From contig PLLO01000011.1 of assembly GCA_003142255.1 (NCBI GenBank), forward strand, positions 439,597 to 503,596: a DNA stretch of 64,000 bases. The letters are read 5' to 3'. The notes beneath the pieces were generated by a model that saw nothing but the letters and a program-made list of their open reading frames with translations, was not told the DNA's origin and did not search any database. Position numbers and translations under genes: made by a program. This document shows, in pieces, positions 1 through 64,000 of this stretch; position 1 is the stretch's first letter; the number at the start of each line of letters is the position of its first letter. This DNA is from Bacteroidales bacterium. GTDB lineage: Bacteria > Bacteroidota > Bacteroidia > Bacteroidales > VadinHA17.

Positions 1-42
1 GCATTCCTCCTTCCCCCAATTATTGTCCCCCAGATGCACTGT

Positions 43-124
43 GTCATTCCGAGCGCCAGCGAGGAATCTCCTTCCCACTTCCTGAATATCATCATGTCAT
101 TATGGACGCCAGTGAGGAGTCTCC
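43..124. repeat. Two tandem copies of a dispersed intergenic repeat
   Basis: Two related units lie here, at about 43-72 and 95-124. Each has the pattern CATT-(cc/at)-GAGCG/GGACG-CCAG-(c/t)GAGGA-TCTCC. A diverged relative lies at 29101-29157. Short elements of this kind scatter through intergenic DNA of many Bacteroidota. No coding potential is seen in bases 1-213. Confidence 0.55.
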
Positions 125-213
125 TGGTCCTTTTTGAGTATGGCTAACTACAAGCCAGTAAGCAGGATTCAATATTTTTATTGATTCCCCATAGTCATTA
201 TAGCTTTATCAGC

Positions 214-1557
214 TTAATTAAGGTTGTAAAACTTTACACCGTTATCATGCAGGATCATTTTGGCAACAGTCTTTGCTTCAGATTCAGACAGATAGCCATT
301 TCTGACCTTTTCGATGAGAACATCCGAAACGATCTGTTTTGCTATTAATAAATTGCCATATGTGTTTTCCACACATCTCTGATCACCTCCGAAAGCCATA
401 ATTTTTGATACAGGAACGGCTTCAATCCATTCATTCAGATATCTTTCTGCATATGCCGGCGAGATAGAATAGGTCCAGTTCATATCGATATAAACATTTT
501 TGAAATTTCTTGCCAGAGTCGTAAGTTCACCTCCAAATGGATAGCTGCCATGGAACAGAACAAAGTTTATATCAGGATATTCAGAGAATAAATTAGCAAG
601 TAATCTGGGATCAGAATTATCTATTATATTAATGCCACCCGCCTGGAGCCCTGTATGGAAAGCGACAGGCATTTTATATTTTTCCGCCAGCGCGAGCAAC
701 TGGTGAAGCATGTAATCCTGAAGTGGTTTAGCTTCCTGCGGTGATAACGTAAAGTCTTCATTTCCATTTATCAGCGAATGGAAAACTTTCCTGGCAGTTT
801 CTGGTGTTACATTATCAAAGCTTATAGTACGTTTATAGGAAACATTTATCTTGACTGCCACCATACCTTTTTTCAGAGCACTTTCAAATGCATTTTTAAG
901 CGATTTGACGTAATCTTCCAGAGTATATATAGGCTCAACTTCCATGACAGCAAGCGAATCTATACTATATTTGGTTCTCAGGGTAAGCCAGCTGTTAAAT
1001 CTTTTAGCATAGCGGAAGTAATCATATTTATCTCCTACATTTTCTCCATCCTCAATAACATAATCTATCCTGCACAAATCTTTCAGTACATGATTGAACC
1101 AGTCACCTTCGTATGCTTTCCTGATTTTTAATGAAAGTGTTTCGACTGTGGATTCATTTAAATCGTCAATACCGTACAGGTTTTTAATAGCAAGCAGTAA
1201 AATCCTGTTATACACGGTATTAAATGAATTATTCCAGTAGGGCCTGATTATTTCCCATTTTTCCTTTGGTGCCAGCGGCTCAATAAACAATTGTTTTAAC
1301 GTGGAATCGGGCATCCCTGCAGAAACAAAGCCATCGTAGCTGTTCTGTTGTAAAAGCAATGAGAAATCAAGGAAATTAGTGCTTTTCAACATCTCAGGAT
1401 TGAACATATGCTCATGAGTGTCAAAAATCTTCAGTGTATCTACATAATCTTTAATACGTTGCTCATATCCAGGGTTCAATGATGTTTTTATCTGTTCCTG
1501 AGTCTCTGTTGAGATAATTACAGTCAAAAGAATAATCATTGAAATACGGAATCTCAT
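214..1557 (-). CDS. Secreted amidohydrolase-superfamily protein (metal-dependent hydrolase, TIM barrel)
   Basis: A 447-residue protein with a hydrophobic N-terminal segment (residues 5-16) that reads as a signal peptide, so it probably acts in the periplasm. The amidohydrolase metal-binding HxH motif is H48-E-H50. Later metal-ligand-like segments are FHTG, FHGSYPFGG and a final GGDQR aspartate near residue 385. The layout fits the Amidohydro_2 group, related to uronate isomerases and acid decarboxylases rather than to dihydroorotases. The substrate cannot be read from sequence. Neighbouring pectin-active genes make a sugar acid or lactone plausible, but that is inference. It is co-oriented with the enolase-superfamily gene upstream, with a gap of about 180 bp. 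Confidence 0.75.
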   Translation of the reverse strand: MRFRISMIILLTVIISTETQEQIKTSLNPGYEQRIKDYVDTLKIFDTHEHMFNPEMLKSTNFLDFSLLLQQNSYDGFVSAGMPDSTLKQLFIEPLAPKEKWEIIRPYWNNSFNTVYNRILLLAIKNLYGIDDLNESTVETLSLKIRKAYEGDWFNHVLKDLCRIDYVIEDGENVGDKYDYFRYAKRFNSWLTLRTKYSIDSLAVMEVEPIYTLEDYVKSLKNAFESALKKGMVAVKINVSYKRTISFDNVTPETARKVFHSLINGNEDFTLSPQEAKPLQDYMLHQLLALAEKYKMPVAFHTGLQAGGINIIDNSDPRLLANLFSEYPDINFVLFHGSYPFGGELTTLARNFKNVYIDMNWTYSISPAYAERYLNEWIEAVPVSKIMAFGGDQRCVENTYGNLLIAKQIVSDVLIEKVRNGYLSESEAKTVAKMILHDNGVKFYNLN

Positions 1558-1740
1558 AAAGACTAGATAAATCAGTTTAGCAAAACCTTCCGAACTTTAT
1601 TATTCCTTTTCATGAATATGTCTTTGGCTCCAGGTTCGTCAAATGTGCCAAAATTTTGCTATTATTCAGATCATTAAAATTCTACTGCAAATTAGACCGA
1701 AATGGGAGATGACTTATTCCCGGTTAAGTTTATTTAACCT

Positions 1741-2997
1741 TTAAATTTTAACAACGATGTGTTTTTTAATGTACTCCGGATCAATCTCAATTCCCAATCC
1801 CGGACCTGAGGGTACTGTCACAACTCCGTCATCGCTTGATAAAGTTGAAGTTGAGCATGTGAACGGTAATTCATCGTTAAAACCTTTGAATTCATGGAAT
1901 GGTCCAGCGTTGGGAATAGACGAAGCAAAGTGCATCATATAAAGATATCCAAGACCTGAACCGGAGATGTGAGGGGTACACTTTTTACCGAATGCTTCAG
2001 CCATCCTTGCTACTTTCACAGATCTGACCATTCCTCCAAAATAGAACATATCAGGCTGAACAACCTGGAGAGCGTCATTTGCAATGAGCCAGCGGAAGGC
2101 ATGAATACTTGCCTCCTGTTCTCCTCCGGCTATTGGTATTTTAAGAGCATCCCTGACTTGCAGTGTTTCCTCGTACCAGTCAAACGGCACCGGCTCCTCA
2201 TAAAATGCATAATGATACTCTTCCATTAACCTGCCGATCCTGATAGCTTCATCAGCAGTATAGGAACCGTTTGAATCGGCATAAATAATCATCTTGTCCC
2301 CGAAAGTCTTCCTTACCAGCGGGATGAGCTTTTCACTCCGGCCAGAAGGTGATTCGAAATTGTTACTCATTCTTCCGCCGACTTTGAATTTCAATGCTTT
2401 GGCCTTCGATTCCCCGACTTCTTTGAGCAAATGTTCAATCGTAACTTCTGGTGTGATTCCCCGTTCTCCGTTTGCCTGGTAAACGGCAATCTTCCTGTTA
2501 TGTATCTCTCCGATAAGCTTGCCAATTGATTTTCCTGATATTCTGCCGAGCATATCGAGGATTGCAAATTCGATTGTAGCCAGAGGTACCCAAAGGGCAA
2601 GACTCTGCATCTTGTAATTGCTCTGGTAAACATATGCTTCATCAATGAGCTTCTCAAGATCACGGGCATCTTTACCAATGAAGAGAGGTTGAAGCCGTTT
2701 TACAAATATCGGGTACAGGGAGACCATCTGGTCATTGTTTGCTACCGCGATCCCTGTTGCACCATCTTTGGACCTGACCCTGCATAAAAAAGTGTTCTTA
2801 AGTCTTAAAAGTTCCAGAGTTTCAATAATTACCGGTGTTTTGAAAAGTTCATTTTTTAAAACAGGTTTACTGATTATTTCATCAAGCGCAGCATAATTTT
2901 CCTTAAGATCTTTCTTCTTTGAGGAAATAGAGGGCAATGCTGCACCAAAGCCTGCAGCTACTGAAGTTGATATGAATGTTCGGCGATCTGTTTTCAT
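1741..2997 (-). CDS. Exported enolase-superfamily enzyme (mandelate racemase / sugar-acid dehydratase type)
   Basis: 418 residues. The N-terminus carries a Tat-like signal (RRTFIS then a short hydrophobic stretch, residues 5-20). The mandelate racemase/muconate-lactonizing fold is supported by the catalytic KxK pair K203/K205, metal ligands near D241 (ADSNG), E267/E268 (YEEPVP) and E293 (GGEQ), D316 and the general base region H343 (TPHISG). Family members dehydrate aldonic or uronic acids such as galactonate, or racemise alpha-hydroxy acids. Which reaction is used here is unknown. A Tat-exported member suggests acid-sugar chemistry in the periplasm. It lies directly downstream of the pectate lyase gene on the same strand, so a role on pectin-derived acids is reasonable inference. 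Confidence 0.85.
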   Translation of the reverse strand: MKTDRRTFISTSVAAGFGAALPSISSKKKDLKENYAALDEIISKPVLKNELFKTPVIIETLELLRLKNTFLCRVRSKDGATGIAVANNDQMVSLYPIFVKRLQPLFIGKDARDLEKLIDEAYVYQSNYKMQSLALWVPLATIEFAILDMLGRISGKSIGKLIGEIHNRKIAVYQANGERGITPEVTIEHLLKEVGESKAKALKFKVGGRMSNNFESPSGRSEKLIPLVRKTFGDKMIIYADSNGSYTADEAIRIGRLMEEYHYAFYEEPVPFDWYEETLQVRDALKIPIAGGEQEASIHAFRWLIANDALQVVQPDMFYFGGMVRSVKVARMAEAFGKKCTPHISGSGLGYLYMMHFASSIPNAGPFHEFKGFNDELPFTCSTSTLSSDDGVVTVPSGPGLGIEIDPEYIKKHIVVKI

Positions 2998-3019
2998 AGG
3001 TTAATATTTATTATTGAGT

Positions 3020-3104
3020 TACTCTACCCCCTTCCCGGCCTTCCCCCACGGGGGAATGAGTTGGTTTAACATTTCCCCCTTGGGGGAAAATGAAAGGGGG
3101 TATA
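3020..3104. repeat. GC-rich palindromic dispersed repeat (C5/G5 hairpins)
   Basis: The spacer between the dehydratase and the pectate lyase contains hairpins built from CCCCC/GGGGG arms (TTCCCCCACGGGGGAA and TTTCCCCCTTGGGGGAAA), flanked by outer arms TACCCCCTT and GAAAGGGGGTA. A second copy is at 36592-36681. This is a non-coding dispersed element that could act as an RNA hairpin between the two genes. Confidence 0.65.
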
Positions 3105-3115
3105 TGGTCGTGGGT

Positions 3116-4201
3116 CTATTTCACCCATTTTGCTTTCCATGCAGGATAGAGTTCGAGGATCTCCCTTGGGGCATCAGTGTACCAGTTGTACCCGGTTCTT
3201 CTTTCATAACCTATCTCAGCAAGGGTTTGCTTTTTGATTCCATCCCTGTCGCAGAAATATGGAAGTTCGGTATCGAGATCATAGAACCGGCCCCAGAGAT
3301 CGCCTGCATTCGGATCTTCAACTACCCTTCTGTCGGGCTTACCGTCACTGTTTTTGAAGTATTCTATCCGGCAATGTTTTACCCTGTGTGAATCGAGCCA
3401 TTCCACGGCACCGTTTACGGCTTTGATTACATCAGGTGTCGGCTTCTCGATCTCCATGAGCATTTTTATCAGTCCGCATGACTCTGCACCGCTGAATGAT
3501 GGCAATTCGTATGAGCGGGCTTTGGCAGGCAGCAATGTATTCTCATCATGCTGAGCACACCATACGGTTGGCTTCCCTTTGACAACTATCTGCGTCTTAA
3601 GGATGCATTTAATTCCCTTTTCATATGCTTTCCTTGAATCACTTATTTCCTTCGCGGTGACAATTGATTCATACAAAGGCTTCCTGTTAAAAATATCCTT
3701 CAGCAGCTCAAGCAGGTTATATGTTGCATTGTCGTTAAAGGTAATGTGGGTATAATAACCCTTCCGCAAAGGGTAGAACATTGGCCAGCCTCCATTCTTG
3801 TATTGGGCATCGAGTATAAACTTCAATCCCCGGTCGAAAGAATTTTTATAGGAAGGGGTCTTTGTTTTGCTATACATCCTGGCAAGGAACTTCATCTCTG
3901 TGGTAGTAGCATCGTTATCGAAGATAGCATCATTGAGCCCTTTTTCATCGTTGATTTTGGCTTTCTCAGGATCCGTCAGAGGCTTATGAAGAGGCAGGTT
4001 CTTTGGCCATCCTCCAATATCACGCTGATAAAGAAGTATATTTTCTGCAACCCTTACTGACTCATCCGATCCGTACCATTCATCCGGCATCTGTGTCGCA
4101 ACATATTTCCATGGCAGCTGGCTGATGGGAACCTGTGATGAGGCAATGAATGAGTTTAAAAAGAATATTGCTCCTGCAAGAGCTAAACTGATTTTGGATT
4201 T
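3116..4201 (-). CDS. Secreted pectate lyase, polysaccharide lyase family 10 type
   Basis: About 361 residues from the chosen start. An in-frame ATG lies 33 bp upstream (4234), but the ATG at 4201 begins a clean signal peptide (MKSK, a hydrophobic run, then SSQ), so it is preferred. Family-10-type pectate lyase features are NGGWP near residue 137, TFNDNATYN, WCAQHD, the motif RSYELPSFSGAES and RRTGYNWY near the C-terminus. These enzymes cleave de-esterified homogalacturonan by calcium-assisted beta-elimination, with an Asp/Arg-rich active site. It should act in the periplasm or on the cell surface. It sits between the agarase-like hydrolase and the enolase-superfamily gene on the same strand, which suggests a small pectin-handling cluster. 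Confidence 0.9.
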   Translation of the reverse strand, partial: KSKISLALAGAIFFLNSFIASSQVPISQLPWKYVATQMPDEWYGSDESVRVAENILLYQRDIGGWPKNLPLHKPLTDPEKAKINDEKGLNDAIFDNDATTTEMKFLARMYSKTKTPSYKNSFDRGLKFILDAQYKNGGWPMFYPLRKGYYTHITFNDNATYNLLELLKDIFNRKPLYESIVTAKEISDSRKAYEKGIKCILKTQIVVKGKPTVWCAQHDENTLLPAKARSYELPSFSGAESCGLIKMLMEIEKPTPDVIKAVNGAVEWLDSHRVKHCRIEYFKNSDGKPDRRVVEDPNAGDLWGRFYDLDTELPYFCDRDGIKKQTLAEIGYERRTGYNWYTDAPREILELYPAWKAKWVK

Positions 4202-4264
4202 CATAAGATTTTTATTTATAGCTGAATATAACATTTCCGTACTCCTTCCACCCTGTTCTGGTGC

Positions 4265-5689
4265 TTAATCATGTTTGTCAAAATAGTTAATAATATTATA
4301 AACCTGGGTATTCAGTTTTTTCATGAGTTCCAACATCGGTGTCCATACTTCGTAAAGATTATTCACTATCCCCTTGTTTGAATCTGTATTGGATGGATCA
4401 ACACCGGTTTCAGTGGGGTCATTATCCTGGTACTTAAAATAATGCCAGCCAACACAGTTATTTGATTCAAGTAATGCAAGATTATAATTCTGGTAAAAAA
4501 GCCCGCGGTCCTTCTGGGTTTTAACTATCCATCCGGCACCGCTTTGGTTTGGCATTCCGGAATCTTCACCTTTTGTATAATATTCAGTAATGATAAATGG
4601 CCGGCCGGACCATTTTGTCCAGTTTGCCATATCAGCCGAATCGGGTGTCCATTTATTATAATAATTGATTGAAATTATATCCAGATATTTTCCGGCTGTT
4701 TTCATGAATTCAGGATCATTTTTTTCACTGCTGTTAAATCTTGCTCCGATATACATATGGTTCGTATCATATTTTTTCAGCGCCTTTGAAACTGCCGAGA
4801 AATACCTGTCTGCCACCTCTGCCAGAAATAACTCGCGATACCTGTCAGTGATCTGTTCCTTAGTGATTCCCTGGTCCCCAATCCATTTTACTGCTGCAAT
4901 ATGTCCGGGATCTTTTTCGGGGAGAGCCAGATAATTATCAAGTGACTTTAATTTGAAAGGCATCTCATTATCTGAAAAGTAGCCGAACAGGTTAGGATCG
5001 TCCTTATATGCAGCAGCTTGTTTCGCATGACTATCGCAAAAGGTTTCCCACCCCGGGTCGAAAACGAAAATTGCATCACCAGGGTAGCCGGTATGCCCTG
5101 GTTGCTGGTAAGTTCCTCCTCGCTCTTTTCCGTAGCTGCTCATGAAATTCCAGTTGATGGTATATCCAAATGGTTTATCAGATTTAGAGTTAGACCTGAT
5201 AATTGCTTTATAATCGGACCATGAACCGGCGCAATTGAATCCATTTTCCTGCAGCATGTTAATGGTCTTCAGGATCCACTCCTCAGGAGTACCGAATTTA
5301 TTCTTAACGGCTTGCTTGTTTCTGTCTGAACCGCCCATACTGACGCTGTTAAGGGCAACATTGAAATACTGGTATCCTTCCGGATCGATGCACCACCAGC
5401 GGTCACCGATTTTTTCGACATGGAAAAACCCTGTCGATGAAACACGTCTTTTAGTCCATCCTCCGTATTTGCTCAGAGCTTCTGGTTTTTTTGACAGTTT
5501 ATAGCCTGCCAGCGATTCGAGAGTTCTGGTTTTGAAAGGTTCGTACGGCTTGTAGGTTACAGTTCCGTCAGCATTGGAAGTTCTGCGCCGGGCCTCAACA
5601 TTTAAATATTTCTGAATGTGTTTTGGCTGTGCGGTAGCGCCTCCGGATGCGAGCAGAATTAACAGAATTGCATTGAGGAGATATTTCAT
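4265..5689 (-). CDS. Secreted clan GH-A glycoside hydrolase, agarase-like (GH50/GH86-type)
   Basis: 474 residues with a signal peptide (residues 1-20, ending ATAQ). The expected pair of clan GH-A glutamates is visible: the acid/base in GYFSDNEMPF and the nucleophile in PFIITEYYTKG. The segments GAGWIVKTQKDRG and VGWHYFKYQDND strongly resemble proteins annotated as beta-agarases. Some relatives act on other galactose-containing polymers, so agar is not a safe substrate prediction in a pectin-rich neighbourhood. The upstream spacer (5690-6030, 341 bp) holds a palindromic repeat and the divergent start of the isomerase gene at 6031. The fold and catalytic class are likely; the substrate is uncertain. 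Confidence 0.75.
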   Translation of the reverse strand: MKYLLNAILLILLASGGATAQPKHIQKYLNVEARRRTSNADGTVTYKPYEPFKTRTLESLAGYKLSKKPEALSKYGGWTKRRVSSTGFFHVEKIGDRWWCIDPEGYQYFNVALNSVSMGGSDRNKQAVKNKFGTPEEWILKTINMLQENGFNCAGSWSDYKAIIRSNSKSDKPFGYTINWNFMSSYGKERGGTYQQPGHTGYPGDAIFVFDPGWETFCDSHAKQAAAYKDDPNLFGYFSDNEMPFKLKSLDNYLALPEKDPGHIAAVKWIGDQGITKEQITDRYRELFLAEVADRYFSAVSKALKKYDTNHMYIGARFNSSEKNDPEFMKTAGKYLDIISINYYNKWTPDSADMANWTKWSGRPFIITEYYTKGEDSGMPNQSGAGWIVKTQKDRGLFYQNYNLALLESNNCVGWHYFKYQDNDPTETGVDPSNTDSNKGIVNNLYEVWTPMLELMKKLNTQVYNIINYFDKHD

Positions 5690-5892
5690 TATACTTATTT
5701 CAATCCATCAAAATTATACAATTATTAAGTCTGGCTCTCAACAGGAAACCGTATATCATGGAATTAAGAAAATTTAACTTTTCGGAATTTATTTCAGTTT
5801 TGAAGGTTCTCTTTTAAACTATAATTGCCACGATTGTAGAATTATTGATACATATGGCTCTTTCTGGAACTATCGTTGCCACGAATGTGACA

Positions 5893-5970
5893 TTATATGA
5901 ATAACCCCCGGTGCAACCGGGGGTTGCAGGCTTGCCTGCTGATCTCAAGCCCTGAAAGGGCTTAATATAT
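5893..5970. repeat. REP-like palindromic element, copy A
   Basis: Two hairpins lie side by side: AACCCCCGG-tgcaa-CCGGGGGTT and AAGCCCTGAAAGGGCTT followed by AATAT. Related copies are at 39245-39354, 43892-43985 and 44696-44738, all intergenic. The two-hairpin layout resembles REP elements mobilised by RAYT/IS200-like transposases, but no such transposase gene is in the window. Nothing else is seen in the 5690-6030 spacer. Confidence 0.7.
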
Positions 5971-6030
5971 TTCAAAATAAACTCTGTAAATAAATTCTTA
6001 TATTTCGTAAAATTCTTAAACCTGTTCAAA

Positions 6031-6939
6031 ATGAAAAATCACAAATTATTATTTATTGCACTGATACTTCTGTCAGCCGGAATTATGTCAGTAGCCTTGT
6101 ATTCTTGCAAAACCGTCAAACCGGCTGCTTCATCGAAACATGTGACAACGTTTCAGAAGAACCTTGGTCTCCAGCTCTATTCCATTCGCGATTCAATAAT
6201 GAGAAATGTTCCTGCCGCAATCGAAAAAGTAGCAAAAATGGGATACAAATTTGTTGAGCCCGCAAATTATGCCAATGGCAAGATCTATGGGATGGATCCC
6301 GTGGCATTTAAGGAGCTCTGCAATAAAAACGGCATGTCTGTTCTCAGCTCGCATGTAAGCCTGCCACTGCCTTCTGCCGCTGACTGGGATAAGGCTATGG
6401 CATGGTGGGACGTTTGCATAGATACTCATGTAGCTGCCGGTTGTAAATTCCTGGTTCAGCCCTCAATGGGAGGCGATGCTTACAAGGATATCAATGTTCT
6501 GAAGAAATATTGCGATTATTTCAATGCCATTGGAGCAAAATGCAATGCTAAAGGTCTCCGTTTTGGTTATCATAATCATGCCAATGAGTTCTCGACAAAT
6601 CTTGAAGGACAGCCAATCTTCGATTTCATGCTTAAAAATACCGATCCTTCAAAAGTGATGTTCGAGATGGATCTTTACTGGGTCGTTGAGGGAGGAGCAA
6701 ACCCTGTGGATTATTTCAATAAATATCCCGGACGCTTTGAACTATGGCATATTAAAGACAAGGAAGAGATAGGTGCAAGCGGCAAGATGGATTTTAATGC
6801 AATATGGGGAGCAGCAAAACAGTCTGGAATGAAGTACGGCGTTGTCGAAGTTGAGAGATATAATTTCGATGAGTATACAAGCTGCAAGAAGAGCATCGAC
6901 TTTTTAAATGCTGCTTCTTTTGTAGTAATGCCAAAATAG
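6031..6939 (+). CDS. Lipoprotein sugar phosphate isomerase/epimerase-like TIM-barrel protein
   Basis: 302 residues. The N-terminus is a lipoprotein signal with lipobox LYSC (C26), so the mature protein is membrane-anchored. From residue 45 the sequence follows the xylose isomerase-like TIM barrel: LGLQLYSIRD, MGYKFVEPA, FGYHNHANEF, MFEMDLYWVVEGG and WHIKDKE, which supply the usual metal-binding Glu/Asp/His set. The family includes sugar isomerases, epimerases and 3-keto-sugar hydratases. An exported copy cannot use phosphorylated sugars, so a free sugar or keto-sugar is the more likely substrate. Two further exported family members are in the window (30200 and 38279). It precedes the GH27 and GH31 genes on the same strand, 110 bp upstream of GH27. 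Confidence 0.88.
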   Translation: MKNHKLLFIALILLSAGIMSVALYSCKTVKPAASSKHVTTFQKNLGLQLYSIRDSIMRNVPAAIEKVAKMGYKFVEPANYANGKIYGMDPVAFKELCNKNGMSVLSSHVSLPLPSAADWDKAMAWWDVCIDTHVAAGCKFLVQPSMGGDAYKDINVLKKYCDYFNAIGAKCNAKGLRFGYHNHANEFSTNLEGQPIFDFMLKNTDPSKVMFEMDLYWVVEGGANPVDYFNKYPGRFELWHIKDKEEIGASGKMDFNAIWGAAKQSGMKYGVVEVERYNFDEYTSCKKSIDFLNAASFVVMPK

Positions 6940-7049
6940 ATCATGAAGCAAAGGATCGAGGATTCGCTACTCTTTCCACTTCTTTTTGTCAGCTGTCTAA
7001 ACAGGTTTTATACTCTAAAAGTGGTATAAGCTGAAAAACAATTGACTTT

Positions 7050-8417
7050 ATGCGTTCATCTCTTGTTATAATTTTCTCATGGATTCTTCTTACCGGTGTC
7101 AATTGCCAGTCAGGGAGAGTTACGGGTAAGAAGAATGATAGCCTGGCGTTCCATAAATGGGCTCCGGAACCGCCCATGGGATGGAATAGCTGGGATTGCT
7201 TTGGCCCTACTGTTAAGGAAGATGAGGTCAGGGCAAATGCCGATTATATGGCTTCCCATCTTAAGAAATTCGGATGGAAATATATAGTTGTCGATATACG
7301 CTGGTATGTCGAAAATGATAAATCAGGCGGCTATAACCAGACTGACCCAAAATATGTAATAGACGAATATGGACGATTGCAGCCTGCCGTGAACCGGTTC
7401 CCTTCCTCATCCGACGGAAAAGGATTTAAACCCCTGGCTGATTATATTCATGGAAAGGGTCTTAAATTTGGTATTCATGTTATGCGCGGCATTCCGGTGC
7501 TGGCAGTCAATAACAATCTTCCGGTATTGGGTACAAATGTTACAGCAAGAGATATAAGCTCGGCCGAAGGACAGTGCCCCTGGCTAAGGGATATGTACAC
7601 GGTCTCAGCCGGAAAAACAGGTGCTCAGGAATACTATAACTCAATAATCGGCCTCTATGCTTCATGGGGTGTGGATTTTCTGAAAATTGATGATCTCTCT
7701 TCTCCTTATCATTCTGAGGAGATTGAAATGATAAGGAAGGCTATCGACCGGTGCGGAAGAGAAATTGTACTGAGCATGTCTCCCGGACCGACTCCTGTTG
7801 AACGGATCAGCCATATTAAGCAAAACGCAAATATGTGGCGTACCGTCGATGATTTCTGGGACAACTGGAAACAGTTGAAGCATCAATTTGAAGTATTTGA
7901 AAGATGGGCACCTTATGTTGCAGCAGGCTCATGGCCTGATGGAGATATGCTGCCTCTTGGGCATATTGGCATCCGTGCTGAAAGAGGAAAAGACAGAGTT
8001 TCCGGGTTTACTAAAGATGAACAATATACGGTGATGACCCTCTTTGCCGTTTTCCGTTCCCCCCTGATGTTTGGGGGAAATCTTCCTGATAATGATGAAT
8101 TTACCCTGTCTCTTATAACAAACAGGGACGTAATTGAATTGAACCGGCATTCTATAAACAATAAACAACTATTCAGAAATGGTGATTTGATTGCCTGGAC
8201 TGCCGATGATCCGGAAACCGGTGACAAATACCTGGCACTTTTTAATGCCTCCGACACGGTAAATCCTGTTGAGATGTCAGTGAAGTTTGAGCAGCTTGGT
8301 TTATCAGGAACACATTCCGTTAAAGATCTCTGGACAGGAGAAAAGCTCGGAAGATTTACAAACGCGTTTGCCCGCACTATTAATCATCACGGTGCAGGAC
8401 TTTACAGGATACATTAA
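7050..8417 (+). CDS. GH27 family glycosidase, probable alpha-galactosidase
   Basis: 455 residues with an N-terminal export signal (residues 1-20). The sequence GVNC before Q20 could be a weak lipobox, so surface anchoring is possible. Family signatures are PPMGWNSWD (residues 41-49), the nucleophile region FLKIDDL with D214, and the acid/base region WRTVDDFWDNW with D268. A C-terminal beta-sandwich-like region follows (about 350-455). GH27 enzymes release terminal alpha-linked D-galactose, and some act on beta-L-arabinopyranose, by a retaining mechanism. It is 20 bp from the GH31 gene downstream, so the two are probably co-transcribed. Confidence 0.92.
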   Translation: MRSSLVIIFSWILLTGVNCQSGRVTGKKNDSLAFHKWAPEPPMGWNSWDCFGPTVKEDEVRANADYMASHLKKFGWKYIVVDIRWYVENDKSGGYNQTDPKYVIDEYGRLQPAVNRFPSSSDGKGFKPLADYIHGKGLKFGIHVMRGIPVLAVNNNLPVLGTNVTARDISSAEGQCPWLRDMYTVSAGKTGAQEYYNSIIGLYASWGVDFLKIDDLSSPYHSEEIEMIRKAIDRCGREIVLSMSPGPTPVERISHIKQNANMWRTVDDFWDNWKQLKHQFEVFERWAPYVAAGSWPDGDMLPLGHIGIRAERGKDRVSGFTKDEQYTVMTLFAVFRSPLMFGGNLPDNDEFTLSLITNRDVIELNRHSINNKQLFRNGDLIAWTADDPETGDKYLALFNASDTVNPVEMSVKFEQLGLSGTHSVKDLWTGEKLGRFTNAFARTINHHGAGLYRIH

Positions 8418-8437
8418 AATAACCTAAATCAATTTCA

Positions 8438-10831
8438 ATGAAACTATCTGCATTAAATCCTAAACTGATCCTGGTTGCACTCGCACTTACTTTTTTGACT
8501 GTTTCATCTCCGGCAAAGGTGGTGTCATTTACAAAGAACAGCGACGGGATCACTTGTACACTTGACAAAGGGTTCATGAAAGTGAAAATCTGCATGGACA
8601 ATATGGTTGAGGTTAAGTACACTTCACTTCCAGTATTGCCTGACAAACCTTCCCTGGTAGTTACCAACGAGTGGAAATCAACCCCTGATTTCGCTGTAAC
8701 TGAGAGTGCGGCTGAGATCATTATTACTACAGATGATCTGAAGGTAATTGTAAATAAGCAGAGCAACTCAATCAGATACACCGATCTGAAAGGAAACCTC
8801 ATACTTGGTGAAGATGAATTGCTTGGTAAAACGATGTCGGGTGTCACAATTGCCGGCATTCCAACTTACAATTGCACAACTCTGTTCAATTCACCTGCCG
8901 ATGAATCACTTTATGGACTGGGCTGCCATCCCGAAGATTCACTTTCGATAAACTATAAGGGACGCAACCAGAATATGGCTATAAAATATATGACCGGGGC
9001 AATTCCGGTCCTTCTGTCGACCAGGGGTTATGGACTTATGTGGGACAACTACTCGGCTTCGAATTTCTACGGCGCTGAAGCAGCAAACACTAAATTCAGC
9101 TATGTGTCGGAAAGCGGCAATATGATCGATTATTATTTTATCTACGGTCCCGGTTTCGATCGTATCATATCTTCCTATCGGGTTGCTACCGGTGCTGCGC
9201 CTATGTTCCCGAAATGGTCCTTCGGCCTTTTCCAGTCGCAGGACAGGTATAAAAGCCAGGCTGAGGTCCTATCGGTAAAAGACAAATACCGCAACGGGAA
9301 GATCCCTGTCGATTGTATTGTTCAGGATTGGTTTTACTGGGAACCCAATGTGATCGGATCTCATGTGATGTGGCCTGCAAGATATCCTGATCCAAAATAC
9401 ATGGTGGATGAACTGCATAAAGCAAATATTCATGCCATGATCTCAATCTGGCCTGTCTTCTCAAAAGGGACAAATACATTCGATCAGATGGCACATTCCG
9501 GCGGAATGACAGATATTCTCTGGGATAACGCAATGACACATATCCTTGATAGCTATTATGATGCCCACAGTCCTCAGGCCCGTCAGCTATACTGGAAGCA
9601 GGCTTATGACAGCCTTGTCGGACGCTACGGATGGGATGCATGGTGGGTCGATCAGTGCGAACCTGATAACGGGGGCAATCTTGATGCGAGAAGGAAAAGC
9701 AATTTTGCTATCGGAAGGGGAATCGATTATTTTAATACCTATTCACTGATGCATTCAACAGGGCTATACAATAACTGGAGAAGGGATATCCCGGAGAAGA
9801 GAGCCTTCTTCCTGATCCGTCAGGCATTTGCCGGTCAGCAGCGGAATGCTTCAACCTTATGGTCGTCAGATATTACGTGTACCTGGAATGCTTTCAGGAA
9901 TCAGGTACCTCAGGGGATTAATGCCTGTGCTTCAGGTATTCCTTACTGGACTTCCGACATTGGAGGATACCATTTTCACTGGCAGGCCCCGGATTGGTCA
10001 GCGCCGAAAAACCGCGAGCTGTTTACCCGATGGTTTCAGTTCGGTACATTCAGCCCCATTTTCAGAATACATGGGAAGGGCGAAAGGGCACTCTTCTCCG
10101 ATAACTGGGATGCCCCGACGAAAGCTATTCTGTTGAACTACGATAATCTGCGCTACAGGCTTTTACCTTATATATATTCACTTTCGTGGAGGGTAACCAG
10201 CGAAGGCTACACCATTATGCGATCGCTTGCATTCGATTTTCGCGAAGATACCGGCATAAAATCAATTCCCGACCAGTATATGTTTGGCCCGGCATTCCTG
10301 GTAAATCCTGTGACCGAGCGTATGTACTCGCTTCCGGGTAAAAAAGATTCTAAGAAGACCCGGAAAGTATACCTTCCCAAATCGGCTGGCTGGTATGACT
10401 TCTGGACAGGCAAACTGATTCCGGGCGGACAAACAATCGATGCCGCATCACCAATTGAAACCATTCCGCTTTATATAAAAGCCGGTTCGATTGTGCCTAT
10501 GGGACCATATCTTCAGTATGCCACCGAAAAAGCAGCCGACCCGCTTGAAATACGTGTATACCCTGGTGCCAACGCAGAGTTTGTTCTGTATGAGGACGAA
10601 AACGATACTTACAATTATGAACAGGGCAAATATTCCACAATTGGTATAAGCTGGAATGAAACGGAAAAAACCTTAACTATCGGCAACCGACAGGGCGATT
10701 TCCCGGGAATGCTGAAAGACCGGACTTTACGGATAGTCTGGGTTAACAGTAAAAACGGAACCGGGATTGAACCGGCTAAACAGGCAGAGACTGTTCAATA
10801 TTCAGGCAAAGAGATAAAGATTAAAAAATAG
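8438..10831 (+). CDS. GH31 family glycosidase (alpha-xylosidase / alpha-glucosidase type)
   Basis: 797 residues with a signal peptide (about residues 1-26, hydrophobic run then SSPAK). The GH31 nucleophile is D405 in WWVDQCEPD and the acid/base is D478 in WSSDI. The barrel is preceded by an N-terminal beta-sandwich (about 30-240) and followed by C-terminal beta domains including a DUF5110-like part (YEDENDTYNYEQG, about 705-720). The QDWFYW segment is common in alpha-xylosidases and alpha-glucosidases. Pairing with GH27 suggests joint removal of alpha-linked D-galactose and D-xylose or D-glucose from hemicellulose oligosaccharides. No hairpin terminator is evident after the gene. Confidence 0.93.
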   Translation: MKLSALNPKLILVALALTFLTVSSPAKVVSFTKNSDGITCTLDKGFMKVKICMDNMVEVKYTSLPVLPDKPSLVVTNEWKSTPDFAVTESAAEIIITTDDLKVIVNKQSNSIRYTDLKGNLILGEDELLGKTMSGVTIAGIPTYNCTTLFNSPADESLYGLGCHPEDSLSINYKGRNQNMAIKYMTGAIPVLLSTRGYGLMWDNYSASNFYGAEAANTKFSYVSESGNMIDYYFIYGPGFDRIISSYRVATGAAPMFPKWSFGLFQSQDRYKSQAEVLSVKDKYRNGKIPVDCIVQDWFYWEPNVIGSHVMWPARYPDPKYMVDELHKANIHAMISIWPVFSKGTNTFDQMAHSGGMTDILWDNAMTHILDSYYDAHSPQARQLYWKQAYDSLVGRYGWDAWWVDQCEPDNGGNLDARRKSNFAIGRGIDYFNTYSLMHSTGLYNNWRRDIPEKRAFFLIRQAFAGQQRNASTLWSSDITCTWNAFRNQVPQGINACASGIPYWTSDIGGYHFHWQAPDWSAPKNRELFTRWFQFGTFSPIFRIHGKGERALFSDNWDAPTKAILLNYDNLRYRLLPYIYSLSWRVTSEGYTIMRSLAFDFREDTGIKSIPDQYMFGPAFLVNPVTERMYSLPGKKDSKKTRKVYLPKSAGWYDFWTGKLIPGGQTIDAASPIETIPLYIKAGSIVPMGPYLQYATEKAADPLEIRVYPGANAEFVLYEDENDTYNYEQGKYSTIGISWNETEKTLTIGNRQGDFPGMLKDRTLRIVWVNSKNGTGIEPAKQAETVQYSGKEIKIKK

Positions 10832-10916
10832 ACCGTCTGACTGCTTGTAAGTTTAATCGGCTGGATTTAAGATAATCATTTTGGTTTAGTTCTCCAATCA
10901 GATATAATCAGAAATT

Positions 10917-11940
10917 ATGGTCAACGTACGACAATCGATATAGCAAAGCAACTCAATGTATCACGTGTTATTGTTTCCAAGGCGTTGCGTGATCATCCTG
11001 ACATATCGCCGGAGATGAAGAAAAAAATAGGGATAGCAGCCAGGAAGATGGGTTATGTTCCGAACCTGAGATTGCCCGGCAACTAAATTCACGACGAACA
11101 TATACCATAGGAATAGTTGTTCCTGACCTCGAAAACAGTTTCTTCTCATATATCGTCGATAGTATGATTGATTATGCGACAGAGCATAATTATTATGTAA
11201 TACTTACTGTCTCCCGTGAGAAAAGCAACATCGAGAGACAGAATATAGAAAATCTTATAGGAATGAGAGTAGACGGATTACTGGTTTGTCTTTCACAGGA
11301 AACAACAGACAAACAGGTATTCACGACAGTTGAAAAAATGAAAATTCCATTAGTCTTTTTTGACAGGGCTTTTAAGAACATGAAATTTTCAAGAGTTGTA
11401 TTTAATGATAAACTGGGGGCTGAAAATATTCTGAACCGGATTATACTTGAAGGGTACAATAAAATCGCACATTTTGCCGGGTACTCAAAAACAAATATTG
11501 GGAAGGAAAGATTTGAAGGATTTCTTGAAGCTCTTACGAAAAATAAAGTTCCAATTCATAAAGATTGGATCATAGAAGGTGGCTTTGAGTTGAAAGATGG
11601 TTATGAATCTTTTAAAAAACTCAATAATCTTGATAACCTTCCTGAGGTCATTTTTGCAGTAAACGACCGGGTTGCCCTTGGTGCTTATAAAGCGGCAAAA
11701 GAAGCTGAACTAAGGATCCCCGAAGATATAGGGATATTTGGTTATGGATTCAGTGAAATTACTGATTTCTTTGATCCTCAATTAACGGTAATAAATCAGG
11801 ATCCCAGAAAAATGGGGGCAGAGGCCATCAGACTTCTGATAAATGAAGTCGAGAATAAGAAAAAAAGCGGTAATAGTATAATTTATATCGAAGAAGAATT
11901 TCTCTGGAGAAAATCTGTTAAGCGTAAAGTGAAAAAGTAA
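10917..11940 (+). pseudogene. LacI-family transcriptional regulator, disrupted by two frameshifts
   Basis: Three reading frames together give a normal LacI-type regulator. An ATG at 10917 is one base out of frame with the helix-turn-helix (TTIDIAKQLNVSRVIVSKAL, codons from 10928). The helix-turn-helix frame runs to GYVPN and then hits a stop at about 11084. The effector domain resumes in a third frame from about 11068 (EIARQLNSRRTYTIGIVVPD) and reads cleanly to 11940. Each break is explained by loss of one base, the first in a GG run at 10919. If intact it would be about 340 residues with a periplasmic-binding-protein-like sensor. It may be an inactive gene or a sequencing error. The distal ORF from ATG 11164 lacks the DNA-binding domain. 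Confidence 0.8.
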
Positions 11941-12055
11941 ATTCCGGCAGGAAATATTATCTGTTTTTTGAATTTTCTTCTTTCCGGTCTTGTGATTGAT
12001 TACTGTTTAAAAACATTAATCGTGATCATTCTCAATCAAATTATTGCAGAAAAAA

Positions 12056-12127
12056 TATGTCATGGAAAGAATAATGCTATTTTTACATCGTTAAGTAATC
12101 GCGAAAGTTCCCGTGATCGTTACATTG
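12056..12127 (+). promoter_or_regulatory. Candidate promoter with conserved 49-bp operator-like motif, copy 1
   Basis: TATG at 12056, then 18 bp, then TATTTTTA at 12078, resembles the Bacteroidota TTTG/TAnnTTTG promoter. It overlaps a motif at 12079-12127 built on ATCGTTAA, ATCGCGAAAGT and CGTG. The same motif aligns without gaps at 19861-19909. It precedes the sigma factor gene by about 120 bp. The rest of the 11941-12249 spacer shows nothing else recognisable. Confidence 0.5.
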
Positions 12128-12249
12128 CAACAAATTTACCCAATATAATTTAAGATACATTGCCATTTTATTCCGGATTTAGAATTATGGGTACAAATTT
12201 TTATGAAACAAAAGGTTACTAAATTTAGTTGAATAACACTTTATTTATA

Positions 12250-12831
12250 ATGATCCAATATCTTGATGATAAGTTGATTATTAAAAATCTCAAAGAAGGC
12301 GATGTTTTATCTTTTGATAATATCTTTAAAAAATACAATAAAAAGGTTTACTATTTCGCGTTAAGCTATTTAAAAAATAAAGAAGAAGCTGAAGATGTTG
12401 TTCAGGAAGTATTTATGAATCTTTGGAAATACCGCGACCAAATCAATGAATATTATGTTTTCAGTAAGTATCTGTTTAAGATCACCTATAATTCAACCTG
12501 CAAAAAATTCCGTAAACAGGTGTCAGATAAAAAGCAGATGGAAGAGGTCATGCGAAATTTTATCTTTGAAGATAACTCCACAAACCTCGATATTGAATAC
12601 GATAACCTGCTTGAAACCGCTAACTCGTTCATCGAAAAAATGCCTTCACGCCAAAAAAACATATTTCTTTTAAGCATAAATGAACAACTGACCAATGAAC
12701 AAATTGCTCAGCAACTGTATATTTCAAAAAAGACTGTGGAAAACTATCTGGCTAAGGCAAAAACTTCTTTAAAAAAATCACTCTCCGACGGACATATATT
12801 GTCTGTTCTCTTCTTCTGCTTATTTTTATAA
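12250..12831 (+). CDS. FecI-like ECF RNA polymerase sigma factor
   Basis: 193 residues from ATG 12250. A TTG 21 bp upstream is in frame but less likely. Sigma region 2 is seen in SFDNIFKKYNKKVYYFALSYL and EEAEDVVQEVFMNLW (about residues 20-65). Region 4 helix-turn-helix is in LTNEQIAQQLYISKKTVENYL (about 150-172). This size and composition match Bacteroidota ECF sigma factors that work with a FecR-type anti-sigma factor and a SusC transporter in a trans-envelope cascade. The FecR, SusC and SusD genes follow in that order. It should direct transcription of the SusC/SusD pair when the polysaccharide is sensed. Confidence 0.93.
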   Translation: MIQYLDDKLIIKNLKEGDVLSFDNIFKKYNKKVYYFALSYLKNKEEAEDVVQEVFMNLWKYRDQINEYYVFSKYLFKITYNSTCKKFRKQVSDKKQMEEVMRNFIFEDNSTNLDIEYDNLLETANSFIEKMPSRQKNIFLLSINEQLTNEQIAQQLYISKKTVENYLAKAKTSLKKSLSDGHILSVLFFCLFL

Positions 12832-13074
12832 ATATAATCTATTGTCTCCTGGTTATTTAAAATAACCGGGGAAGATGGTATTATACTCATCCCATTTAAT
12901 ATTTCTTAATTAGACTGATTTTAAATTAACTGTTTTTTTGGGAATTTAATCTTCCTGCTGGATATTATTTGTTGATAAGGTTAATGATAGGTCATGTTAG
13001 GTTAGTTTTTGGGGCGTTGATTAGAAAGTCAGACCCACAGTAAATTTCGATTGGGTTGGCAGGTTAGCAGATTT

Positions 13075-13104
13075 GAAGCTAAAAGGAGAAATCCTTTTAG
13101 CTTC
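13075..13104. promoter_or_regulatory. Perfect 12-bp hairpin in the fecR leader
   Basis: GAAGCTAAAAGG and CCTTTTAGCTTC form a perfect 12-bp stem around a 6-nt loop (13087-13092), 21 bp before the chosen ATG of the anti-sigma gene. ATTATCTTTAAAAA follows, so it is not a classical terminator. It could tune translation or stabilise the 5' end. A weaker hairpin (GGTTATTT/AAATAACC) sits at 12851-12867 after the sigma factor gene. Confidence 0.6.
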
Positions 13105-13125
13105 ATTATCTTTAAAAAAAAAATT

Positions 13126-14286
13126 ATGAAAGAAAACAAAGAAAACAAAGAAACCATTGATATTCAGATATTAATGAGATATCTGGAAGGGAATGGCTCC
13201 TACGATGATATATGTATTGTTAAGCAATGGTTTGCTAATACCGGATCGGAGCATGAATTGTATGAAAAATGCCTTCAGTTTTGGGAGGAGATATCTTTGG
13301 AACCAAATATTAAAGGATATATTGAGGCCCATATCCTTGACCATATTCATCATAAAATAAAGATTGAGGAAGCAGTATTCTTGAACAAAACCAATATATT
13401 TAAAAATATAAAGAGGTATGCGGCAATATTAATAATTGCATTTTCTCTAAGCGGGCTGTTGTTTTTTTATATTGGAAAGAACCATGCTGCAAATCCCCAA
13501 CAGGGCATTAGCGAATTAGTTGTTCCAATGGGCTCACGCGCCAGTTTCTCTTTATCCGATGGAACAAAAGTTATATTAAATGCAGGAAGCAGATTAACCT
13601 ATGATAACCGGTTTGGAATAAATGACAGGGTCGTACAGCTTGAAGGAGAGGGATACTTTAAAGTTGCAAAGGATGCCGAAAAACCTTTTATTGTTAAAAC
13701 TTCACATCTGAATGTTTTAGCTTTAGGAACTGCTTTTAATGTTAAAGCCTATTCAGATGACAAAACAATTGAAACTACTCTGGTAGAAGGTTCCGTAAAA
13801 ATAGAAGAAATAAGTGGTAAAAGCAGGACTGAAGTATTGGTACTTAAGCCAAATCAGAAACTTATTTTTTTCAAGGAAGACTCACGTTCGGTTGATAAAA
13901 TAGCCAGTACAAACGAGAATATCAAAAACAACACAAAGCCTTTGCAGGTGCAAAAAGCGATTGCAATCCCAAGGTTAGTTAAGGAAAATGTTAATGTAGA
14001 GCCGGTTATATCATGGAAAGAAAATCGGTGGATCTTTGAGAAGCAGAGCCTTTCACAGATAGCAGTTGAACTGGAGCGCAAATTTGATGTTCAGATAATT
14101 ATTGAGACTGAGCGGTTAAAATCATTCACGTTCACAGGGACCATACTCGCTGAACCTATAGATCAGGTACTTGAGGTTATGAGCGTTTCAGCTCCGATAA
14201 ATTTTAAGATAAAAGGGAGATTAGTTACCTTATCTGAAAACAAACACTTTGAAGAAATTAATAAAAGTCTTTATAACCAACGATAA
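13126..14286 (+). CDS. FecR-family anti-sigma factor
   Basis: 386 residues from ATG 13126. An upstream in-frame TTG (13051) would add a stretch encoded by the 13075-13104 hairpin, so ATG 13126 is preferred. An N-terminal cytoplasmic sigma-binding region (residues 1-95) is followed by one membrane helix (about 97-118, AAILIIAFSLSGLLFFYIG). The periplasmic FecR domain has VPMGSRASFSLSDGTKVILNAGS and GEGYFKVAKDAEKPFIV. The C-terminal part (about 290-380) resembles the DUF4974/STN-like domain, with SLSQIAVELERKFDV. It should hold the upstream sigma factor and receive the signal from the STN domain of the SusC protein. Confidence 0.93.
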   Translation: MKENKENKETIDIQILMRYLEGNGSYDDICIVKQWFANTGSEHELYEKCLQFWEEISLEPNIKGYIEAHILDHIHHKIKIEEAVFLNKTNIFKNIKRYAAILIIAFSLSGLLFFYIGKNHAANPQQGISELVVPMGSRASFSLSDGTKVILNAGSRLTYDNRFGINDRVVQLEGEGYFKVAKDAEKPFIVKTSHLNVLALGTAFNVKAYSDDKTIETTLVEGSVKIEEISGKSRTEVLVLKPNQKLIFFKEDSRSVDKIASTNENIKNNTKPLQVQKAIAIPRLVKENVNVEPVISWKENRWIFEKQSLSQIAVELERKFDVQIIIETERLKSFTFTGTILAEPIDQVLEVMSVSAPINFKIKGRLVTLSENKHFEEINKSLYNQR

Positions 14287-14349
14287 TAAGTTTGATGAAT
14301 AACCTAATACATTTTTGCCTATGAAGAAATACAAACTCCCCTAAACAAA

Positions 14350-14375
14350 GCGCAGGATGCTGAAACACCCTGCGC
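14350..14375 (+). terminator. Hairpin between fecR-like and susC-like genes
   Basis: GCGCAGG and CCTGCGC form a GC-rich stem, extended by two inner pairs after a mismatch, followed by CACGTTTTT. It would act as a terminator or attenuator separating anti-sigma from SusC transcription. The 5' end of the susC transcript probably lies after it, at about 14400. Confidence 0.7.
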
Positions 14376-14454
14376 CACGTTTTTAAAAATTTCCTCAATG
14401 TAACTTTTTTCAGGAGAACATTGGTTCGTTAAACTTTAAAAACATTACAAAACT

Positions 14455-17400
14455 ATGAAAAAAAATCTTCAAAACCATATTCCCATAAAGAAACCGGGAA
14501 TAAAAAAACTTCTACTAACCATGAAACTAGCTCTGATAATCATTTTTCTTAGCGTTCTGCAAGTTAGTGCAAATGTCTACTCACAGATTACTGTCAATCT
14601 GGATATTAGGGAGAAATCCGTTCGTGAAGTGCTTAAAACAATTGAGCAACAAAGTCAGATCCGGTTTTTTTACAGCGACGACTTGCTGGCCATGAATGAT
14701 CTGATTGACGTTAAAGCAGATAACAAAAACATTATAAGCGTGTTAAATGATATTTTTGTAGGATCTGCGCTTACTTATAAGACCTACGATAATAATTTAA
14801 TCGTAATAGCTCCCAGAGTATTTTTACAACAATTGAAAATAACCGGTACTGTTACTGAAAAGAATGGTACACCTATGCCTGGAGTAAACGTTGTTGTTAC
14901 AGGAACAACCCAGGGAACGCTGACCGATTTTGCCGGTAAATACAGTATTGAAGTTCCTTCGGGATCAAAAAGCCTGACATTCTCATTTACCGGAATGGAA
15001 CCCCAGGAAATCAGTATCGGGACATCAACTCTAATCAACATTACTATGTCTGAGTCGACAGTTGGACTGGAAGAGGTTGTGGTTGTTGGATATGGAACCC
15101 AGAAAAAAGTAAATTTAACAGGATCTGTCGGGAATGTTCAGATGAACGATATTGAAAGCAGACCTCTGACTAACTCAAGTTTGGCTTTACAAGGTACTGT
15201 TGCAGGTGTATATGCTTTGCAAAGTTCAGGAAAACCGGGCGACGACAATGCGGTTATTGATATTAGAGGTGTTGGAACATTTGGCGATAATATGCCGTTA
15301 GTAGTAATAGATGGATTCCCTGGCAATATGTCTGATGTAAATGCCAATGACATTAACTCAATATCAGTATTGAAAGATGCGGCTTCTTCCTCCATTTATG
15401 GAAATAGAGCAGCCAATGGTGTCATTTTGATTACCACGAAGAAAGGATCCGCCGGTAAGATGAAAATTAACTATAATGGCTACGTTGGTGTACAAAACGC
15501 AACCAGATTACCGAGCGTTTTAAACTCGGTTGAATATACCACACTCCGTAATGAGGCGTCGGTAAATTCAGGGAGTGTTCCAAATTACACAGATGCGGAC
15601 ATTCAAAAATATGCAGCACACAATGACCCGATGTATCCCGACATTGATTATTTTAAAGTATATTATAGTAAGGCATATACACAGAATCACCGCTTGAGTA
15701 TAACAGGTGGTAACGAAAATGTGCAGTACGCATTTATGCTTGGACATTTAAATCAAGACGGCATTCTTGTAGCTACTAATTATAAAAAGACAGATTTCCG
15801 TTCTAACATTGATGCCTTTTTATTAAAAGATAAAAGGTTAAGAGTGTCCACTAAATTAGCTGGTAACCTTGGTGTTAAAAATGAGCCTAACAGTAATTGG
15901 AATGCTGAATGGTACGCTACGCTTTCTCCAATATATCCCCTTAAAAATGCAGCCGGACAGTTTATGTCAGTAAATGGTGAATTAAATCCATATGCAGAAA
16001 TTGTGACAGGCAGCACGGCACTAACGAAACGATATGATTTTAGTGGACAGGCAGAAGCTGAATATAAAATCATTAAAGATTTAAGTGCGCAGGTTACATA
16101 CGGGTATAACGTTATATCATCAAATATTAACGCTTTTAATGCAAATGTAGTATTACAAAATAAGGATGGAAGTACAAAAACAGAACCATCAGATTTGAAT
16201 ATTACAAATGAAACTGATGTTCAAACGATGTTAACCACTTTACTTAAATACAATAAAACATTCGGAAAGCATGAACTAAATTTCTTGGCAGGGTATTCTG
16301 AAGAAGAGTTTACTTATGGTTGGCAGAGTGGCTATCGAAAGAATTTTGTTAACAATTCCCAACGAATACTCAATCTTGGTGATGCAGCCACTCAGACAAA
16401 TAATGCCGGAAGCTACGACCTTGGTTTGCGATCATTTTTTGGGCGTATAAATTATGCATTCAACGGAAAATATTTGTTTGAAGCTAACATTAGGCAAGAT
16501 GGCTCTTCACGATTTGCACCGGGAAATCAGTGGGGAACGTTTCCATCATTTTCCGGTGGTTGGATAATCTCGAAAGAGGAATTTATGAAAAACTTTAGCT
16601 GGCTGAATTTGCTAAAATTACGTGCATCATGGGGGCAGCTTGGCAACCAAAATATCAGTAATTATTATAATGGTAGTGATATCTTATCATCAGGTCAAAA
16701 CTACTCTCTTGGTGGTACATTATATTCCGGTGTGGCTGTAACACAAATGACCAATAAACAATTAACATGGGAAACTGCACAGCAATTGAATTTTGGTGTT
16801 GATATGTCTTTGAAATATGGCTTTGATCTGACCGCCGATTATTTTGACAAAAGAACAAAAAATTTATTGTTGCCGCGACCTATTCCGCTTACTATGGCAG
16901 AATCTGCACCTTACGTAAATGCCGGTGAAGTTCAGAATAAAGGCATTGAAGCTTCCTTAACCTACCGGAAAACGTTTTCAAATGGTCTTAAGTTTCGCAC
17001 TACGCTTAACGCATCTCACATTGTAAATAAAATTACAAAAATGAATGCACCGGAGCAGCTTAATTCGCCAAAAGCTATTAAAGTGGGTGCCGCCATTAAT
17101 TCATTCTATGGATATGAAATGGATGGAATTTACCAAATTTCCGATTTTGATTATTCCGGCGGAGTGTACACTTTAAAACCAGGTGTGGTTTCTGTTTCTA
17201 ATTATAATGCACAGCCGGGAGATATTAAATTTAAAGACCTTAACGGAGATGGCGTTGTGGATAATAATCATGACAGAGCTATAATCGGTAAACAGTTTCC
17301 GGATCTTACTTATTCGTTGAACCTAAATTTGGAGTGGAAAGGGTTTGACTTAGGCGCATTCTTTCAAGGTGTACAGGGCATTCAGGGTTATTTCTATTAT

Positions 17401-17772
17401 GAAATTGCTTGTCCATTTAGTGGTGTTGCCAATTTAGGTTCGTGGTGGAAAGACAGATGGACGCCAACAAATCCATCCAACACAATGCCACGGGTAACTT
17501 TAGATGAGTATCGTACTAATGTTCATTCGTCTTTCTATATGGAGAATGCATCCTACCTTCGTTTGAAGAACATTGAATTGGGTTATACCATAAATCCAAA
17601 AATCATTTCTAAAATAGGTATCAGCTCTATAAGAGTTTATGGAAATATTCAGAATGCTTTTACCATTACGAAGTTTAAAGGTTTTGATCCCGAGCAAACA
17701 ACTGATCAAACCAGAGCTGAAGCCTTTCCACAGGTTCGTGTTATGACTATGGGTATAAATGTTAACTTTTAA
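14455..17772 (+). CDS. SusC/RagA-type TonB-dependent outer-membrane transporter with STN domain
   Basis: 1105 residues. The order is a signal peptide (about 20-43), an STN domain (about 48-125, SVREVLKTIEQQSQIRFFYS) for signalling to FecR, a carboxypeptidase-regulatory-like beta-sandwich (about 127-200, VTEKNGTPMPGVNVVVTGT), a TonB-box-like EEVVVVGYGTQKK, a plug with DIRGVGTF and the SusC signature ANDINSISVLKDAASSSIYG, then a 22-strand barrel to the end. It imports oligosaccharides with its SusD partner, powered by TonB. The STN domain links it to the sigma/anti-sigma pair upstream. SusD starts 12 bp downstream. The substrate is not readable from sequence. Confidence 0.97.
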   Translation: MKKNLQNHIPIKKPGIKKLLLTMKLALIIIFLSVLQVSANVYSQITVNLDIREKSVREVLKTIEQQSQIRFFYSDDLLAMNDLIDVKADNKNIISVLNDIFVGSALTYKTYDNNLIVIAPRVFLQQLKITGTVTEKNGTPMPGVNVVVTGTTQGTLTDFAGKYSIEVPSGSKSLTFSFTGMEPQEISIGTSTLINITMSESTVGLEEVVVVGYGTQKKVNLTGSVGNVQMNDIESRPLTNSSLALQGTVAGVYALQSSGKPGDDNAVIDIRGVGTFGDNMPLVVIDGFPGNMSDVNANDINSISVLKDAASSSIYGNRAANGVILITTKKGSAGKMKINYNGYVGVQNATRLPSVLNSVEYTTLRNEASVNSGSVPNYTDADIQKYAAHNDPMYPDIDYFKVYYSKAYTQNHRLSITGGNENVQYAFMLGHLNQDGILVATNYKKTDFRSNIDAFLLKDKRLRVSTKLAGNLGVKNEPNSNWNAEWYATLSPIYPLKNAAGQFMSVNGELNPYAEIVTGSTALTKRYDFSGQAEAEYKIIKDLSAQVTYGYNVISSNINAFNANVVLQNKDGSTKTEPSDLNITNETDVQTMLTTLLKYNKTFGKHELNFLAGYSEEEFTYGWQSGYRKNFVNNSQRILNLGDAATQTNNAGSYDLGLRSFFGRINYAFNGKYLFEANIRQDGSSRFAPGNQWGTFPSFSGGWIISKEEFMKNFSWLNLLKLRASWGQLGNQNISNYYNGSDILSSGQNYSLGGTLYSGVAVTQMTNKQLTWETAQQLNFGVDMSLKYGFDLTADYFDKRTKNLLLPRPIPLTMAESAPYVNAGEVQNKGIEASLTYRKTFSNGLKFRTTLNASHIVNKITKMNAPEQLNSPKAIKVGAAINSFYGYEMDGIYQISDFDYSGGVYTLKPGVVSVSNYNAQPGDIKFKDLNGDGVVDNNHDRAIIGKQFPDLTYSLNLNLEWKGFDLGAFFQGVQGIQGYFYYEIACPFSGVANLGSWWKDRWTPTNPSNTMPRVTLDEYRTNVHSSFYMENASYLRLKNIELGYTINPKIISKIGISSIRVYGNIQNAFTITKFKGFDPEQTTDQTRAEAFPQVRVMTMGINVNF

Positions 17773-17784
17773 AAGATCAGGATT

Positions 17785-19344
17785 ATGAAAAATCTATATA
17801 AAATTATCACTTCATTTCTGCTTTTATCTGTTCTATTTAGTTGTTCGAAAGATCTTCTGGATAAAACACCATTAGACAGGTTGTCTCCTTCAACGTTCTA
17901 TCAGAATGAAACACAGTGCAAGATGGCACTGATGGGTATTTATAATGCCATTCAGCCAAATGCAACACCCACTCATTTTTATCAGTTTGAATTTATGTCC
18001 GATAACGGCTATTGCCAGGCTGCCTGGCAAGGTTCAAATGAAGTTGGCTCATGGAGTACCAACTCAACCAGTTGGGCTCCGAATGCAAAATGGTCACAGG
18101 ATTATACAATTATTGCCAGAGCTAATGAGTTTCTAAAGGATATAGCTGCTGCCTCAGTAGACGATGCAGTTAAAACTCCGATGGTGGCAGAAGCAAAATT
18201 TTTAAGGGGTTATGCCTATTCCGATTTGATTAATTATTTCGGTGATGTGCCGCTTATTACTGAAGTTCTGACATTGTCCGATGCGTTTGTAAAAAGAACT
18301 GCTAAAAGCGATGTGCTTACTCAAATTCTCACCGACTTTACAGATGCAGCAAGTGTTCTTCCTACCTCTTATTCAGCTTCAAATATAGGACGTGCCACAA
18401 AAGGGGCTGCGCTGGCATATAAGGCAAAGATATTACTCTATAATCAAAAATGGGCTGATGCAGCACAGGCGACCAAAGATGTTATGGATTTAAAACTTTA
18501 TGATTTTTATCCAAACTATTCTGATCTTTTCACAGAAGCCCATGAAGATAATATTGAAGTTATTTTTGATATTCAGTATATTCCAACAACTCAATCGCAA
18601 CCATGGCCGGCTGAGCCATTTGTTCTTGGTACTTGGCAAACATCGAACATTACAGCCGATATGATTAATTCATATTACATGACCAATGGTAAACCTATTA
18701 CAGATGCTACATCCGGCTATAACGATCAGGATCCCTATACTAACAGAGACCCAAGGTTAGCTGCTACAGTGGTGTTACCGGGTTCAAAATATGGCTCAGC
18801 TACTTTTATACCTGCCAGCTATAGTGAATACCCCTGCGGCGCCAAACCACGCAAGTATGCAGAGTATGGAATTGCTGACGTGAACAACAGTTCTCTGAAT
18901 ACTATCTTGATGCGTTATGCAGACATCTGCCTGATGCGTGCGGAAGCGCTTATTGAATCCGGTAGCACGGCCCAGGAAATTTATGACCTGATTGATAAAG
19001 TACGTGCGAGAGTAGGTATGCCTACAGTTGAATCGGTAGAAGGTACCGGGCTTACCCAAACTCAGCTTCGTCAAATAATGCGGCATGAGAGAAGGGTTGA
19101 ATTTTGTATGGAAGGAACACGATACGCCGATATGCTGCGATGGCAAGATGTATCGTTAGTGCATGATGTATATGGTTATGATAAATCGAAATTGTCTGAT
19201 CCTGCAAGCCCTGCAACATGGACGTTTTCGCAAATAAAAATAGCTACAACAACATTTAATGCAACCAAGGGATGGCTATGGCCGATTCCTCAAGCTGATA
19301 TAGATATAAATAAAAATTTACTTCCTAATAACCCGGGATATTAA
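17785..19344 (+). CDS. SusD/RagB-type surface glycan-binding lipoprotein
   Basis: 519 residues. A lipoprotein signal ends at lipobox VLFSC (C20). The mature protein shows the SusD pattern: LDKTPLDRLSP near the N-terminus, TPR-like helices with AKFLRGYAYSDLINYFGDVPLI (about 138-160) and the C-terminal RHERRVEFCMEGTRYADMLRW (about 432-452), ending with KNLLPNNPGY. It is the lid and binding partner of the SusC barrel encoded 12 bp upstream. A strong terminator follows directly, so the SusC/SusD transcript probably ends here and no hydrolase is part of this unit. Confidence 0.97.
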   Translation: MKNLYKIITSFLLLSVLFSCSKDLLDKTPLDRLSPSTFYQNETQCKMALMGIYNAIQPNATPTHFYQFEFMSDNGYCQAAWQGSNEVGSWSTNSTSWAPNAKWSQDYTIIARANEFLKDIAAASVDDAVKTPMVAEAKFLRGYAYSDLINYFGDVPLITEVLTLSDAFVKRTAKSDVLTQILTDFTDAASVLPTSYSASNIGRATKGAALAYKAKILLYNQKWADAAQATKDVMDLKLYDFYPNYSDLFTEAHEDNIEVIFDIQYIPTTQSQPWPAEPFVLGTWQTSNITADMINSYYMTNGKPITDATSGYNDQDPYTNRDPRLAATVVLPGSKYGSATFIPASYSEYPCGAKPRKYAEYGIADVNNSSLNTILMRYADICLMRAEALIESGSTAQEIYDLIDKVRARVGMPTVESVEGTGLTQTQLRQIMRHERRVEFCMEGTRYADMLRWQDVSLVHDVYGYDKSKLSDPASPATWTFSQIKIATTTFNATKGWLWPIPQADIDINKNLLPNNPGY

Positions 19345-19356
19345 TTGGTTAGATGG

Positions 19357-19391
19357 ATATCTCCTTCCCTCCGGGGAAGGAGATATTTTTA
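19357..19391 (+). terminator. Strong Rho-independent terminator after susD-like gene
   Basis: ATATCTCCTTCCC (19357-19369) pairs perfectly with GGGAAGGAGATAT (19374-19386) around a 4-nt loop and is followed by TTTTT. The 13-bp stem and T run make this the clearest terminator in the window. Confidence 0.9.
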
Positions 19392-19417
19392 ACTAATCCT
19401 TTATAAATATGTAAACA

Positions 19418-19768
19418 TTTTGGGGCCATATCTTTCGGCCTGCACCGCAATGATTGAAAAAGATTGCGATACATTGCTGACCAAACGGATTAACTATATG
19501 GTGGACGCTTTGACTTAATGCCAGCAGGAACTTGTGGACAAATATTTAAGCGCCTTTCCCGAAAGTGATTTACCGAACTGGAAACCAAATATGGCGGGGT
19601 TTGGGCGCCTTACTATACATATCACAAAATCATGCTGGGATTCTGGATGTTTATACGCTTACCTGAGAGATTGCCGAATCGCGTGTATCGCACAATACCC
19701 GGAAATTAACAACCACACTTTTCCGGTGGACTGCCGCTCCCGTTTACCCTTATGCCTAAATGTATGAT
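19418..19768 (+). pseudogene. Decayed GH127 (DUF1680, beta-L-arabinofuranosidase) remnant
   Basis: Translating all three frames gives an ordered series of GH127/DUF1680 landmarks broken by stops and shifts. These are FWGH (19418), ACTAMIEKDCD with KRINYMVDAL (about 19440-19515), CQQE, KYLSAFPESDLPNWKP (about 19540-19590), GVWAPYYTYHKIMLG (about 19599-19643) and, one frame over, LDVYTLT (about 19645-19665). In intact enzymes these segments run in the same order over about 130 residues of the catalytic barrel. The rest of the roughly 650-residue enzyme is missing. It shows that an arabinofuranosidase once sat between the SusD gene and the epimerase operon. Confidence 0.75.
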
Positions 19769-19837
19769 GGAAGCAGTCAAACAATAAAACTCCAATAATA
19801 AACATTCTCTGAAAAATCAAATTTTTTCCGAAAAGAA

Positions 19838-19909
19838 TTTGCTTGACAAATAGTATTATTATTTTTATATCGTTAAATTATCGCGAAAGTAATCGTGTAA
19901 GTTAATTTT
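19838..19909 (+). promoter_or_regulatory. Candidate promoter with conserved 49-bp operator-like motif, copy 2
   Basis: TTTG at 19838, then 18 bp, then TATTTTTA at 19860, resembles the Bacteroidota promoter. The motif at 19861-19909 reads as three tandem units of 11-12 bp (ATCGTTAAATT, ATCGCGAAAGTA, ATCGTGTAAGTT). It aligns without gaps to 12079-12127 and has the same position relative to the -7-like box. It lies 15 bp before the GDP-mannose 3,5-epimerase start codon. Confidence 0.55.
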
Positions 19910-19923
19910 AATCTTGATGCATT

Positions 19924-20922
19924 ATGAAGAAGATATTAGTTGCCGGAGCCGGTGGATTTATCGGTGGACACCTTGTAAAAGAGCTGATTAAAAAAGGCCA
20001 TGCGGTAAGGGCAATCGATATTAAACCTTTAAATGAATGGTACCAGGTATCCGAAGATGCAGATAATTATGTTCTTGATCTTCGTCTCAGGGAAAACTGC
20101 CATAAGGCTGTCAATGGATGCAATGAAGTATTCAATTTTGCAGCCGACATGGGGGGTATGGGCTTTATCGAAAATAATAAAGCCGCCTGTATGATAACAG
20201 TCCTCATAAATACCCATCTGCTGATCGCTGCCCGTGAATGTGGAATTGACAGGTATTTTTATGCATCCTCAGCTTGCGTATACAATGGCGATAAACAGAC
20301 TGATCCTGATAATCCGGGATTAAAGGAATCTGATGCCTACCCGGCTATGGCTGAAGACGGATATGGCTGGGAAAAGCTTTTCAGCGAACGTATGTGCCGC
20401 CATTTCTCTGAGGACTTTGGACTGACGACCAGGGTTGCCAGGTTCCATAATGTATATGGGCCATTCGGTACGTTTGACGGCGGCCGCGAAAAAGCTCCTG
20501 CGGCAATCTGCAGGAAGGTTATCGAAGCCGGCATAACCGGCAAAAAAGATATCGTTATATGGGGTGATGGACTCCAGACCAGGAGCTTTATGTACATCGA
20601 TGACTGTATCAAAGGTATACAGGATATCATGTACAGTAATATCAAGGTGCCGATAAACCTCGGAAGCACTGAAATGGTTTCCATCAACGAGCTTGTTGAT
20701 ATAGTGGAGGATATTGCAGGATTGAAGCTCCAACGGAAATATGATCTTGATGCCCCGAAGGGGGTCAGAGGAAGGAACAGCGATAATACCCTGATCAGAA
20801 AATACCTTAACTGGGAACCATCAATCCCGCTCAGGGATGGTATGAAGAAAACCTATGACTGGATAAAAGAGCAGATTATCTCTGAGAAGGATAAGAAGAA
20901 GATTGAAAGATTCAATAAATGA
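19924..20922 (+). CDS. GDP-mannose 3,5-epimerase (plant-type NAD-dependent epimerase)
   Basis: 332 residues, no signal peptide, cytoplasmic. It has the extended short-chain dehydrogenase fold with NAD-binding GAGGFIG (residues 8-14). Resemblance to plant GDP-D-mannose 3,5-epimerase is unusually close: ADMGGMGFI (74-82), YASSACVY with C118, YGWEK with Y147/K151, RFHNVYGPFGT, GGREKAPAAICRK with K190, GDGLQTRSF and GVRGRNSDN. C118, Y147, K151 and K190 sit at a constant offset of 27 from the plant C145, Y174, K178 and K217, so the whole catalytic set is kept. The plant enzyme makes GDP-L-galactose and GDP-L-gulose. It heads an operon with a GHMP-kinase-like gene 12 bp downstream, then GH29 and an esterase. 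Confidence 0.88.
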   Translation: MKKILVAGAGGFIGGHLVKELIKKGHAVRAIDIKPLNEWYQVSEDADNYVLDLRLRENCHKAVNGCNEVFNFAADMGGMGFIENNKAACMITVLINTHLLIAARECGIDRYFYASSACVYNGDKQTDPDNPGLKESDAYPAMAEDGYGWEKLFSERMCRHFSEDFGLTTRVARFHNVYGPFGTFDGGREKAPAAICRKVIEAGITGKKDIVIWGDGLQTRSFMYIDDCIKGIQDIMYSNIKVPINLGSTEMVSINELVDIVEDIAGLKLQRKYDLDAPKGVRGRNSDNTLIRKYLNWEPSIPLRDGMKKTYDWIKEQIISEKDKKKIERFNK

Positions 20923-20934
20923 CTTGTTCCGGCT

Positions 20935-21753
20935 GTGAAAAATAAAAAAGTCCTTATGCGCGGTCGTTACGAACTCATTCCTGAACCGGGGTTGCCGGTA
21001 CGCTCAAGCTCAGGAACCAAGCGTGATATGCGATTCCCGTACAGGCTCTGTATCGCCGGCGGCTGGGTCGATCAGCCTTGGGTATCTGAGATACATCCGG
21101 GTTCGGTAGTGGTTGCACAGATCTGGCCTACCATGGATTTCAACGACCGCTCGGGTCTTGCGACTAGCTCGAGGAGCGTAGGAATAAAGCTTTGGGGAGA
21201 CAGGTACCCTGACGGCGATCACCAACAGAATGCCAGGCTGCTATTTGGAGCCGAGAATCCTCCTGGTAAGGAATATATTTCCGGTTCTCAGGATCACATA
21301 GGATTGCTTTACCCCGGGATCAGCCGTCTGGATTACAATGGAAAGTACTGGCCTGAGAAAATAGAATCGATCGTTGATGCGGAAACCTGTGACTGGTTAT
21401 CTGATGTTATCCATCTCGTTCCTCTTGAGCCACGCCCCAATGATTATAACCCTCTGAAAATAATGAACCTTGAAAAGACTATAGTAAAGGAGCTTGGTGA
21501 GGCAGGGGAAAGATGCTGGGATGCAATTATAAAGAAGGATATTGCCATGCTTGGCAAATCAATGACTGACACTTTGCTGTCATGGAAAAAAATGCTTCCC
21601 CTGACAGTCCCGGATCGGGTAATGAAAGAGCTCGAAACAAAATATCTTCCTTATTATCCGGGCGCCATAACTTCAGGATGCGGAGGCGGATACATGATGG
21701 TAGCCTCTGAAAAAGCTGTCCCGGGAGCTATTAAGATAAAAGTCAGATATTAA
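20935..21753 (+). CDS. GHMP-kinase-like protein (putative sugar kinase)
   Basis: 272 residues, starting at GTG 20935 (an in-frame ATG lies at 20956), cytoplasmic. Three GHMP-like segments are seen: RLCIAGGWVDQPWVS near residue 40, which resembles the substrate-binding GGGTD region of fucokinase and heptokinase types; GLATSSRS near 76, in the place of the GLGSSSA phosphate loop; and GAITSGCGGGYMMVAS near 250, which matches the C-terminal GAGGGG motif. At 272 residues it is shorter than the usual 320-350, and the middle loop is altered, so activity is uncertain. Position between an epimerase making GDP-L-galactose and an alpha-L-fucosidase suggests L-fucose or L-galactose as substrate. That is inference. 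Confidence 0.6.
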   Translation: MKNKKVLMRGRYELIPEPGLPVRSSSGTKRDMRFPYRLCIAGGWVDQPWVSEIHPGSVVVAQIWPTMDFNDRSGLATSSRSVGIKLWGDRYPDGDHQQNARLLFGAENPPGKEYISGSQDHIGLLYPGISRLDYNGKYWPEKIESIVDAETCDWLSDVIHLVPLEPRPNDYNPLKIMNLEKTIVKELGEAGERCWDAIIKKDIAMLGKSMTDTLLSWKKMLPLTVPDRVMKELETKYLPYYPGAITSGCGGGYMMVASEKAVPGAIKIKVRY

Positions 21754-21778
21754 GCAACAATATAATTATAACTTAATT

Positions 21779-23296
21779 ATGAAAACATCATTAAAGAATA
21801 AGACCTATTTTTCTGTATTGTTCTGTTTTGTAACATTTGTTACAATTTCAGCGCAGCAGGGCAAGCTTCCGATTGCTGAAGGTCCGTACAAGCCGACAGA
21901 CGAATCTTTAATGCAGTACCGGTATCCGGAATGGTTCCGTGATGCCAAATTCGGAATCTGGGCACACTGGGGACCGCAGGCAGTTCCGCGTCAGGGCGAC
22001 TGGTATGCAAGGAGAATGTACCAGGAGAAAGATCCGGCTTACAAATATCATGTTGAACATTACGGACATCCTTCGGTATTCGGTTATAAGGATATTATTC
22101 CCTTATGGAAAGCCGAAAAATGGGATCCCGATAAGCTGATGGCACTCTACAAAAAGACTGGTGCAAAATATTTCGTCAGCATGGGTACTCATCATGACAA
22201 TTTCTTTTTGTGGAATTCAAAGATCCACAAGTGGAATTCAGTTAACATGGGACCAAAAAAAGATGTAGTTGGTACCTGGCAGGAAGCGGCAAAAAAGCAG
22301 GGACTTAAGTTTGGCGTTTCGGAGCATCTTGGTGCAAGCTATACATGGTTCCAGGCAGCACACGGCTCCGACAAGGAGGGGCCAAAGGCCGGAGTGCCTT
22401 ACGATGGAGCTGATCCTCAGTTCAGCGATCTTTACCACGATGGCACAACCCCTGACGATAAAGGATGGTTAACAAATAACCTAATATTCCAGGTAGAATG
22501 GTTCCGCAGTATCAGGGAACTGATAGATAATTATCATCCCGACCTTCTTTACTCTGACTGCTCAATGCCTTTCGAAAATGTGGGGCGAAGCCTTATAGCC
22601 CATTATTATAACCAGGATATTGCCAGGAACAACGGGAAAGTTGATGTGGTATATACCTGCAAGCAGCCGTCCGGAGGAAAATGGGTGCAGGATGTCGAGC
22701 GTGGAGTGCTGGATACTCTTAGCAGCTATCCCTGGCAGACTGATACTTCAATCGGGGACTGGTATTACCGGACCGGGCAGAAGTATAAAACCTCCGGTGA
22801 GGTTATACAAATGCTCGTCGATATAGTTAGCAAGAACGGCAACCTCCTTCTGAACGTGGTGCAGACTCCCGAAGGCGACCTTGAGCCTGATATGCTTCAG
22901 ATACTTGATGAGATCGGAACATGGACGGCTGCCAACGGGGAAGGAATATACGGAACAAGGCCATGGAAGATCTATGGAGAAAAGCCTGAGAGTCAGACAC
23001 AGGTTAAGCGGGGACGTTTTGATGAGAATTATAAATTAAGCTTTAAAGATATCAGGTTCACGACAAAGGATGGCAACCTGTATGCTTTCTGCCTTGGGAC
23101 CCCGACTGAGGATATTATCATAAAATCACTGGGGGAAAATTCCACGCTTACAGAAAAACAGGTATCTTCTGTTAAAATGCTGGGAGGCGATACTAAAATA
23201 AAATGGTCACAGGAAAATGACCGGATGGTTATCAAAAAACCTTCTAAAATGCCTTCATGGCAGGTATTGGGATTTAAAATAGAATTCAAAAAATAA
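21779..23296 (+). CDS. GH29 alpha-L-fucosidase (possibly active on alpha-L-galactosides)
   Basis: 505 residues with a signal peptide (residues 1-25, ending ISAQ). The GH29 barrel starts at WFRDAKFGIWAHWGPQAVP. It contains YFVSMGTHHDNFFLW, the nucleophile region LLYSDCSMPF with D260, and a C-terminal beta-sandwich (about 400-505). GH29 enzymes release alpha-linked L-fucose by a retaining mechanism, and some family members also tolerate L-galactose, its 6-hydroxy analogue. The acid/base residue cannot be assigned with confidence. It is the third gene of the epimerase operon, 25 bp after the kinase-like gene and 15 bp before the esterase. Confidence 0.93.
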   Translation: MKTSLKNKTYFSVLFCFVTFVTISAQQGKLPIAEGPYKPTDESLMQYRYPEWFRDAKFGIWAHWGPQAVPRQGDWYARRMYQEKDPAYKYHVEHYGHPSVFGYKDIIPLWKAEKWDPDKLMALYKKTGAKYFVSMGTHHDNFFLWNSKIHKWNSVNMGPKKDVVGTWQEAAKKQGLKFGVSEHLGASYTWFQAAHGSDKEGPKAGVPYDGADPQFSDLYHDGTTPDDKGWLTNNLIFQVEWFRSIRELIDNYHPDLLYSDCSMPFENVGRSLIAHYYNQDIARNNGKVDVVYTCKQPSGGKWVQDVERGVLDTLSSYPWQTDTSIGDWYYRTGQKYKTSGEVIQMLVDIVSKNGNLLLNVVQTPEGDLEPDMLQILDEIGTWTAANGEGIYGTRPWKIYGEKPESQTQVKRGRFDENYKLSFKDIRFTTKDGNLYAFCLGTPTEDIIIKSLGENSTLTEKQVSSVKMLGGDTKIKWSQENDRMVIKKPSKMPSWQVLGFKIEFKK

Positions 23297-23311
23297 CTTA
23301 ACAGACCCGAC

Positions 23312-24073
23312 ATGGAAAACTCGAACAATTCACGCCGCTCTTTTCTGAAGAAAGCTGCACTGGGAAGCCTCGCAGCGATAAGTATTCCCGAGATTCTGGC
23401 AGCTTCCGCTCCAAAGTATAAGACAAAACATATGTCTTTGTCAAAAGGACAGATAATCTTGTTCCAGGGTGATTCGATCACCGATTGGGGACGAGCCAAG
23501 GATGATCCTGGCTTTAATACTTCACACAGCCTGGGGTCAGGATATCCAATGCTGACTGCAGCATCGATCCTTGAGAAGCATGCTGACCTGGATCTTAAGA
23601 TTTACAATAAGGGCATATCAGGAAATAAGGTTTACCAGCTTGTCGACAGATGGGAGACCGACTGCTTTGCAATCAAACCCGATATATTAAGCATTCTCAT
23701 CGGGGTTAACGATTTATGGCATAAGCTTAATGGTACATATAACGGCACCGTTGAAATTTACAGAAAGGATTATATTGCCCTGCTTGAGATGACTAAGAGA
23801 GTTCTTCCAAATGTAAAGCTGATAATTGGTGAGCCCTTCGGTGTGCGCGGGATAAAAGCCGTCAATGATAACTGGTACCCTGAATTCTATGGATACCAAA
23901 AAGCTGCACGCGAGATCGCCGCTCAGTTCGGAGCTGCATTCATTCCATATCAGGCAATTTTCGACGAGGCCCGGAAACATGCTCCCGGAGTTTACTGGAC
24001 TGCCGACGGTGTTCATCCTACTCTTGCCGGTGCCCAGCTCATGGCTCAGGCATGGCTTCAGACAATCAAGTGA
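23312..24073 (+). CDS. Exported SGNH/GDSL-type hydrolase (carbohydrate esterase)
   Basis: 253 residues. The N-terminus has a Tat-like signal (SRRSFLKKAALGSLAAIS). Block I is FQGDSITDWG with nucleophile S55. Block II glycine is in KGISGNKV, block III asparagine in IGVNDLW, and the catalytic Asp/His pair is D232/H235 in DGVHPT. This is a complete SGNH active site. Such enzymes commonly remove acetyl or other acyl groups from plant polysaccharides. Last gene of the epimerase operon; co-expression with an alpha-L-fucosidase suggests de-esterification of the same side chain. It ends 86 bp before the convergent sensor kinase gene. Confidence 0.92.
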   Translation: MENSNNSRRSFLKKAALGSLAAISIPEILAASAPKYKTKHMSLSKGQIILFQGDSITDWGRAKDDPGFNTSHSLGSGYPMLTAASILEKHADLDLKIYNKGISGNKVYQLVDRWETDCFAIKPDILSILIGVNDLWHKLNGTYNGTVEIYRKDYIALLEMTKRVLPNVKLIIGEPFGVRGIKAVNDNWYPEFYGYQKAAREIAAQFGAAFIPYQAIFDEARKHAPGVYWTADGVHPTLAGAQLMAQAWLQTIK

Positions 24074-24158
24074 TTTTTCTTTCAGATTAAAGTCACTTTG
24101 GACTTATCAGGAAACGGATTTATTTACTTTCCGAACTGAATCTTCTATTGATTGAGGA

Positions 24159-27100
24159 TTATGATAATATTGGTACGTTAAAGAAAAATGAACTTCCTTT
24201 TCCAGGTTCGCTTTCAACCCAGATTCTGCCATTATTCTTTTCGATAAACTCCTTGCAGATTATTAACCCCAATCCGGTCCCTTCTTCTCCGTTAGTCCCT
24301 TTATTGGAAAAATTTGAATCAATCCTGAATAGCTTTAGCTGGTTCGCGGCACTTATGTCAATTCCATTATCATGTATTTCTACCTGCAGGTGATCATTAT
24401 TCTCTGTCAGTGAAATCCATATCTTCCCATTTTGAGGTGTGAATTTAATTGCATTCGTAATAAGATTGCGGATAACCATTTCAATCATGTTTTTGTCGGC
24501 GTATCCATGTTTATCTGAACCAAAATGCTTTTCAGATGAAATGTTTTTTAGATCGAAGTTTGGCTGAAGCAGGGCAAGAATTTCTTCAATAATGGATGAA
24601 ATGTTAATCTCTACAGGTTCAAACGACATATTATTTCTTTGAGTCTTCGACCAGGTCAGAAGGTTTTCGACGAGTTCGTAAATATGATGGGAAGACTTAT
24701 GTATCATATTTGCATAATTCCTTTGTTCAGGGCTGTCGCTTTCCTTCAATTCATCAAGCATTATATCGGATAACCCAATAAGGGATTGAAAAGGGCTTCG
24801 CAGATCATGGGCAATAATCGAGAAAAATTTGTCTTTTGTTGAATTAAGCTGCTGCAACTGATCTTTCTGCTGGTTTAGAATTATTGATTGCTCTTCAATA
24901 TAACTTTGTTTCTCAAGCACTTGTTCGAGGCTTTCTTTTAATTTATGGGTTCGATCATCCACTTTCTTTTCCAGTTCTGCATTATACCGTTGTAATAATG
25001 AAATCCTGTAAAAGTAATATCCTATGGCAGTTGCAGCAAGGAAGAATAATATTAAACCTGTAAACCACCATGTCTTCCAGAATGGGGGGATAACCTTAAT
25101 TTTGAGAATACGTTGTTCCGGATTCCATAAACCATCGCCGTTTGCAGCTTCCAGAATAAACGTGTACTCCCCTGCATTAAGATTTGAATAGGAGGCAAAA
25201 TTCCTGATCCCTGAGGAATAATTCCACTCTTTTTCCAGCGGCAGGAGCCTGAACCTGAACTGGTTATTTCTGGCATCGGAATATTGAAGTGCAGCAAATT
25301 CAATAGAAAATGGGGTATGCTTATACGACAAGCTCATCATTTTAGTCTCATTCAGGGCATATTCAAGTACGCTCTTCCCTTTTATTTTTTCTCCGATTTC
25401 AACATCACGGTTATAGATTTTGAGTTGAGTCAAAGCCAGCCTTGGAGGGTAAGGATTACTTTTTATGGAATCTGGCGAAAAGATGTTAAACCCCTGAACA
25501 CCGCCAAAATACAATTCGCCTGATTTGTTTTTATAAGACGCGAACTCCCTGAACTGTTCTCCCTGTAAACCATCCTGACTGCTGAATTTCAGGATCCTGA
25601 ATGTATAAGGATTTGAAACAGCTCCTTTGCATTTTACAAGTCCCGCACCTGTACTGACCCATAAATTCTGGTTGTTATCTTCCTGGATATCAAGGATAGC
25701 ATTGGAGGGCAACCCCTGGTTTATTCCTGTGTAGAATAGCGAATCGGTTTTTGAATCAACATAATATAACCCTTTATTGGTTCCGGCCCAGAGATTATCC
25801 CTGGTATCAATATAAATGGCTTTAATGGTGGTTGAGAAGTAATTGGCATATATTTTCTCAAAACGAAGGGAATCCCGGTTAAAACGATAAATGCCATTTC
25901 CCGAAGTTCCTGCCCAGATATTGTCTCTTTTATCCTTATAAAAAGTCAGAACCTCAACATTCAGATTATAATGTATAAAGTTTTTGGATCCATTCTTAAG
26001 AAAATCAACACCCTTGTCAGTTCCGATCCATAAATCCTCTTCGTTATCGAGAATAAGAGTGCGCATTAAGTTGCTGGAAACAGAATTAGGAGAATTTTTT
26101 ACAACAGCGTAGTGCGTTATCCGGCCGGACTTCAGATCAAAATAATCTAATCCTGCATTATAATATCCGATCCAGAGGTTCCCGTCTTTTTCTCTTGCCA
26201 GAGCCTTTACATTCTCTCCGGCAAGCGAGTTCTTTTTGCCTGGTTCAGGTTTATATTCCTTAAATTTTCGTGTATATCTGTCAAAACAGAAAAGTCCTCC
26301 CTCTTCTGTGCCGATCCAGATATTCTTGTCATCACAATCGGTGAAACAGTTTATGTTCTTGGCAAAGAACATAGTCTCCTCATCCGAAAGATTGTACAGG
26401 CGAAATGGTTTCCTTTTAAAGTCGGCGTAACTGACCCCGAAAGAAAATGTTCCGGCCCACAAAACTTCATTTGGATCAATAAACAGATCAAAAATAGAAT
26501 TGCTTCTGGTGGTTGAAGGCAGCGGATCGACCTGTTTTATCAGTATAAGAGAGTCAGTTTTAGCCTTCTGAAAAAATATGCCAAGACGGCAACCCACCCA
26601 GATATTCCCATATCTGTCGTTTATTATTTTTCTTATCCTGTAGCTCAGGTTATTACTTTTATCGGGGAGAACATGAAGCAGACTGGAATCAGCAGGGTTG
26701 AATTTGAAAATTCCATTATCCTGTGTCCCTGCCCATATTATATTTTTGTTATCCTTATAAAAACAGTTTACCTGGTCTTTTACCTCCGTTGACAGGCCGA
26801 ATTGTGGCACAGAGTAGCACATTTTATTGAAAGTATCAAGCACGAAAGGTCCGTCACCCCTGGTCCCGAACCACAATTTTCCATTATCATAAAGCAGTGA
26901 AATAACAGAATATTCCCTGCCTTTCCTGATGGGAAAAGCAGTAAGAGAGTCAGTTAGTCCGTTATAAGTGAAGAGCCCTTTTTCACATCCGATCCAGATA
27001 ATTCCGTCAGCACCTTCTTCTATGGCATAAACCCTTCCTGTCTGATCAGGGCCTTCCGATGTGTCGCACAGCTCAATTCTATCCTTCAGAAAGTTATACC

Positions 27101-27473
27101 TGAACAATGAATAAGTGCCAATAAGCAACTCGCCTCTTGAATCACTTTTTATTGCACTCACCTGTGATGTTCTAGCCAGGTTTCCTGAAAGATTATCCTG
27201 TGCGTAATATTTGATATTTATTCCGTCATACCTGCAGATGCCATCATTTGTGCCGAACCACATAAACCCATACTTATCCATTGTAACTGCATTTACCTTG
27301 TTATTAGGCAGACCGTCTTCAATAGTCAGGTAACGGAAAAGAAGGTCAGAGGGATCAACTTCCTGCGATGAAATAAAAATATTATCGCGAGATATAATTA
27401 TCAGGATGAAGATCCACTTTAGAAACAGGGACCTGTTAATTACTGGTTTCAATTTTGAGATGTATTTGTACAA
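24159..27473 (-). CDS. Propeller-type sensor histidine kinase (Reg_prop/Y_Y_Y), no receiver or DNA-binding domain
   Basis: 1104 residues. A membrane/signal segment (about 15-32) is followed by a periplasmic region of Reg_prop repeats forming two beta-propellers (about 45-690, recurring IWAGT and LWIGT motifs), a Y_Y_Y domain (about 740-800, NLNAGEYTFILEAANGDG), a membrane helix (about 815-835), a coiled coil, and HisKA with H889 in FFSIIAHDLRSPF. The HATPase has NLITNAIKF and GTGLGL. The first part is exactly that of Bacteroidota hybrid two-component sensors that detect glycans. Those proteins continue with a receiver and an AraC helix-turn-helix; this one stops after the kinase. The usual DNGIGI reads DNGIDI here. 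No response regulator gene is nearby, so its partner is elsewhere. Confidence 0.93.
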   Translation of the reverse strand: MYKYISKLKPVINRSLFLKWIFILIIISRDNIFISSQEVDPSDLLFRYLTIEDGLPNNKVNAVTMDKYGFMWFGTNDGICRYDGINIKYYAQDNLSGNLARTSQVSAIKSDSRGELLIGTYSLFRYNFLKDRIELCDTSEGPDQTGRVYAIEEGADGIIWIGCEKGLFTYNGLTDSLTAFPIRKGREYSVISLLYDNGKLWFGTRGDGPFVLDTFNKMCYSVPQFGLSTEVKDQVNCFYKDNKNIIWAGTQDNGIFKFNPADSSLLHVLPDKSNNLSYRIRKIINDRYGNIWVGCRLGIFFQKAKTDSLILIKQVDPLPSTTRSNSIFDLFIDPNEVLWAGTFSFGVSYADFKRKPFRLYNLSDEETMFFAKNINCFTDCDDKNIWIGTEEGGLFCFDRYTRKFKEYKPEPGKKNSLAGENVKALAREKDGNLWIGYYNAGLDYFDLKSGRITHYAVVKNSPNSVSSNLMRTLILDNEEDLWIGTDKGVDFLKNGSKNFIHYNLNVEVLTFYKDKRDNIWAGTSGNGIYRFNRDSLRFEKIYANYFSTTIKAIYIDTRDNLWAGTNKGLYYVDSKTDSLFYTGINQGLPSNAILDIQEDNNQNLWVSTGAGLVKCKGAVSNPYTFRILKFSSQDGLQGEQFREFASYKNKSGELYFGGVQGFNIFSPDSIKSNPYPPRLALTQLKIYNRDVEIGEKIKGKSVLEYALNETKMMSLSYKHTPFSIEFAALQYSDARNNQFRFRLLPLEKEWNYSSGIRNFASYSNLNAGEYTFILEAANGDGLWNPEQRILKIKVIPPFWKTWWFTGLILFFLAATAIGYYFYRISLLQRYNAELEKKVDDRTHKLKESLEQVLEKQSYIEEQSIILNQQKDQLQQLNSTKDKFFSIIAHDLRSPFQSLIGLSDIMLDELKESDSPEQRNYANMIHKSSHHIYELVENLLTWSKTQRNNMSFEPVEINISSIIEEILALLQPNFDLKNISSEKHFGSDKHGYADKNMIEMVIRNLITNAIKFTPQNGKIWISLTENNDHLQVEIHDNGIDISAANQLKLFRIDSNFSNKGTNGEEGTGLGLIICKEFIEKNNGRIWVESEPGKGSSFFFNVPILS

Positions 27474-27608
27474 ATGTAAAAATATTTATTGCGAACGGGT
27501 GGTTGATGGAATTATTATAAGGGGATCTTCAAATTAAAGATCCAAATAGTAAATTACAGACTGAATTGTCTCTATCGTGTTTTTCAAATGTATTTAAGTT
27601 TACCTGCA

Positions 27609-29078
27609 TCAGCTTTCAAAATAAACATTCCCTGTTTTAAGGGCACTTCTGAGTTCGCTGTAAGGTAACTGCCTTGTATTACATTTCTTTTCAGCACACA
27701 ATGCAGCAGCTGTGCCTGCTGCCTGTCCCTGTCCCATGCAGCATACAGTATTCCTTGTTGACATGTGCGCCTGGAAATCAGTAGTAATAAGCATCCCCGC
27801 AGCAAGCAGATTATCGATACCTTTCACTCGCAAAGCCTTGAAAGGTATTCCATATGTACCTCCGTTTTTCACCTGGTATTTAGGAGCAGAATCATGGAAT
27901 CCATATACCATTATATCGTCATCAAAATGTCTGGCGTTTAGCACATCATTCAGAGTAATATCATAGTCGCAGGTTATTGTCCGTCCACGGCGTATATTCA
28001 ATGAAGGACTTGTACGTGCGATGAATGCACTTTCACAACCAGGAAGGTATTTTCTGAATAATTCGAGGGTCTTGAACTGGTTCTGCCTGATAATCAGTTC
28101 AGCTTTTGCCACCTCATCACGGTTTGTAGGACTTACAGGCAACTTGTAATTTACTTTAATGAACATCAGGTAATTGTCATGTACTGTCGTTGCTATCAGA
28201 CCGGAACCGAGTTTTACAATTCCATCTACAAATTCATCGGGCAGTTTTCCGCGAATGGTATAGCCACTTTCACTTCCCAGCCTTATAATCTGACCATCTT
28301 TGCCATCACGGATGCCATATGCCAGATCTCCCAATGCATTCTTTTTCACCAGGTACGAATAGAGCTTTTCTATATTTACATTTCCAAGACCCATGCTGTT
28401 GCAAACAGGATGATCATTCAGCTCCACAAATTCAGCACCAGCCCATGCTGAGAGGTCACCATAAGCTGTGCTGTCGACAAAACAGCTCGCCTTGAAAAGC
28501 TCTCTTCCCATCCTGCTTTGAGTTATGACACCCTCAATAAGTGAACCTTTTCTGACCGCCCCGGCAACAAGGGTGTTTGTGAATACCGTCACACCGGCTT
28601 CAGCCAGCATCTCAAGGACTACAAGTTTATATAATTCAGTATCTATGGCTGTGCACACGCAGTCATAATCAATTTTACCAGTCACATCTCCATGGCCTGT
28701 AGTTCCTCCAATTAGAAGAAGCCGGTCAATGATCTCCTGCGGAATTCCTTTTACAACCTGACGCTTCTCTACACCCGGAAAAGCTTTCCAAAGATTAAAG
28801 AAACTATGTAAAGCAGTTCCTCCTTCGACCACGGTACCTCCTGCATATCCTTTCCCTTCTATCAAAGCTGTCTTTGCACCATTCCTTCCGGCTGCAATTG
28901 CTGCAACCACCCCTGCTGTTCCGCCACCTGCAACAATTACATCAAATTCCCTTAAGGGAAGATCCCTTGTGTCTTCCTTCATTGTATTTTTTGAAAAAGT
29001 TGATAAAGCCCCATGGCTGATTACTGGTATGGCTGCTCCTGCTGCCATTACTTTCTTTGAGAAATTTCTGCGGTCCAT
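27609..29078 (-). CDS. Tat-exported FAD-dependent oxidoreductase
   Basis: 489 residues. The N-terminus carries DRRNFSKKVMAAGAAIPVIS, a Tat-like signal. A dinucleotide-binding motif, VIVAGGGTAGVVAA, lies near residue 48, followed by LIEGKGYAGGTVVEGGTAL. The overall pattern matches the FAD-dependent oxidoreductase family PF12831, often found in polysaccharide and sugar-acid loci. C-terminal segments (NLLAAGMLITTDFQAHMSTRN, then MGQGQAAGTAAALC) are the usual FAD-contacting end. The electron acceptor and substrate are unknown. A periplasmic location together with several exported isomerases suggests oxidation of a sugar or derivative outside the cytoplasm. Confidence 0.88.
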   Translation of the reverse strand: MDRRNFSKKVMAAGAAIPVISHGALSTFSKNTMKEDTRDLPLREFDVIVAGGGTAGVVAAIAAGRNGAKTALIEGKGYAGGTVVEGGTALHSFFNLWKAFPGVEKRQVVKGIPQEIIDRLLLIGGTTGHGDVTGKIDYDCVCTAIDTELYKLVVLEMLAEAGVTVFTNTLVAGAVRKGSLIEGVITQSRMGRELFKASCFVDSTAYGDLSAWAGAEFVELNDHPVCNSMGLGNVNIEKLYSYLVKKNALGDLAYGIRDGKDGQIIRLGSESGYTIRGKLPDEFVDGIVKLGSGLIATTVHDNYLMFIKVNYKLPVSPTNRDEVAKAELIIRQNQFKTLELFRKYLPGCESAFIARTSPSLNIRRGRTITCDYDITLNDVLNARHFDDDIMVYGFHDSAPKYQVKNGGTYGIPFKALRVKGIDNLLAAGMLITTDFQAHMSTRNTVCCMGQGQAAGTAAALCAEKKCNTRQLPYSELRSALKTGNVYFES

Positions 29079-29100
29079 TTTTATAATTTTTTATAACTAG

Positions 29101-29157
29101 TGTCCTGCTAGAAAAGCGAGATTCTGAGCGAAACGAAGTGAAGCGAAGAATCTCCAT
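29101..29157. repeat. Diverged dispersed repeat (GCGA/GAATCTCC type)
   Basis: The spacer between the FAD oxidoreductase and cupin genes starts with several GCGA/CGAAG words and ends GAATCTCC, related to the repeats at 43-124. The remaining 29158-29335 is AT-rich and probably holds the cupin promoter. Nothing else is recognisable. Confidence 0.4.
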
Positions 29158-29335
29158 CTAATTTTGTTGATTATCTGTTTAAAATGACATTTTTTTGTTA
29201 AAAGTAAGCAGTTCCTGATTCTTCCAAATAACAAATTCTTAAAATATATTTGTCAATATCAATAATTAACAAGATTTAAGAATTCCGTTCGTAGTTATTT
29301 CTTAAATTAATGCACTTTTTAAACTATGTCAGATT

Positions 29336-30136
29336 ATGGAACCAAAGCATTATGGATTGAGAAAAACCGGTTTCTATGTTGCAGGTTTTATGATCCTGCT
29401 TATTGCCGTTTCGGCAGTAAAACCGATTGTTTCGGGCGTTTTTGACTGGAGTAAGTTTAAGAGCATAAGGACCCACACCGGTTCGGTAATAAATATTCTG
29501 AAAGGGCCGACAAGATCTCTTGAAATGTTTGATATCAAAGCTATATCGCTGCATTCCGGTAAAGCTACACATACATACCTCGTGGGAAAGGAGAGCGACG
29601 AACTGTTAATTATTAAGGAAGGATCCGCACAAATAACCGTAAATTCCAAATCAAAGCTGCTTTCTGCAGGCAGCATAGCTGTGGTCTCACAGGGCGACAG
29701 GGTGGAGGTAAAAAATATTTTGCCGGGGAACCTGGTATACTATTCCTTCATTTTCAAACCAAGGCAGCCAAAGACTCATCGGGAGGCGTTAAAGAAAGTA
29801 TCTCCATTCATCTCCTCCTGGGACACTGTTACTTTCAAACCATCAGACAATGGGGGACGCAGGAATATTATCCAGCAGCCTACGTCAACACTTAAGCAGC
29901 TTGAAATTCATACCACAACACTTAAGGAAGGATTGCCAAGCCATGCTGCACATACTCATCCTGATGAGGAGATAATACTTGTACGTTTTGGAACTGTCGA
30001 TCAGACTATCAGCGGAACACATTATCGCCTTGGTCCGGGCTCACTTATTTTTGCTACTAACGATGACCTTCATGGAATAAGCAATGCAGGGGAGGGGAAA
30101 TGTGAATATTATGCAATAAGATGGCTTACTTATTAA
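29336..30136 (+). CDS. Membrane-anchored bicupin protein
   Basis: 266 residues. A hydrophobic segment at about 11-30 (GFYVAGFMILLIAVSAVKPIV) would anchor or export the protein. Two cupin domains follow: one at about 75-125 (ELLIIKEGSAQITV, SAGSIAVVSQGD) with a poor metal site, and one at about 195-260 with a fuller metal site in HAAHTHPDEEIILV and DDLHGI. Bicupins of this layout include ureidoglycine aminohydrolase-like and sugar-binding proteins. The actual ligand is unknown. It lies 63 bp before an exported isomerase on the same strand, so the two may be co-expressed. Confidence 0.8.
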   Translation: MEPKHYGLRKTGFYVAGFMILLIAVSAVKPIVSGVFDWSKFKSIRTHTGSVINILKGPTRSLEMFDIKAISLHSGKATHTYLVGKESDELLIIKEGSAQITVNSKSKLLSAGSIAVVSQGDRVEVKNILPGNLVYYSFIFKPRQPKTHREALKKVSPFISSWDTVTFKPSDNGGRRNIIQQPTSTLKQLEIHTTTLKEGLPSHAAHTHPDEEIILVRFGTVDQTISGTHYRLGPGSLIFATNDDLHGISNAGEGKCEYYAIRWLTY

Positions 30137-30199
30137 AATAAGCCTGGTTTGATATGACCGGTCTTTCTGAACGTAACTATAAAACTTAAACTACAACAT

Positions 30200-31180
30200 A
30201 TGAAAAATTCAATGATCTCAAGACGCAAATTTATTGGTACGACCGCTGCCGTTGCTGCACTGGCTGTCGTCCCTTTTAATTATTCCCTGGCAGCCGGACC
30301 TAAAAGGAAAAAGCCCAACTCAAAAGTCGGCGGTGTTCAGCTGGGATGCACCACTTACAGCTATCGGAATATGCCTCACAAGGTGGATGACGTTATCCAG
30401 TATCTTCTGCTTGCAGGCATTAGCTCAATTGAGCTTAGGAGTGTGGCCGAAGAAGATCTTGGTCTTCCCCAGATGCCCCAAAGGCCCAGGGGCCAGATGA
30501 GCGATCAGGAAAAGGCTGATTTTGCCAAAGCTGCAGATGGGCTCAAGGAAAAACAGCGCCAGTGGAGACTCTCATTATCTATGTCGCATTATGCAGATAT
30601 GAGGAAGAAGTTCAACAAGGCCGGGATAGATGTCCATATCGCCAAATTTGCACCTTCATCGTGGTCCGATGCAGAAATAGATTATGCCTATGATGCAGCC
30701 AAAGTACTGGGGTCGATCGGAATTACCGATGAATACAGTGATGCAGCTGAGAAGCGTCTGGGCAAATTCGCTGAAAAGCATCACAGCCTGGCTATGTACC
30801 ATCTGCACGGACAGGCCGCTGAACCGGGATTCTCGTTTGACAATGTCATAAAGGATTCACCCGCGAATATGATCAACCTTGATGCCGGTCATTATTTCGG
30901 TGCAACAGGAAAACATCCCAATGATGTTATCATTAAATATCATGACAGGATGCGAAGCATTCATATTAAAGATAAGACTAGTCCGACCAGCACACCTGCC
31001 GGGACAAATATGCCTTTCGGAAAAGGTGAGACGCCTATTGCAGATATCCTTAATCTTCTCAAAAAGGAAAAATGGCCCATTGAAGTTGATGTAGAACTCG
31101 AATATGATGTGCCTGCAGACTCTGATCCTGCTAAGGAAGTGGTAAAATGCATCGATTACATGAGGAACATTCTCGAATAA
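30200..31180 (+). CDS. Tat-exported sugar isomerase/epimerase-like TIM-barrel protein
   Basis: 326 residues. A clear Tat signal is present (SRRKFIGTTAAVAALAVVP, then SLAAG). The xylose isomerase-like barrel begins at VQLGCTTYSYRNM, and metal-binding regions include IELRSV, MYHLHGQ, NLDAGHYFGATG, SIHIKDK and VDVELEYDV. An insertion rich in QMPQRPRGQM lies near residue 95. As an exported protein it probably acts on a free or oxidised sugar, not on a sugar phosphate. It ends 23 bp before the convergent LolA-like gene without a visible terminator. Confidence 0.88.
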   Translation: MKNSMISRRKFIGTTAAVAALAVVPFNYSLAAGPKRKKPNSKVGGVQLGCTTYSYRNMPHKVDDVIQYLLLAGISSIELRSVAEEDLGLPQMPQRPRGQMSDQEKADFAKAADGLKEKQRQWRLSLSMSHYADMRKKFNKAGIDVHIAKFAPSSWSDAEIDYAYDAAKVLGSIGITDEYSDAAEKRLGKFAEKHHSLAMYHLHGQAAEPGFSFDNVIKDSPANMINLDAGHYFGATGKHPNDVIIKYHDRMRSIHIKDKTSPTSTPAGTNMPFGKGETPIADILNLLKKEKWPIEVDVELEYDVPADSDPAKEVVKCIDYMRNILE

Positions 31181-31203
31181 CTTCTGAGTAATTTTTTTCG
31201 AAT

Positions 31204-31935
31204 TTATTTCAGTGAGGCTTTTGAGAATATGTCATCCGGTATTGTCTCATCGAGCTTGATCGATGAGATGATGAATTGGGTTCCGTCGCCGCTCCTGAGC
31301 ATATCCTTGAATATCATCTTCATGGGAAACCACCGGCCCTGTATCTTCTGAACATCGGTCAGGCTGGTCCGCTTGAGAAGCTTGCCGCTCTTGCCGTACA
31401 ACTCCTCCTTCAGGGGGATATTCCTTTCCTGGTCGACCCATATCTTGCGCACTTCGTAAGCTTCGCCCTCTTTCAGGGCATTAAGCTGAAGGATCCAGCA
31501 TTTGCGGTTATCAGCCGTATCCTGGGCGGTCACGGAAGCATTATAGTGGTTCGCCATAGCCGGGTCTTCCATCATGTCTTCGTACGAAAGGTCCGATCCC
31601 ATGACCGATTGGCGCAGCATCTGACCGGTGATCTGGATGATCCTGTCGGTCGAAGGAGAAAAGATCCATAGCTTGTCTTCCATCTTCAGCATCTTGGTTC
31701 CCTTTTCCCTGGCAGGACTGGTGTATTCGGTATACGCTTTATTCTCGCCCTCGGACCACGAATTGAATTCAATGGTTCTGCTTCCCCTTGCACCGCTTAT
31801 TACCATTTTTGCCGTCATTATACGGGTTTTTGCGGCGAGATTCTTGTCAATGAGATTCAGTATATCCTTTCCTGACGGTTGTGATGAAGCCTGGATGGTC
31901 AGGAAGCTTAAAGCGAGAAAGATTAGCTGTTTCAT
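31204..31935 (-). CDS. Periplasmic LolA-like outer-membrane lipoprotein-sorting protein
   Basis: 243 residues with a signal peptide (1-18, ending ASSQ). The body is a LolA/LppX-like half-barrel of the COG2834 type: IEFNSWSEGENKAYTEYTSP, GTKMLKMEDKLWIFSPSTDRII, GRWFPMKMIFKDM. Members carry lipids or lipoproteins across the periplasm. It is the last gene of an operon coding for an outer-membrane barrel, an ABC ATPase and two FtsX-type permeases, 18 bp after the second permease. The operon therefore looks like one dedicated trans-envelope lipid or lipoprotein pathway. The cargo is unknown. Confidence 0.87.
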   Translation of the reverse strand: MKQLIFLALSFLTIQASSQPSGKDILNLIDKNLAAKTRIMTAKMVISGARGSRTIEFNSWSEGENKAYTEYTSPAREKGTKMLKMEDKLWIFSPSTDRIIQITGQMLRQSVMGSDLSYEDMMEDPAMANHYNASVTAQDTADNRKCWILQLNALKEGEAYEVRKIWVDQERNIPLKEELYGKSGKLLKRTSLTDVQKIQGRWFPMKMIFKDMLRSGDGTQFIISSIKLDETIPDDIFSKASLK

Positions 31936-31953
31936 TATTGTTTTTTTTGGAAA

Positions 31954-33228
31954 TTATGACTGGAGCTCCTTGAAAAGCGTGGCGGTCTGTCTCCTGAATA
32001 TACCTACTCCTGCAAGCATCGTGCCCAGGACTGTAGCGAAAATGCCGGGAATGAATCCTATATACCAGGCTTGCGGAGTGATCCTTGTCCTGAAGACACC
32101 GGGCATGATCATTGTGGCATTTTCCATCATTTTGCTGAGATCGATCCCTTTCTGCTGCATAAGGTATGAAAGGCTTAAGCCCACGGATGCTCCTATAACG
32201 GAGCCGGCTATTCCGACGATCAGCGATTCCGCTATCATCGACCCGTAAATATGACCCTTCTCTTCTCCAAGGGCCAGCCTCAGACCTACCTCCCCGTATC
32301 TTCTCAATCCGCCTATCAGCGCGGCATTCCATAAAACTACCGACATTGCAAGAATGAAAATAAAGCTTATCAGTCCGACCACCCCTGACATCAGGTCTAT
32401 GAGCGTTCCAAGGTCGTTCTGATCGCGAAGCCTGAGCATCACCGGTGCAAACTGGTCATGATCTTCCGGATGCTTTTTATTGAAAGATACCATTACCTCA
32501 GTCGCTTTGGCATCGTCATAATAATCGGAGCCTGTGAATCCGAGTATCTCGTTGCTGGCATCTTCCATATCGAGCGCCTTCCTCGCATCGGAAATATCGA
32601 TTAAAATCGATCCCCTGTCGAGCAAAGCTGAACCGTAACGGATTGTTCCGGCGACTGTGTAATTGTTTATGGTCATCTCGCCGAACATGGTCGAGCCGAT
32701 GAATGTTACCTTGTCCCTTACCTTTATTCCGAGCTTCTGCGCGAACATGCTGCTCACCAATATTTCACCGGGTGAGGAAGGCAGCTTGCCATCGACCAGT
32801 ATCTTGTCAAGGCTGAGCCTCTCCCTTTCGCCTGATCCTTCATTAAACAGATCTGCTGCAATTCCTGCAAACGGTCCCTGGCTTTTAGTCTCGTTGTTCT
32901 CATCCGGTAAATCAAGGAGTCCTCCGAATTCGATCCTTTCCACCCACGAAACCGATGGAAAATCGGTTCGCAGGCTCTTGATGAGCTCATCAGTTCCTGT
33001 TAGTGCCAGGTCGACGGGAAGCTGATCCATGTTTTCGCGGTAAGCTCTGGTCATGACTTTCAGATGACCGGTGGCCAGCTTCGCATTCAGGTTGATTGAA
33101 TCGCCCAACACACCTGTTATCCAGGTGGTAAGAAGGATGGTAAGCATGACACCTGTGGCGACGACAGCCAGCGGGAGCCTACTCCTGTGACTGTCCCTTA
33201 GAAGTCCCTTGATCAGAAATTTAATCAT
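31954..33228 (-). CDS. ABC transporter permease, FtsX/LolE type
   Basis: 424 residues. One N-terminal membrane helix (about 17-40), a large periplasmic MacB-like core domain (about 45-265) and three C-terminal helices (about 275-410) give the FtsX-family layout. The end carries the coupling-helix pattern GLRRYGEVGLRLALGEEKGHIYGSM before helix 3. It overlaps the preceding permease by four bases (ATGA), so translation is coupled. With the second permease and the ATPase it should form a LolCDE-like mechanotransmission transporter that lifts lipids or lipoproteins from the inner membrane. Confidence 0.9.
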   Translation of the reverse strand: MIKFLIKGLLRDSHRSRLPLAVVATGVMLTILLTTWITGVLGDSINLNAKLATGHLKVMTRAYRENMDQLPVDLALTGTDELIKSLRTDFPSVSWVERIEFGGLLDLPDENNETKSQGPFAGIAADLFNEGSGERERLSLDKILVDGKLPSSPGEILVSSMFAQKLGIKVRDKVTFIGSTMFGEMTINNYTVAGTIRYGSALLDRGSILIDISDARKALDMEDASNEILGFTGSDYYDDAKATEVMVSFNKKHPEDHDQFAPVMLRLRDQNDLGTLIDLMSGVVGLISFIFILAMSVVLWNAALIGGLRRYGEVGLRLALGEEKGHIYGSMIAESLIVGIAGSVIGASVGLSLSYLMQQKGIDLSKMMENATMIMPGVFRTRITPQAWYIGFIPGIFATVLGTMLAGVGIFRRQTATLFKELQS

Positions 33229-34397
33229 TGTGCTTTCCCCCTTAGTGCGTCCGTCGGTTTCATGCGGGCTATTTTCCTCGAAGGAATAAAGCTCACTATT
33301 GTGGTTGCCAGCATTATGACGACTGCCGTAATTATGATTGTCCCGGCACCGTACACCGGGAATATTTTTTCTGCAAGGGTGAATCCGTAACCCTCGCTGC
33401 CTTTCGGCATTGCAAATCCGTTTTTCGACAGGAGATATAACAAGGGTGTTCCCCAGATTGCTCCTGCAACGACAGAGAGAACGGCATGCATCGCTCCTTC
33501 AACAGTGAAGAGCCATACGACCTGCCAGCGCGTCATTCCAAGCGCAATATATGTTCCTATTTCTTTTTCTCTTCTGAAAATTGAAAGCACCTGGGTGTCG
33601 AACACCGCCAGAAGTGCCAGTGAAAGGAGTATAAGGAAGACGACGGAGCTGCTGGCATGCTTTGCTTTTATCACTCTATCGAATTCTTCAAAAAGTACGT
33701 CATATCCTTTGTGGATCCATCCCGGAACTGTCGGAGCAGATGTCATTCCCTGCTTCAGAATGATGTATGTCGCTTGACCTTTCATGCTGGTCATTTTCTG
33801 CAGCTCGTCAAGAGGCAGCCATATCTGGTTAATGTCAATATTCGGGACATTCGAATGAAAAATGCCTGCTATCCTTATCTCGGTCGCATCGAAAGTGCCT
33901 TTTGCATCTCTCCATCGGATTGAGACCATATCATTCACCGAAAGCTTTGTCGCTTTGGCCATTCTGGTCCCAATAATAGCATTTATAACGGATGTGTCTC
34001 CATTCATCACAGAGGTTGGCATTTTAACGATCTGCTGCGAAGGATCAATACCATTGAGCAGGATGTTTCTCATTCTCCCCCCTGGATATGCAGTAGCCTG
34101 CGTAATAAGCACGGGAACGGCCTCCCCGGAGCTGCATAGCTTTGCTATCTCCGGCGGGATCGATCCGTGGCCATCGTTTAATGACAGAGGATCATACTGA
34201 TCATATTTTTCATTCCAGTATTCGCCTCCGCCTACTGCCCATTCCTTCATGTCGTGCTTTGCCTGCACATTCCAGCCCTCGACGATTCCCCATGTCATGA
34301 CGATAATTACAAGCGCCAGGGACAGGACAAATACGTTCAGCCATGTTCTCAGGCCCGCACCCACAAGATTTTTATATGCCAGTTTAAATGCAAGCAT
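33225..34397 (-). CDS. ABC transporter permease, FtsX/LolC type
   Basis: 390 residues with the same layout as its neighbour: one helix at about 15-38, a periplasmic core (about 45-250), and three helices in the C-terminal part (about 255-380). The coupling region is FRREKEIGTYIALGMTRWQVVWLF, and the tail ends PSRKIARMKPTDALRG, typical of FtsX-type permeases. The start is 13 bp after the ATPase gene. It should pair with the 31954-33228 product as a heterodimer. LolC-like cargo release is expected to involve the LolA-like gene at the end of the operon. Confidence 0.9.
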   Translation of the reverse strand: MLAFKLAYKNLVGAGLRTWLNVFVLSLALVIIVMTWGIVEGWNVQAKHDMKEWAVGGGEYWNEKYDQYDPLSLNDGHGSIPPEIAKLCSSGEAVPVLITQATAYPGGRMRNILLNGIDPSQQIVKMPTSVMNGDTSVINAIIGTRMAKATKLSVNDMVSIRWRDAKGTFDATEIRIAGIFHSNVPNIDINQIWLPLDELQKMTSMKGQATYIILKQGMTSAPTVPGWIHKGYDVLFEEFDRVIKAKHASSSVVFLILLSLALLAVFDTQVLSIFRREKEIGTYIALGMTRWQVVWLFTVEGAMHAVLSVVAGAIWGTPLLYLLSKNGFAMPKGSEGYGFTLAEKIFPVYGAGTIIITAVVIMLATTIVSFIPSRKIARMKPTDALRGKAQ

Positions 34398-34410
34398 AGG
34401 TTATTGATAT

Positions 34411-35109
34411 TTATGGTTTTAAAACCTCATCATGTGAAACTTTGCCATCTACGAGCGTGATCTTGCGTCTAAGGTAGCTTATGACCTTCTCGTCGTGTGT
34501 GGCAAAGATAAATGTAGTATGAAGCTCCTTGTTCAACTTTTCCATAGTCTGCAGAATATGGTGCGAATTATCGGCATCAAGGTTCGCCGTTGGCTCATCA
34601 GCCAGCACAATATCCGGACGCTTGACCATTGCGCGGGCAATGGCAACCCTCTGGCATTCTCCGCCGGAAAGCTGTGCAGGCTTCGACTTTTCCTTGTCTG
34701 ACAGGCCGACCCAGGCAAGTGCTTCAAGTACTGCCTTCTTCCGTTCACCGGTGCTCATGCTGAGAAGAAGAAGCGGGAATTCCACGTTCTCAAAGACTGT
34801 ATAAACCGGAAGCAGATTATAGGTCTGGAAGATAAAGCCCATATGTTTTCTCCTGATCATTGCGGCTTCCCTTACCGAAAGGCTCCTGCTCGGATTCCCC
34901 AGGATAATTGCATCACCATCGGTAGGGTTATCAAGCAGCCCTATTATATTCAGAAGAGTGGTCTTACCAGACCCTGACGGACCAACAACCCCTGAAAACT
35001 CCCCCCTTGAGAACTCAAGGTTTATTCCTCTTAGTGCCGTGAATTCGCTTAACCCCATCGGGAATCTCTTCGTCAGATCATGCACAGAAATGATTTCTGA
35101 ATTCTCCAT
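34411..35109 (-). CDS. ABC transporter ATP-binding protein, LolD/MacB type
   Basis: 232 residues with all ABC motifs: Walker A GPSGSGKTTLLN (near residue 43), signature LSGGECQRVAIARAM (near 145), Walker B IVLADEPTANLD and the switch histidine in FATHDEKV. The sequence is of the LolD/MacB class that drives FtsX-type permeases. It precedes the two permease genes by 13 bp. A 103-bp spacer with simple repeats separates it from the upstream barrel gene. Confidence 0.95.
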   Translation of the reverse strand: MENSEIISVHDLTKRFPMGLSEFTALRGINLEFSRGEFSGVVGPSGSGKTTLLNIIGLLDNPTDGDAIILGNPSRSLSVREAAMIRRKHMGFIFQTYNLLPVYTVFENVEFPLLLLSMSTGERKKAVLEALAWVGLSDKEKSKPAQLSGGECQRVAIARAMVKRPDIVLADEPTANLDADNSHHILQTMEKLNKELHTTFIFATHDEKVISYLRRKITLVDGKVSHDEVLKP

Positions 35110-35115
35110 TTATGT

Positions 35116-35168
35116 TAAATATTAAATATTAAATGTTTTACTATTGCCTATTGCCTATTGCCTATTGC
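35116..35168. repeat. Short tandem repeats in the operon leader
   Basis: Two simple repeats sit between the barrel and ATPase genes: about three units of TAAATAT (35116-35135) and about four units of CTATTGC (35141-35168). TCTTTTA words follow at about 35180-35212. Such slippage-prone tracts could vary spacing, but no in-frame coding effect is seen. Confidence 0.7.
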
Positions 35169-35212
35169 TTTTCCCTTTTATCTTGTGACTTTTGTCTTTT
35201 ATCTTTTATCTT

Positions 35213-36355
35213 TCAATAATTGTATACCACCATTACCTGCCCTCCAAACCCTGCAAACATATTCGGCCCTGTACCGTAATTGAATAAACTGAATTTTTCC
35301 GGATTCCAGAAACCGATGATATTTAACGCCAGTTTATCAAATGTAAATGATAAATTGGCAAATCTGTACAATCCCTTGTTTTTCCAGTCATAAAAAACAA
35401 TGCCGTTGACTCTTGTTATTATTGAAAGCGGGAATCCTGCCGAAAATCCGGTGAATGAAAAATTCGCTCCCTTTGAAAAAGCCTTATCTGAAGAAGTATA
35501 GAACATCTGCTCGGCTGTTATATTGAGTCCGTTAATGATCCCGAAAGTGTAATCGGCGCCGATGGTTGCTGCTCTGGTGAATGGCGATATCTCATCCTGC
35601 TTCTGGTGAGTAATGGCGCTCTCGAGCCATATGCCGACTCCCAGGTCAACCTTTATGTCATAGCCGAACCGCTCTTCAGTGAAAGTGCTGCTTCCTGTCA
35701 CCGGCGGCTGCCATGTGGAAGGAAATTCCGCCACACGGTTATGATAGCTGAAGGCCATCTCTCCCCTCGGAACAGGCAGCTGAATGCGGCCTCCTATTTC
35801 AGGTCTTTTGTACTTAGAAGGAATTGTCTCCCATCCCTTTGTGTTTTTGTTGCCATAAAGCATCCACAGCCAGATGTTTGCATTGTTCCTAAAGAAATAT
35901 TTTCCCTGGATCCCATAGACGCCCTTAGTCAACCTGAGCGGATCGCGAGGATCGATCCTGTCAAACCACATCAGGGGGCGCAGCATGGAGGCAGATCCGA
36001 AGTTGATCTTCTGCAGTCCGGCCCTGATCTCAAATCGTTCACCCGAGAATCGTAACCAGAACCTGTAAAAGCCTGCGTATGAATCAAAAATACCTATGGA
36101 ATCGGGAAGATGAGTATAGCTGAGGTAACTGTCTGCTGACAGCTCACCATCAATTTTAAACTTTTTACCAGTGGGAATTTCCCATGTCAGCTTGGGGATA
36201 TACCGGGCCCCGGTCTGAAACGCCGGTGAAGAGTTAACCGTTCCCCAGCCTGCAATCTGACCGTTAAATTCAACTTTCTGCCCGTTCAGTTCAAAACATA
36301 CAAGGACGAGCAGCGAAGAGACTATGATATTTATCGTTTTCGGAAAGCGGGTCAT
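35213..36355 (-). CDS. Predicted outer-membrane beta-barrel protein of the ABC/LolA operon
   Basis: 380 residues. A signal peptide (about 1-25, FELNGQ end) is followed by alternating aromatic and polar strands typical of an outer-membrane barrel, for example FEIRAGLQKINFGSASML and GEMAFSYHNRVAEF. It ends with the aromatic YNY often recognised by the BAM machinery. The family was not recognised by name. Relatives found by eye are alginate-export-like or porin-like barrels. As first gene of the operon with LolCDE-like and LolA-like components, it may be the outer-membrane end of that pathway. That function is inference from position only. Confidence 0.7.
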   Translation of the reverse strand: MTRFPKTINIIVSSLLVLVCFELNGQKVEFNGQIAGWGTVNSSPAFQTGARYIPKLTWEIPTGKKFKIDGELSADSYLSYTHLPDSIGIFDSYAGFYRFWLRFSGERFEIRAGLQKINFGSASMLRPLMWFDRIDPRDPLRLTKGVYGIQGKYFFRNNANIWLWMLYGNKNTKGWETIPSKYKRPEIGGRIQLPVPRGEMAFSYHNRVAEFPSTWQPPVTGSSTFTEERFGYDIKVDLGVGIWLESAITHQKQDEISPFTRAATIGADYTFGIINGLNITAEQMFYTSSDKAFSKGANFSFTGFSAGFPLSIITRVNGIVFYDWKNKGLYRFANLSFTFDKLALNIIGFWNPEKFSLFNYGTGPNMFAGFGGQVMVVYNY

Positions 36356-36591
36356 CTTCCTTTTTGTGAAGTTAAAATTAATGAAAAGAAACCATTCTTA
36401 AGCTCTGATTTTTGGGAAGATCCCCTTTAACACACTTTAACAAATTATATAATGATATGACTAAATGATTTGATTAAAAAACTATAAATTTATAAGATTA
36501 AAACTATCAAAAGTTACTGATAATAGATAAAATAATAATTGAATTTGCATTTTAATGTGTTTATATTCAGATATATGGCAACCTCTTTTCT

Positions 36592-36681
36592 TATTTCCCC
36601 CAGGGGGGCAATGATTTTACTCTACTCCTTCCCCCGTGGGGGAAAGCCTGCCCCGCTTCGGCGGGGGTAGGGAAGGGGGTA
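36592..36681. repeat. GC-rich palindromic dispersed repeat, second copy
   Basis: CCCCCAGGGGGG, TTCCCCCGTGGGGGAA and GCCCCGCTTCGGCGGGG hairpins lie in a row and end in GGGAAGGGGGTAAG. The element matches the one at 3020-3104. It occupies part of the 403-bp spacer between divergent genes (36356-36758). The rest is AT-rich and probably holds both promoters. Confidence 0.65.
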
Positions 36682-36758
36682 AGAAACCAATGTAATTTAC
36701 ACCTTGTCGATAATAAATCTATTAATAATTGATAACCAACAGATAAAACCTGAAACCA

Positions 36759-38120
36759 ATGACCAAAAGACGAGAATTTATTAAAAAAAGTGCAATGGGT
36801 ACCGCCGCCATTGCCCTGGGAAGTGCGGGGTTAAGCGCCAAATCTTACCGGTCGGTACTGGGAGCAAATGACCGTGTTACGGTAGCAGTAGTGGGATTGC
36901 ATGGACAGGGAGGTACGCATGTCAATAGCTATTGCGGGATGAAGGACAGCAAGAATGTCCGTATTAAGACGCTATGTGATGCCGATGAACAATTCTTCCC
37001 TGACCGCCTGAAAACTATTCAGAACAGGACCGGCGAGACGCCGGGAATTGCCACTGATATCAGGAGGGTTCTTGAAGATAAGGAGATAGATGCAGTATCG
37101 TGCGCTATCCCTAATTTCTGGCATGCGCTCGCAACTATCTGGGCCTGTCAGGCAGGAAAGCACGTGTACATCGAAAAGCCGGCCACTCATAATATTTTTG
37201 AAGGCAGGAAAATGGTTGAGGCTTCGAGAAAATATAATGTACGCGTCCAGGTTGGATTGCAGAACAGATCGATCTCAGGCGTAATGGATGCGATTAAATT
37301 TCTGCACGACGGAGGTATAGGCGAAGTATTCATGGCTAAGGGAAACTGCTACAAGCCCCGCGATTCATTCGGGATAGCCAAGGACAGCGAACCGCCGGCC
37401 TCTCTTCACTATGACTACTGGCTTGGTCCATGTCAGTGGAGACCCTATAACGAAAAACATGTTCATTACAACTGGCACTGGTTCTGGCTTACAGGCGGGG
37501 GTGATACTGCCAACCAGGGACCTCACCAGTTTGATGTTGCACGCTGGGGACTCAATAAGAACGAGCATCCGGTTTCTGTTTTCTCAATGGGAAATATTTA
37601 CGGAATTGATCCGAAAGAATGTGAACAGGAAACGCCCAACACTCAGACTTCTGTCTTTAAATATGCCGATGGCAAGATGCTTGAGTTTGAAACCCGAGGA
37701 CGTTATACCAACGAAGAAGGCTCTCTCGGAATAGACATAGGGAATATTTTCTACGGAACCGAAGGATATGTTGAAATCAACGGTGGTCAGTGGAAAGCCT
37801 TCCGTAAACGCGAAAACCAGCCGTTTGCAGGCTCAAATGTAGGCGAAAAACCAACTGATTTCATGGCACCTCCGGGAGGAGGAGGTCATTATGGCAATTT
37901 TATCGATGCCATACGTTCAGGCAAAAGCGAGGATCTTCATTGCGACATTCTCGAAGGATATATGTCAGCCTGTCTTCCCGCTCTTGCAAATATCTCGTAC
38001 AGGTTAGGCCGCAAGCTTACCTTTGACGGCGCTGCAGAGAAATTCGTGAAGGACAAGCAAGCTGATAAACTACTTACACGTGATTATAGGGCTCCTTATG
38101 TTGTACCGAAGGAAGTTTAG
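36759..38120 (+). CDS. Tat-exported Gfo/Idh/MocA family oxidoreductase
   Basis: 453 residues. A Tat signal (KRREFIKKSAMGTAAIALG) precedes the Rossmann domain, which starts at VAVVGLHGQGG (residues 42-52). The catalytic EKP motif is E139-K140-P141 in YIEKPATHN. The C-terminal alpha/beta domain contains the WHWFWLTGGGDTANQGPHQFDVARWG stretch (split here at about 225-250) typical of exported members. These bind NAD(P) tightly, and some oxidise the C3 hydroxyl of glycosides. The next gene encodes an exported isomerase/epimerase-like protein, a pairing seen in 3-keto-sugar pathways. A repeat-rich spacer of 158 bp separates them. Confidence 0.92.
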   Translation: MTKRREFIKKSAMGTAAIALGSAGLSAKSYRSVLGANDRVTVAVVGLHGQGGTHVNSYCGMKDSKNVRIKTLCDADEQFFPDRLKTIQNRTGETPGIATDIRRVLEDKEIDAVSCAIPNFWHALATIWACQAGKHVYIEKPATHNIFEGRKMVEASRKYNVRVQVGLQNRSISGVMDAIKFLHDGGIGEVFMAKGNCYKPRDSFGIAKDSEPPASLHYDYWLGPCQWRPYNEKHVHYNWHWFWLTGGGDTANQGPHQFDVARWGLNKNEHPVSVFSMGNIYGIDPKECEQETPNTQTSVFKYADGKMLEFETRGRYTNEEGSLGIDIGNIFYGTEGYVEINGGQWKAFRKRENQPFAGSNVGEKPTDFMAPPGGGGHYGNFIDAIRSGKSEDLHCDILEGYMSACLPALANISYRLGRKLTFDGAAEKFVKDKQADKLLTRDYRAPYVVPKEV

Positions 38121-38126
38121 CTTCGA

Positions 38127-38228
38127 ATCCCCCTGGGAGATCGAAGTGCAACGGAGACAAGGAGCAAAGCGACGAAGTTCCGCAAAGCGGAATAGCGATA
38201 GCGGAAGCCTGTCCCGCAGAGCGGGAGG
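38127..38228. repeat. GCAAAGCG-rich intergenic repeat
   Basis: The spacer contains several overlapping inverted words: TTCCGCAAAGCGGAA, AGCGATAGCGGAAG and GTCCCGCAGAGCGGGA. It is a non-coding dispersed element of the same general style as the repeats at 29101 and 36592, and could weaken expression of the downstream isomerase. Confidence 0.5.
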
Positions 38229-38278
38229 TGCATGGGGATGTAAAAAATTATTTACTATAACAAATAAACAGATCTTAA

Positions 38279-39175
38279 ATGAAGAATAATTTATCACGCC
38301 GCGATTTTTTACAGAAGAGCCTTGCAGCAGGAGTAGGGCTGGCGTTTGTTGAACCCATTTTTGCAATGGGAATGAAATCAAAATCGAAGTCTGGCATGAA
38401 GCTGGGTTTTGTAACTTACCAGTGGGGCAGAGACTGGGATCTTCCCACTCTTATTGCTAACTGCGGGAAAACAGGACTGCTTGGCGTCGAGCTCCGGACC
38501 GGCCATGCTCATAAAGTAGAGACAAACCTTACCGCTATTGAACGTGCTGAAGTTAAAAAAAGGTTTGCCGACAGTGCAGTGACCTGCGTTGGTTATGGTG
38601 CCAATTTTGAATATCATAGTCCCGATCCAAAGGTGCTCCGTCAGAATATAGATCAGACCAAGGAGTACATCAGGCTTTGCAAGGATATCGGTGCCACCGG
38701 GATAAAAGTGAAACCCAATGATCTTCCGCCGGATGTTCCAAAAGAAAAGACAATTGCACAGATAGCTGCTTCACTCAGCGAGTGCGGGAAATTTGCTCAG
38801 GACTATGGTCAGCTTGTCAGGGTTGAATGTCATGGAAACCATACACAGGAGATCCCCAATATGAAGGCGATATTCGACCAGGTTACCGAAAAGAACGTGA
38901 GGATGTGCTGGAACTGCAACGATCAGGATCTTCTGCCTCCCGGGCTGGAGGGCAATTTCAATTCGGTGAAGAAATATTTTGGCGATACCGTTCATATCCG
39001 CGAGATGAATGACGGCAATTATCCTTACCAGCAGCTATTTGATCTCTTCAACGGGATCAAATACAAGGGATGGATACTTCTCGAAGCCCGTACCGAGCCT
39101 GCCGACAGGATAGCCGCGATGAAAGAGCAGCTGGGACTTTTCAATAAGATGATCTCGAATCCCGTAAAGAAGTAG
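38279..39175 (+). CDS. Tat-exported sugar isomerase/epimerase-like TIM-barrel protein
   Basis: 298 residues with a Tat signal (SRRDFLQKSLAAGVGLAF). The xylose isomerase-like barrel starts at MKLGFVTYQWGRDW. Metal-binding segments are LGVELRTGHAH, VRVECHGNHTQEI, MCWNCNDQDL, HIREMNDG and GWILLEARTEP. Compared with the 30200 product it lacks the proline-rich insertion. Together with the Gfo/Idh/MocA gene upstream it may process oxidised sugars in the periplasm. A terminator follows 20 bp after the stop. Confidence 0.88.
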   Translation: MKNNLSRRDFLQKSLAAGVGLAFVEPIFAMGMKSKSKSGMKLGFVTYQWGRDWDLPTLIANCGKTGLLGVELRTGHAHKVETNLTAIERAEVKKRFADSAVTCVGYGANFEYHSPDPKVLRQNIDQTKEYIRLCKDIGATGIKVKPNDLPPDVPKEKTIAQIAASLSECGKFAQDYGQLVRVECHGNHTQEIPNMKAIFDQVTEKNVRMCWNCNDQDLLPPGLEGNFNSVKKYFGDTVHIREMNDGNYPYQQLFDLFNGIKYKGWILLEARTEPADRIAAMKEQLGLFNKMISNPVKK

Positions 39176-39194
39176 TATTGTTTTAAATTCCTGA

Positions 39195-39230
39195 AAAGAA
39201 GCCTCAGAGTCTGGGGCTTCTTTTTTTTTA
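39195..39230 (+). terminator. Rho-independent terminator
   Basis: AAGAAGCCTC and GGGGCTTCTT form a 10-bp stem with one G-T pair, followed by a run of T. It ends the Gfo/Idh/MocA-isomerase unit. Confidence 0.85.
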
Positions 39231-39244
39231 TCCTGCATTCAATT

Positions 39245-39354
39245 ATATTAAGCCCTTTCAGGGCTTGACATCATAAGTCATTCATATACCCCCGGCGAAA
39301 CCGAGGGTAGAGGCCACACTACCAGGGCACGCTCTGAAGGAGCGTCATGTGAAT
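39245..39354. repeat. REP-like palindromic element, copy B
   Basis: ATATTAAGCCCTTTCAGGGCTT, then ACCCCCGGCGAAACCGAGGGT, then ACGCTCTGAAGGAGCGT: three hairpins related to copies A, C and D. A fourth partial word (TATATTAAGCCATCTTTAAG) is at about 39394. The element sits in the 39176-39601 spacer; the remainder is AT-rich upstream DNA for the DUF4251 gene. Confidence 0.7.
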
Positions 39355-39601
39355 TATTGGAATGACAGTACTCTTCCACTTAGTCATTAATACTATATTA
39401 AGCCATCTTTAAGACGGTTAACTCCACTGAGCTCCTATCTGACTTATCTCCGCTATCCAACCTACTGTGTGAAAATTTAATTTTTTCCTATCCGGGAATG
39501 AACCATATCCTTAATGTTTTGTTAAATATTTGTATCTGATGTCATTAATTATAAGTATGGTATGTTTTTTGAGCAGTAGTACTTAACTAAAATAAGGGGT
39601 C

Positions 39602-40168
39602 ATGAAAACAATGAAAATGAATGTCAGGTTAAGCCTCTTTTTGGTACTCGGATTCCTCGGTATTTCAATTAATGGATTCTCCCAGAACCAGAAATTAAGT
39701 CGCCAGGAACGTAAAGAGGCAAGAAAAGCCCAATCAGTTGCAAATTATTATGTGCTTGATACTCTGCTGAATTCAAAAACATTTGTTCTTGAAGCAGATT
39801 TTCTGCAGGATAAATATGGTGAAAGGATTCCCGTTCCGTCGAATCTGAATTTTATTAAAGTGAATAATACAGATGGCGTCTTGCAAACAGGGTCTAACTA
39901 TGGCACTGGATATAATGGTGTCGGCGGTGTCACTGCTCAAGGAAGTATTGGATCGTGGGAGATAACTAAAAATCCGAAGAGACTCTATTACACGATTCAT
40001 TTCAACATGCTTACCAATATTGGAAACTACGACATTTTTATGACTGTCAATTCAGCCAATCAAGCCGAGGCGACAATAACAGGACTTGGACCAGGAAAGC
40101 TTACATGGGAGGGACATCTTGAAATGAATTATAATTCAAAAGTCTTCAAGGGCCAGGAAACTATGTAA
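39602..40168 (+). CDS. Secreted DUF4251-domain protein
   Basis: 188 residues with a signal peptide (residues 1-28, GFSQ end). The basic, helical stretch RQERKEARKAQ follows, then a beta-rich domain with FVLEADFLQDKYGERIPV, NFIKV, GGVTAQGSIGSWEITKN and YDIFMTVNSANQAEATI. This order matches DUF4251, a Bacteroidota family of exported proteins of unknown function. It stands alone between a repeat cluster and a convergent membrane protein gene. Confidence 0.85.
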   Translation: MKTMKMNVRLSLFLVLGFLGISINGFSQNQKLSRQERKEARKAQSVANYYVLDTLLNSKTFVLEADFLQDKYGERIPVPSNLNFIKVNNTDGVLQTGSNYGTGYNGVGGVTAQGSIGSWEITKNPKRLYYTIHFNMLTNIGNYDIFMTVNSANQAEATITGLGPGKLTWEGHLEMNYNSKVFKGQETM

Positions 40169-40216
40169 GTTAAATCCGTTATTTAGGCATATTAGCTGTC
40201 AGGAAACACAGGGTCG

Positions 40217-41440
40217 TCAATGAGCCCTTTGCGCGCTCAGTGTTTGCCACTTATTATAGGTCAGCGATCTCCAAAGCCATTCAACTGGTCCGAAACGGTA
40301 CTTGCTTAGCCACCACTTACTGAAGATCAGCTGAAGGGTAATGAGTACAAGAAACCATAGAATATAGATAGAAGGCCCGATCTTTCCTGCTAATCCAAAC
40401 CCAATGCCATTGAATATGATAATATTGATGACCGTTTGCATTAAATAATTGGTCAAAGCCATTCTCCCCATTTCTTTGAAAATGGAAAGACGCCTTTTCC
40501 ACTTCTTGTTTTGATAGAGAAAAGCGAATTTTATTGCATAAAAAATGCCTATGGCCAATGAAGCTACCCCTGATAAATAAGTAATTGGTTCCCATTCTGA
40601 CTTGGGTGACAAAACTTCAGTATCTGTCAGGACCTTGGTTATTGTCATAATAAACATAATTGGAAAGCCAATCCAGGCACAAATTCGCATTGTTTTTCTG
40701 AAAAAGTCAGGATACTCTTCTATATGATACATTCTGCCTGATTGTCCGATCCAGTATCCTATCATAAAACGGCCCAGCGCTGCTATTAAAAGGAACCATA
40801 CGTAAAGACTGAATATTTTTATATTAAGCAGGTTTGCATTGATGACTTTGCTATAAGAGCCTGAAGAATAGCCATCCATAGTCTGAATTGAAAGCTTATC
40901 GAATATTCCCGTAGAGTTTGGCAGTAATTTAGCCTGAAGGATCATTAATAACAGTGGAATAATGGCTCCGAGTATTATGCCCCAGACAGCCAATGGCATG
41001 CCTTTTTTGTTGCTGAACAACAGTAAAATATATCCGGCAAGTGCATATTCAGTTAAAATGTCTCCAAACCAGAAGAAAATGCCATGGATGAGGCCAATAA
41101 TTAATAATAATGACAATCTTCTGGCATAAAGTGCCTTCCCGTTTTTATGAAGTTCGTCAGCCCTCGAAATAAATATTGAAGCGCCAAATCCGAACATGAT
41201 CGTAAACAATGTCCAGAATTTCAAGTCAACGAAAAAATAAATAACGTAGCTTATAATTGTATTGATTACCGGAAATGGAAGATTTGCCTTCTGCTCATTG
41301 CTCAGGCAATAATAGAAGCTGAATAATGCGAGGTTCGCCAGACATACTCCGGTAAGGGCAAATCCCCGAAGTGCATCAATCATTTCAATCCTCTCTCTTG
41401 AAGTTGTCGGATTCAGGACAAGATCCTCTTCATACTTCAT
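40217..41440 (-). CDS. DUF418-family multi-pass membrane protein
   Basis: 407 residues with about ten membrane helices. The N-terminus has RIEMIDALRGFALTGVCLANL, the characteristic start of DUF418/acyltransferase-like membrane proteins. The C-terminal part carries EMGRMALTNYLMQT and SKYRFGPVEWLWRSLTY, the DUF418 signature. Members have been linked to transport or membrane acyl transfer, but no firm function is known. It is convergent with the DUF4251 gene and has no obvious operon partners. Confidence 0.9.
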   Translation of the reverse strand: MKYEEDLVLNPTTSRERIEMIDALRGFALTGVCLANLALFSFYYCLSNEQKANLPFPVINTIISYVIYFFVDLKFWTLFTIMFGFGASIFISRADELHKNGKALYARRLSLLLIIGLIHGIFFWFGDILTEYALAGYILLLFSNKKGMPLAVWGIILGAIIPLLLMILQAKLLPNSTGIFDKLSIQTMDGYSSGSYSKVINANLLNIKIFSLYVWFLLIAALGRFMIGYWIGQSGRMYHIEEYPDFFRKTMRICAWIGFPIMFIMTITKVLTDTEVLSPKSEWEPITYLSGVASLAIGIFYAIKFAFLYQNKKWKRRLSIFKEMGRMALTNYLMQTVINIIIFNGIGFGLAGKIGPSIYILWFLVLITLQLIFSKWWLSKYRFGPVEWLWRSLTYNKWQTLSAQRAH

Positions 41441-41537
41441 AGATAATGGGAATTAAGTCGCTGTTATATCATTATTCCATTCCGATTTTTTATGAAATAC
41501 CTTTAATCAGGAATTAGTATTTCTCTGATTCGACAAA

Positions 41538-41732
41538 TTATTTATTATCCCTTTCTTTTAACCATTGAAAAAATCGGGTCAATGCTACGCCTATCGACAT
41601 TCCAAGTAAAAGAATAAGCCAGAAACCGGCATGATTGGGCTTGCACTCAATTTGTGAGTAGAAAACGACATATAAGCAAATTGTCATTATTAATGGAATT
41701 AATGCAAACTGAATTCCTTTTCTCTCTTTCAT
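41538..41732 (-). CDS. Small membrane protein of unknown function
   Basis: 64 residues with two predicted membrane helices (about 8-24 and 36-52) separated by a short loop containing ECKPNH, and a charged C-terminus (QWLKERDNK). No family recognised. The ATG is preceded by an AT-rich sequence. It lies upstream of the DUF418 gene on the same strand (97 bp), so the two could be co-transcribed. It is short, but the amphipathic pattern supports a real gene. Confidence 0.55.
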   Translation of the reverse strand: MKERKGIQFALIPLIMTICLYVVFYSQIECKPNHAGFWLILLLGMSIGVALTRFFQWLKERDNK

Positions 41733-41842
41733 AATGTTAAGTTTTAATTGTAAAAGTTAAGATATTTTGAAACACTGGTCAAATAAATCTATCAGTATTC
41801 ACTGCGCATAACAACCTTTTGTTTCCATCATGCACTTAGTAA

Positions 41843-41875
41843 ACTACCACCATGCTGTGCATGGTTTATTGCTTT
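41843..41875. repeat. Partial copy of the structured element at 52116-52229
   Basis: AAACTACCACCATGCTGTGCATGG followed by TTTATTGCT (split here for length) aligns with bases 52119-52151. It includes the CCATGC/GCATGG hairpin. Only the left arm and first hairpin are kept. It lies in the spacer upstream of the nitronate monooxygenase gene. Confidence 0.5.
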
Positions 41876-41974
41876 AAATACAAAGAGTTCTCATTATTAT
41901 ATTATGTTAATTATCTGTTTTTTAGATGTAAGTCTGATTAATAGTCTACATTTGAAAATTATTTAAGAAAAAAA

Positions 41975-43048
41975 ATGAAGGCATTAAAAATTGGCACTCT
42001 TTCAATTGCTGTTCCGGTTATTCAGGGTGGGATGGGAGTTGGTATTTCGCTTTCCGGCCTGGCAGCAGCAGTGGCAAACGAAGGTGGGGTTGGTGTAATA
42101 TCAAGTGCCGGTCTTGGACTTCTATACAAGGACTTTTCTGATAACTTCCTTGAGGCGAGTATTTTCGGGCTTAAGGAGGAGATACGCAAAGCCAGGGAGA
42201 AAACGCTTGGTGTCATTGGCGTTAACGTTATGGTTGCCATGACGAATTATGTGGATATGATAAAGACTGCTATCTCTGAAAAGATAGACATTATTATAGC
42301 AGGGGCAGGGCTTCCGCTTGATTTGCCCTCCTTTTTAAAGAAAGGCAGCACTACAAAGCTCATTCCAATAGTTTCATCAGCCAGGGCGACTAAGATAATC
42401 TGTGAAAAGTGGAAGGCAAACTACGATTATCTGCCCGATGCCGTTATTGTCGAAGGACCGAAGGCAGGAGGTCATCTGGGCTTTAAGGAGGAACAGATCG
42501 GGGATAATGATTATGCGCTTGAAAAGCTTGTTCCGGAGATTGTTAATGAGCTGAGGCCATTTGAAGAAAAATATAATCAATCGATACCTCTCATTGCAGC
42601 AGGCGGGATATATACTGGTGAAGATATTCGTAACATCCTAGACCTTGGAGCTTCGGGAGTTCAGATGGCTACCAGGTTTGTGACCACCGATGAATGTGAT
42701 GCCTCGGACGCTTTTAAGCAGGCATACATCGATGCCGATGAAAAGGATATTGAGATAATTAAGAGTCCCGTTGGCATGCCGGGCCGGGCCATTTTTTCGA
42801 ACTTTATCCAGAAAGTGAAGGACGGTAAAAAGCAACCGAAAAAATGTCCGTTTAAATGCATCAAGACCTGTGACATTACTAAAAGCCCTTATTGCATTAT
42901 CATTGCGCTTATAAATGCGCTTAAGGGAAATTTCGAAAATGGCTTTGCATTTGCCGGAACCAATGCGTTCAGGGCCACTAAAATATCATCGGTAAAGGAG
43001 ATCTTTCAGTCTTTGATTAAAGAATATAAGGAAAGCAAGATCCTATAA
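41975..43048 (+). CDS. Nitronate monooxygenase family protein (FMN-dependent)
   Basis: 357 residues, cytoplasmic TIM barrel. It begins with the family pattern PVIQGGMGVGISLSGLAAAVANEGGVGVISS (split at residues 14-44). The FMN phosphate-binding end is seen in AAGGIYTGEDIRNILDLGASGVQMATRF (about 209-236). The segment VEGPKAGGHLG holds the catalytic-type histidine (near residue 167). A cysteine-rich tail, KKCPFKCIKTCDITKSPYC (about 288-306), is an addition seen in one subgroup. The family oxidises alkyl nitronates. Members with the Cys-rich tail are of unknown substrate. Confidence 0.92.
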   Translation: MKALKIGTLSIAVPVIQGGMGVGISLSGLAAAVANEGGVGVISSAGLGLLYKDFSDNFLEASIFGLKEEIRKAREKTLGVIGVNVMVAMTNYVDMIKTAISEKIDIIIAGAGLPLDLPSFLKKGSTTKLIPIVSSARATKIICEKWKANYDYLPDAVIVEGPKAGGHLGFKEEQIGDNDYALEKLVPEIVNELRPFEEKYNQSIPLIAAGGIYTGEDIRNILDLGASGVQMATRFVTTDECDASDAFKQAYIDADEKDIEIIKSPVGMPGRAIFSNFIQKVKDGKKQPKKCPFKCIKTCDITKSPYCIIIALINALKGNFENGFAFAGTNAFRATKISSVKEIFQSLIKEYKESKIL

Positions 43049-43135
43049 CTCCGGTTTATTTCTATCTGCTTAAATCACTTGGATTGAGCTGGCAGGAGTG
43101 TTCGCTTCACGCACTCTCCCTTCTTCCCAATCTCC

Positions 43136-43741
43136 TCATATTCCCCGTAATTTTTGGATCTCCTTAAAGTGGTCCATGCTCATCTTTTCACGATCCAGAC
43201 GCGTTTTTTCCCGGTATGCCTCGAACTCTTCGTTGAGCTCCTTAAGTTCTTTTTTGGTATTAAGAGTGATTGTCCTGTTCCGTTTAAATATGAGAAAGCC
43301 GATAACAAGAACGAAAGCCAGACCAGCAACTATCATCCACATTATAGTGTTGTATACGGTTTTCTCGATCTTAATCCCAATGACACTAATGCTGTTCTTT
43401 GTCCTGGATATTTCTTTCAGCTCTTCCTTTGTGACATTCAGGCTGCTGTTGAGAGAATCGATCCGGACATTGAGGTTGCCGGTGAGTTTCACAAATCCCG
43501 AAATCTTGCTTTTAGCTTTTGTAAGTGAATCAACTGAATTATTCTTTATTTTCTGGAACATATCTTCACGTATTGCACGATATTCATCATATATCCTTGT
43601 TTTCTCTTCAAGGTAGTTCATTTGTCCCTGGATAGTTCCTTTTACAAGTATCTCCGGGAGGACAGTCTGACTGATTCCCCTGGTAGTACTGAATACAATT
43701 AATGCAGCTATCATTGCAAATCTAAATTTTGACTGACTCAT
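43136..43741 (-). CDS. Exported coiled-coil protein with one membrane helix, function unknown
   Basis: 201 residues. A signal peptide (about 1-25, GISQ end) is followed by a short strand (LPEILVKGTIQGQMNYL), a long helical region (about 45-125), a membrane helix (about 130-152, TIMWMIVAGLAFVLVIGFLIF) and a charged coiled-coil tail (about 155-200). The length and layout occur in other Bacteroidota, but I do not recognise a function. The tail is cytoplasmic if the signal peptide is cleaved. It may link the envelope to a cytoplasmic partner. Confidence 0.75.
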   Translation of the reverse strand: MSQSKFRFAMIAALIVFSTTRGISQTVLPEILVKGTIQGQMNYLEEKTRIYDEYRAIREDMFQKIKNNSVDSLTKAKSKISGFVKLTGNLNVRIDSLNSSLNVTKEELKEISRTKNSISVIGIKIEKTVYNTIMWMIVAGLAFVLVIGFLIFKRNRTITLNTKKELKELNEEFEAYREKTRLDREKMSMDHFKEIQKLRGI

Positions 43742-43891
43742 AACTTTTTCAGGTTCGTTAGTAATTTGGTTAACCCCAGACTATATAACAACGGGATACA
43801 GGAATAGTTATTATAAAACACAAATAAGGGATCCTCCATCTTTTTATCCCTGCCAGGCTAATTCACTTTAAAAGATGCCGGGGATGCCCGG

Positions 43892-43985
43892 TCAAGGCTC
43901 TGAAAGAGCCATATGTGAATAACCCCCGGTGAAACCGGGGGTGGCGGCCTCACCACCATGGAAAGCTCTGAAGGAGCTTAATATC
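43892..43985. repeat. REP-like palindromic element, copy C
   Basis: Three hairpins: GGCTCTGAAAGAGCC, AACCCCCGGTGAAACCGGGGGT and AAGCTCTGAAGGAGCTT followed by AATAT. It is the best-kept copy. The spacer 43742-44059 holds this element and nothing else recognisable. Confidence 0.75.
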
Positions 43986-44059
43986 TTCTGTAGGCTTCCC
44001 TTTTTTCTAATCTTCTTCGACTGGTTCGAGATAATAAGATAGAGTTTAATAGTAATTAA

Positions 44060-44275
44060 GATTTAAGGTCACAAATTGTGACCTTAAAGAAACGAATCTT
44101 ATTTTTGTATGAGGATGTGGTACATCAACTAGAGAAAGTTCAAAGTAAGCTTGAAGAACATGACAATCAATTATTAATTGTATTTGAATACCTTAAACAG
44201 TTTGAACAGGCAAAACAACAAGAAGCTGAACAGAAAAACCGGCCAAGAATAGGCTTTAAACCTTCTAAAGAATAG
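44060..44275 (+). pseudogene. ORF6N/KilA-N-type protein remnant (internally deleted)
   Basis: From 44060 the frame reads DLRSQIVTLKK, matching the LRSQIVT box that precedes the C-terminal half of ORF6N-domain proteins in Bacteroidota. It then jumps to their coiled-coil tail (LEKVQSKLEEHDNQLLIVFEYLKQFEQ) and ends RPRIGFKPSKE, also typical. The N-terminal domain is missing and a stop lies just before 44060. A GTG-started ORF of 65 codons (44078) would be the annotated remnant. ORF6N genes are accessory, phage- or island-linked, consistent with the scrap-like character of this region. Confidence 0.6.
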
Positions 44276-44285
44276 CAATTTTGTT

Positions 44286-44471
44286 TTGATGACAAATAAG
44301 AATATGACAACTAATCAACCTATTAATCTTGATTGGTACGATTACGGGGCGAGGTTTTATGATCCCCAGTTAGGGAGGTGGAATGTAATAGATCCACTTG
44401 TTGAAAATCAAGAAGCCTACAATCCATTTTATGCAGAATATCACTATTTTCACCCCGGAAAACTACTTTAA
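44286..44471 (+). pseudogene. RHS-repeat core fragment
   Basis: The 61-codon ORF contains WYDYGARFYDPQLGRWNVIDP, the conserved end of the RHS repeat-associated core domain that in full proteins precedes a polymorphic C-terminal toxin. The upstream YD-repeat shell is absent, and the downstream sequence stops soon after. It is a free-standing fragment that lies 10 bp after the ORF6N remnant. From 44472 to 44864 nothing further is recognisable except REP-like copy D. Confidence 0.8.
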
Positions 44472-44695
44472 ATCAATTTTCTACATTTGTTTCTGGCAAG
44501 AAGTTCTTTGAAAAGCTCAATTAAAAGAAGAGGCGGTATTTTTAATGACATAAGACGTTCTTTGAACATAGATTTTGAAGGCAGTAAGAGGCCTTGGGGA
44601 ACATTATAAAACCTGCATAAATTGATATGATTTAGTTATTTGGTTAGCACAACAGCGAAAGGACCAAGTTATAAATACTTCACAATAAATTCAAC

Positions 44696-44738
44696 TATAT
44701 TAAGCCATTTCAGGATTTGACATCGTAAATAAGTCATC
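44696..44738. repeat. REP-like palindromic element, copy D (partial)
   Basis: TATATTAAGCCATTTCAGGATTTGACATC matches the left hairpin and flank of copy B (split here at 20 bases: it starts TATATTAAGCC). The stem is degraded, so this is an old fragment. Confidence 0.5.
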
Positions 44739-44864
44739 TTCTATAAATTGGCAGCAAAACGCAACATCTGCCGAAAATTTGATCCACTTTTGCCTTTTCA
44801 ATTTTTGTCTTGATCCGCCATTCTCCTTTCTCCTTATAAATAAGTCCCGGAGAGAATGGTTTAT

Positions 44865-47800
44865 CTATAAAGGAAGGCTGAAACTGAAGATACTTCCTTT
44901 CCCCAATTCACTTTCAACCCATATCTTCCCGTTATGCTTTTTGACAAATTCCTTGCATAGCAGCAATCCAAGTCCGGTACCCTTTTCATTTTCAGTACCC
45001 GGTGTAAACAGGTCTGCATCAATTCTGAAAAGCTTTGCCATTGTTTCTTTCGTCATCCCTATTCCGTTATCAGATACTGAGATTACTGCCCGGGAGTCTT
45101 TAAAAATGGCTTTTACTTCCACCTTACCATTCTTATGAGTATATTTTATAGCATTCGATATCAGGTTCCTTAATATGGTTTTGATCATATTCCTATCTGC
45201 CGTAATCGTTAAATCATTACCTAATGAGCTCTTAAGTTCAATACCTTTCCTTGATGCCATATCATTCAACATGCCGGATTCTTCATTAAAAAGCTCACTT
45301 AATGAAACTGGGGTAGGGTCAAATAATATTTTTCCGCGCTGAGAATTTGCCCATTGCAGAAGATTTTCAAGCAAACGCAATGTCTGAATAGCAGAATTGT
45401 TTATCAATCCGGCATACTGATCTATCGAAGCAATGTCACCTGAAGCTATGGCATCTTTCTGCATTTCGCTAAAACCGATAATAGTGCTGAATGGGTTCTT
45501 AAGATCATGAGCTATTATAGAAAAGAATTTATCCTTTGAAGTATTGAGTTCGAACAATTCTTCTGTTTTTACTGCCACAAGTTCTTCAAGCAATATCTTC
45601 TGTTTTTTAAGGTGCTGCACCCTCGAAATAAAAATGGAAACTAAAGTGAATATTGTAACAAAAACAGCAATCAGCTTAAACCACCATGTTCCCCACCAGG
45701 GGGGCAGAACGGTTATTTGAACCGATGTTCCTGTTTCGTTCCATACGCCGTCATTATTTGAACCTCTGACACGAAATACATATTGGCCGGGATTCAGGTT
45801 TGTATATGTCGCTTCCCTCTTGTTACCGGAATAAATCCAGTTTTTATCAAACCCCTCCATAATATATGAGTACTGATTTTTGCCTGGTGCTGTAAAATCC
45901 ATAATGGCAAAATAAAAGGTGATCACAGATTGATTAAATGGAAAAGTCAGCTCCTTTGTTTCAGTAATGTTTTTGATTAATGGTGAGTATTTAGTTCCGG
46001 GTTTTATGCTTTTATTAAAAACCTGAAGATCAGTTATTAAAATATCAGGAACCCTTAAGTTCCTGATAGTTTTTTCAGGATAGACTATGCTGAACCCTTT
46101 TGTTCCTCCCATAAAAAGTGTACCGTTTTTTGTTTTCAGAATGCTTCTTTCAGTAAATTCATTGCTCTGCAAGCCATCGTCTTTAGTAAAATTAGTAAAT
46201 ACTCCCTGCTTATAATCAAACTTGGATACACCCTTGTTTGTAGTTACCCAGAGAGCTCCTGACTTATCCGAAACAAGACCCTTTATAACATCACTTGGTA
46301 ACCCGTCTTTTTCGAAATATCGTTTAAAAGAGCCGTTGATGGGATTAAACCGGTTTAGTCCAAAGTGGGTGCCGATCCAGACACAAGAGTCATTTTCAGC
46401 AAGAATATCGGTTGTTGTTGGATAACTCAGGCTGTTTGTATTGCCTGGATCGTGCATGTAGGTAACAAAACGGTTCTCCTCCGGAGAAAAAATCTGGAAA
46501 CAGTTAGTAGAACCCAATATATAACGCCCGTTAGAATTTTTTTCAATTTTAATTATCATCTTGTTGGCTAACCCGCTATTGGCTGGCGTATAGTTAGTAA
46601 ATTTATTTTCTTTTATCTGGTAATGAATTAAGCCGTGAGAGAAGCTTCCCAACCACAAATCATCATCATCGCCTTCAACAACTGCATAAATATTGTCATC
46701 CTTAATTCCACTGTTTTTAGTTGTAAAAGATGTAAACAACTTTTTTTTGCTGTCAAAACGAACCAGCCCGCCGGCCCAGGTTCCAAACCAGATCTGATCA
46801 TTTTTATTTTGCAGTATGCTAAGGATCACATTGCTGCTTATATTGGAGTTTCCCATGGTGTAACGCGAAAAGCGATTGGTATGCTCATTAAAAAGATTCA
46901 GCCCTCCGCCATCAGTTCCTACCCATGTCTGATCGGAATGATCTTCCAAAAAACATGTGACTGTATTATGACTCAGGCTAAATGGTGCACCCGGCAAGGC
47001 CTGATACGAAAAAATGGCATTCCTGTTTTCCATTGCGATATTCAGACCTCCAGTAAAAGTACAAATCCACATGTTCCTGGTTTTGTCCTGATAGATTGCC
47101 TGGATAGATTCATTATTCAGACTCTTCGGATCGTAATCATCTTTACGATAATGCCAGAACCTTTGATTCTTCCGGTCAAATATATTTATCCCTCCATTCT
47201 CAGTGCCAATCCATAAATCCCCCTTATCATCAACAAAAAGCGATTTTATCTGATTTATTGACAGGCTGTATTTATCCTGAGGATTATACTGGTAATGGAT
47301 TAAATTTGTGATCCTGGATTCAGGATTACCTTTCATGCAAAACAGTCCCTCTGTGCTTCCAAACCAGAGATTTCCTTCCGGATCCTCCATCATGCTCGTA
47401 AAATATATATCTGATAAATCATCCAGGTTTCTCTCATCCCTGATTATATGCATGAAAGTTCTGGTCAAAGGAAGAAACAGGTTCAACCCCTTCCGTGTAG
47501 TTACCCACAACCTGTTATTTTTATCGATCAGTACTGCTTCGACAAAATTATCACTTATGCTTTCGCTATTGCCCGGATCGTTGATATACTGATTGATTTT
47601 ATTATTAGTACGGTCGAAATATATTAGCCCGATGTTGGTAGCCAGCCATAAGTTACCCAGGGTATCTTCGGCAATTTTTGATATTAAGCAGTTCATCCCT
47701 CTTAATGGGGATGATTTGTCAAGCATATAATTTATGAACCGATCCTTATCACGATCATAAAGGGATAATCCCAGTTGCGTGCCAATAAGTAATCTTTTTT

Positions 47801-48116
47801 CATGGTCTTCAAATATATTTCTCACCATGTTCTCAGACAGGCTGGAAGAATCAGCAGGATCGTTTTTGTATATTATAAAATTGAAGCCATCATATCGATC
47901 GAGCCCATCGTATGTGCCAATCCACATAAAGCCTCTGTGATCCTGTAAAATACTTGTTGTAATGGAGGAAGACAGACCATCATCGGGTGTCAGATGAATG
48001 AACTGGAGAGGTTTTGGTTGAGCATTAACACTGGATATGGATATCCAGATTAGAAGAACATATTGAAATACCTTTCTGTTTAAGCTTACCTTCCAATTAA
48101 TGATTCCTTTCTTCAT
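44865..48116 (-). CDS. Propeller-type sensor histidine kinase (Reg_prop/Y_Y_Y), no receiver or DNA-binding domain
   Basis: 1083 residues. A signal segment (about 15-32, SVNAQ end) precedes Reg_prop propeller repeats (about 40-680; recurring MWIGT, LWFGS, IWFGT), a Y_Y_Y domain (about 730-790, NLNPGQYVFRVRGSNNDG), a membrane helix (about 800-822) and HisKA with H870 in FFSIIAHDLKNPF. The HATPase has NLISNAIKYT, DNGIGM and GTGLGL. As with the gene at 24159, the receiver and AraC domains of full hybrid sensors are missing, and no response regulator is adjacent. The propeller should sense a periplasmic glycan. It is isolated among gene remnants, so its target cannot be guessed from context. Confidence 0.93.
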   Translation of the reverse strand: MKKGIINWKVSLNRKVFQYVLLIWISISSVNAQPKPLQFIHLTPDDGLSSSITTSILQDHRGFMWIGTYDGLDRYDGFNFIIYKNDPADSSSLSENMVRNIFEDHEKRLLIGTQLGLSLYDRDKDRFINYMLDKSSPLRGMNCLISKIAEDTLGNLWLATNIGLIYFDRTNNKINQYINDPGNSESISDNFVEAVLIDKNNRLWVTTRKGLNLFLPLTRTFMHIIRDERNLDDLSDIYFTSMMEDPEGNLWFGSTEGLFCMKGNPESRITNLIHYQYNPQDKYSLSINQIKSLFVDDKGDLWIGTENGGINIFDRKNQRFWHYRKDDYDPKSLNNESIQAIYQDKTRNMWICTFTGGLNIAMENRNAIFSYQALPGAPFSLSHNTVTCFLEDHSDQTWVGTDGGGLNLFNEHTNRFSRYTMGNSNISSNVILSILQNKNDQIWFGTWAGGLVRFDSKKKLFTSFTTKNSGIKDDNIYAVVEGDDDDLWLGSFSHGLIHYQIKENKFTNYTPANSGLANKMIIKIEKNSNGRYILGSTNCFQIFSPEENRFVTYMHDPGNTNSLSYPTTTDILAENDSCVWIGTHFGLNRFNPINGSFKRYFEKDGLPSDVIKGLVSDKSGALWVTTNKGVSKFDYKQGVFTNFTKDDGLQSNEFTERSILKTKNGTLFMGGTKGFSIVYPEKTIRNLRVPDILITDLQVFNKSIKPGTKYSPLIKNITETKELTFPFNQSVITFYFAIMDFTAPGKNQYSYIMEGFDKNWIYSGNKREATYTNLNPGQYVFRVRGSNNDGVWNETGTSVQITVLPPWWGTWWFKLIAVFVTIFTLVSIFISRVQHLKKQKILLEELVAVKTEELFELNTSKDKFFSIIAHDLKNPFSTIIGFSEMQKDAIASGDIASIDQYAGLINNSAIQTLRLLENLLQWANSQRGKILFDPTPVSLSELFNEESGMLNDMASRKGIELKSSLGNDLTITADRNMIKTILRNLISNAIKYTHKNGKVEVKAIFKDSRAVISVSDNGIGMTKETMAKLFRIDADLFTPGTENEKGTGLGLLLCKEFVKKHNGKIWVESELGKGSIFSFSLPL

Positions 48117-48197
48117 AAATGATTCAGGTTTCCGTAGAATACGGAAAATCCGACAATAGTATTGTCTTTGAAGTCTTTTTCTGTTATTAAATCAAAG

Positions 48198-48497
48198 TTA
48201 GCAAAATTGTCTTAATCCTCCAACAAGAATCTTTGTCTCGCTATCAATGAATTTACATGAAAATATGTACTCGGATTTATTAAAGAGCTGTCTCGAAGTA
48301 TTCTCGCTGCGATTCCACATCCTGCCTGAATTGCCAGAGACGTAAAAAACCAGGTTTTCATTTGAAAGGAATGCAGGCAGGCTTATCTTCGATGTATCAC
48401 TCAAAATGTGTCCGACCGGTAATATCAGCTCCGGCTTCTGGGCATCAATTTTTATCAGGATCAGGGGAAAGAGCAAAAGCAAAAATGATTTTTTCAT
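48198..48497 (-). CDS. Short exported protein, possibly a truncated WD40/propeller protein
   Basis: 99 residues with a clear signal peptide (1-19, IDAQ end). The mature part, KPELILPVGHILSDTSKI with VFYVSGNSGRMWNRSE, looks like the first blade of a WD40-type beta-propeller, with strand patterns but no complete repeat. The stop follows LVGGLRQFC. The length is far below any propeller, so it is probably a truncated gene whose 3' end was lost next to the sensor kinase promoter. No function assigned. Confidence 0.5.
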   Translation of the reverse strand: MKKSFLLLLFPLILIKIDAQKPELILPVGHILSDTSKISLPAFLSNENLVFYVSGNSGRMWNRSENTSRQLFNKSEYIFSCKFIDSETKILVGGLRQFC

Positions 48498-48562
48498 CTT
48501 AAATGATTTAATATCAAATTGCTTAATGCAAGACAGTAACGAATTAATGTATTTAAGTGTAA

Positions 48563-49147
48563 TTACTTTGTCTCAAAACTTAAATGGATTAATTCATCAA
48601 ATCCTGATTGATAAACATAAGCATCATATTTTGAACCTGCCCAGATCATTGAAGTCACTTCTTTACCGTCAGGAAGATGGGACATGCATACTTTTGGCTC
48701 AAAAGGCAGTGTTCTCATAAATATATTTTTGATTTTATTTACCTCTTCCATATTCCATTCATTTTCCAGTTGAATCGATAATTCCTTTCTGTCAGAACAC
48801 TTATCTGTGTAATTAGTTATATCGTATCCTTGTCTTTTTAAGCCAGCGAGGATTTGTCTATATGGTCTGTTTTGACCCTTAAACCAGTTATTCTTAAGCC
48901 GGCAGTTTAGCTTATCCAGTTTTATGGTAAGACTGTCTATTTTTAATTTAGTATTATGATTAACTGTAAGATTTCGAGTTGATGGTTTTAATAATTCAAC
49001 TGTCAAAGGATTACTTACCAGGCGCAGTCGTAGTTCAATTTTATCTTCTTTTAAGGCAACTTTCTTGTTATGCGAACATGCAGAAGATATTATAACAGGA
49101 ATTATCAGAGTTGTAAAAGCTAATGAAATGAATAATAATCTTTTCAT
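48563..49147 (-). CDS. Putative lipoprotein of unknown function
   Basis: 194 residues. A hydrophobic signal ends in ISSAC (about C24), compatible with a lipobox. The mature region is rich in lysine and leucine, with a pattern of short strands and helices (LRLRLVSNPLTVELLKP, YRQILAGLKRQGYDITNY). No known domain recognised. It lies upstream of the truncated exported protein on the same strand. It may be a fast-evolving envelope protein. Confidence 0.6.
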   Translation of the reverse strand: MKRLLFISLAFTTLIIPVIISSACSHNKKVALKEDKIELRLRLVSNPLTVELLKPSTRNLTVNHNTKLKIDSLTIKLDKLNCRLKNNWFKGQNRPYRQILAGLKRQGYDITNYTDKCSDRKELSIQLENEWNMEEVNKIKNIFMRTLPFEPKVCMSHLPDGKEVTSMIWAGSKYDAYVYQSGFDELIHLSFETK

Positions 49148-49225
49148 TATTCCGGAATTTAATCAAAGTTAATAATTTTATGGAATCATTATTCAGGCAA
49201 AACCCTCTTATTATAAACACGATAA

Positions 49226-49470
49226 GAACCGGTGGACGGAACGAAGGAAGATCGTATCGCGCCGATTAAGAAAATTCTGTCAGCTTTTAACTTATACAGA
49301 TGATGTTGATTTATACAAAAAATTAAAAGAATCAGGAAGAATTTTATAATTTTAGTCGCCCATTTGGAACTGTTAAAGGTAAACCTCCATATGAGAAATT
49401 AAGATGGATATTTAATTTTGTATATAATCGTCTGCTTAAAGTTAAAGTATCACAAAATGAAACTTTATAA
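49226..49470 (+). pseudogene. Transposase remnant (IS481/integrase-core type)
   Basis: Three frames hold pieces of the integrase-core C-terminus in the right order. These are RSYRAD at about 49250, LLTYTDDVDLYKKLKE at about 49275-49330, and EEFYNFSRPFGTVKGKPPYEKL at about 49332-49400 (the RPhG-lkGktPYE box). The frame then runs to a stop at 49468. Internal stops and shifts mean it is inactive, and no inverted repeats are visible. It accounts for most of the 49148-49485 spacer. Confidence 0.7.
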
Positions 49471-49485
49471 GATTACACACGCTAA

Positions 49486-50280
49486 ATGAATAACTCCGGC
49501 ATTAAAAAGAATTTATTCTCAAAAGGTGTTGACGAGTTTTTCATTAGCGTCAGCAAAGCATATAAATTTACTGCTCTTTTCTTTAAAGAAGCATTTATAA
49601 GACCTTTCCACCTGCGTGAAATATTTAATCAATGTTTCGAAATCGGTATTAAAGCGCTGCCTTTAATTACTCTTACAGGTTTTGTTGTTGGCATAGTTTT
49701 TACAAAGCAATCCCGCCCTTCACTGGAAGAATTCGGGGCTACATCCTGGCTGCCATCATTGATGGGTATTGCGATTGTGAGAGCATTAGGTGCATTGGTA
49801 ACAGCGCTCATTTGTGCAGGTAAGGTTGGTTCAGGCATCGGTGCGGAACTTGGTTCCATGAACGTAACCGAACAGATAGATGCAATGGAAGTATCAGCAA
49901 TTAATCCGTTTAAATACCTGGTAGTTACACGCGTGGCAGCCACTACCATCACCATTCCGGTGCTGGCATTGTATTGCAGTTTTCTTGGGCTGTATGGTTC
50001 TTATGTAAATGTTCACGCTCAGGAAGCTATGAGCCTTGCTACCTTTTGTCAAAACGCATTTTCATCCATAACCTTTCTTGATATATTCTCATCTTTATTC
50101 AAATCAATTGTTTATGGGTTCACAATTGGCATTGTTGGGTGTTATATGGGATATAATGCCACACAGGGAACCCGTGGCGTAGGCAAAGCTGCAAACCAGG
50201 CTGTAGTACTTTCCATATTTCTGATATTCATCGAGGAAATTGTCATTGTTCAGGTAACCAACTGGATCCGATATTTTTAA
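49486..50280 (+). CDS. mlaE: MlaE-family lipid ABC transporter permease
   Basis: 264 residues with about six membrane helices. The family signature is seen in ALPLITLTGFVVGIVF, TALICAGKVGSGIGAELGSMNVTEQIDAMEVSAINPFKYLVVTRV (about 105-148, read in pieces) and TIGIVGCYMGYNATQGTRGVGKAANQAVV near the end. These proteins form the membrane channel of the Mla lipid transport system, which moves phospholipids between inner membrane and MCE protein. The ATPase gene starts 4 bp after the stop, and the MCE gene follows, giving the usual MlaE-MlaF-MlaD order. Confidence 0.93.
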   Translation: MNNSGIKKNLFSKGVDEFFISVSKAYKFTALFFKEAFIRPFHLREIFNQCFEIGIKALPLITLTGFVVGIVFTKQSRPSLEEFGATSWLPSLMGIAIVRALGALVTALICAGKVGSGIGAELGSMNVTEQIDAMEVSAINPFKYLVVTRVAATTITIPVLALYCSFLGLYGSYVNVHAQEAMSLATFCQNAFSSITFLDIFSSLFKSIVYGFTIGIVGCYMGYNATQGTRGVGKAANQAVVLSIFLIFIEEIVIVQVTNWIRYF

Positions 50281-50283
50281 AGC

Positions 50284-51060
50284 ATGGAAAATACAGAACT
50301 GCATACAATTATTAAAGATGAATCGGTTATTTCAATTAACGGATTATATAAGTCATTTGGTGATGTACAGGTTTTAGATGGTATTGACTTTACTCTTTTA
50401 AAAGGTGAAAATTTTGCAATCCTCGGTAAATCAGGCTCGGGAAAATCGGTTTTAATAAAGATCATTGTGGGTTTGCTTAAGCCTGATAAAGGTGAAGTGA
50501 TCGTCCTGGGACAACAGGTTGATAAATTAAACCGCACGGAATTGGATGCTTTGCGGATACGTGTCGGATTTTCTTTTCAAAGTAGTGCCTTGTATGACAG
50601 CATGAATGTTTACCAGAATCTTGCATTCCCGTTAATCATGAATTACAGGGATCTGAGTAAAAAGGAAGTTAGCAAAGCAGTGGAAGAAGTGCTGGAATCA
50701 GTCGGCTTAATAGATAAATTATATCAAATGCCTTCTGACCTTTCAGGAGGACAACGCAAAAGAGTAGGTATTGCACGTATGTTGATTCTTAAGCCTGAAA
50801 TAATGCTATTCGATGAACCTACAGCGGGACTGGATCCCATTACAAGCAGTGAAATTATCGAGCTTATCAATGAAGTCAGAAAACAAAATAATGCCAGTTC
50901 CCTTATTATCACGCATGACCTTACATGCGCAAAGAATACCGGCGACCGTATAGCTATGTTATTTGAAGGCAAATTTCTAAAACCCGGAACATTTGAAGAG
51001 GTGTTTGATATCGATAATGAGCATATAAAAGGTTTCTATAATTACAATTTTATACGATAA
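50284..51060 (+). CDS. mlaF: MlaF-type ABC transporter ATP-binding protein
   Basis: 258 residues. Walker A GKSGSGKSVLIK (near residue 47), signature LSGGQRKRVGIARM (near 155), Walker B IMLFDEPTAGLDP and switch histidine in IITHDLTC. It has the MlaF-like C-terminal extension ending in GFYNYNFIR. It drives the MlaE permease encoded immediately upstream. An MlaB-type STAS partner is not encoded here, as is usual in Bacteroidota. Confidence 0.95.
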   Translation: MENTELHTIIKDESVISINGLYKSFGDVQVLDGIDFTLLKGENFAILGKSGSGKSVLIKIIVGLLKPDKGEVIVLGQQVDKLNRTELDALRIRVGFSFQSSALYDSMNVYQNLAFPLIMNYRDLSKKEVSKAVEEVLESVGLIDKLYQMPSDLSGGQRKRVGIARMLILKPEIMLFDEPTAGLDPITSSEIIELINEVRKQNNASSLIITHDLTCAKNTGDRIAMLFEGKFLKPGTFEEVFDIDNEHIKGFYNYNFIR

Positions 51061-51063
51061 ACC

Positions 51064-52041
51064 ATGAATGAATCAGCAAACAGGCACGCTGTAGTAGTTG
51101 GACTTTTTGTAACCTTAGGATTGATATTTCTTTTAGGAGGAATTCTTATGGTCGGCAACCTGCACAATACTTTTAAGAACAAAATAAAAGTGGTTACGCT
51201 TTTTGAAGATATAGGCGGTTTGCAAAAGGGCAATAATATCTGGTTTTCAGGAGTAAAGATCGGTACTGTAAGCGACTTGCGCTTCTATGGAAAATCACAG
51301 GTGGAAGTGAGTATGAATATTGTATCTAAAGCACAGCAATTTATTCATAAAGATGCCAAGGTTAAAACAAGTACCGACGGATTTCTCGGAAATAAAATAC
51401 TTATAATTTACGGAGGAACTTCAGAGTCACCGGAAGTACAGGAAGGAGATACCCTGGAAGTGGCAAAAACTCTTTCGACAGACGATATGATGGCTACTCT
51501 GCAGGAAAGTAATAAAAACTTATTGGCTATTACCGGCGATATTAAAACCATAAGTAAAAAGTTAGCTGATGGTGAAGGTACAATTGGAAAATTGCTTAAC
51601 GATAATTCAGTATATGCGAACATCAATGCCGCGACTGCATCACTTCAAAGCGCATCTGTAAAGGCGCAGCAGCTAATCAGTTCACTGTCCGGTTTCAGCT
51701 CAGACCTGAATAAAAAAGGTACACTGGCAAATGAATTGACAACGGATACTACAGTTTTTAAATCACTCAAAGCTTCTGTTATGCAATTGCAGCATATTGC
51801 TGATACTGCAAGTGTGTTTATTGCAAATCTCAAACAGGCAGAAAGTAATCCGGATACTCCGGTTGGAATATTGCTGCATGATAAAGAATCAGGAGCCAAT
51901 TTAAAGCAAACTATAAAAAACCTGGAGAGCAGCTCTGAAAAATTAAATGAAGACCTTGAAGCTGCAAAGCACAGTTTTCTGCTAAAAGGTTATTTTAAAA
52001 AGAATGCAAAAGCCGGCACAGGCGATTCACTTTCAAAATAA
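51064..52041 (+). CDS. mlaD: MCE-domain lipid-binding protein (MlaD type)
   Basis: 325 residues. A membrane anchor (about 9-30, VVVGLFVTLGLIFLLGGILMV) precedes one MCE domain (about 40-118; VTLFEDIGGLQKGNNIWFSGVKIGTV and DGFLGNKILIIYGG). A long helical region (about 140-300) follows, in which SSEKLNEDLEAAKHS is seen near the end. It should form a hexameric periplasmic ring or needle on MlaE for lipid passage. The gene starts 3 bp after mlaF. The periplasmic shuttle MlaC and outer-membrane MlaA are not in the window. Confidence 0.92.
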   Translation: MNESANRHAVVVGLFVTLGLIFLLGGILMVGNLHNTFKNKIKVVTLFEDIGGLQKGNNIWFSGVKIGTVSDLRFYGKSQVEVSMNIVSKAQQFIHKDAKVKTSTDGFLGNKILIIYGGTSESPEVQEGDTLEVAKTLSTDDMMATLQESNKNLLAITGDIKTISKKLADGEGTIGKLLNDNSVYANINAATASLQSASVKAQQLISSLSGFSSDLNKKGTLANELTTDTTVFKSLKASVMQLQHIADTASVFIANLKQAESNPDTPVGILLHDKESGANLKQTIKNLESSSEKLNEDLEAAKHSFLLKGYFKKNAKAGTGDSLSK

Positions 52042-52059
52042 ATATCCTGTGGAGATGGA

Positions 52060-52229
52060 GGGGGTGCTCTCCGCTTTTCGGCGGATCACCGTCCCCTTGT
52101 TCCGGTACTGCAAATAGAAAACAACTACCATGCTGCGCATGGTTTTTTACTTTTTCGTAAACCTTTTGAAGACAAGTCTTCAACGGTTTCCTCAAAGCAA
52201 AAACCCCCTGGCGGGGGTAGTTGTTTTCT
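52060..52229. other. Structured non-coding element (four-stem, cloverleaf-like)
   Basis: Directly after the mlaD stop, arms AGAAAACAACTA (52116-52127) and TAGTTGTTTTCT (52218-52229) are perfect complements. They enclose three hairpins: CCATGC/GCATGG (52128-52142), TTGAAGAC/GTCTTCAA flanked by AAACC/GGTTT (about 52158-52188), and ACCCCC/GGGGGT (52203-52218). A further hairpin with TCCGC/GCGGA and GGGG/CCCC lies at 52060-52096. The layout suggests a folded RNA or mobile DNA hairpin unit. The rest of the spacer to 52390 is AT-rich. Confidence 0.6.
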
Positions 52230-52390
52230 GCTTGATCATGGAGCGTATAAGAATCAGAATTAGCCAGATAGTCCATATAGGAGAGAAATGAATATGAGTT
52301 TTATATCTTGCTTGGGTTTTGCCTAAGCTGCAAATAAGAAAAGTTAGTTGCGTTTATTGAGTTGTCGGGTATCATGTAAAAAGGCAGAAT

Positions 52391-53215
52391 ATGAACATTA
52401 TTGAGACAATTAAAAAGCGGAAATCAAGCAGGACATTTAATAAAGTTTCATTAAAACCTGCTGATAAGAGAGACCTCGAAAGTTTCATCATTGAAAATAG
52501 TACAGGTTTAGAAAATGAGGTTGTAGATTTCAGAATCATTGAAAAAAATGATGCTGACAAGCAAATGAAACTTGATTATGGAATGATTAAAGGGCACAAT
52601 ACCTATATTTTAGGTATGTCAAAATCTTCAATAGATTCAAGAGTAAATTATGGATACCTTATGGAAAAGGTAGTGCTAAAAGCTACTGAGATGAACATTT
52701 CGACATGCTGGGTTGGAATCTTTGATAGTACTTATTTTAAAGAAGTATCCATTGAAGATGGTTTTGAAATACCAGGCATAGTTATAATCGGATATTCTGA
52801 AGATAGGCAAACATATCAAGATAAATATATAAGATTCACTATTAACGCTTCGAAAAGACACAGTTGGGACAAGTTGTTTTTCAATTACAAATTGAAAACA
52901 CCTCTTACCCCTGAATATGCAAAGAAATATTCTGATTCGTTAGAGATGGTAAGATTAGCTCCATCATCTGGAAATACTCAACCATGGAGAGTGTTTTTTA
53001 ATGACAGTGCTAATGAATTTCACTTTTTTAAAAAAATGAAAAACAAAAGGTACGAGTTAAGAGGATTACATGATATTGACATGGGTATAGCGTTATCTCA
53101 TTTCGAGTTAACGTCATTGCAAAATGGATTATCAGGAAGGTGGATTAAACAGACGAAAGAGAATGTTAACTCAATTGAGGATTTGCAATATATAATGACT
53201 TGGAAATGTGAATAA
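52391..53215 (+). CDS. Nitroreductase-family protein (TM1586-like)
   Basis: 274 residues, cytoplasmic. It starts with IIETIKKRKSSRTF, the FMN-contacting arginine/serine region of nitroreductases, then a first half-domain to about 150. The second half has EMVRLAPSSGNTQPWRVFF (about 192-210), the classic APS-GNxQPW flavin-binding box. The double-domain arrangement matches the TM1586-type nitroreductases, which bind FMN in a single chain. C-terminal MGIALSHFEL completes the fold. No operon partner. Confidence 0.88.
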   Translation: MNIIETIKKRKSSRTFNKVSLKPADKRDLESFIIENSTGLENEVVDFRIIEKNDADKQMKLDYGMIKGHNTYILGMSKSSIDSRVNYGYLMEKVVLKATEMNISTCWVGIFDSTYFKEVSIEDGFEIPGIVIIGYSEDRQTYQDKYIRFTINASKRHSWDKLFFNYKLKTPLTPEYAKKYSDSLEMVRLAPSSGNTQPWRVFFNDSANEFHFFKKMKNKRYELRGLHDIDMGIALSHFELTSLQNGLSGRWIKQTKENVNSIEDLQYIMTWKCE

Positions 53216-53365
53216 AATGCTCGTACACCCGACAGTAATATCAACAACAATCACATTTCCCCTGTTTCCTGAGTATGTTAATAGTTTTACTTCAACAAAC
53301 ATATTTTTCATTTCATTTTTATATTAATATACACTAATTTTAAGATAACTTTATTGAGACAGAAT

Positions 53366-54562
53366 ATGGCTAAAAGAGAAAATTTGGATGAGTTAATCAT
53401 TGCTAACAAAGAAAATGCCTTAGAGTTAGTCAATGCTAACAAAGATGTTGCCTCTCAAAACAATGAGAAAGGAAAACATGTAGCAGTGTTAATTGTTGCT
53501 AACAAAAAAAATGCCTTAGAGTTAGTCACTGCTAACAAATTAATTGCCACTAAAGACGAAGAGATAAAAAAACGGGCAGCAGAGTTAATCATTGCTTACA
53601 AAGAGATTGCCTTGCAAAACAAGGAGAAAGAAAAACGGGCAGCAGAGTTAATCATTGCCCGCAAAGAACTTGCTTTTCAAGCAGCGTTAGTCATTGCTAA
53701 TGAAGAGAAAGAAAAACGGGTAGCAGAGTTAATCATTGCCAATAAAGAGAAAGAAAAACGGGCAGATGAGTTAATCATTGCTAACAAAGAACTTGCCTTT
53801 CAATACGAAGAGAAAGTAAAACGTGCAGATGAATTAATCATTGCTAACAAAGGACTTAAGCAATTACTTCAACTCAATGCTGACAAAGACCTTTTTATAT
53901 CAATTCTTGCACACGATTTAAGAAGTCCGTTCAATGCGCTTCTTGGTTTATCAGAATTATTAACAGAAGACATTCGCAAACTCGATATTGATGAAATTGA
54001 AGATATCGCAATTAATATTAATAAATCAGCACAAAATTCTTTTAAATTACTGGAAAACATTTTGATGTGGGCAAGAGCGCAATCTGGCAAAATTCCTTTC
54101 AACCCACAAATATTGAATTTTAGAGATATTTGTCTGGATATTTTTGAAATTCTTAACTCAAATGTCAATGCAAAAAACATCACAATCAATTATTCTGCTC
54201 CAGATGAGATAAATGTTTATGCTGATATTGATATGCTTAAAGCTGTATTGCGAAATCTTGTTTCGAATGCAATAAAATTTACAAACAACGGTGGAGCAAT
54301 AAATATTAATGCAGAGGAAAATTTTGGAAATGTAACAATATCAGTTTCCGACAATGGAATTGGAATAAAGCCTGATGATTTAACAAAACTGTTTGATATT
54401 TCTCAAGTTCGTACTACAACGGGTACTTCGGAAGAAACTGGAACAGGTCTGGGGTTATTAATTTGTAAAGAATTTGTAGAAAAGCTCCAAGGTAAAATTT
54501 GGGTTGAAAGTAAAGTCGGGAAAGGGAGTGATTTTAAATTTACTTTGCCAGTATCTATCTAA
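53366..54562 (+). CDS. Cytoplasmic histidine kinase with repeated coiled-coil sensor region
   Basis: 398 residues from ATG 53366; an in-frame TTG at 53354 is less likely. There is no signal peptide or membrane helix. Residues 5-165 consist of about seven degenerate copies of a 20-25-residue unit with core AELIIANKELAFQ and connecting EEKEKRA. The kinase part has H183 in ISILAHDLRSPF, then NLVSNAIKFT, DNGIGI and GTGLGL. The repeat unit recurs in other Bacteroidota sensor proteins, where it links PAS domains. Here it is the whole input region and no response regulator is adjacent. Confidence 0.9.
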   Translation: MAKRENLDELIIANKENALELVNANKDVASQNNEKGKHVAVLIVANKKNALELVTANKLIATKDEEIKKRAAELIIAYKEIALQNKEKEKRAAELIIARKELAFQAALVIANEEKEKRVAELIIANKEKEKRADELIIANKELAFQYEEKVKRADELIIANKGLKQLLQLNADKDLFISILAHDLRSPFNALLGLSELLTEDIRKLDIDEIEDIAININKSAQNSFKLLENILMWARAQSGKIPFNPQILNFRDICLDIFEILNSNVNAKNITINYSAPDEINVYADIDMLKAVLRNLVSNAIKFTNNGGAININAEENFGNVTISVSDNGIGIKPDDLTKLFDISQVRTTTGTSEETGTGLGLLICKEFVEKLQGKIWVESKVGKGSDFKFTLPVSI

Positions 54563-54669
54563 CAGGCTGTATAAGTGGCGGTCTAATTAACTACTTCCCA
54601 TTCTTTGACCATGGGTCTTCAGATATTTGTTCCTATTTTTGATATTTTTTCTGTTCTTTTCAGGTGTTG

Positions 54670-54804
54670 TTATTTCTCCTTAGCCTTATCATACGCTATT
54701 ATTACTGCTTGTTTTTGCGCCTGTTTCATTGACTTTGGGTGGCTTGTTCCTATTGTTCCATCCTTCTTGTAATTGTGAAGTAGTTCCTCAATGCCGCAAA
54801 TCAA
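54670..54804 (-). CDS. Possible small protein (DUF6496-like)
   Basis: A 44-codon frame from TTG 54804 to TAA 54670 reads EELLHNYKKDGTIGTSHPKS then MKQAQKQAVIIAYDKAKEK. The GT-x-G-x-HPKS-x-QA-x-x-IA pattern resembles small Bacteroidota and phage-associated proteins with a GSK/HPK box (DUF6496-like). There is no good ATG start, so it may be the tail of a decayed gene. It occupies most of the 54563-54868 spacer. Confidence 0.35.
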   Translation of the reverse strand: MICGIEELLHNYKKDGTIGTSHPKSMKQAQKQAVIIAYDKAKEK

Positions 54805-54868
54805 ATTTTAATAAAAAACATTAACTTTTCAAATTAATTAGTATAGCATCACTCTAATTGTATAATCA

Positions 54869-56335
54869 ATGAAAAAAATTGTTGTATCCCTGATAATGAT
54901 ATTCATCACTCCAGGCGTATGGTCACAACCATTGCCCGCAAAGACAAGGCACACTGTCATTATTGATTCTGACTGTGCAATTGATGATATGCGTTCCATA
55001 AGTTTATTGCTGGCTCAACCTGAGATAACCATAAAAGCAATATTGTCTTCAGATGGGTCATTATCTCCCAGGGAAGGTGCTGAAAAGATTTGTTCTTTGC
55101 TTCATGAATTTAACAGGGATAATATTCCTGTCGCTTGTGGTGATGTAGTAACTGGGGTTAATCCCCCATGGCGTGAGTTCAATAGGAATATTAGCTGGGG
55201 CAGCCAGCCTGGTGGAAAGGTTATAGATTTAAATGCAGCAGATTATCTTTCAAAAGAACTACGGAATGAAAGTGAAAAAATCATCCTGGTTTGCCTCGGT
55301 TCGCTAACGAATGTTGCAAAGGCAATAAAAGAAGATGCGACTTTATTGCCTAAGATCGAACGGATTATCTGGTATAACGATTCTGTAATACCCTTACAGG
55401 GTTTTAATTATGAATGCGATAAGGAAAGTGCTGACGTACTTTTCAAATCCAATGTGAGAATTGAAGTCATTTCAAACCTGAATAAGTATAACGCATTGTT
55501 TGATTCATCCATGTACGCTGTCTGCAAGCAATCCAAGACCCAACTTGCCACTGTCTTACGAAATGTTTTAAGTCAACCATTAGCTCTTGATAAATTGCAA
55601 CAAAATCATTTCATGTTATGTGACGACCTCCTGGCTTTATACATAACAAATCCCGAATTATTCGGCATCACTATAATAACGGATAACTTAAATGTCAGAT
55701 ATAATAAAGATTATGATGTTCAGGGGGTAAAGGAAGCGATATGCGACATGATAAATGGTAATTATATTTCGGAGAGGAACGTGGTATTTAACAGGTTTCC
55801 TATTCAGCGTGAAATGTTTAACTACGATATCCGACCGATTATAGATTCCGCAATTGCACGCTATGGATATGAAGAATGGAAAGCCAATGTAATGACTGAT
55901 GAGTTTCACGGGCACTTAGGCGTATTCTCAATAGTTGGTGCTAAAATGGGTATTAAAGCACGTGAATTGTTTGGTGTTGGTGCTGACATGCTTGAAGTAA
56001 CGACATATGCAGGAACTAAACCACCATACAGTTGTTTGAATGATGGTATACAGGTAAGTACCGGCTCAACTTTAGGAATGGGGACAATTCATCTGGCTAC
56101 TCATAGTAAAGCTAAACCATCGGCTGTTTTTACATATAAAAATCGTTCTATCAGAATTAGTCTCAAAAAGGAATACCTTGAACAAGTAGATGCAGATATT
56201 AAAGAAGGGATTATGAAATTTGGATTAATGGACGATGGCTATTGGAAACTTATTCGTCATAATGCCTTAAAATACTGGGTTGAATGGGATAGGAATAAAA
56301 TTTTTGATATTGTAGAAATTAATCAAAAGAATTAG
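54869..56335 (+). CDS. Exported nucleoside hydrolase-FmdE fusion protein
   Basis: 488 residues. A signal peptide (1-20, VWSQ end) is followed by an inosine/uridine-type nucleoside hydrolase domain (about 28-320). Its calcium-binding loop is VIIDSDCAIDD with D33, D35, D39 and D40, where the usual P-G of DxDPGxDD is C-A. It has LGSLTNVAKAI and the final CDDLLALYITNPELF. The second part (about 340-488) is an FmdE domain: DEFHGHLG with H347 and H349, CLNDGIQVSTGSTLGMGTIHL, and conserved tail lysines. In FmdE proteins the glycine loop usually has a cysteine (TGCT); here it is serine. The fusion links N-glycosidic cleavage with a domain known from molybdenum enzyme operons. Confidence 0.82.
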   Translation: MKKIVVSLIMIFITPGVWSQPLPAKTRHTVIIDSDCAIDDMRSISLLLAQPEITIKAILSSDGSLSPREGAEKICSLLHEFNRDNIPVACGDVVTGVNPPWREFNRNISWGSQPGGKVIDLNAADYLSKELRNESEKIILVCLGSLTNVAKAIKEDATLLPKIERIIWYNDSVIPLQGFNYECDKESADVLFKSNVRIEVISNLNKYNALFDSSMYAVCKQSKTQLATVLRNVLSQPLALDKLQQNHFMLCDDLLALYITNPELFGITIITDNLNVRYNKDYDVQGVKEAICDMINGNYISERNVVFNRFPIQREMFNYDIRPIIDSAIARYGYEEWKANVMTDEFHGHLGVFSIVGAKMGIKARELFGVGADMLEVTTYAGTKPPYSCLNDGIQVSTGSTLGMGTIHLATHSKAKPSAVFTYKNRSIRISLKKEYLEQVDADIKEGIMKFGLMDDGYWKLIRHNALKYWVEWDRNKIFDIVEINQKN

Positions 56336-56412
56336 TTTCAATGTAAGTAATAGAGAAGATCTTTGATTGGTGTGATTTTTTCGGGATTATATTGGACTAA
56401 GACCAAAGAAGA

Positions 56413-56892
56413 ATGTTAAAAACCTTAATTCTCCCGATCCTATTGATTTTCCACCCTGTTCATGTAACGCTGACAAGCATTGATCAGGTTCAGGGGGCTG
56501 ATTCCCTGAAAGTTTTTTTCAGGATGTATTATGATGATTTTTTAAGGGATTACAGATTGTATGATCCGGACTGTAATCTTAAGGAAATATCTGTAAACCA
56601 GTCTTTTCCTGCTGATCTGATAAACAAATATTTCAATGATAAAGTTCATATTTATGTAAATAATAAACTACTGACCGGGAAGGTATTGAATGTGAATATT
56701 CAATTCAATGAAATCTGCCTGAATCTGATTTACCGATCAGATAAAGAACCTAATAAGATCAAAATCAGGAATCAGGTTTTGATTAGATTATACAGCGATC
56801 AGGAAAATATGATCTTTATCAAAATAAACAAATTTGAAGAAGCAATGAGACTTACGCCTGAACACTATAAGGAAACTTACAGTCTGAAATAA
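56413..56892 (+). CDS. Exported protein, DUF6702-like
   Basis: 159 residues. A signal-like N-terminus (MLKTLILPILLIF) is followed by HPVHVTLTSIDQV. This HPxHVTxTxI opening, the middle RMYYDDFLRDY and INKYFNDKVHIYVNNKLL match small exported Bacteroidota proteins grouped as DUF6702. Fold is likely an all-beta sandwich. The function is unknown. It is 77 bp after the fusion gene on the same strand. From 56893 to 57454 only gene remnants and the possible att site are seen. Confidence 0.65.
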   Translation: MLKTLILPILLIFHPVHVTLTSIDQVQGADSLKVFFRMYYDDFLRDYRLYDPDCNLKEISVNQSFPADLINKYFNDKVHIYVNNKLLTGKVLNVNIQFNEICLNLIYRSDKEPNKIKIRNQVLIRLYSDQENMIFIKINKFEEAMRLTPEHYKETYSLK

Positions 56893-57013
56893 AAAGAGGC
56901 GAAAAAGGAAACAAAATGATTTCATAGGAAATGTTGATGAAGAAGAGAGATATTTCGGATAAGTCAGAAGAATATTATAGATAGACATTCTCATTCGAAC
57001 ATGAAAAGAATGG

Positions 57014-57154
57014 AGTCTTAGTAATCTTGCTTATTTTCTGATTGATAAGGATCGTAACATTAATGAAGGTTTGGATCTCATTGATAAGGCACTAAAGCTA
57101 AAGCCTGATAATTATGATTACCTGCAAGCAAAATGCTGCAAAACAGTGCAATAG
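57014..57154 (+). pseudogene. TPR protein tail remnant
   Basis: The 46-codon frame reads SLSNLAYFLIDKDRNINEGL, then DLIDKALKLKPDNYDYLQAK, a typical tetratricopeptide repeat from the end of a larger Bacteroidota TPR protein. No start codon or upstream repeats are present, and the frame ends in TAG at 57152. It is an isolated fragment. Confidence 0.6.
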
Positions 57155-57212
57155 CTGCTAATTCGGGAGTAAAAAGTATTCATAAAAAAACTCCCGATTT
57201 GGTCACCTGGGA

Positions 57213-57341
57213 TTTGCATAAAAAGGGACTTATTTGCATCAGGAGCAAAAATAAAAAACCCTGTAAGTGTGAAGTTTACAGGGTTTTGCATTAATTTGCA
57301 TGATGTGATCGTGGAGCTGGCGCGACAAATATCGAACTTCT
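57213..57341. other. Possible attachment-site scar at a tmRNA/tRNA 3'-end-like sequence
   Basis: On the minus strand 57310-57341 reads GTTCGATATTTGTCGCGCCAGCTCCACG (given here in part: CGCCAGCTCCACG). That resembles the T-loop and acceptor 3' end of tmRNA or a tRNA, without a matching 5' half. On the side beyond the 3' end, four copies of TTTGCAT occur within 90 bp (57213, 57233, 57285, 57295), like arm-type binding sites of a tyrosine recombinase. No integrase gene is nearby. Confidence 0.4.
57250..57287 (-). terminator. Rho-independent terminator, stronger on the minus strand
   Basis: AAACCCTGTAA (57256-57266) pairs with TTACAGGGTTT (57276-57286). On the minus strand the stem is followed by a T run (GGGTTTTTTATTTTT). 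It is placed as if it terminated the RNA gene whose 3'-end-like remnant lies at 57310-57341. A second hairpin (CGGGAGT/ACTCCCG) is at 57164-57196. Confidence 0.75.
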
Positions 57342-57454
57342 TTGAACAAGATTTGTTTGTGTTAATTAACCTGGAGTGGATTAAAAGAAAGGGAGTCAAT
57401 GCTGATGGATAACAATTTGATAACACAAATCTTAAATACCTGAATCAATACAAA

Positions 57455-58501
57455 TTAAATTTCAGACTTAATTAACATTTGTCTTTGAGTAGATTCTCTA
57501 ATAATCAAGTCCGTTTTTATAATTATAGTCTCTGAAGCGATGTTCAGGTTCTTATCTTCGATTTGTCTTATTAGCAATTTTGCTGCAGCCTGACCCATTT
57601 CGAAAGCACGGTCGTCAATAGTTGTGAGGGCAGGTTCAATTATTGTGGATACAGGATAATTACTAAAGCCAACAATGGCAACATCTTGAGGTATTTTGAT
57701 ATTTAACTTTTTAAAGAGCTGAATGACACTTATTGCTGTATAGTCATTTGCACAAAAGATACCATCAGGAAGCTTTGTCAAACGCGCAAATTTTCTAGCG
57801 CATTCAAGACCGCTCTCATAACTAAGGTCTTCAGGAAAGCAGATGAGGTTATGATTGATAGGTATTTTATTTTTCCTAAGTGCTGCTTTATATCCTTCAA
57901 GCCTTGATACAAATATTCCGGTTGTCTGACTTCCTGCAATATGACCAATTCGCCGGCATCCGATTGAAACCAAATGCTCAGTTGCTCTGAATGCAGCTTC
58001 AAAATCATCAATAATAACTTTGCTCGATTCAATTTCATAGCATACTCTGTCATAGAAAACAAGCGGAATATCATGTTCTTTAAACCTGGCAAAATGGTTG
58101 CAATTTTTTGTCTTGAGAGCTAGACAACCTATTACACCTTCAACCATATTAGCAAGAAGTGTCTGAGTATTAGCCACTTCCCGTTCATAAGAGTCATTTG
58201 ACTGACAAATAGTAATATTATAACCCGATTTATAGGCTACCTCTTCCATTCCACTAATCGCGCGCGAGTGGAAATTAATATCTATTCGAGGGACAATAAT
58301 ACCGATAAGGTTTGTTTTGTTGCGACGGAGGTTGGAAGCGACAGAATTTCTTAAATATCCCATCTCCGTGGCGAGTTTACGGACATCCTGAATTGTCTTT
58401 TTCCCGATAGTTGGATGATTATGTAAAGCACGTGATATAGTTGAAGTTGATAAATTCAACTTCTCAGCCAAATCTTTTATAGTAACTCTAGAACCAGCCA
58501 T
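57455..58501 (-). CDS. LacI-family transcriptional regulator
   Basis: 348 residues. N-terminal helix-turn-helix (residues 5-24, VTIKDLAEKLNLSTSTISRAL, with hinge region SNLRRNKTN near 58). The effector-binding domain (about 62-340) is of the periplasmic-binding-protein type: LIGIIVPRIDINFHSRAI, DFEAAFRATEHLVSIGCRRIGHIAG, DGIFCANDYTAISVIQLFKK and DVAIVGFSN. It is divergent from the isomerase and hydrolase genes. Perfect palindromes GCAAACGTTTGC, the classic LacI/PurR-type operator form, lie 30 bp before its start codon and in the facing promoter. It probably represses both directions until a sugar released from the target glycan binds. Confidence 0.95.
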   Translation of the reverse strand: MAGSRVTIKDLAEKLNLSTSTISRALHNHPTIGKKTIQDVRKLATEMGYLRNSVASNLRRNKTNLIGIIVPRIDINFHSRAISGMEEVAYKSGYNITICQSNDSYEREVANTQTLLANMVEGVIGCLALKTKNCNHFARFKEHDIPLVFYDRVCYEIESSKVIIDDFEAAFRATEHLVSIGCRRIGHIAGSQTTGIFVSRLEGYKAALRKNKIPINHNLICFPEDLSYESGLECARKFARLTKLPDGIFCANDYTAISVIQLFKKLNIKIPQDVAIVGFSNYPVSTIIEPALTTIDDRAFEMGQAAAKLLIRQIEDKNLNIASETIIIKTDLIIRESTQRQMLIKSEI

Positions 58502-58530
58502 TATGAGCCCCTTATCTATTTATAATAATT

Positions 58531-58542
58531 GCAAACGTTTGC
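58531..58542. promoter_or_regulatory. LacI-type operator GCAAACGTTTGC (site 1, autoregulation)
   Basis: A perfect 12-bp palindrome 29 bp upstream of the regulator start codon on the regulator side of the divergent spacer. The position suggests it blocks transcription of the regulator gene itself. Confidence 0.85.
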
Positions 58543-58639
58543 TAATACAAGCATTTTACCTAAAAAAATCACGGCAAATATAAAATAAATATATAAATGA
58601 ATATCATCCTGTTATAATTATCATAATAAATTATTTTTG

Positions 58640-58900
58640 GTTTCTGGGCAAGTCATTAATTTGATTCTTCATAAACAAAATTATGTAAATTTAATAAATA
58701 TTGACGCAAACGTTTGCATAAATGGAAATCACTATTTAAGTTTGATACATAAATTATTTTTATCGGTCATCATTTCCTTAAGTTCCCCGAACTCTAAGAA
58801 TGAGAACAAATGGGTAAATATTTGATAAGAATAGATTGACTGGTGAGCACCAGTTCTGAAGTCTTGAAAGAAAATCCCGAGACATTGCTATCATTCCCCC
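58640..58900 (+). repeat. Promoter-region repeat, copy 1
   Basis: About 260 bp upstream of the isomerase gene match 63690-63955 over their whole length with scattered differences. Shared landmarks are TTCTTCAT-AACAAAAT, the operator, TTTGATACAT-AATT, ACCA-TTCTGAA and GAGAAAATCC/GAAAATCC. The repeat covers promoter and leader but no gene. Confidence 0.8.
58706..58744 (+). promoter_or_regulatory. Promoter with overlapping LacI-type operator (site 2)
   Basis: Operator GCAAACGTTTGC occupies 58706-58717. Its TTTG (58713-58716) is followed after exactly 20 bp by TAAGTTTG (58737-58744), a full match to the Bacteroidota TTTG-N19-21-TAnnTTTG promoter. The operator therefore covers the -33 box, so a bound repressor would block the sigma factor. 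It drives the AraA/FucI-like isomerase and GH106-like genes. Confidence 0.85.
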
Positions 58901-58908
58901 AGAGATAG

Positions 58909-60366
58909 ATGAAAGGGAGTAAAAAACATAATATGAAACATAAATACAAGCTTAAAATCGGTCTTTTCGGGATTGGTCTTGACGCCTATTGGCCACAATT
59001 CAAAGGACTTAAGGAACGCCTTGAGGGGTACATTGAAGAAGTAAAAAACAAGCTTTCAGTTTTTGATTCCGACATTGTCAGCCTGGGATTAATTGACAAT
59101 CCGGTAAGCGCACTTGAAGCAGGGCATAAGTTCAGACAGGCCGATGTCGATATTATTTTCCTCTATGTTACAACCTACGCCCTCTCCTCAACTGTTCTCC
59201 CCGTTGTTCAGAGAGTAAAAGTTCCGGTTATAATACTTAATCTGGCTCCTGAAAAGGCTATCGATTATAAATCCTTCAATAGGCTCAGTGACAGGACTGA
59301 AATGACCGGCGAATGGCTCGCAAATGTCTCCGCCTGCCCTGTTCCGGAAATCGCAAATGTATTTATCAGGGCAGGAATTAAATTTCACCAGATAACAGGT
59401 GTTTTGCATGGTGACAAAGAGGTTTGGAGCGAAGTGAGCGAATGGGCGGAGGCTGCAAAGGTCGCCCATATCATGGCTCACAACAGGCTGGGCTGCATGG
59501 GTCACTATTATGGAGGCATGCTTGATGTCTATACCGACCTCACACTTCAGCTCGCTTCATTCGGCGGCCATATTGAGATGATTGAAGTTGATGAGCTTTC
59601 AGCTTTACGAAGAAAGGTAACGGCTAAAGAGATTGAAGATCGCCTTAAATTATTCAGTAAAGAGTTTGATATTGACAAAGCGTGTTCAGAGGCAGAACTT
59701 AAACAGTCAGCACGCACATCCGTTGCGCTCGACAAACTGGTAAAGGATCATGACCTTGGATCGATTGCTTATTTCTACAGTGGTACGGGTGTGCAGGAAA
59801 ACGAAGAGGCCATCAGCTCGGTAATTTTGGCCAATTCCCTGCTGACCTCACGTGGAATTCCTGTTGCAGGAGAATATGAGATCAAGAATGTGCAGGCGAT
59901 GAAGATAATGGATTCCCTGGAAGCAGGTGGCTCATTCACAGAGTTTTACGCACTCGACTTCAAGGACGACATCGTGCTGATGGGGCATGACGGTCCGGGG
60001 CACCTGGCCATTGCCGAAGGCAAGACCAAGGTGAAACCGCTGGAAGTTTATCATGGGAAAGTCGGAAAAGGCCTGTCGGTTGAGATGTCGGTTAAGCACG
60101 GACCTGTTACTCTCCTTTCGGTTGTTCAGAAGCATGATGGAAAACTTTTGCTTTTAGTTGCCGAAGGGGAGTCTGTTCCTGGTCCGATTCTGGAGATCGG
60201 CAATACAAACAGCCGCTATAAATTCTCAATAGGCGTTAAGAATTTCGTCAACACATGGAACAGCTACGGGCCGGCTCATCACTGCGCTGCTGGTGTAGGC
60301 CATATTGCCTCGAAAATCAAAAAACTCGGAGACCTGCTGGATATGGAAGTTGTACAAATTTGCTGA
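58909..60366 (+). CDS. L-fucose/L-arabinose isomerase-family protein
   Basis: 485 residues from ATG 58909; an alternative ATG at 58933 begins directly before the conserved KIGLFGIGLDAYWPQF. No signal peptide, cytoplasmic. The fold is the AraA/FucI type: an N-terminal Rossmann-like part (about 15-170, VDIIFLYVTTYALSS), a middle part with HNRLGCMGHYYGGMLDVYTDLTL (about 190-213), then the metal region with GVQENEE, GEYEIKNVQAMKIMDSL, the FYALDF-DDIVLMGHDGPGH stretch and GPAHHCAAGVGH near the end. Family enzymes interconvert aldoses and ketoses using manganese. The rhamnosidase-like gene downstream suggests a deoxy sugar or arabinose. The LacI operator lies in its promoter. Confidence 0.88.
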   Translation: MKGSKKHNMKHKYKLKIGLFGIGLDAYWPQFKGLKERLEGYIEEVKNKLSVFDSDIVSLGLIDNPVSALEAGHKFRQADVDIIFLYVTTYALSSTVLPVVQRVKVPVIILNLAPEKAIDYKSFNRLSDRTEMTGEWLANVSACPVPEIANVFIRAGIKFHQITGVLHGDKEVWSEVSEWAEAAKVAHIMAHNRLGCMGHYYGGMLDVYTDLTLQLASFGGHIEMIEVDELSALRRKVTAKEIEDRLKLFSKEFDIDKACSEAELKQSARTSVALDKLVKDHDLGSIAYFYSGTGVQENEEAISSVILANSLLTSRGIPVAGEYEIKNVQAMKIMDSLEAGGSFTEFYALDFKDDIVLMGHDGPGHLAIAEGKTKVKPLEVYHGKVGKGLSVEMSVKHGPVTLLSVVQKHDGKLLLLVAEGESVPGPILEIGNTNSRYKFSIGVKNFVNTWNSYGPAHHCAAGVGHIASKIKKLGDLLDMEVVQIC

Positions 60367-60432
60367 TTTCCCTATTTTCACACACCTTAATAAACCTGCA
60401 ACATGCTACTTGATCAATTAAAAATACAAACC

Positions 60433-63400
60433 ATGAAACCATTCCGACCTTACTCAAAATATTTTATTCTTTTATTCTCAACTCTTCTTCTGGCATCATG
60501 CGGGAAACCTTTCGTTAACGAAGTTAAAATCAATGATTTTAAATCTCTTTCATCTGAATTCAAATCACCTTCAAAAGAGTATACTACTGCTCCTTTCTTT
60601 GTCTGGAATTACAAGATAACAAAGGAGGAGATAGATCATTACCTCGATGAATTCAAAAAACAGGGAAGCCTTCAGGTAATTGTTCATCCTCGTCCCGGGC
60701 TTATAACGGAGTATCTCTCTGATGAATGGTTTGAGCTCTTTAAATATACGGTGGATAAAGGAAAAGAGTTGGGGATGAATATCTGGATCTATGACGAGGA
60801 CTCGTACCCCAGCGGTTTTGCCGGAGGGCATGTTCCTGACCAGATGCCTGAATCTTACAACCAGGGGCAGGGACTTAATATGTCAAAATTCGAAACACTT
60901 CCTGATACCGCTTCTAAATATTACTTATGCCTCAAAGAGGAAAACGGGAAATACATCAATATAACTTCGACCCTTGAAAATGAAAGGGGTAAAAAGGGCA
61001 AATATCTTCTTTTCTCGAAAACATATTTTAGCAAGAGCGACTGGTATGGCGGGTTCTCTTATGTCGATCTTCTTTATCCAGGTGTAACCCGGAAGTTTAT
61101 TGAAGTGACAATGTCAGGATATGAGAAATACCTTGGCGCTGAATTTGGAAAGACCATACCGGGCACCTTTACCGATGAACCGCAGATAAACTCTCCTGGA
61201 GGCATCCGCTGGACGCCCGACCTGTTTGAAATATTCAGAAAAACCTGGCATTATGACCTGGAGACTCAGCTTCCTTCTTTGTATGAAGAGGTTGGTGACT
61301 GGAAAATGGTAAGGCATAACTATACCCAGACACTGCTTCAGCTGTTTATCGACCGGTGGTCGAAGCCATGGTACAAATACTGCGAGGAGAACGGACTTAA
61401 ATTCACAGGCCATTACTGGGAACATGCATGGCCCAGCATGAGGCCTGGCGGCGATAACATGGCAATGTATGCCTGGCATCAGCAACCTGCTATTGATATG
61501 CTTTTCAACCAGTTCAACGATTCGTCAGTTTACGCTCAGTTCGGCAACGTCAGGTCGGTAAAAGAGCTGGCAAGTGCCGCGAACCAGACAGGAAGACAGA
61601 GAAAGCTGAGTGAAACATATGGAGGTTCAGGATGGGAACTTACATTCGCTGAAATGAAAAGGCTCGGCGACTGGGAATATGTCCTGGGTGTTAACCTTAT
61701 GAACCAGCATCTTGCACATATTACTCTTGCCGGGGCAAGGAAATATGATTACCCGCTGACATTCACATATCACGAACCATGGTGGAATGACTATAAATAT
61801 ATCAATGATCATTATGCAAGGCTCTCGATGGCTTTGTCGGCAGGAAAGCAGATTAATGACATTCTCATCCTGGAACCCACAACATCATCGTGGTTATATG
61901 ATTCATATATTACACCCAATAATAAGTCAGGCGAGATCGGGCAGACCTTTCAAAACTTTATCACCAGGCTTGAGAAGAGCCAGGTCGAATATGACCTCGG
62001 ATCAGAAAATATTATTAAAGACATGGGCTCTGTCAGAAAAGGCAAGTTCATTGTTGGACAATGCAGTTATTCGACCGTTATATTGCCCCCAATGATTGAA
62101 AACCTTGACAGGGCAACTTTCAGGCTGATTGAAAAATTTGTCGGACAGGGAGGAAAACTTGTTGCTTTTTCAATTCCTTCTCTTGTTGACGGGAAAGAGA
62201 ATAAAGAAATTAATAACTTTTTCACTGAAAATGCAGGCAGAATTAAAAAGGAAAGTGAACTTACCGATGAAGTTATTTCAGAGTATTTCACCAATCCGGA
62301 TTTCAAATGCAGCACAGGCACAACGGGAGAACTGTTTCACCAGAGGAGAAAGCTGGCAGACGGAGAAATCCTGTTCCTTGTCAACTCGAGCATGACTGAG
62401 TGGTCTGAGGGCTCGATCAGCATTAAGGGTAAAGCAATTGAACTGAATACAATTACCGGAGAAATGAACGGATACCCATGTTCACAATCAGGCGATATGA
62501 CGACAATCTCAATCAGTCTCCCTCCCGCCGGAAGTCTTTTGCTTTACATTCCTTCAGTCAAAGGCACCAACGCTCCATCGCAGGGAATGTCGAAAAAATA
62601 TGATCTGATCCCATCTGAGCCCATGCTGGTCAAAAGGGATTCCGAAAATGCCATGCCAATCGAATTCTGTGATCTTACCGTAGGCGGGGAAACAACATCT
62701 GATATGCACACCTTTAATGCTGCTGATAAAGTCTTTAAATATTACGGATTTAAAAACGGCAATCCATGGAATACATCCGTTCAGTTTAAGACCCGGACCG
62801 TTGACCGCGATACATTTGGATTAAGTACCGGCTTCGTTGCAACCTACCATTTCATGGTTAAAGAAAAATCGGATTTCAGCACTTTCAAAGCAGTTGTAGA
62901 GCGTCCCTGGCTATGGAGCGTTTCAGTCAACGGGAGTGAGGTTAAGCCTGAAGCAGGCAAATGGTGGCTCGATAAGGATTTTGGTGTATTCAGAATCGGG
63001 GACCTGGTAAAAAAAGGAGACAATACGATTTCTCTTGTTGTGGCTCCGATGAAAGTCAATGCAGAAATTGAACCGGTTTACATTGTCGGAGATTTTTCAT
63101 TGACTCCGGCAGAAAAAGGATGGATTATTGAGCCGGCTGTTAATAAATTAACAGAAGGAAGCTGGTGTGACCAGGGCATGCCTTTCTACTCCTGGGGAGT
63201 AACCTACAGCAAGAAATTCACTGTCGATAAACCTGAAGGAAGTTACAGGGTTAGGCTAAATGACTGGAATGGAACAATAGCAGAGGTGAGAGTTAACGGA
63301 GCAATGGCATCACCGGCTGCATTCCCTCCTTATGTATCTGATATTTCTGATCTTGTGAAACCCGGGGAAAACCTCGTTGAAGTAAAAGTAATAGGAAGCC

Positions 63401-63555
63401 TGAAGAACCTTCTCGGGCCTCATTTCAATAACCCGGCTCCGGGGATTGTTTCGCCATGGCACTTCAGGAATGTCAAGAGTTATCCGGCCGGTAAAGATTA
63501 CCAGCTGCTCGATTACGGGATGATGGGAGAATTTTCAATTCTGCAGGGGAGATAG
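60433..63555 (+). CDS. GH106-like very large glycoside hydrolase lipoprotein (putative alpha-L-rhamnosidase)
   Basis: 1040 residues from ATG 60433, chosen over an upstream ATG (60403) because it begins a clean lipoprotein signal ending in LLLASC (C23). The N-terminal half is a barrel with FFVWNYKITKEEI, WIYDEDSYPSGFAGG, FTDEPQINSPGG and SETYGGSGWELTFAEMKR, patterns seen in GH106 alpha-L-rhamnosidases. The catalytic glutamates may be those of TDEPQ and SETYG. The C-terminal half (about 600-1040) consists of beta-sandwich modules with PWLWSVSVNGSEV and TYSKKFTVDKPEGSYRVRLNDW. It is probably anchored on the cell surface or in the periplasm and co-expressed with the isomerase 66 bp upstream. Function by resemblance only. 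Confidence 0.8.
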   Translation: MKPFRPYSKYFILLFSTLLLASCGKPFVNEVKINDFKSLSSEFKSPSKEYTTAPFFVWNYKITKEEIDHYLDEFKKQGSLQVIVHPRPGLITEYLSDEWFELFKYTVDKGKELGMNIWIYDEDSYPSGFAGGHVPDQMPESYNQGQGLNMSKFETLPDTASKYYLCLKEENGKYINITSTLENERGKKGKYLLFSKTYFSKSDWYGGFSYVDLLYPGVTRKFIEVTMSGYEKYLGAEFGKTIPGTFTDEPQINSPGGIRWTPDLFEIFRKTWHYDLETQLPSLYEEVGDWKMVRHNYTQTLLQLFIDRWSKPWYKYCEENGLKFTGHYWEHAWPSMRPGGDNMAMYAWHQQPAIDMLFNQFNDSSVYAQFGNVRSVKELASAANQTGRQRKLSETYGGSGWELTFAEMKRLGDWEYVLGVNLMNQHLAHITLAGARKYDYPLTFTYHEPWWNDYKYINDHYARLSMALSAGKQINDILILEPTTSSWLYDSYITPNNKSGEIGQTFQNFITRLEKSQVEYDLGSENIIKDMGSVRKGKFIVGQCSYSTVILPPMIENLDRATFRLIEKFVGQGGKLVAFSIPSLVDGKENKEINNFFTENAGRIKKESELTDEVISEYFTNPDFKCSTGTTGELFHQRRKLADGEILFLVNSSMTEWSEGSISIKGKAIELNTITGEMNGYPCSQSGDMTTISISLPPAGSLLLYIPSVKGTNAPSQGMSKKYDLIPSEPMLVKRDSENAMPIEFCDLTVGGETTSDMHTFNAADKVFKYYGFKNGNPWNTSVQFKTRTVDRDTFGLSTGFVATYHFMVKEKSDFSTFKAVVERPWLWSVSVNGSEVKPEAGKWWLDKDFGVFRIGDLVKKGDNTISLVVAPMKVNAEIEPVYIVGDFSLTPAEKGWIIEPAVNKLTEGSWCDQGMPFYSWGVTYSKKFTVDKPEGSYRVRLNDWNGTIAEVRVNGAMASPAAFPPYVSDISDLVKPGENLVEVKVIGSLKNLLGPHFNNPAPGIVSPWHFRNVKSYPAGKDYQLLDYGMMGEFSILQGR

Positions 63556-63689
63556 CTGATTGCGTCAGATATCAGACTATGTAGATATGTACTTGTGTTT
63601 GAAACAAAGAAATTGATAAGCTAAAAACATTATTAATATAAATGTACATATTAATTTAATGTTAGAATATTTATTACAAATAATTTGGC

Positions 63690-63955
63690 GGTTCGGAGCA
63701 GCCCATTAATTCGATTCTTCATTAACAAAATGATAAAAGTTTAAAAAATATTTACGCAAACGTTTGCATAAATGAAAAATACTATTTTAATTTGATACAT
63801 GAATTGTTTTGTCGGCTGATAAATGTTTAAGCTCTTTGATCTCTTCGGGCGAAAACAGATGAAGAAAGCCTTGATAACAGTTGATTTGGCCGGTAATTAC
63901 CAATTCTGAATTCTGGCATTGGATGAGAGAAAATCCATAGTTTCACGAGAATTGG
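63690..63955 (+). repeat. Promoter-region repeat, copy 2
   Basis: The right edge of the window repeats the upstream region of the isomerase gene (copy 1 at 58640-58900). A gene or operon under the same control is expected to begin just beyond base 64000. Bases 63556-63689 are AT-rich with no feature seen. Confidence 0.8.
63756..63794 (+). promoter_or_regulatory. Promoter with overlapping LacI-type operator (site 3)
   Basis: GCAAACGTTTGC at 63756-63767 supplies TTTG (63763-63766). After 20 bp follows TTAATTTG (63787-63794), one mismatch from TAnnTTTG. Layout and spacing equal those at 58706-58744. Confidence 0.8.
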
Positions 63956-64000
63956 AAAATACTCTTTTTAATTCTCATAAGGTTAATAAATCGGGGAGTT

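Follow-up and report, generated by a model that had tools for sequence, protein, structure and literature searches.

GDP-mannose 3,5-epimerase (GME) and a two-domain kinase/nucleotidyltransferase form a conserved gene unit which, on balance, we regard as serving the salvage or catabolism of free L-galactose. The odds are about even that this unit constitutes a GDP-linked, Leloir-like pathway from L-galactose to mannose 1-phosphate in Bacteroidota, in which the fusion protein would make GDP-L-galactose and GME, running in reverse, would unmake it. The operon analysed here lies in a stretch of 64,000 nucleotides from a Bacteroidales bacterium, hereafter the window. It contains four plus-strand genes, encoding GME (19924-20922, 332 aa), a kinase-like protein (20935-21753, 272 aa), a GH29 alpha-L-fucosidase-family protein (21779-23296, 505 aa) and a GDSL/SGNH hydrolase (23312-24073, 253 aa), with spacings of 12, 25 and 15 bp, exactly as originally predicted. 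The start assigned earlier to this region, position 19838, is 86 bp 5' of the first start codon. Assignment of the third gene to GH29 is confirmed by a match to Alpha_L_fucos (PF01120; 319.8 bits against a cut-off of 25.2), accompanied by a second Pfam match (PF16757, 33.4 bits), and the SGNH-type identity of the fourth by PF13472 (77.5 bits). By eye, the N-terminal leader of the GH29 protein is hydrophobic and that of the GDSL/SGNH protein is twin-arginine-like. Action of this GH29 enzyme on alpha-L-galactosides is putative.

The GME protein matches Arabidopsis GME (PDB 2c59) at 6.9e-100, versus approximately 1e-28 for the next-best PDB family, UDP-glucuronate decarboxylase. Described hallmarks of GME are a Ser/Tyr/Lys triad, a Cys acid paired with a Lys base and an Arg which acidifies the Cys, whereas GDP-fucose synthase has His at the Lys-base site and Lys at the acidifying-Arg site (PMC8787198). 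In the window protein, the extended-SDR triad corresponds to S116, Y147 and K151, the acid/base pair to C118 and K190, and the acidifying residue to R284, placed via the alignment with 2c59, the chain of which is numbered 2 higher than in the paper. The catalytic set named in the original prediction (C118, Y147, K151, K190) is invariant in all 40 aligned GMEs, the plant enzyme included, as are S116, N176, R220 and R284; the GGREKAPAA and GVRGRNSDN boxes are likewise found. The label 'plant-type' is nevertheless misleading, since GME is a wider bacterial family, one bacterial member of which has already been characterised (PMC6678494). In the phylogeny that had been proposed as a check, the window protein falls within a bacterial GME clade of 22 sequences (support 93/97, below the programme's star). 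The plant enzyme is positioned outside this clade, and a plant origin of the gene is unsupported; long branches make the plant placement unsure, and the Fcl outgroup landed among the GMEs. The predicted activity of the window enzyme is on GDP-mannose or GDP-L-galactose, and GME is described as reversible (PMC8787198). The closest known enzymes are Arabidopsis GME and Methylacidiphilum fumariolicum GM35E. The window enzyme belongs to the sequence family of the plant enzyme and shares the Cys/Lys pair, Ser/Tyr/Lys triad and acidifying Arg, but differs in its coupling to glycoside hydrolases and a kinase/nucleotidyltransferase for free sugars, and in the reverse reaction proposed for it.

The second gene, described previously as GHMP-kinase-like, is the C-terminal part of a conserved two-domain fusion. 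Intact relatives are about 378 aa long and consist of an HxGH nucleotidyltransferase and an L-fucokinase-like GHMP kinase; when aligned with them, the window gene proves to be a deletion form in which 106 codons, the HxGH motif included, are absent in frame, a state that the original prediction could not have recognised. The N-terminal HxGH domain that characterises the family is absent from the window copy; 23 of the 28 invariant N-terminal positions are absent, three are changed and two are kept. Intact fusions match PF01467, both in a related locus (L009, 6.3e-12) and in a paralogue from the same genome (L002, 2.2e-13). Neither Pfam nor NCBIfam yields a match to the window protein itself at 1e-3, and its single-sequence PDB search was empty at E 1. 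In the kinase-domain tree, it pairs with locus L007 (99/92) within clade A, one of two fusion clades, A and B, which split at support 100/100.

Clades A and B differ in their surroundings. In 26 of 28 clade A loci, the gene immediately upstream of the fusion, in the same orientation, encodes GME, and in a 27th GME sits on a second contig beside the fusion's other half; for the remaining one (L106, in genome G321, 92% complete) no GME was found at 1e-80. By contrast, GME accompanies the clade B fusion in only two of 37 loci. The two clades also differ at high frequency at 31 positions. These counts were made after removal of duplicate contigs (L096-L099, L110, L111), with L018-L021 and L110 belonging to clade B, and leave out fusion fragments G321:C158 and G298:C191, genome G483, and L194, where the script called no fusion ORF. 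Of 24 clade A loci, 14 have a LacI gene no more than 6 kb away and 17 have a GH29 gene. Among 99 neighbouring proteins of at least 180 aa (a limit which excludes mutarotases from the clade A and B neighbour counts) from 23 clade A loci, the families include GH29 (14), LacI (13), GH95 (5) and GH31 (5), and there is no glycosyltransferase family among the 25 of 87 families listed. FucP-type permeases, mutarotases, GH95 or ManC occur in a minority of clade A loci. All four clade A MFS permeases tested (L017, L102, L114, L187) pass the FucP equivalog cut-off, ManC-type genes are present in L015, L017, L108 and L114, and three loci from another class (L187-L189) share the order LacI-GME-fusion-mutarotase-MFS, with the permease of L188 split over two ORFs. 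In the synteny check proposed originally, just two of 23 other clade A loci (L007, L009) repeat all four genes contiguously and in the same order, some of the 23 being cut by contig ends; what is widely conserved is the GME-fusion pair. A Thr370-versus-His marker proposed for GH95 L-galactosidases (PMC4491172) failed to discriminate; the GH95 copy of L041 has Thr at this position.

The kinase domain retained in the window (21031..21753, plus strand) is related to that of FKP, the L-fucokinase/GDP-L-fucose pyrophosphorylase of Bacteroides fragilis, which provides the best PDB sequence matches (family profile versus 9iip, 1.5e-10). The L-fucose site of FKP includes R592, W599 and D601; in the alignment these face an Arg, a Trp and an Asp that all 21 members carry, the window copy included. 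An invariant Gln-Asp is also present in the family, with the Gln761/Asp762 stretch of the FKP site falling outside the HMMER alignment. A predicted structure model has a mean pLDDT of 75.5, with low confidence at 129-138, 177-181 and 233-248. FKP and the fusion share their domain order, nucleotidyltransferase half followed by kinase half, but the former has a pyrophosphorylase with a beta-helix whereas both intact fusions scanned (L009, L002) carry the HxGH cytidylyltransferase-like PF01467 instead. The pyrophosphorylase domain of FKP is reported not to accept mannose 1-phosphate (PMC11982464). A heptose kinase/nucleotidyltransferase role for the fusion, like that of enzymes making GDP- or ADP-heptose, is very improbable. 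Heptose kinases score less well against the profile (1.1e-6 and 7.4e-6), and so does WcbL (0.05-0.07). The heptose kinase 3k85 has Gly at the position where the family retains the stacking Trp of FKP, and GH29/GH95, FucP and mutarotases are among the fusion neighbours.

From the observed gene content, gene order, clades and conserved residues we infer the sugar, nucleotide, direction and reactions of the following route. L-galactose would be freed from plant glycans by GH29 or GH95 enzymes, imported via a FucP-type or other permease and provided as the right anomer by a RhaM-family mutarotase. The GHMP kinase domain would convert it to L-galactose 1-phosphate, which the HxGH domain would link to GMP, yielding GDP-L-galactose and PPi. 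GME could then convert GDP-L-galactose to GDP-D-mannose, and ManC, in reverse, GDP-D-mannose and PPi to mannose 1-phosphate and GTP. The net conversion, L-galactose and ATP to mannose 1-phosphate, would be a GDP counterpart of the Leloir pathway. The latter processes D-galactose through a kinase, nucleotidyl transfer and an NDP-sugar epimerase, and the proposed route follows the same logic, but with an L-sugar, GDP rather than UDP, and a 3,5- rather than a 4-epimerase. Among the open PMC papers listed in our searches, no title or abstract opening describes L-galactose use through GDP-L-galactose. An oxidative L-galactose pathway in Luteolibacter LG18 relies on dehydrogenases and sugar acids, its abstract naming no NDP-sugar (PMC12632266). 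Amuc_1591 of Akkermansia muciniphila, a proposed fucose-nucleotidyltransferase, has, as described, the two-domain architecture of the fusion; unlike the fusion, it is proposed for envelope glycans, with no GME partner mentioned in section 15 of the paper (PMC13313206). If correct, our proposal would place GME in catabolism, the reverse of what it does in plant vitamin C synthesis, and would open a non-oxidative route for L-galactose. This sugar occurs in corn xylan; it is also present in some xyloglucans and in rhamnogalacturonan II. The proposal would further assign a function to a kinase/nucleotidyltransferase family, the kinase half of which Pfam detects in one but not the other of the two fusions scanned, and supply an enzyme pair to make or recycle GDP-L-galactose.

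Of the two readings offered originally, the one invoking a route for L-galactose or L-fucose draws support from the relatives, through the GME-fusion pair of clade A, its LacI and GH29 neighbours, plus the FucP-type permeases and mutarotases of some loci. The other, synthesis of GDP-L-galactose for the cell's own surface glycans, fits less well and we regard it as rather unlikely. As developed here, ManC and GME would supply GDP-L-galactose from mannose and the fusion would recycle free L-galactose. This reading gains from sister clade B, which is often found beside GDP-fucose synthesis genes (GMD in 13 of the first 26 loci, Fcl in most of those 13) and the listed neighbour families of which include glycan-assembly families, among them glycosyltransferases. 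Locus L059 joins a divergent GME to a clade B fusion, GMD and Fcl. Around the GMEs of L042 and L043, which are among the closest to fall outside the clade, the genes look glycan-synthesis-like by eye, and ManC beside GME suits the synthesis direction too. However, clade A neighbours are mostly glycoside hydrolases, LacI regulators and permeases, without a glycosyltransferase among the families listed. The kinase substrate could alternatively be L-fucose or D-arabinose; the GME substrate would then be a GDP-6-deoxysugar, with GDP-L-fucose giving GDP-D-rhamnose, or come from an unrelated pool. FucP, GH29 and the kinase family suit L-fucose no worse than L-galactose; E. coli FucP transports L-fucose, L-galactose and D-arabinose (PMC8784342), and an Akkermansia protein of like architecture is described as genetically tied to D-arabinose sensitivity, relieved by L-fucose (PMC13313206). 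These last two reports also count in favour of the L-galactose route. We nonetheless consider the L-fucose or D-arabinose reading improbable, because the positions distinguishing clades A and B suit a substrate shift, GME tracks clade A and seldom clade B, and the N-terminal domain of L-fucose isomerase is matched in this genome (267.8 bits), so that the usual L-fucose route is likely present. The clean split of the fusion between a GME-linked clade and one often linked to GMD/Fcl makes prediction of the substrate directly testable.

Compatible with any of these readings, the module of the window organism may be decaying, without a coherent function whatever the relatives do, although we find this doubtful. 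The window copy seems to have lost one enzyme domain, the nucleotidyltransferase, and a nearby LacI-type regulator gene (10917..11940, plus strand) is broken by two frame changes, the L012 homologue matching pieces in three frames by tblastn; its listed ORF (11164-11940) retains Peripla_BP_3 (96.2 bits) without the DNA-binding part. The route may thus be partly broken in this genome. With the domain missing, the GMP-linking step needs another enzyme or is lost; a full-length clade B paralogue on contig C5 of the same genome would be a candidate. Against decay, dN/dS relative to L007 is lowest for GME (0.046) and reaches 0.10 for the kinase domain, with the GH29 and SGNH genes also in this range. 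None of the 45 invariant positions from residue 122 onward is lost, and the kinase branch of the window (0.062) is about equal to that of intact L007 (0.060); the kinase domain still looks constrained. Changes on the window branch concentrate in the orphaned N-terminal remnant (3/14, one at the junction, versus 6/240 for the kinase domain; small numbers, p 0.009 by Fisher's test), which also speaks weakly against the deletion being a very recent assembly artefact.

Upstream of the operon, SusC-like (by eye) and SusD-like (SusD_RagB, 158.2 bits) genes at 14455..19344 on the plus strand, together with GH29, GH31 and GH27, form a polysaccharide utilisation locus. The SusC/SusD pair noted originally is present beside the operon but is not part of the conserved core, being absent between GH31 and GME in L007, where GME comes directly after the GH31 homologue. 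The GH31 gene of the window (8438..10831, plus strand; PF01055, 273.2 bits) has alpha-xylosidase as its best NCBIfam model, far under the cut-off of that model. It is preceded by a GH27-type melibiase gene (7050..8417, plus strand; PF16499, 94.7 bits), a homologue of which adjoins GME in L009 and L011.

The cluster consists of four plus-strand ORFs encoding GDP-mannose 3,5-epimerase (GME, 19924–20922), a kinase-like protein (20935–21753), a GH29 enzyme (21779–23296) and a GDSL/SGNH hydrolase (23312–24073). The intergenic gaps are 12, 25 and 15 bp, and the original description of the four genes is confirmed. The closest PDB match of protein 1 is Arabidopsis GME (6.9e-100), with the remaining families at 1e-28 or weaker. 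A Cys/Lys acid-base pair and an acidifying Arg, the residues telling GME from GDP-fucose synthase (PMC8787198, in excerpt), are present in the window GME and invariant in all 40 aligned GMEs. No second GME was found in the same genome, since the only three further matches to the window GME reach at most 27% identity. At 1e-90 or better, GME is present in 20 of 296 sampled Bacteroidota genomes, this one included. The enzyme had been described as plant-type, which we do not support: the family includes a characterised bacterial enzyme (PMC6678494, in excerpt), and the window copy is not specially plant-like, falling inside a bacterial clade of 22 rows (support 93/97). The plant GME lies outside this clade, although its exact position is unsure because of long branches.

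Searched on its own, protein 2 matches nothing in Pfam or NCBIfam at 1e-3, nor in the PDB at E 1, because it is shortened. Its intact relatives are fusions of ~378 residues in which an HxGH nucleotidyltransferase domain at the N terminus (PF01467; 6.3e-12 for the L009 relative) precedes a C-terminal GHMP-type kinase. In alignment with them the window copy is without 106 codons, in frame, and the nucleotidyltransferase domain is gone. Among 28 N-terminal invariant positions, 23 are lost, 3 changed and 2 kept, versus 45 of 45 kept from residue 122 onward. Compared with the closest relative, sister locus L007, the kinase domain shows a dN/dS of 0.10 and GME one of 0.046, and branch lengths are about equal (0.062 for the window kinase copy, 0.060 for intact L007). 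Changes on the window branch affect 3 of 14 remnant residues versus 6 of 240 in the kinase (Fisher p 0.009, small numbers). Thus, judged from these comparisons, the kinase half looks maintained and the orphaned N-terminal remnant looks to be drifting.

The fusion family forms two clades (support 100/100), with 28 clade-A and 37 clade-B rows in an extended quick tree. Long branches lead to L020 and L021; L014, L016, L114, L189 and L200, with contig-end cuts or frame problems, were retained in the trees. In L016, from a Prolixibacteraceae MAG, the clade-A fusion is broken over two frames (7658–8783). In 26 of 28 clade-A loci the gene immediately upstream of the fusion, in the same orientation, is GME. 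In a 27th genome (G329) the fusion is divided between two contigs and GME sits next to its other half on the second, and the remaining one (G321) has no GME at 1e-80. Conversely, all 22 rows of the window GME's bacterial clade adjoin a fusion. The fusion itself occurs at 1e-60 in 4 of the 296 sampled genomes (own genome counted), adjoining GME in three. The conserved GME-fusion unit is the object of greater interest here. Two of 37 clade-B loci, L059 and L190, have a divergent GME next to the fusion, perhaps an independent pairing, and 13 of the first 26 clade-B loci are GMD-linked (L059 also has GMD, but was scored as GME-linked). The L190 pair (6764–9140) has a LacI-like gene ahead; the L059 pair (8001–10253) lies in a locus resembling glycan synthesis by eye.

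Neighbours were counted as proteins of ≥180 aa within 5 kb (clade A, 99 proteins in 23 loci; clade B, 123 in 26). The commonest clade-A families are GH29 (14), LacI (13), GDSL (6), GH95 (5) and GH31 (5), followed by xylose-isomerase-like barrels (5) and ManC-type NTP transferases (4), with no glycosyltransferase family among the matches listed (25 of 87 families). Clade-B neighbours include GDP_Man_Dehyd (40, a model that also picks up related epimerases), Polysacc_synt_2 (15), Bac_transf (4) and Glycos_transf_2 (3). Within 6 kb of the clade-A fusion, LacI is found in 14 of 24 loci and GH29 in 17 of 24, the window's own included. L017 combines GME and the fusion with ManC, FucP and a RhaM-family mutarotase; L015 shares GME, fusion and ManC with it and also carries a mutarotase; and in L187, L188 and L189, LacI, GME and the fusion occur together with a mutarotase and an MFS permease. 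Over the 28 clade-A loci, MFS permease is present in six, mutarotase in seven and ManC in four. The FucP equivalog cut-off is passed by all four clade-A MFS permeases tested (L017, L102, L114, L187) and also by four of four clade-B permeases (L113, L020, L123, L128). In L041 the transporter belongs to the sodium symporters. E. coli FucP has a KM of 0.9 mM for L-fucose, 7.4 mM for L-galactose and 12.2 mM for D-arabinose (PMC8784342, in excerpt).

In PDB searches, the kinase profile is closest to the fucokinase of FKP from Bacteroides fragilis (1.5e-10), with heptose kinases next (1.1e-6 and weaker). L-Fucose is 6-deoxy-L-galactose, and GME interconverts GDP-L-galactose and GDP-mannose. Arg, Trp and Asp aligned with the FKP sugar contacts R592, W599 and D601 are invariant in 21 of 21 fusion-family members. 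According to the excerpted source for these contacts (PMC11982464), FKP acts on L-fucose, D-arabinose and L-galactose, the last ~100-fold weaker by Km, and can make GDP-L-galactose. For an Akkermansia protein described as having the same architecture, suppressor genetics tie it to an inhibition by D-arabinose that L-fucose or mucin relieves (PMC13313206, in excerpt). Together with the relation of the two sugars and the GME pairing, these similarities suggest that clade B would salvage L-fucose to GDP-L-fucose, and that clade A with GME may be its L-galactose counterpart. The original interpretation, a route handling L-galactose or L-fucose, is supported in part, by the clade-A neighbourhoods. 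No description of a GDP-linked L-galactose route was among the matches listed in open PMC papers.

The window organism also carries a full-length clade-B paralogue on contig C5 (L060, 12123–15633), adjoining a GMD equivalog and a GDP-fucose-synthase (Fcl)-like gene below its cut-off. It is probably an L-fucose salvage enzyme with a nucleotidyltransferase half unlike that of FKP, and could supply the missing nucleotidyltransferase step. Since the genome encodes an L-fucose isomerase domain and one ManC homologue (37%), L-fucose probably follows the usual route there. The LacI-type gene upstream of GME (10917–11940) is split across three frames, with its DNA-binding part upstream in two other frames; the regulator is either disrupted, to judge from its reading frames, or affected by sequencing mistakes. 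As a third change to the unit in this organism, besides the lost nucleotidyltransferase domain and the split LacI-type gene, a SusC/SusD-containing block sits between GH31 and GME relative to L007. Elsewhere in the window, minus-strand genes for an amidohydrolase, an enolase-superfamily dehydratase-like protein and a pectate lyase (214–4234) possibly represent an oxidative sugar-acid route and pectin breakdown. At 58909–63555, a gene weakly matching the C-terminal part of L-arabinose/L-fucose isomerases is followed by a GH106 alpha-L-rhamnosidase.
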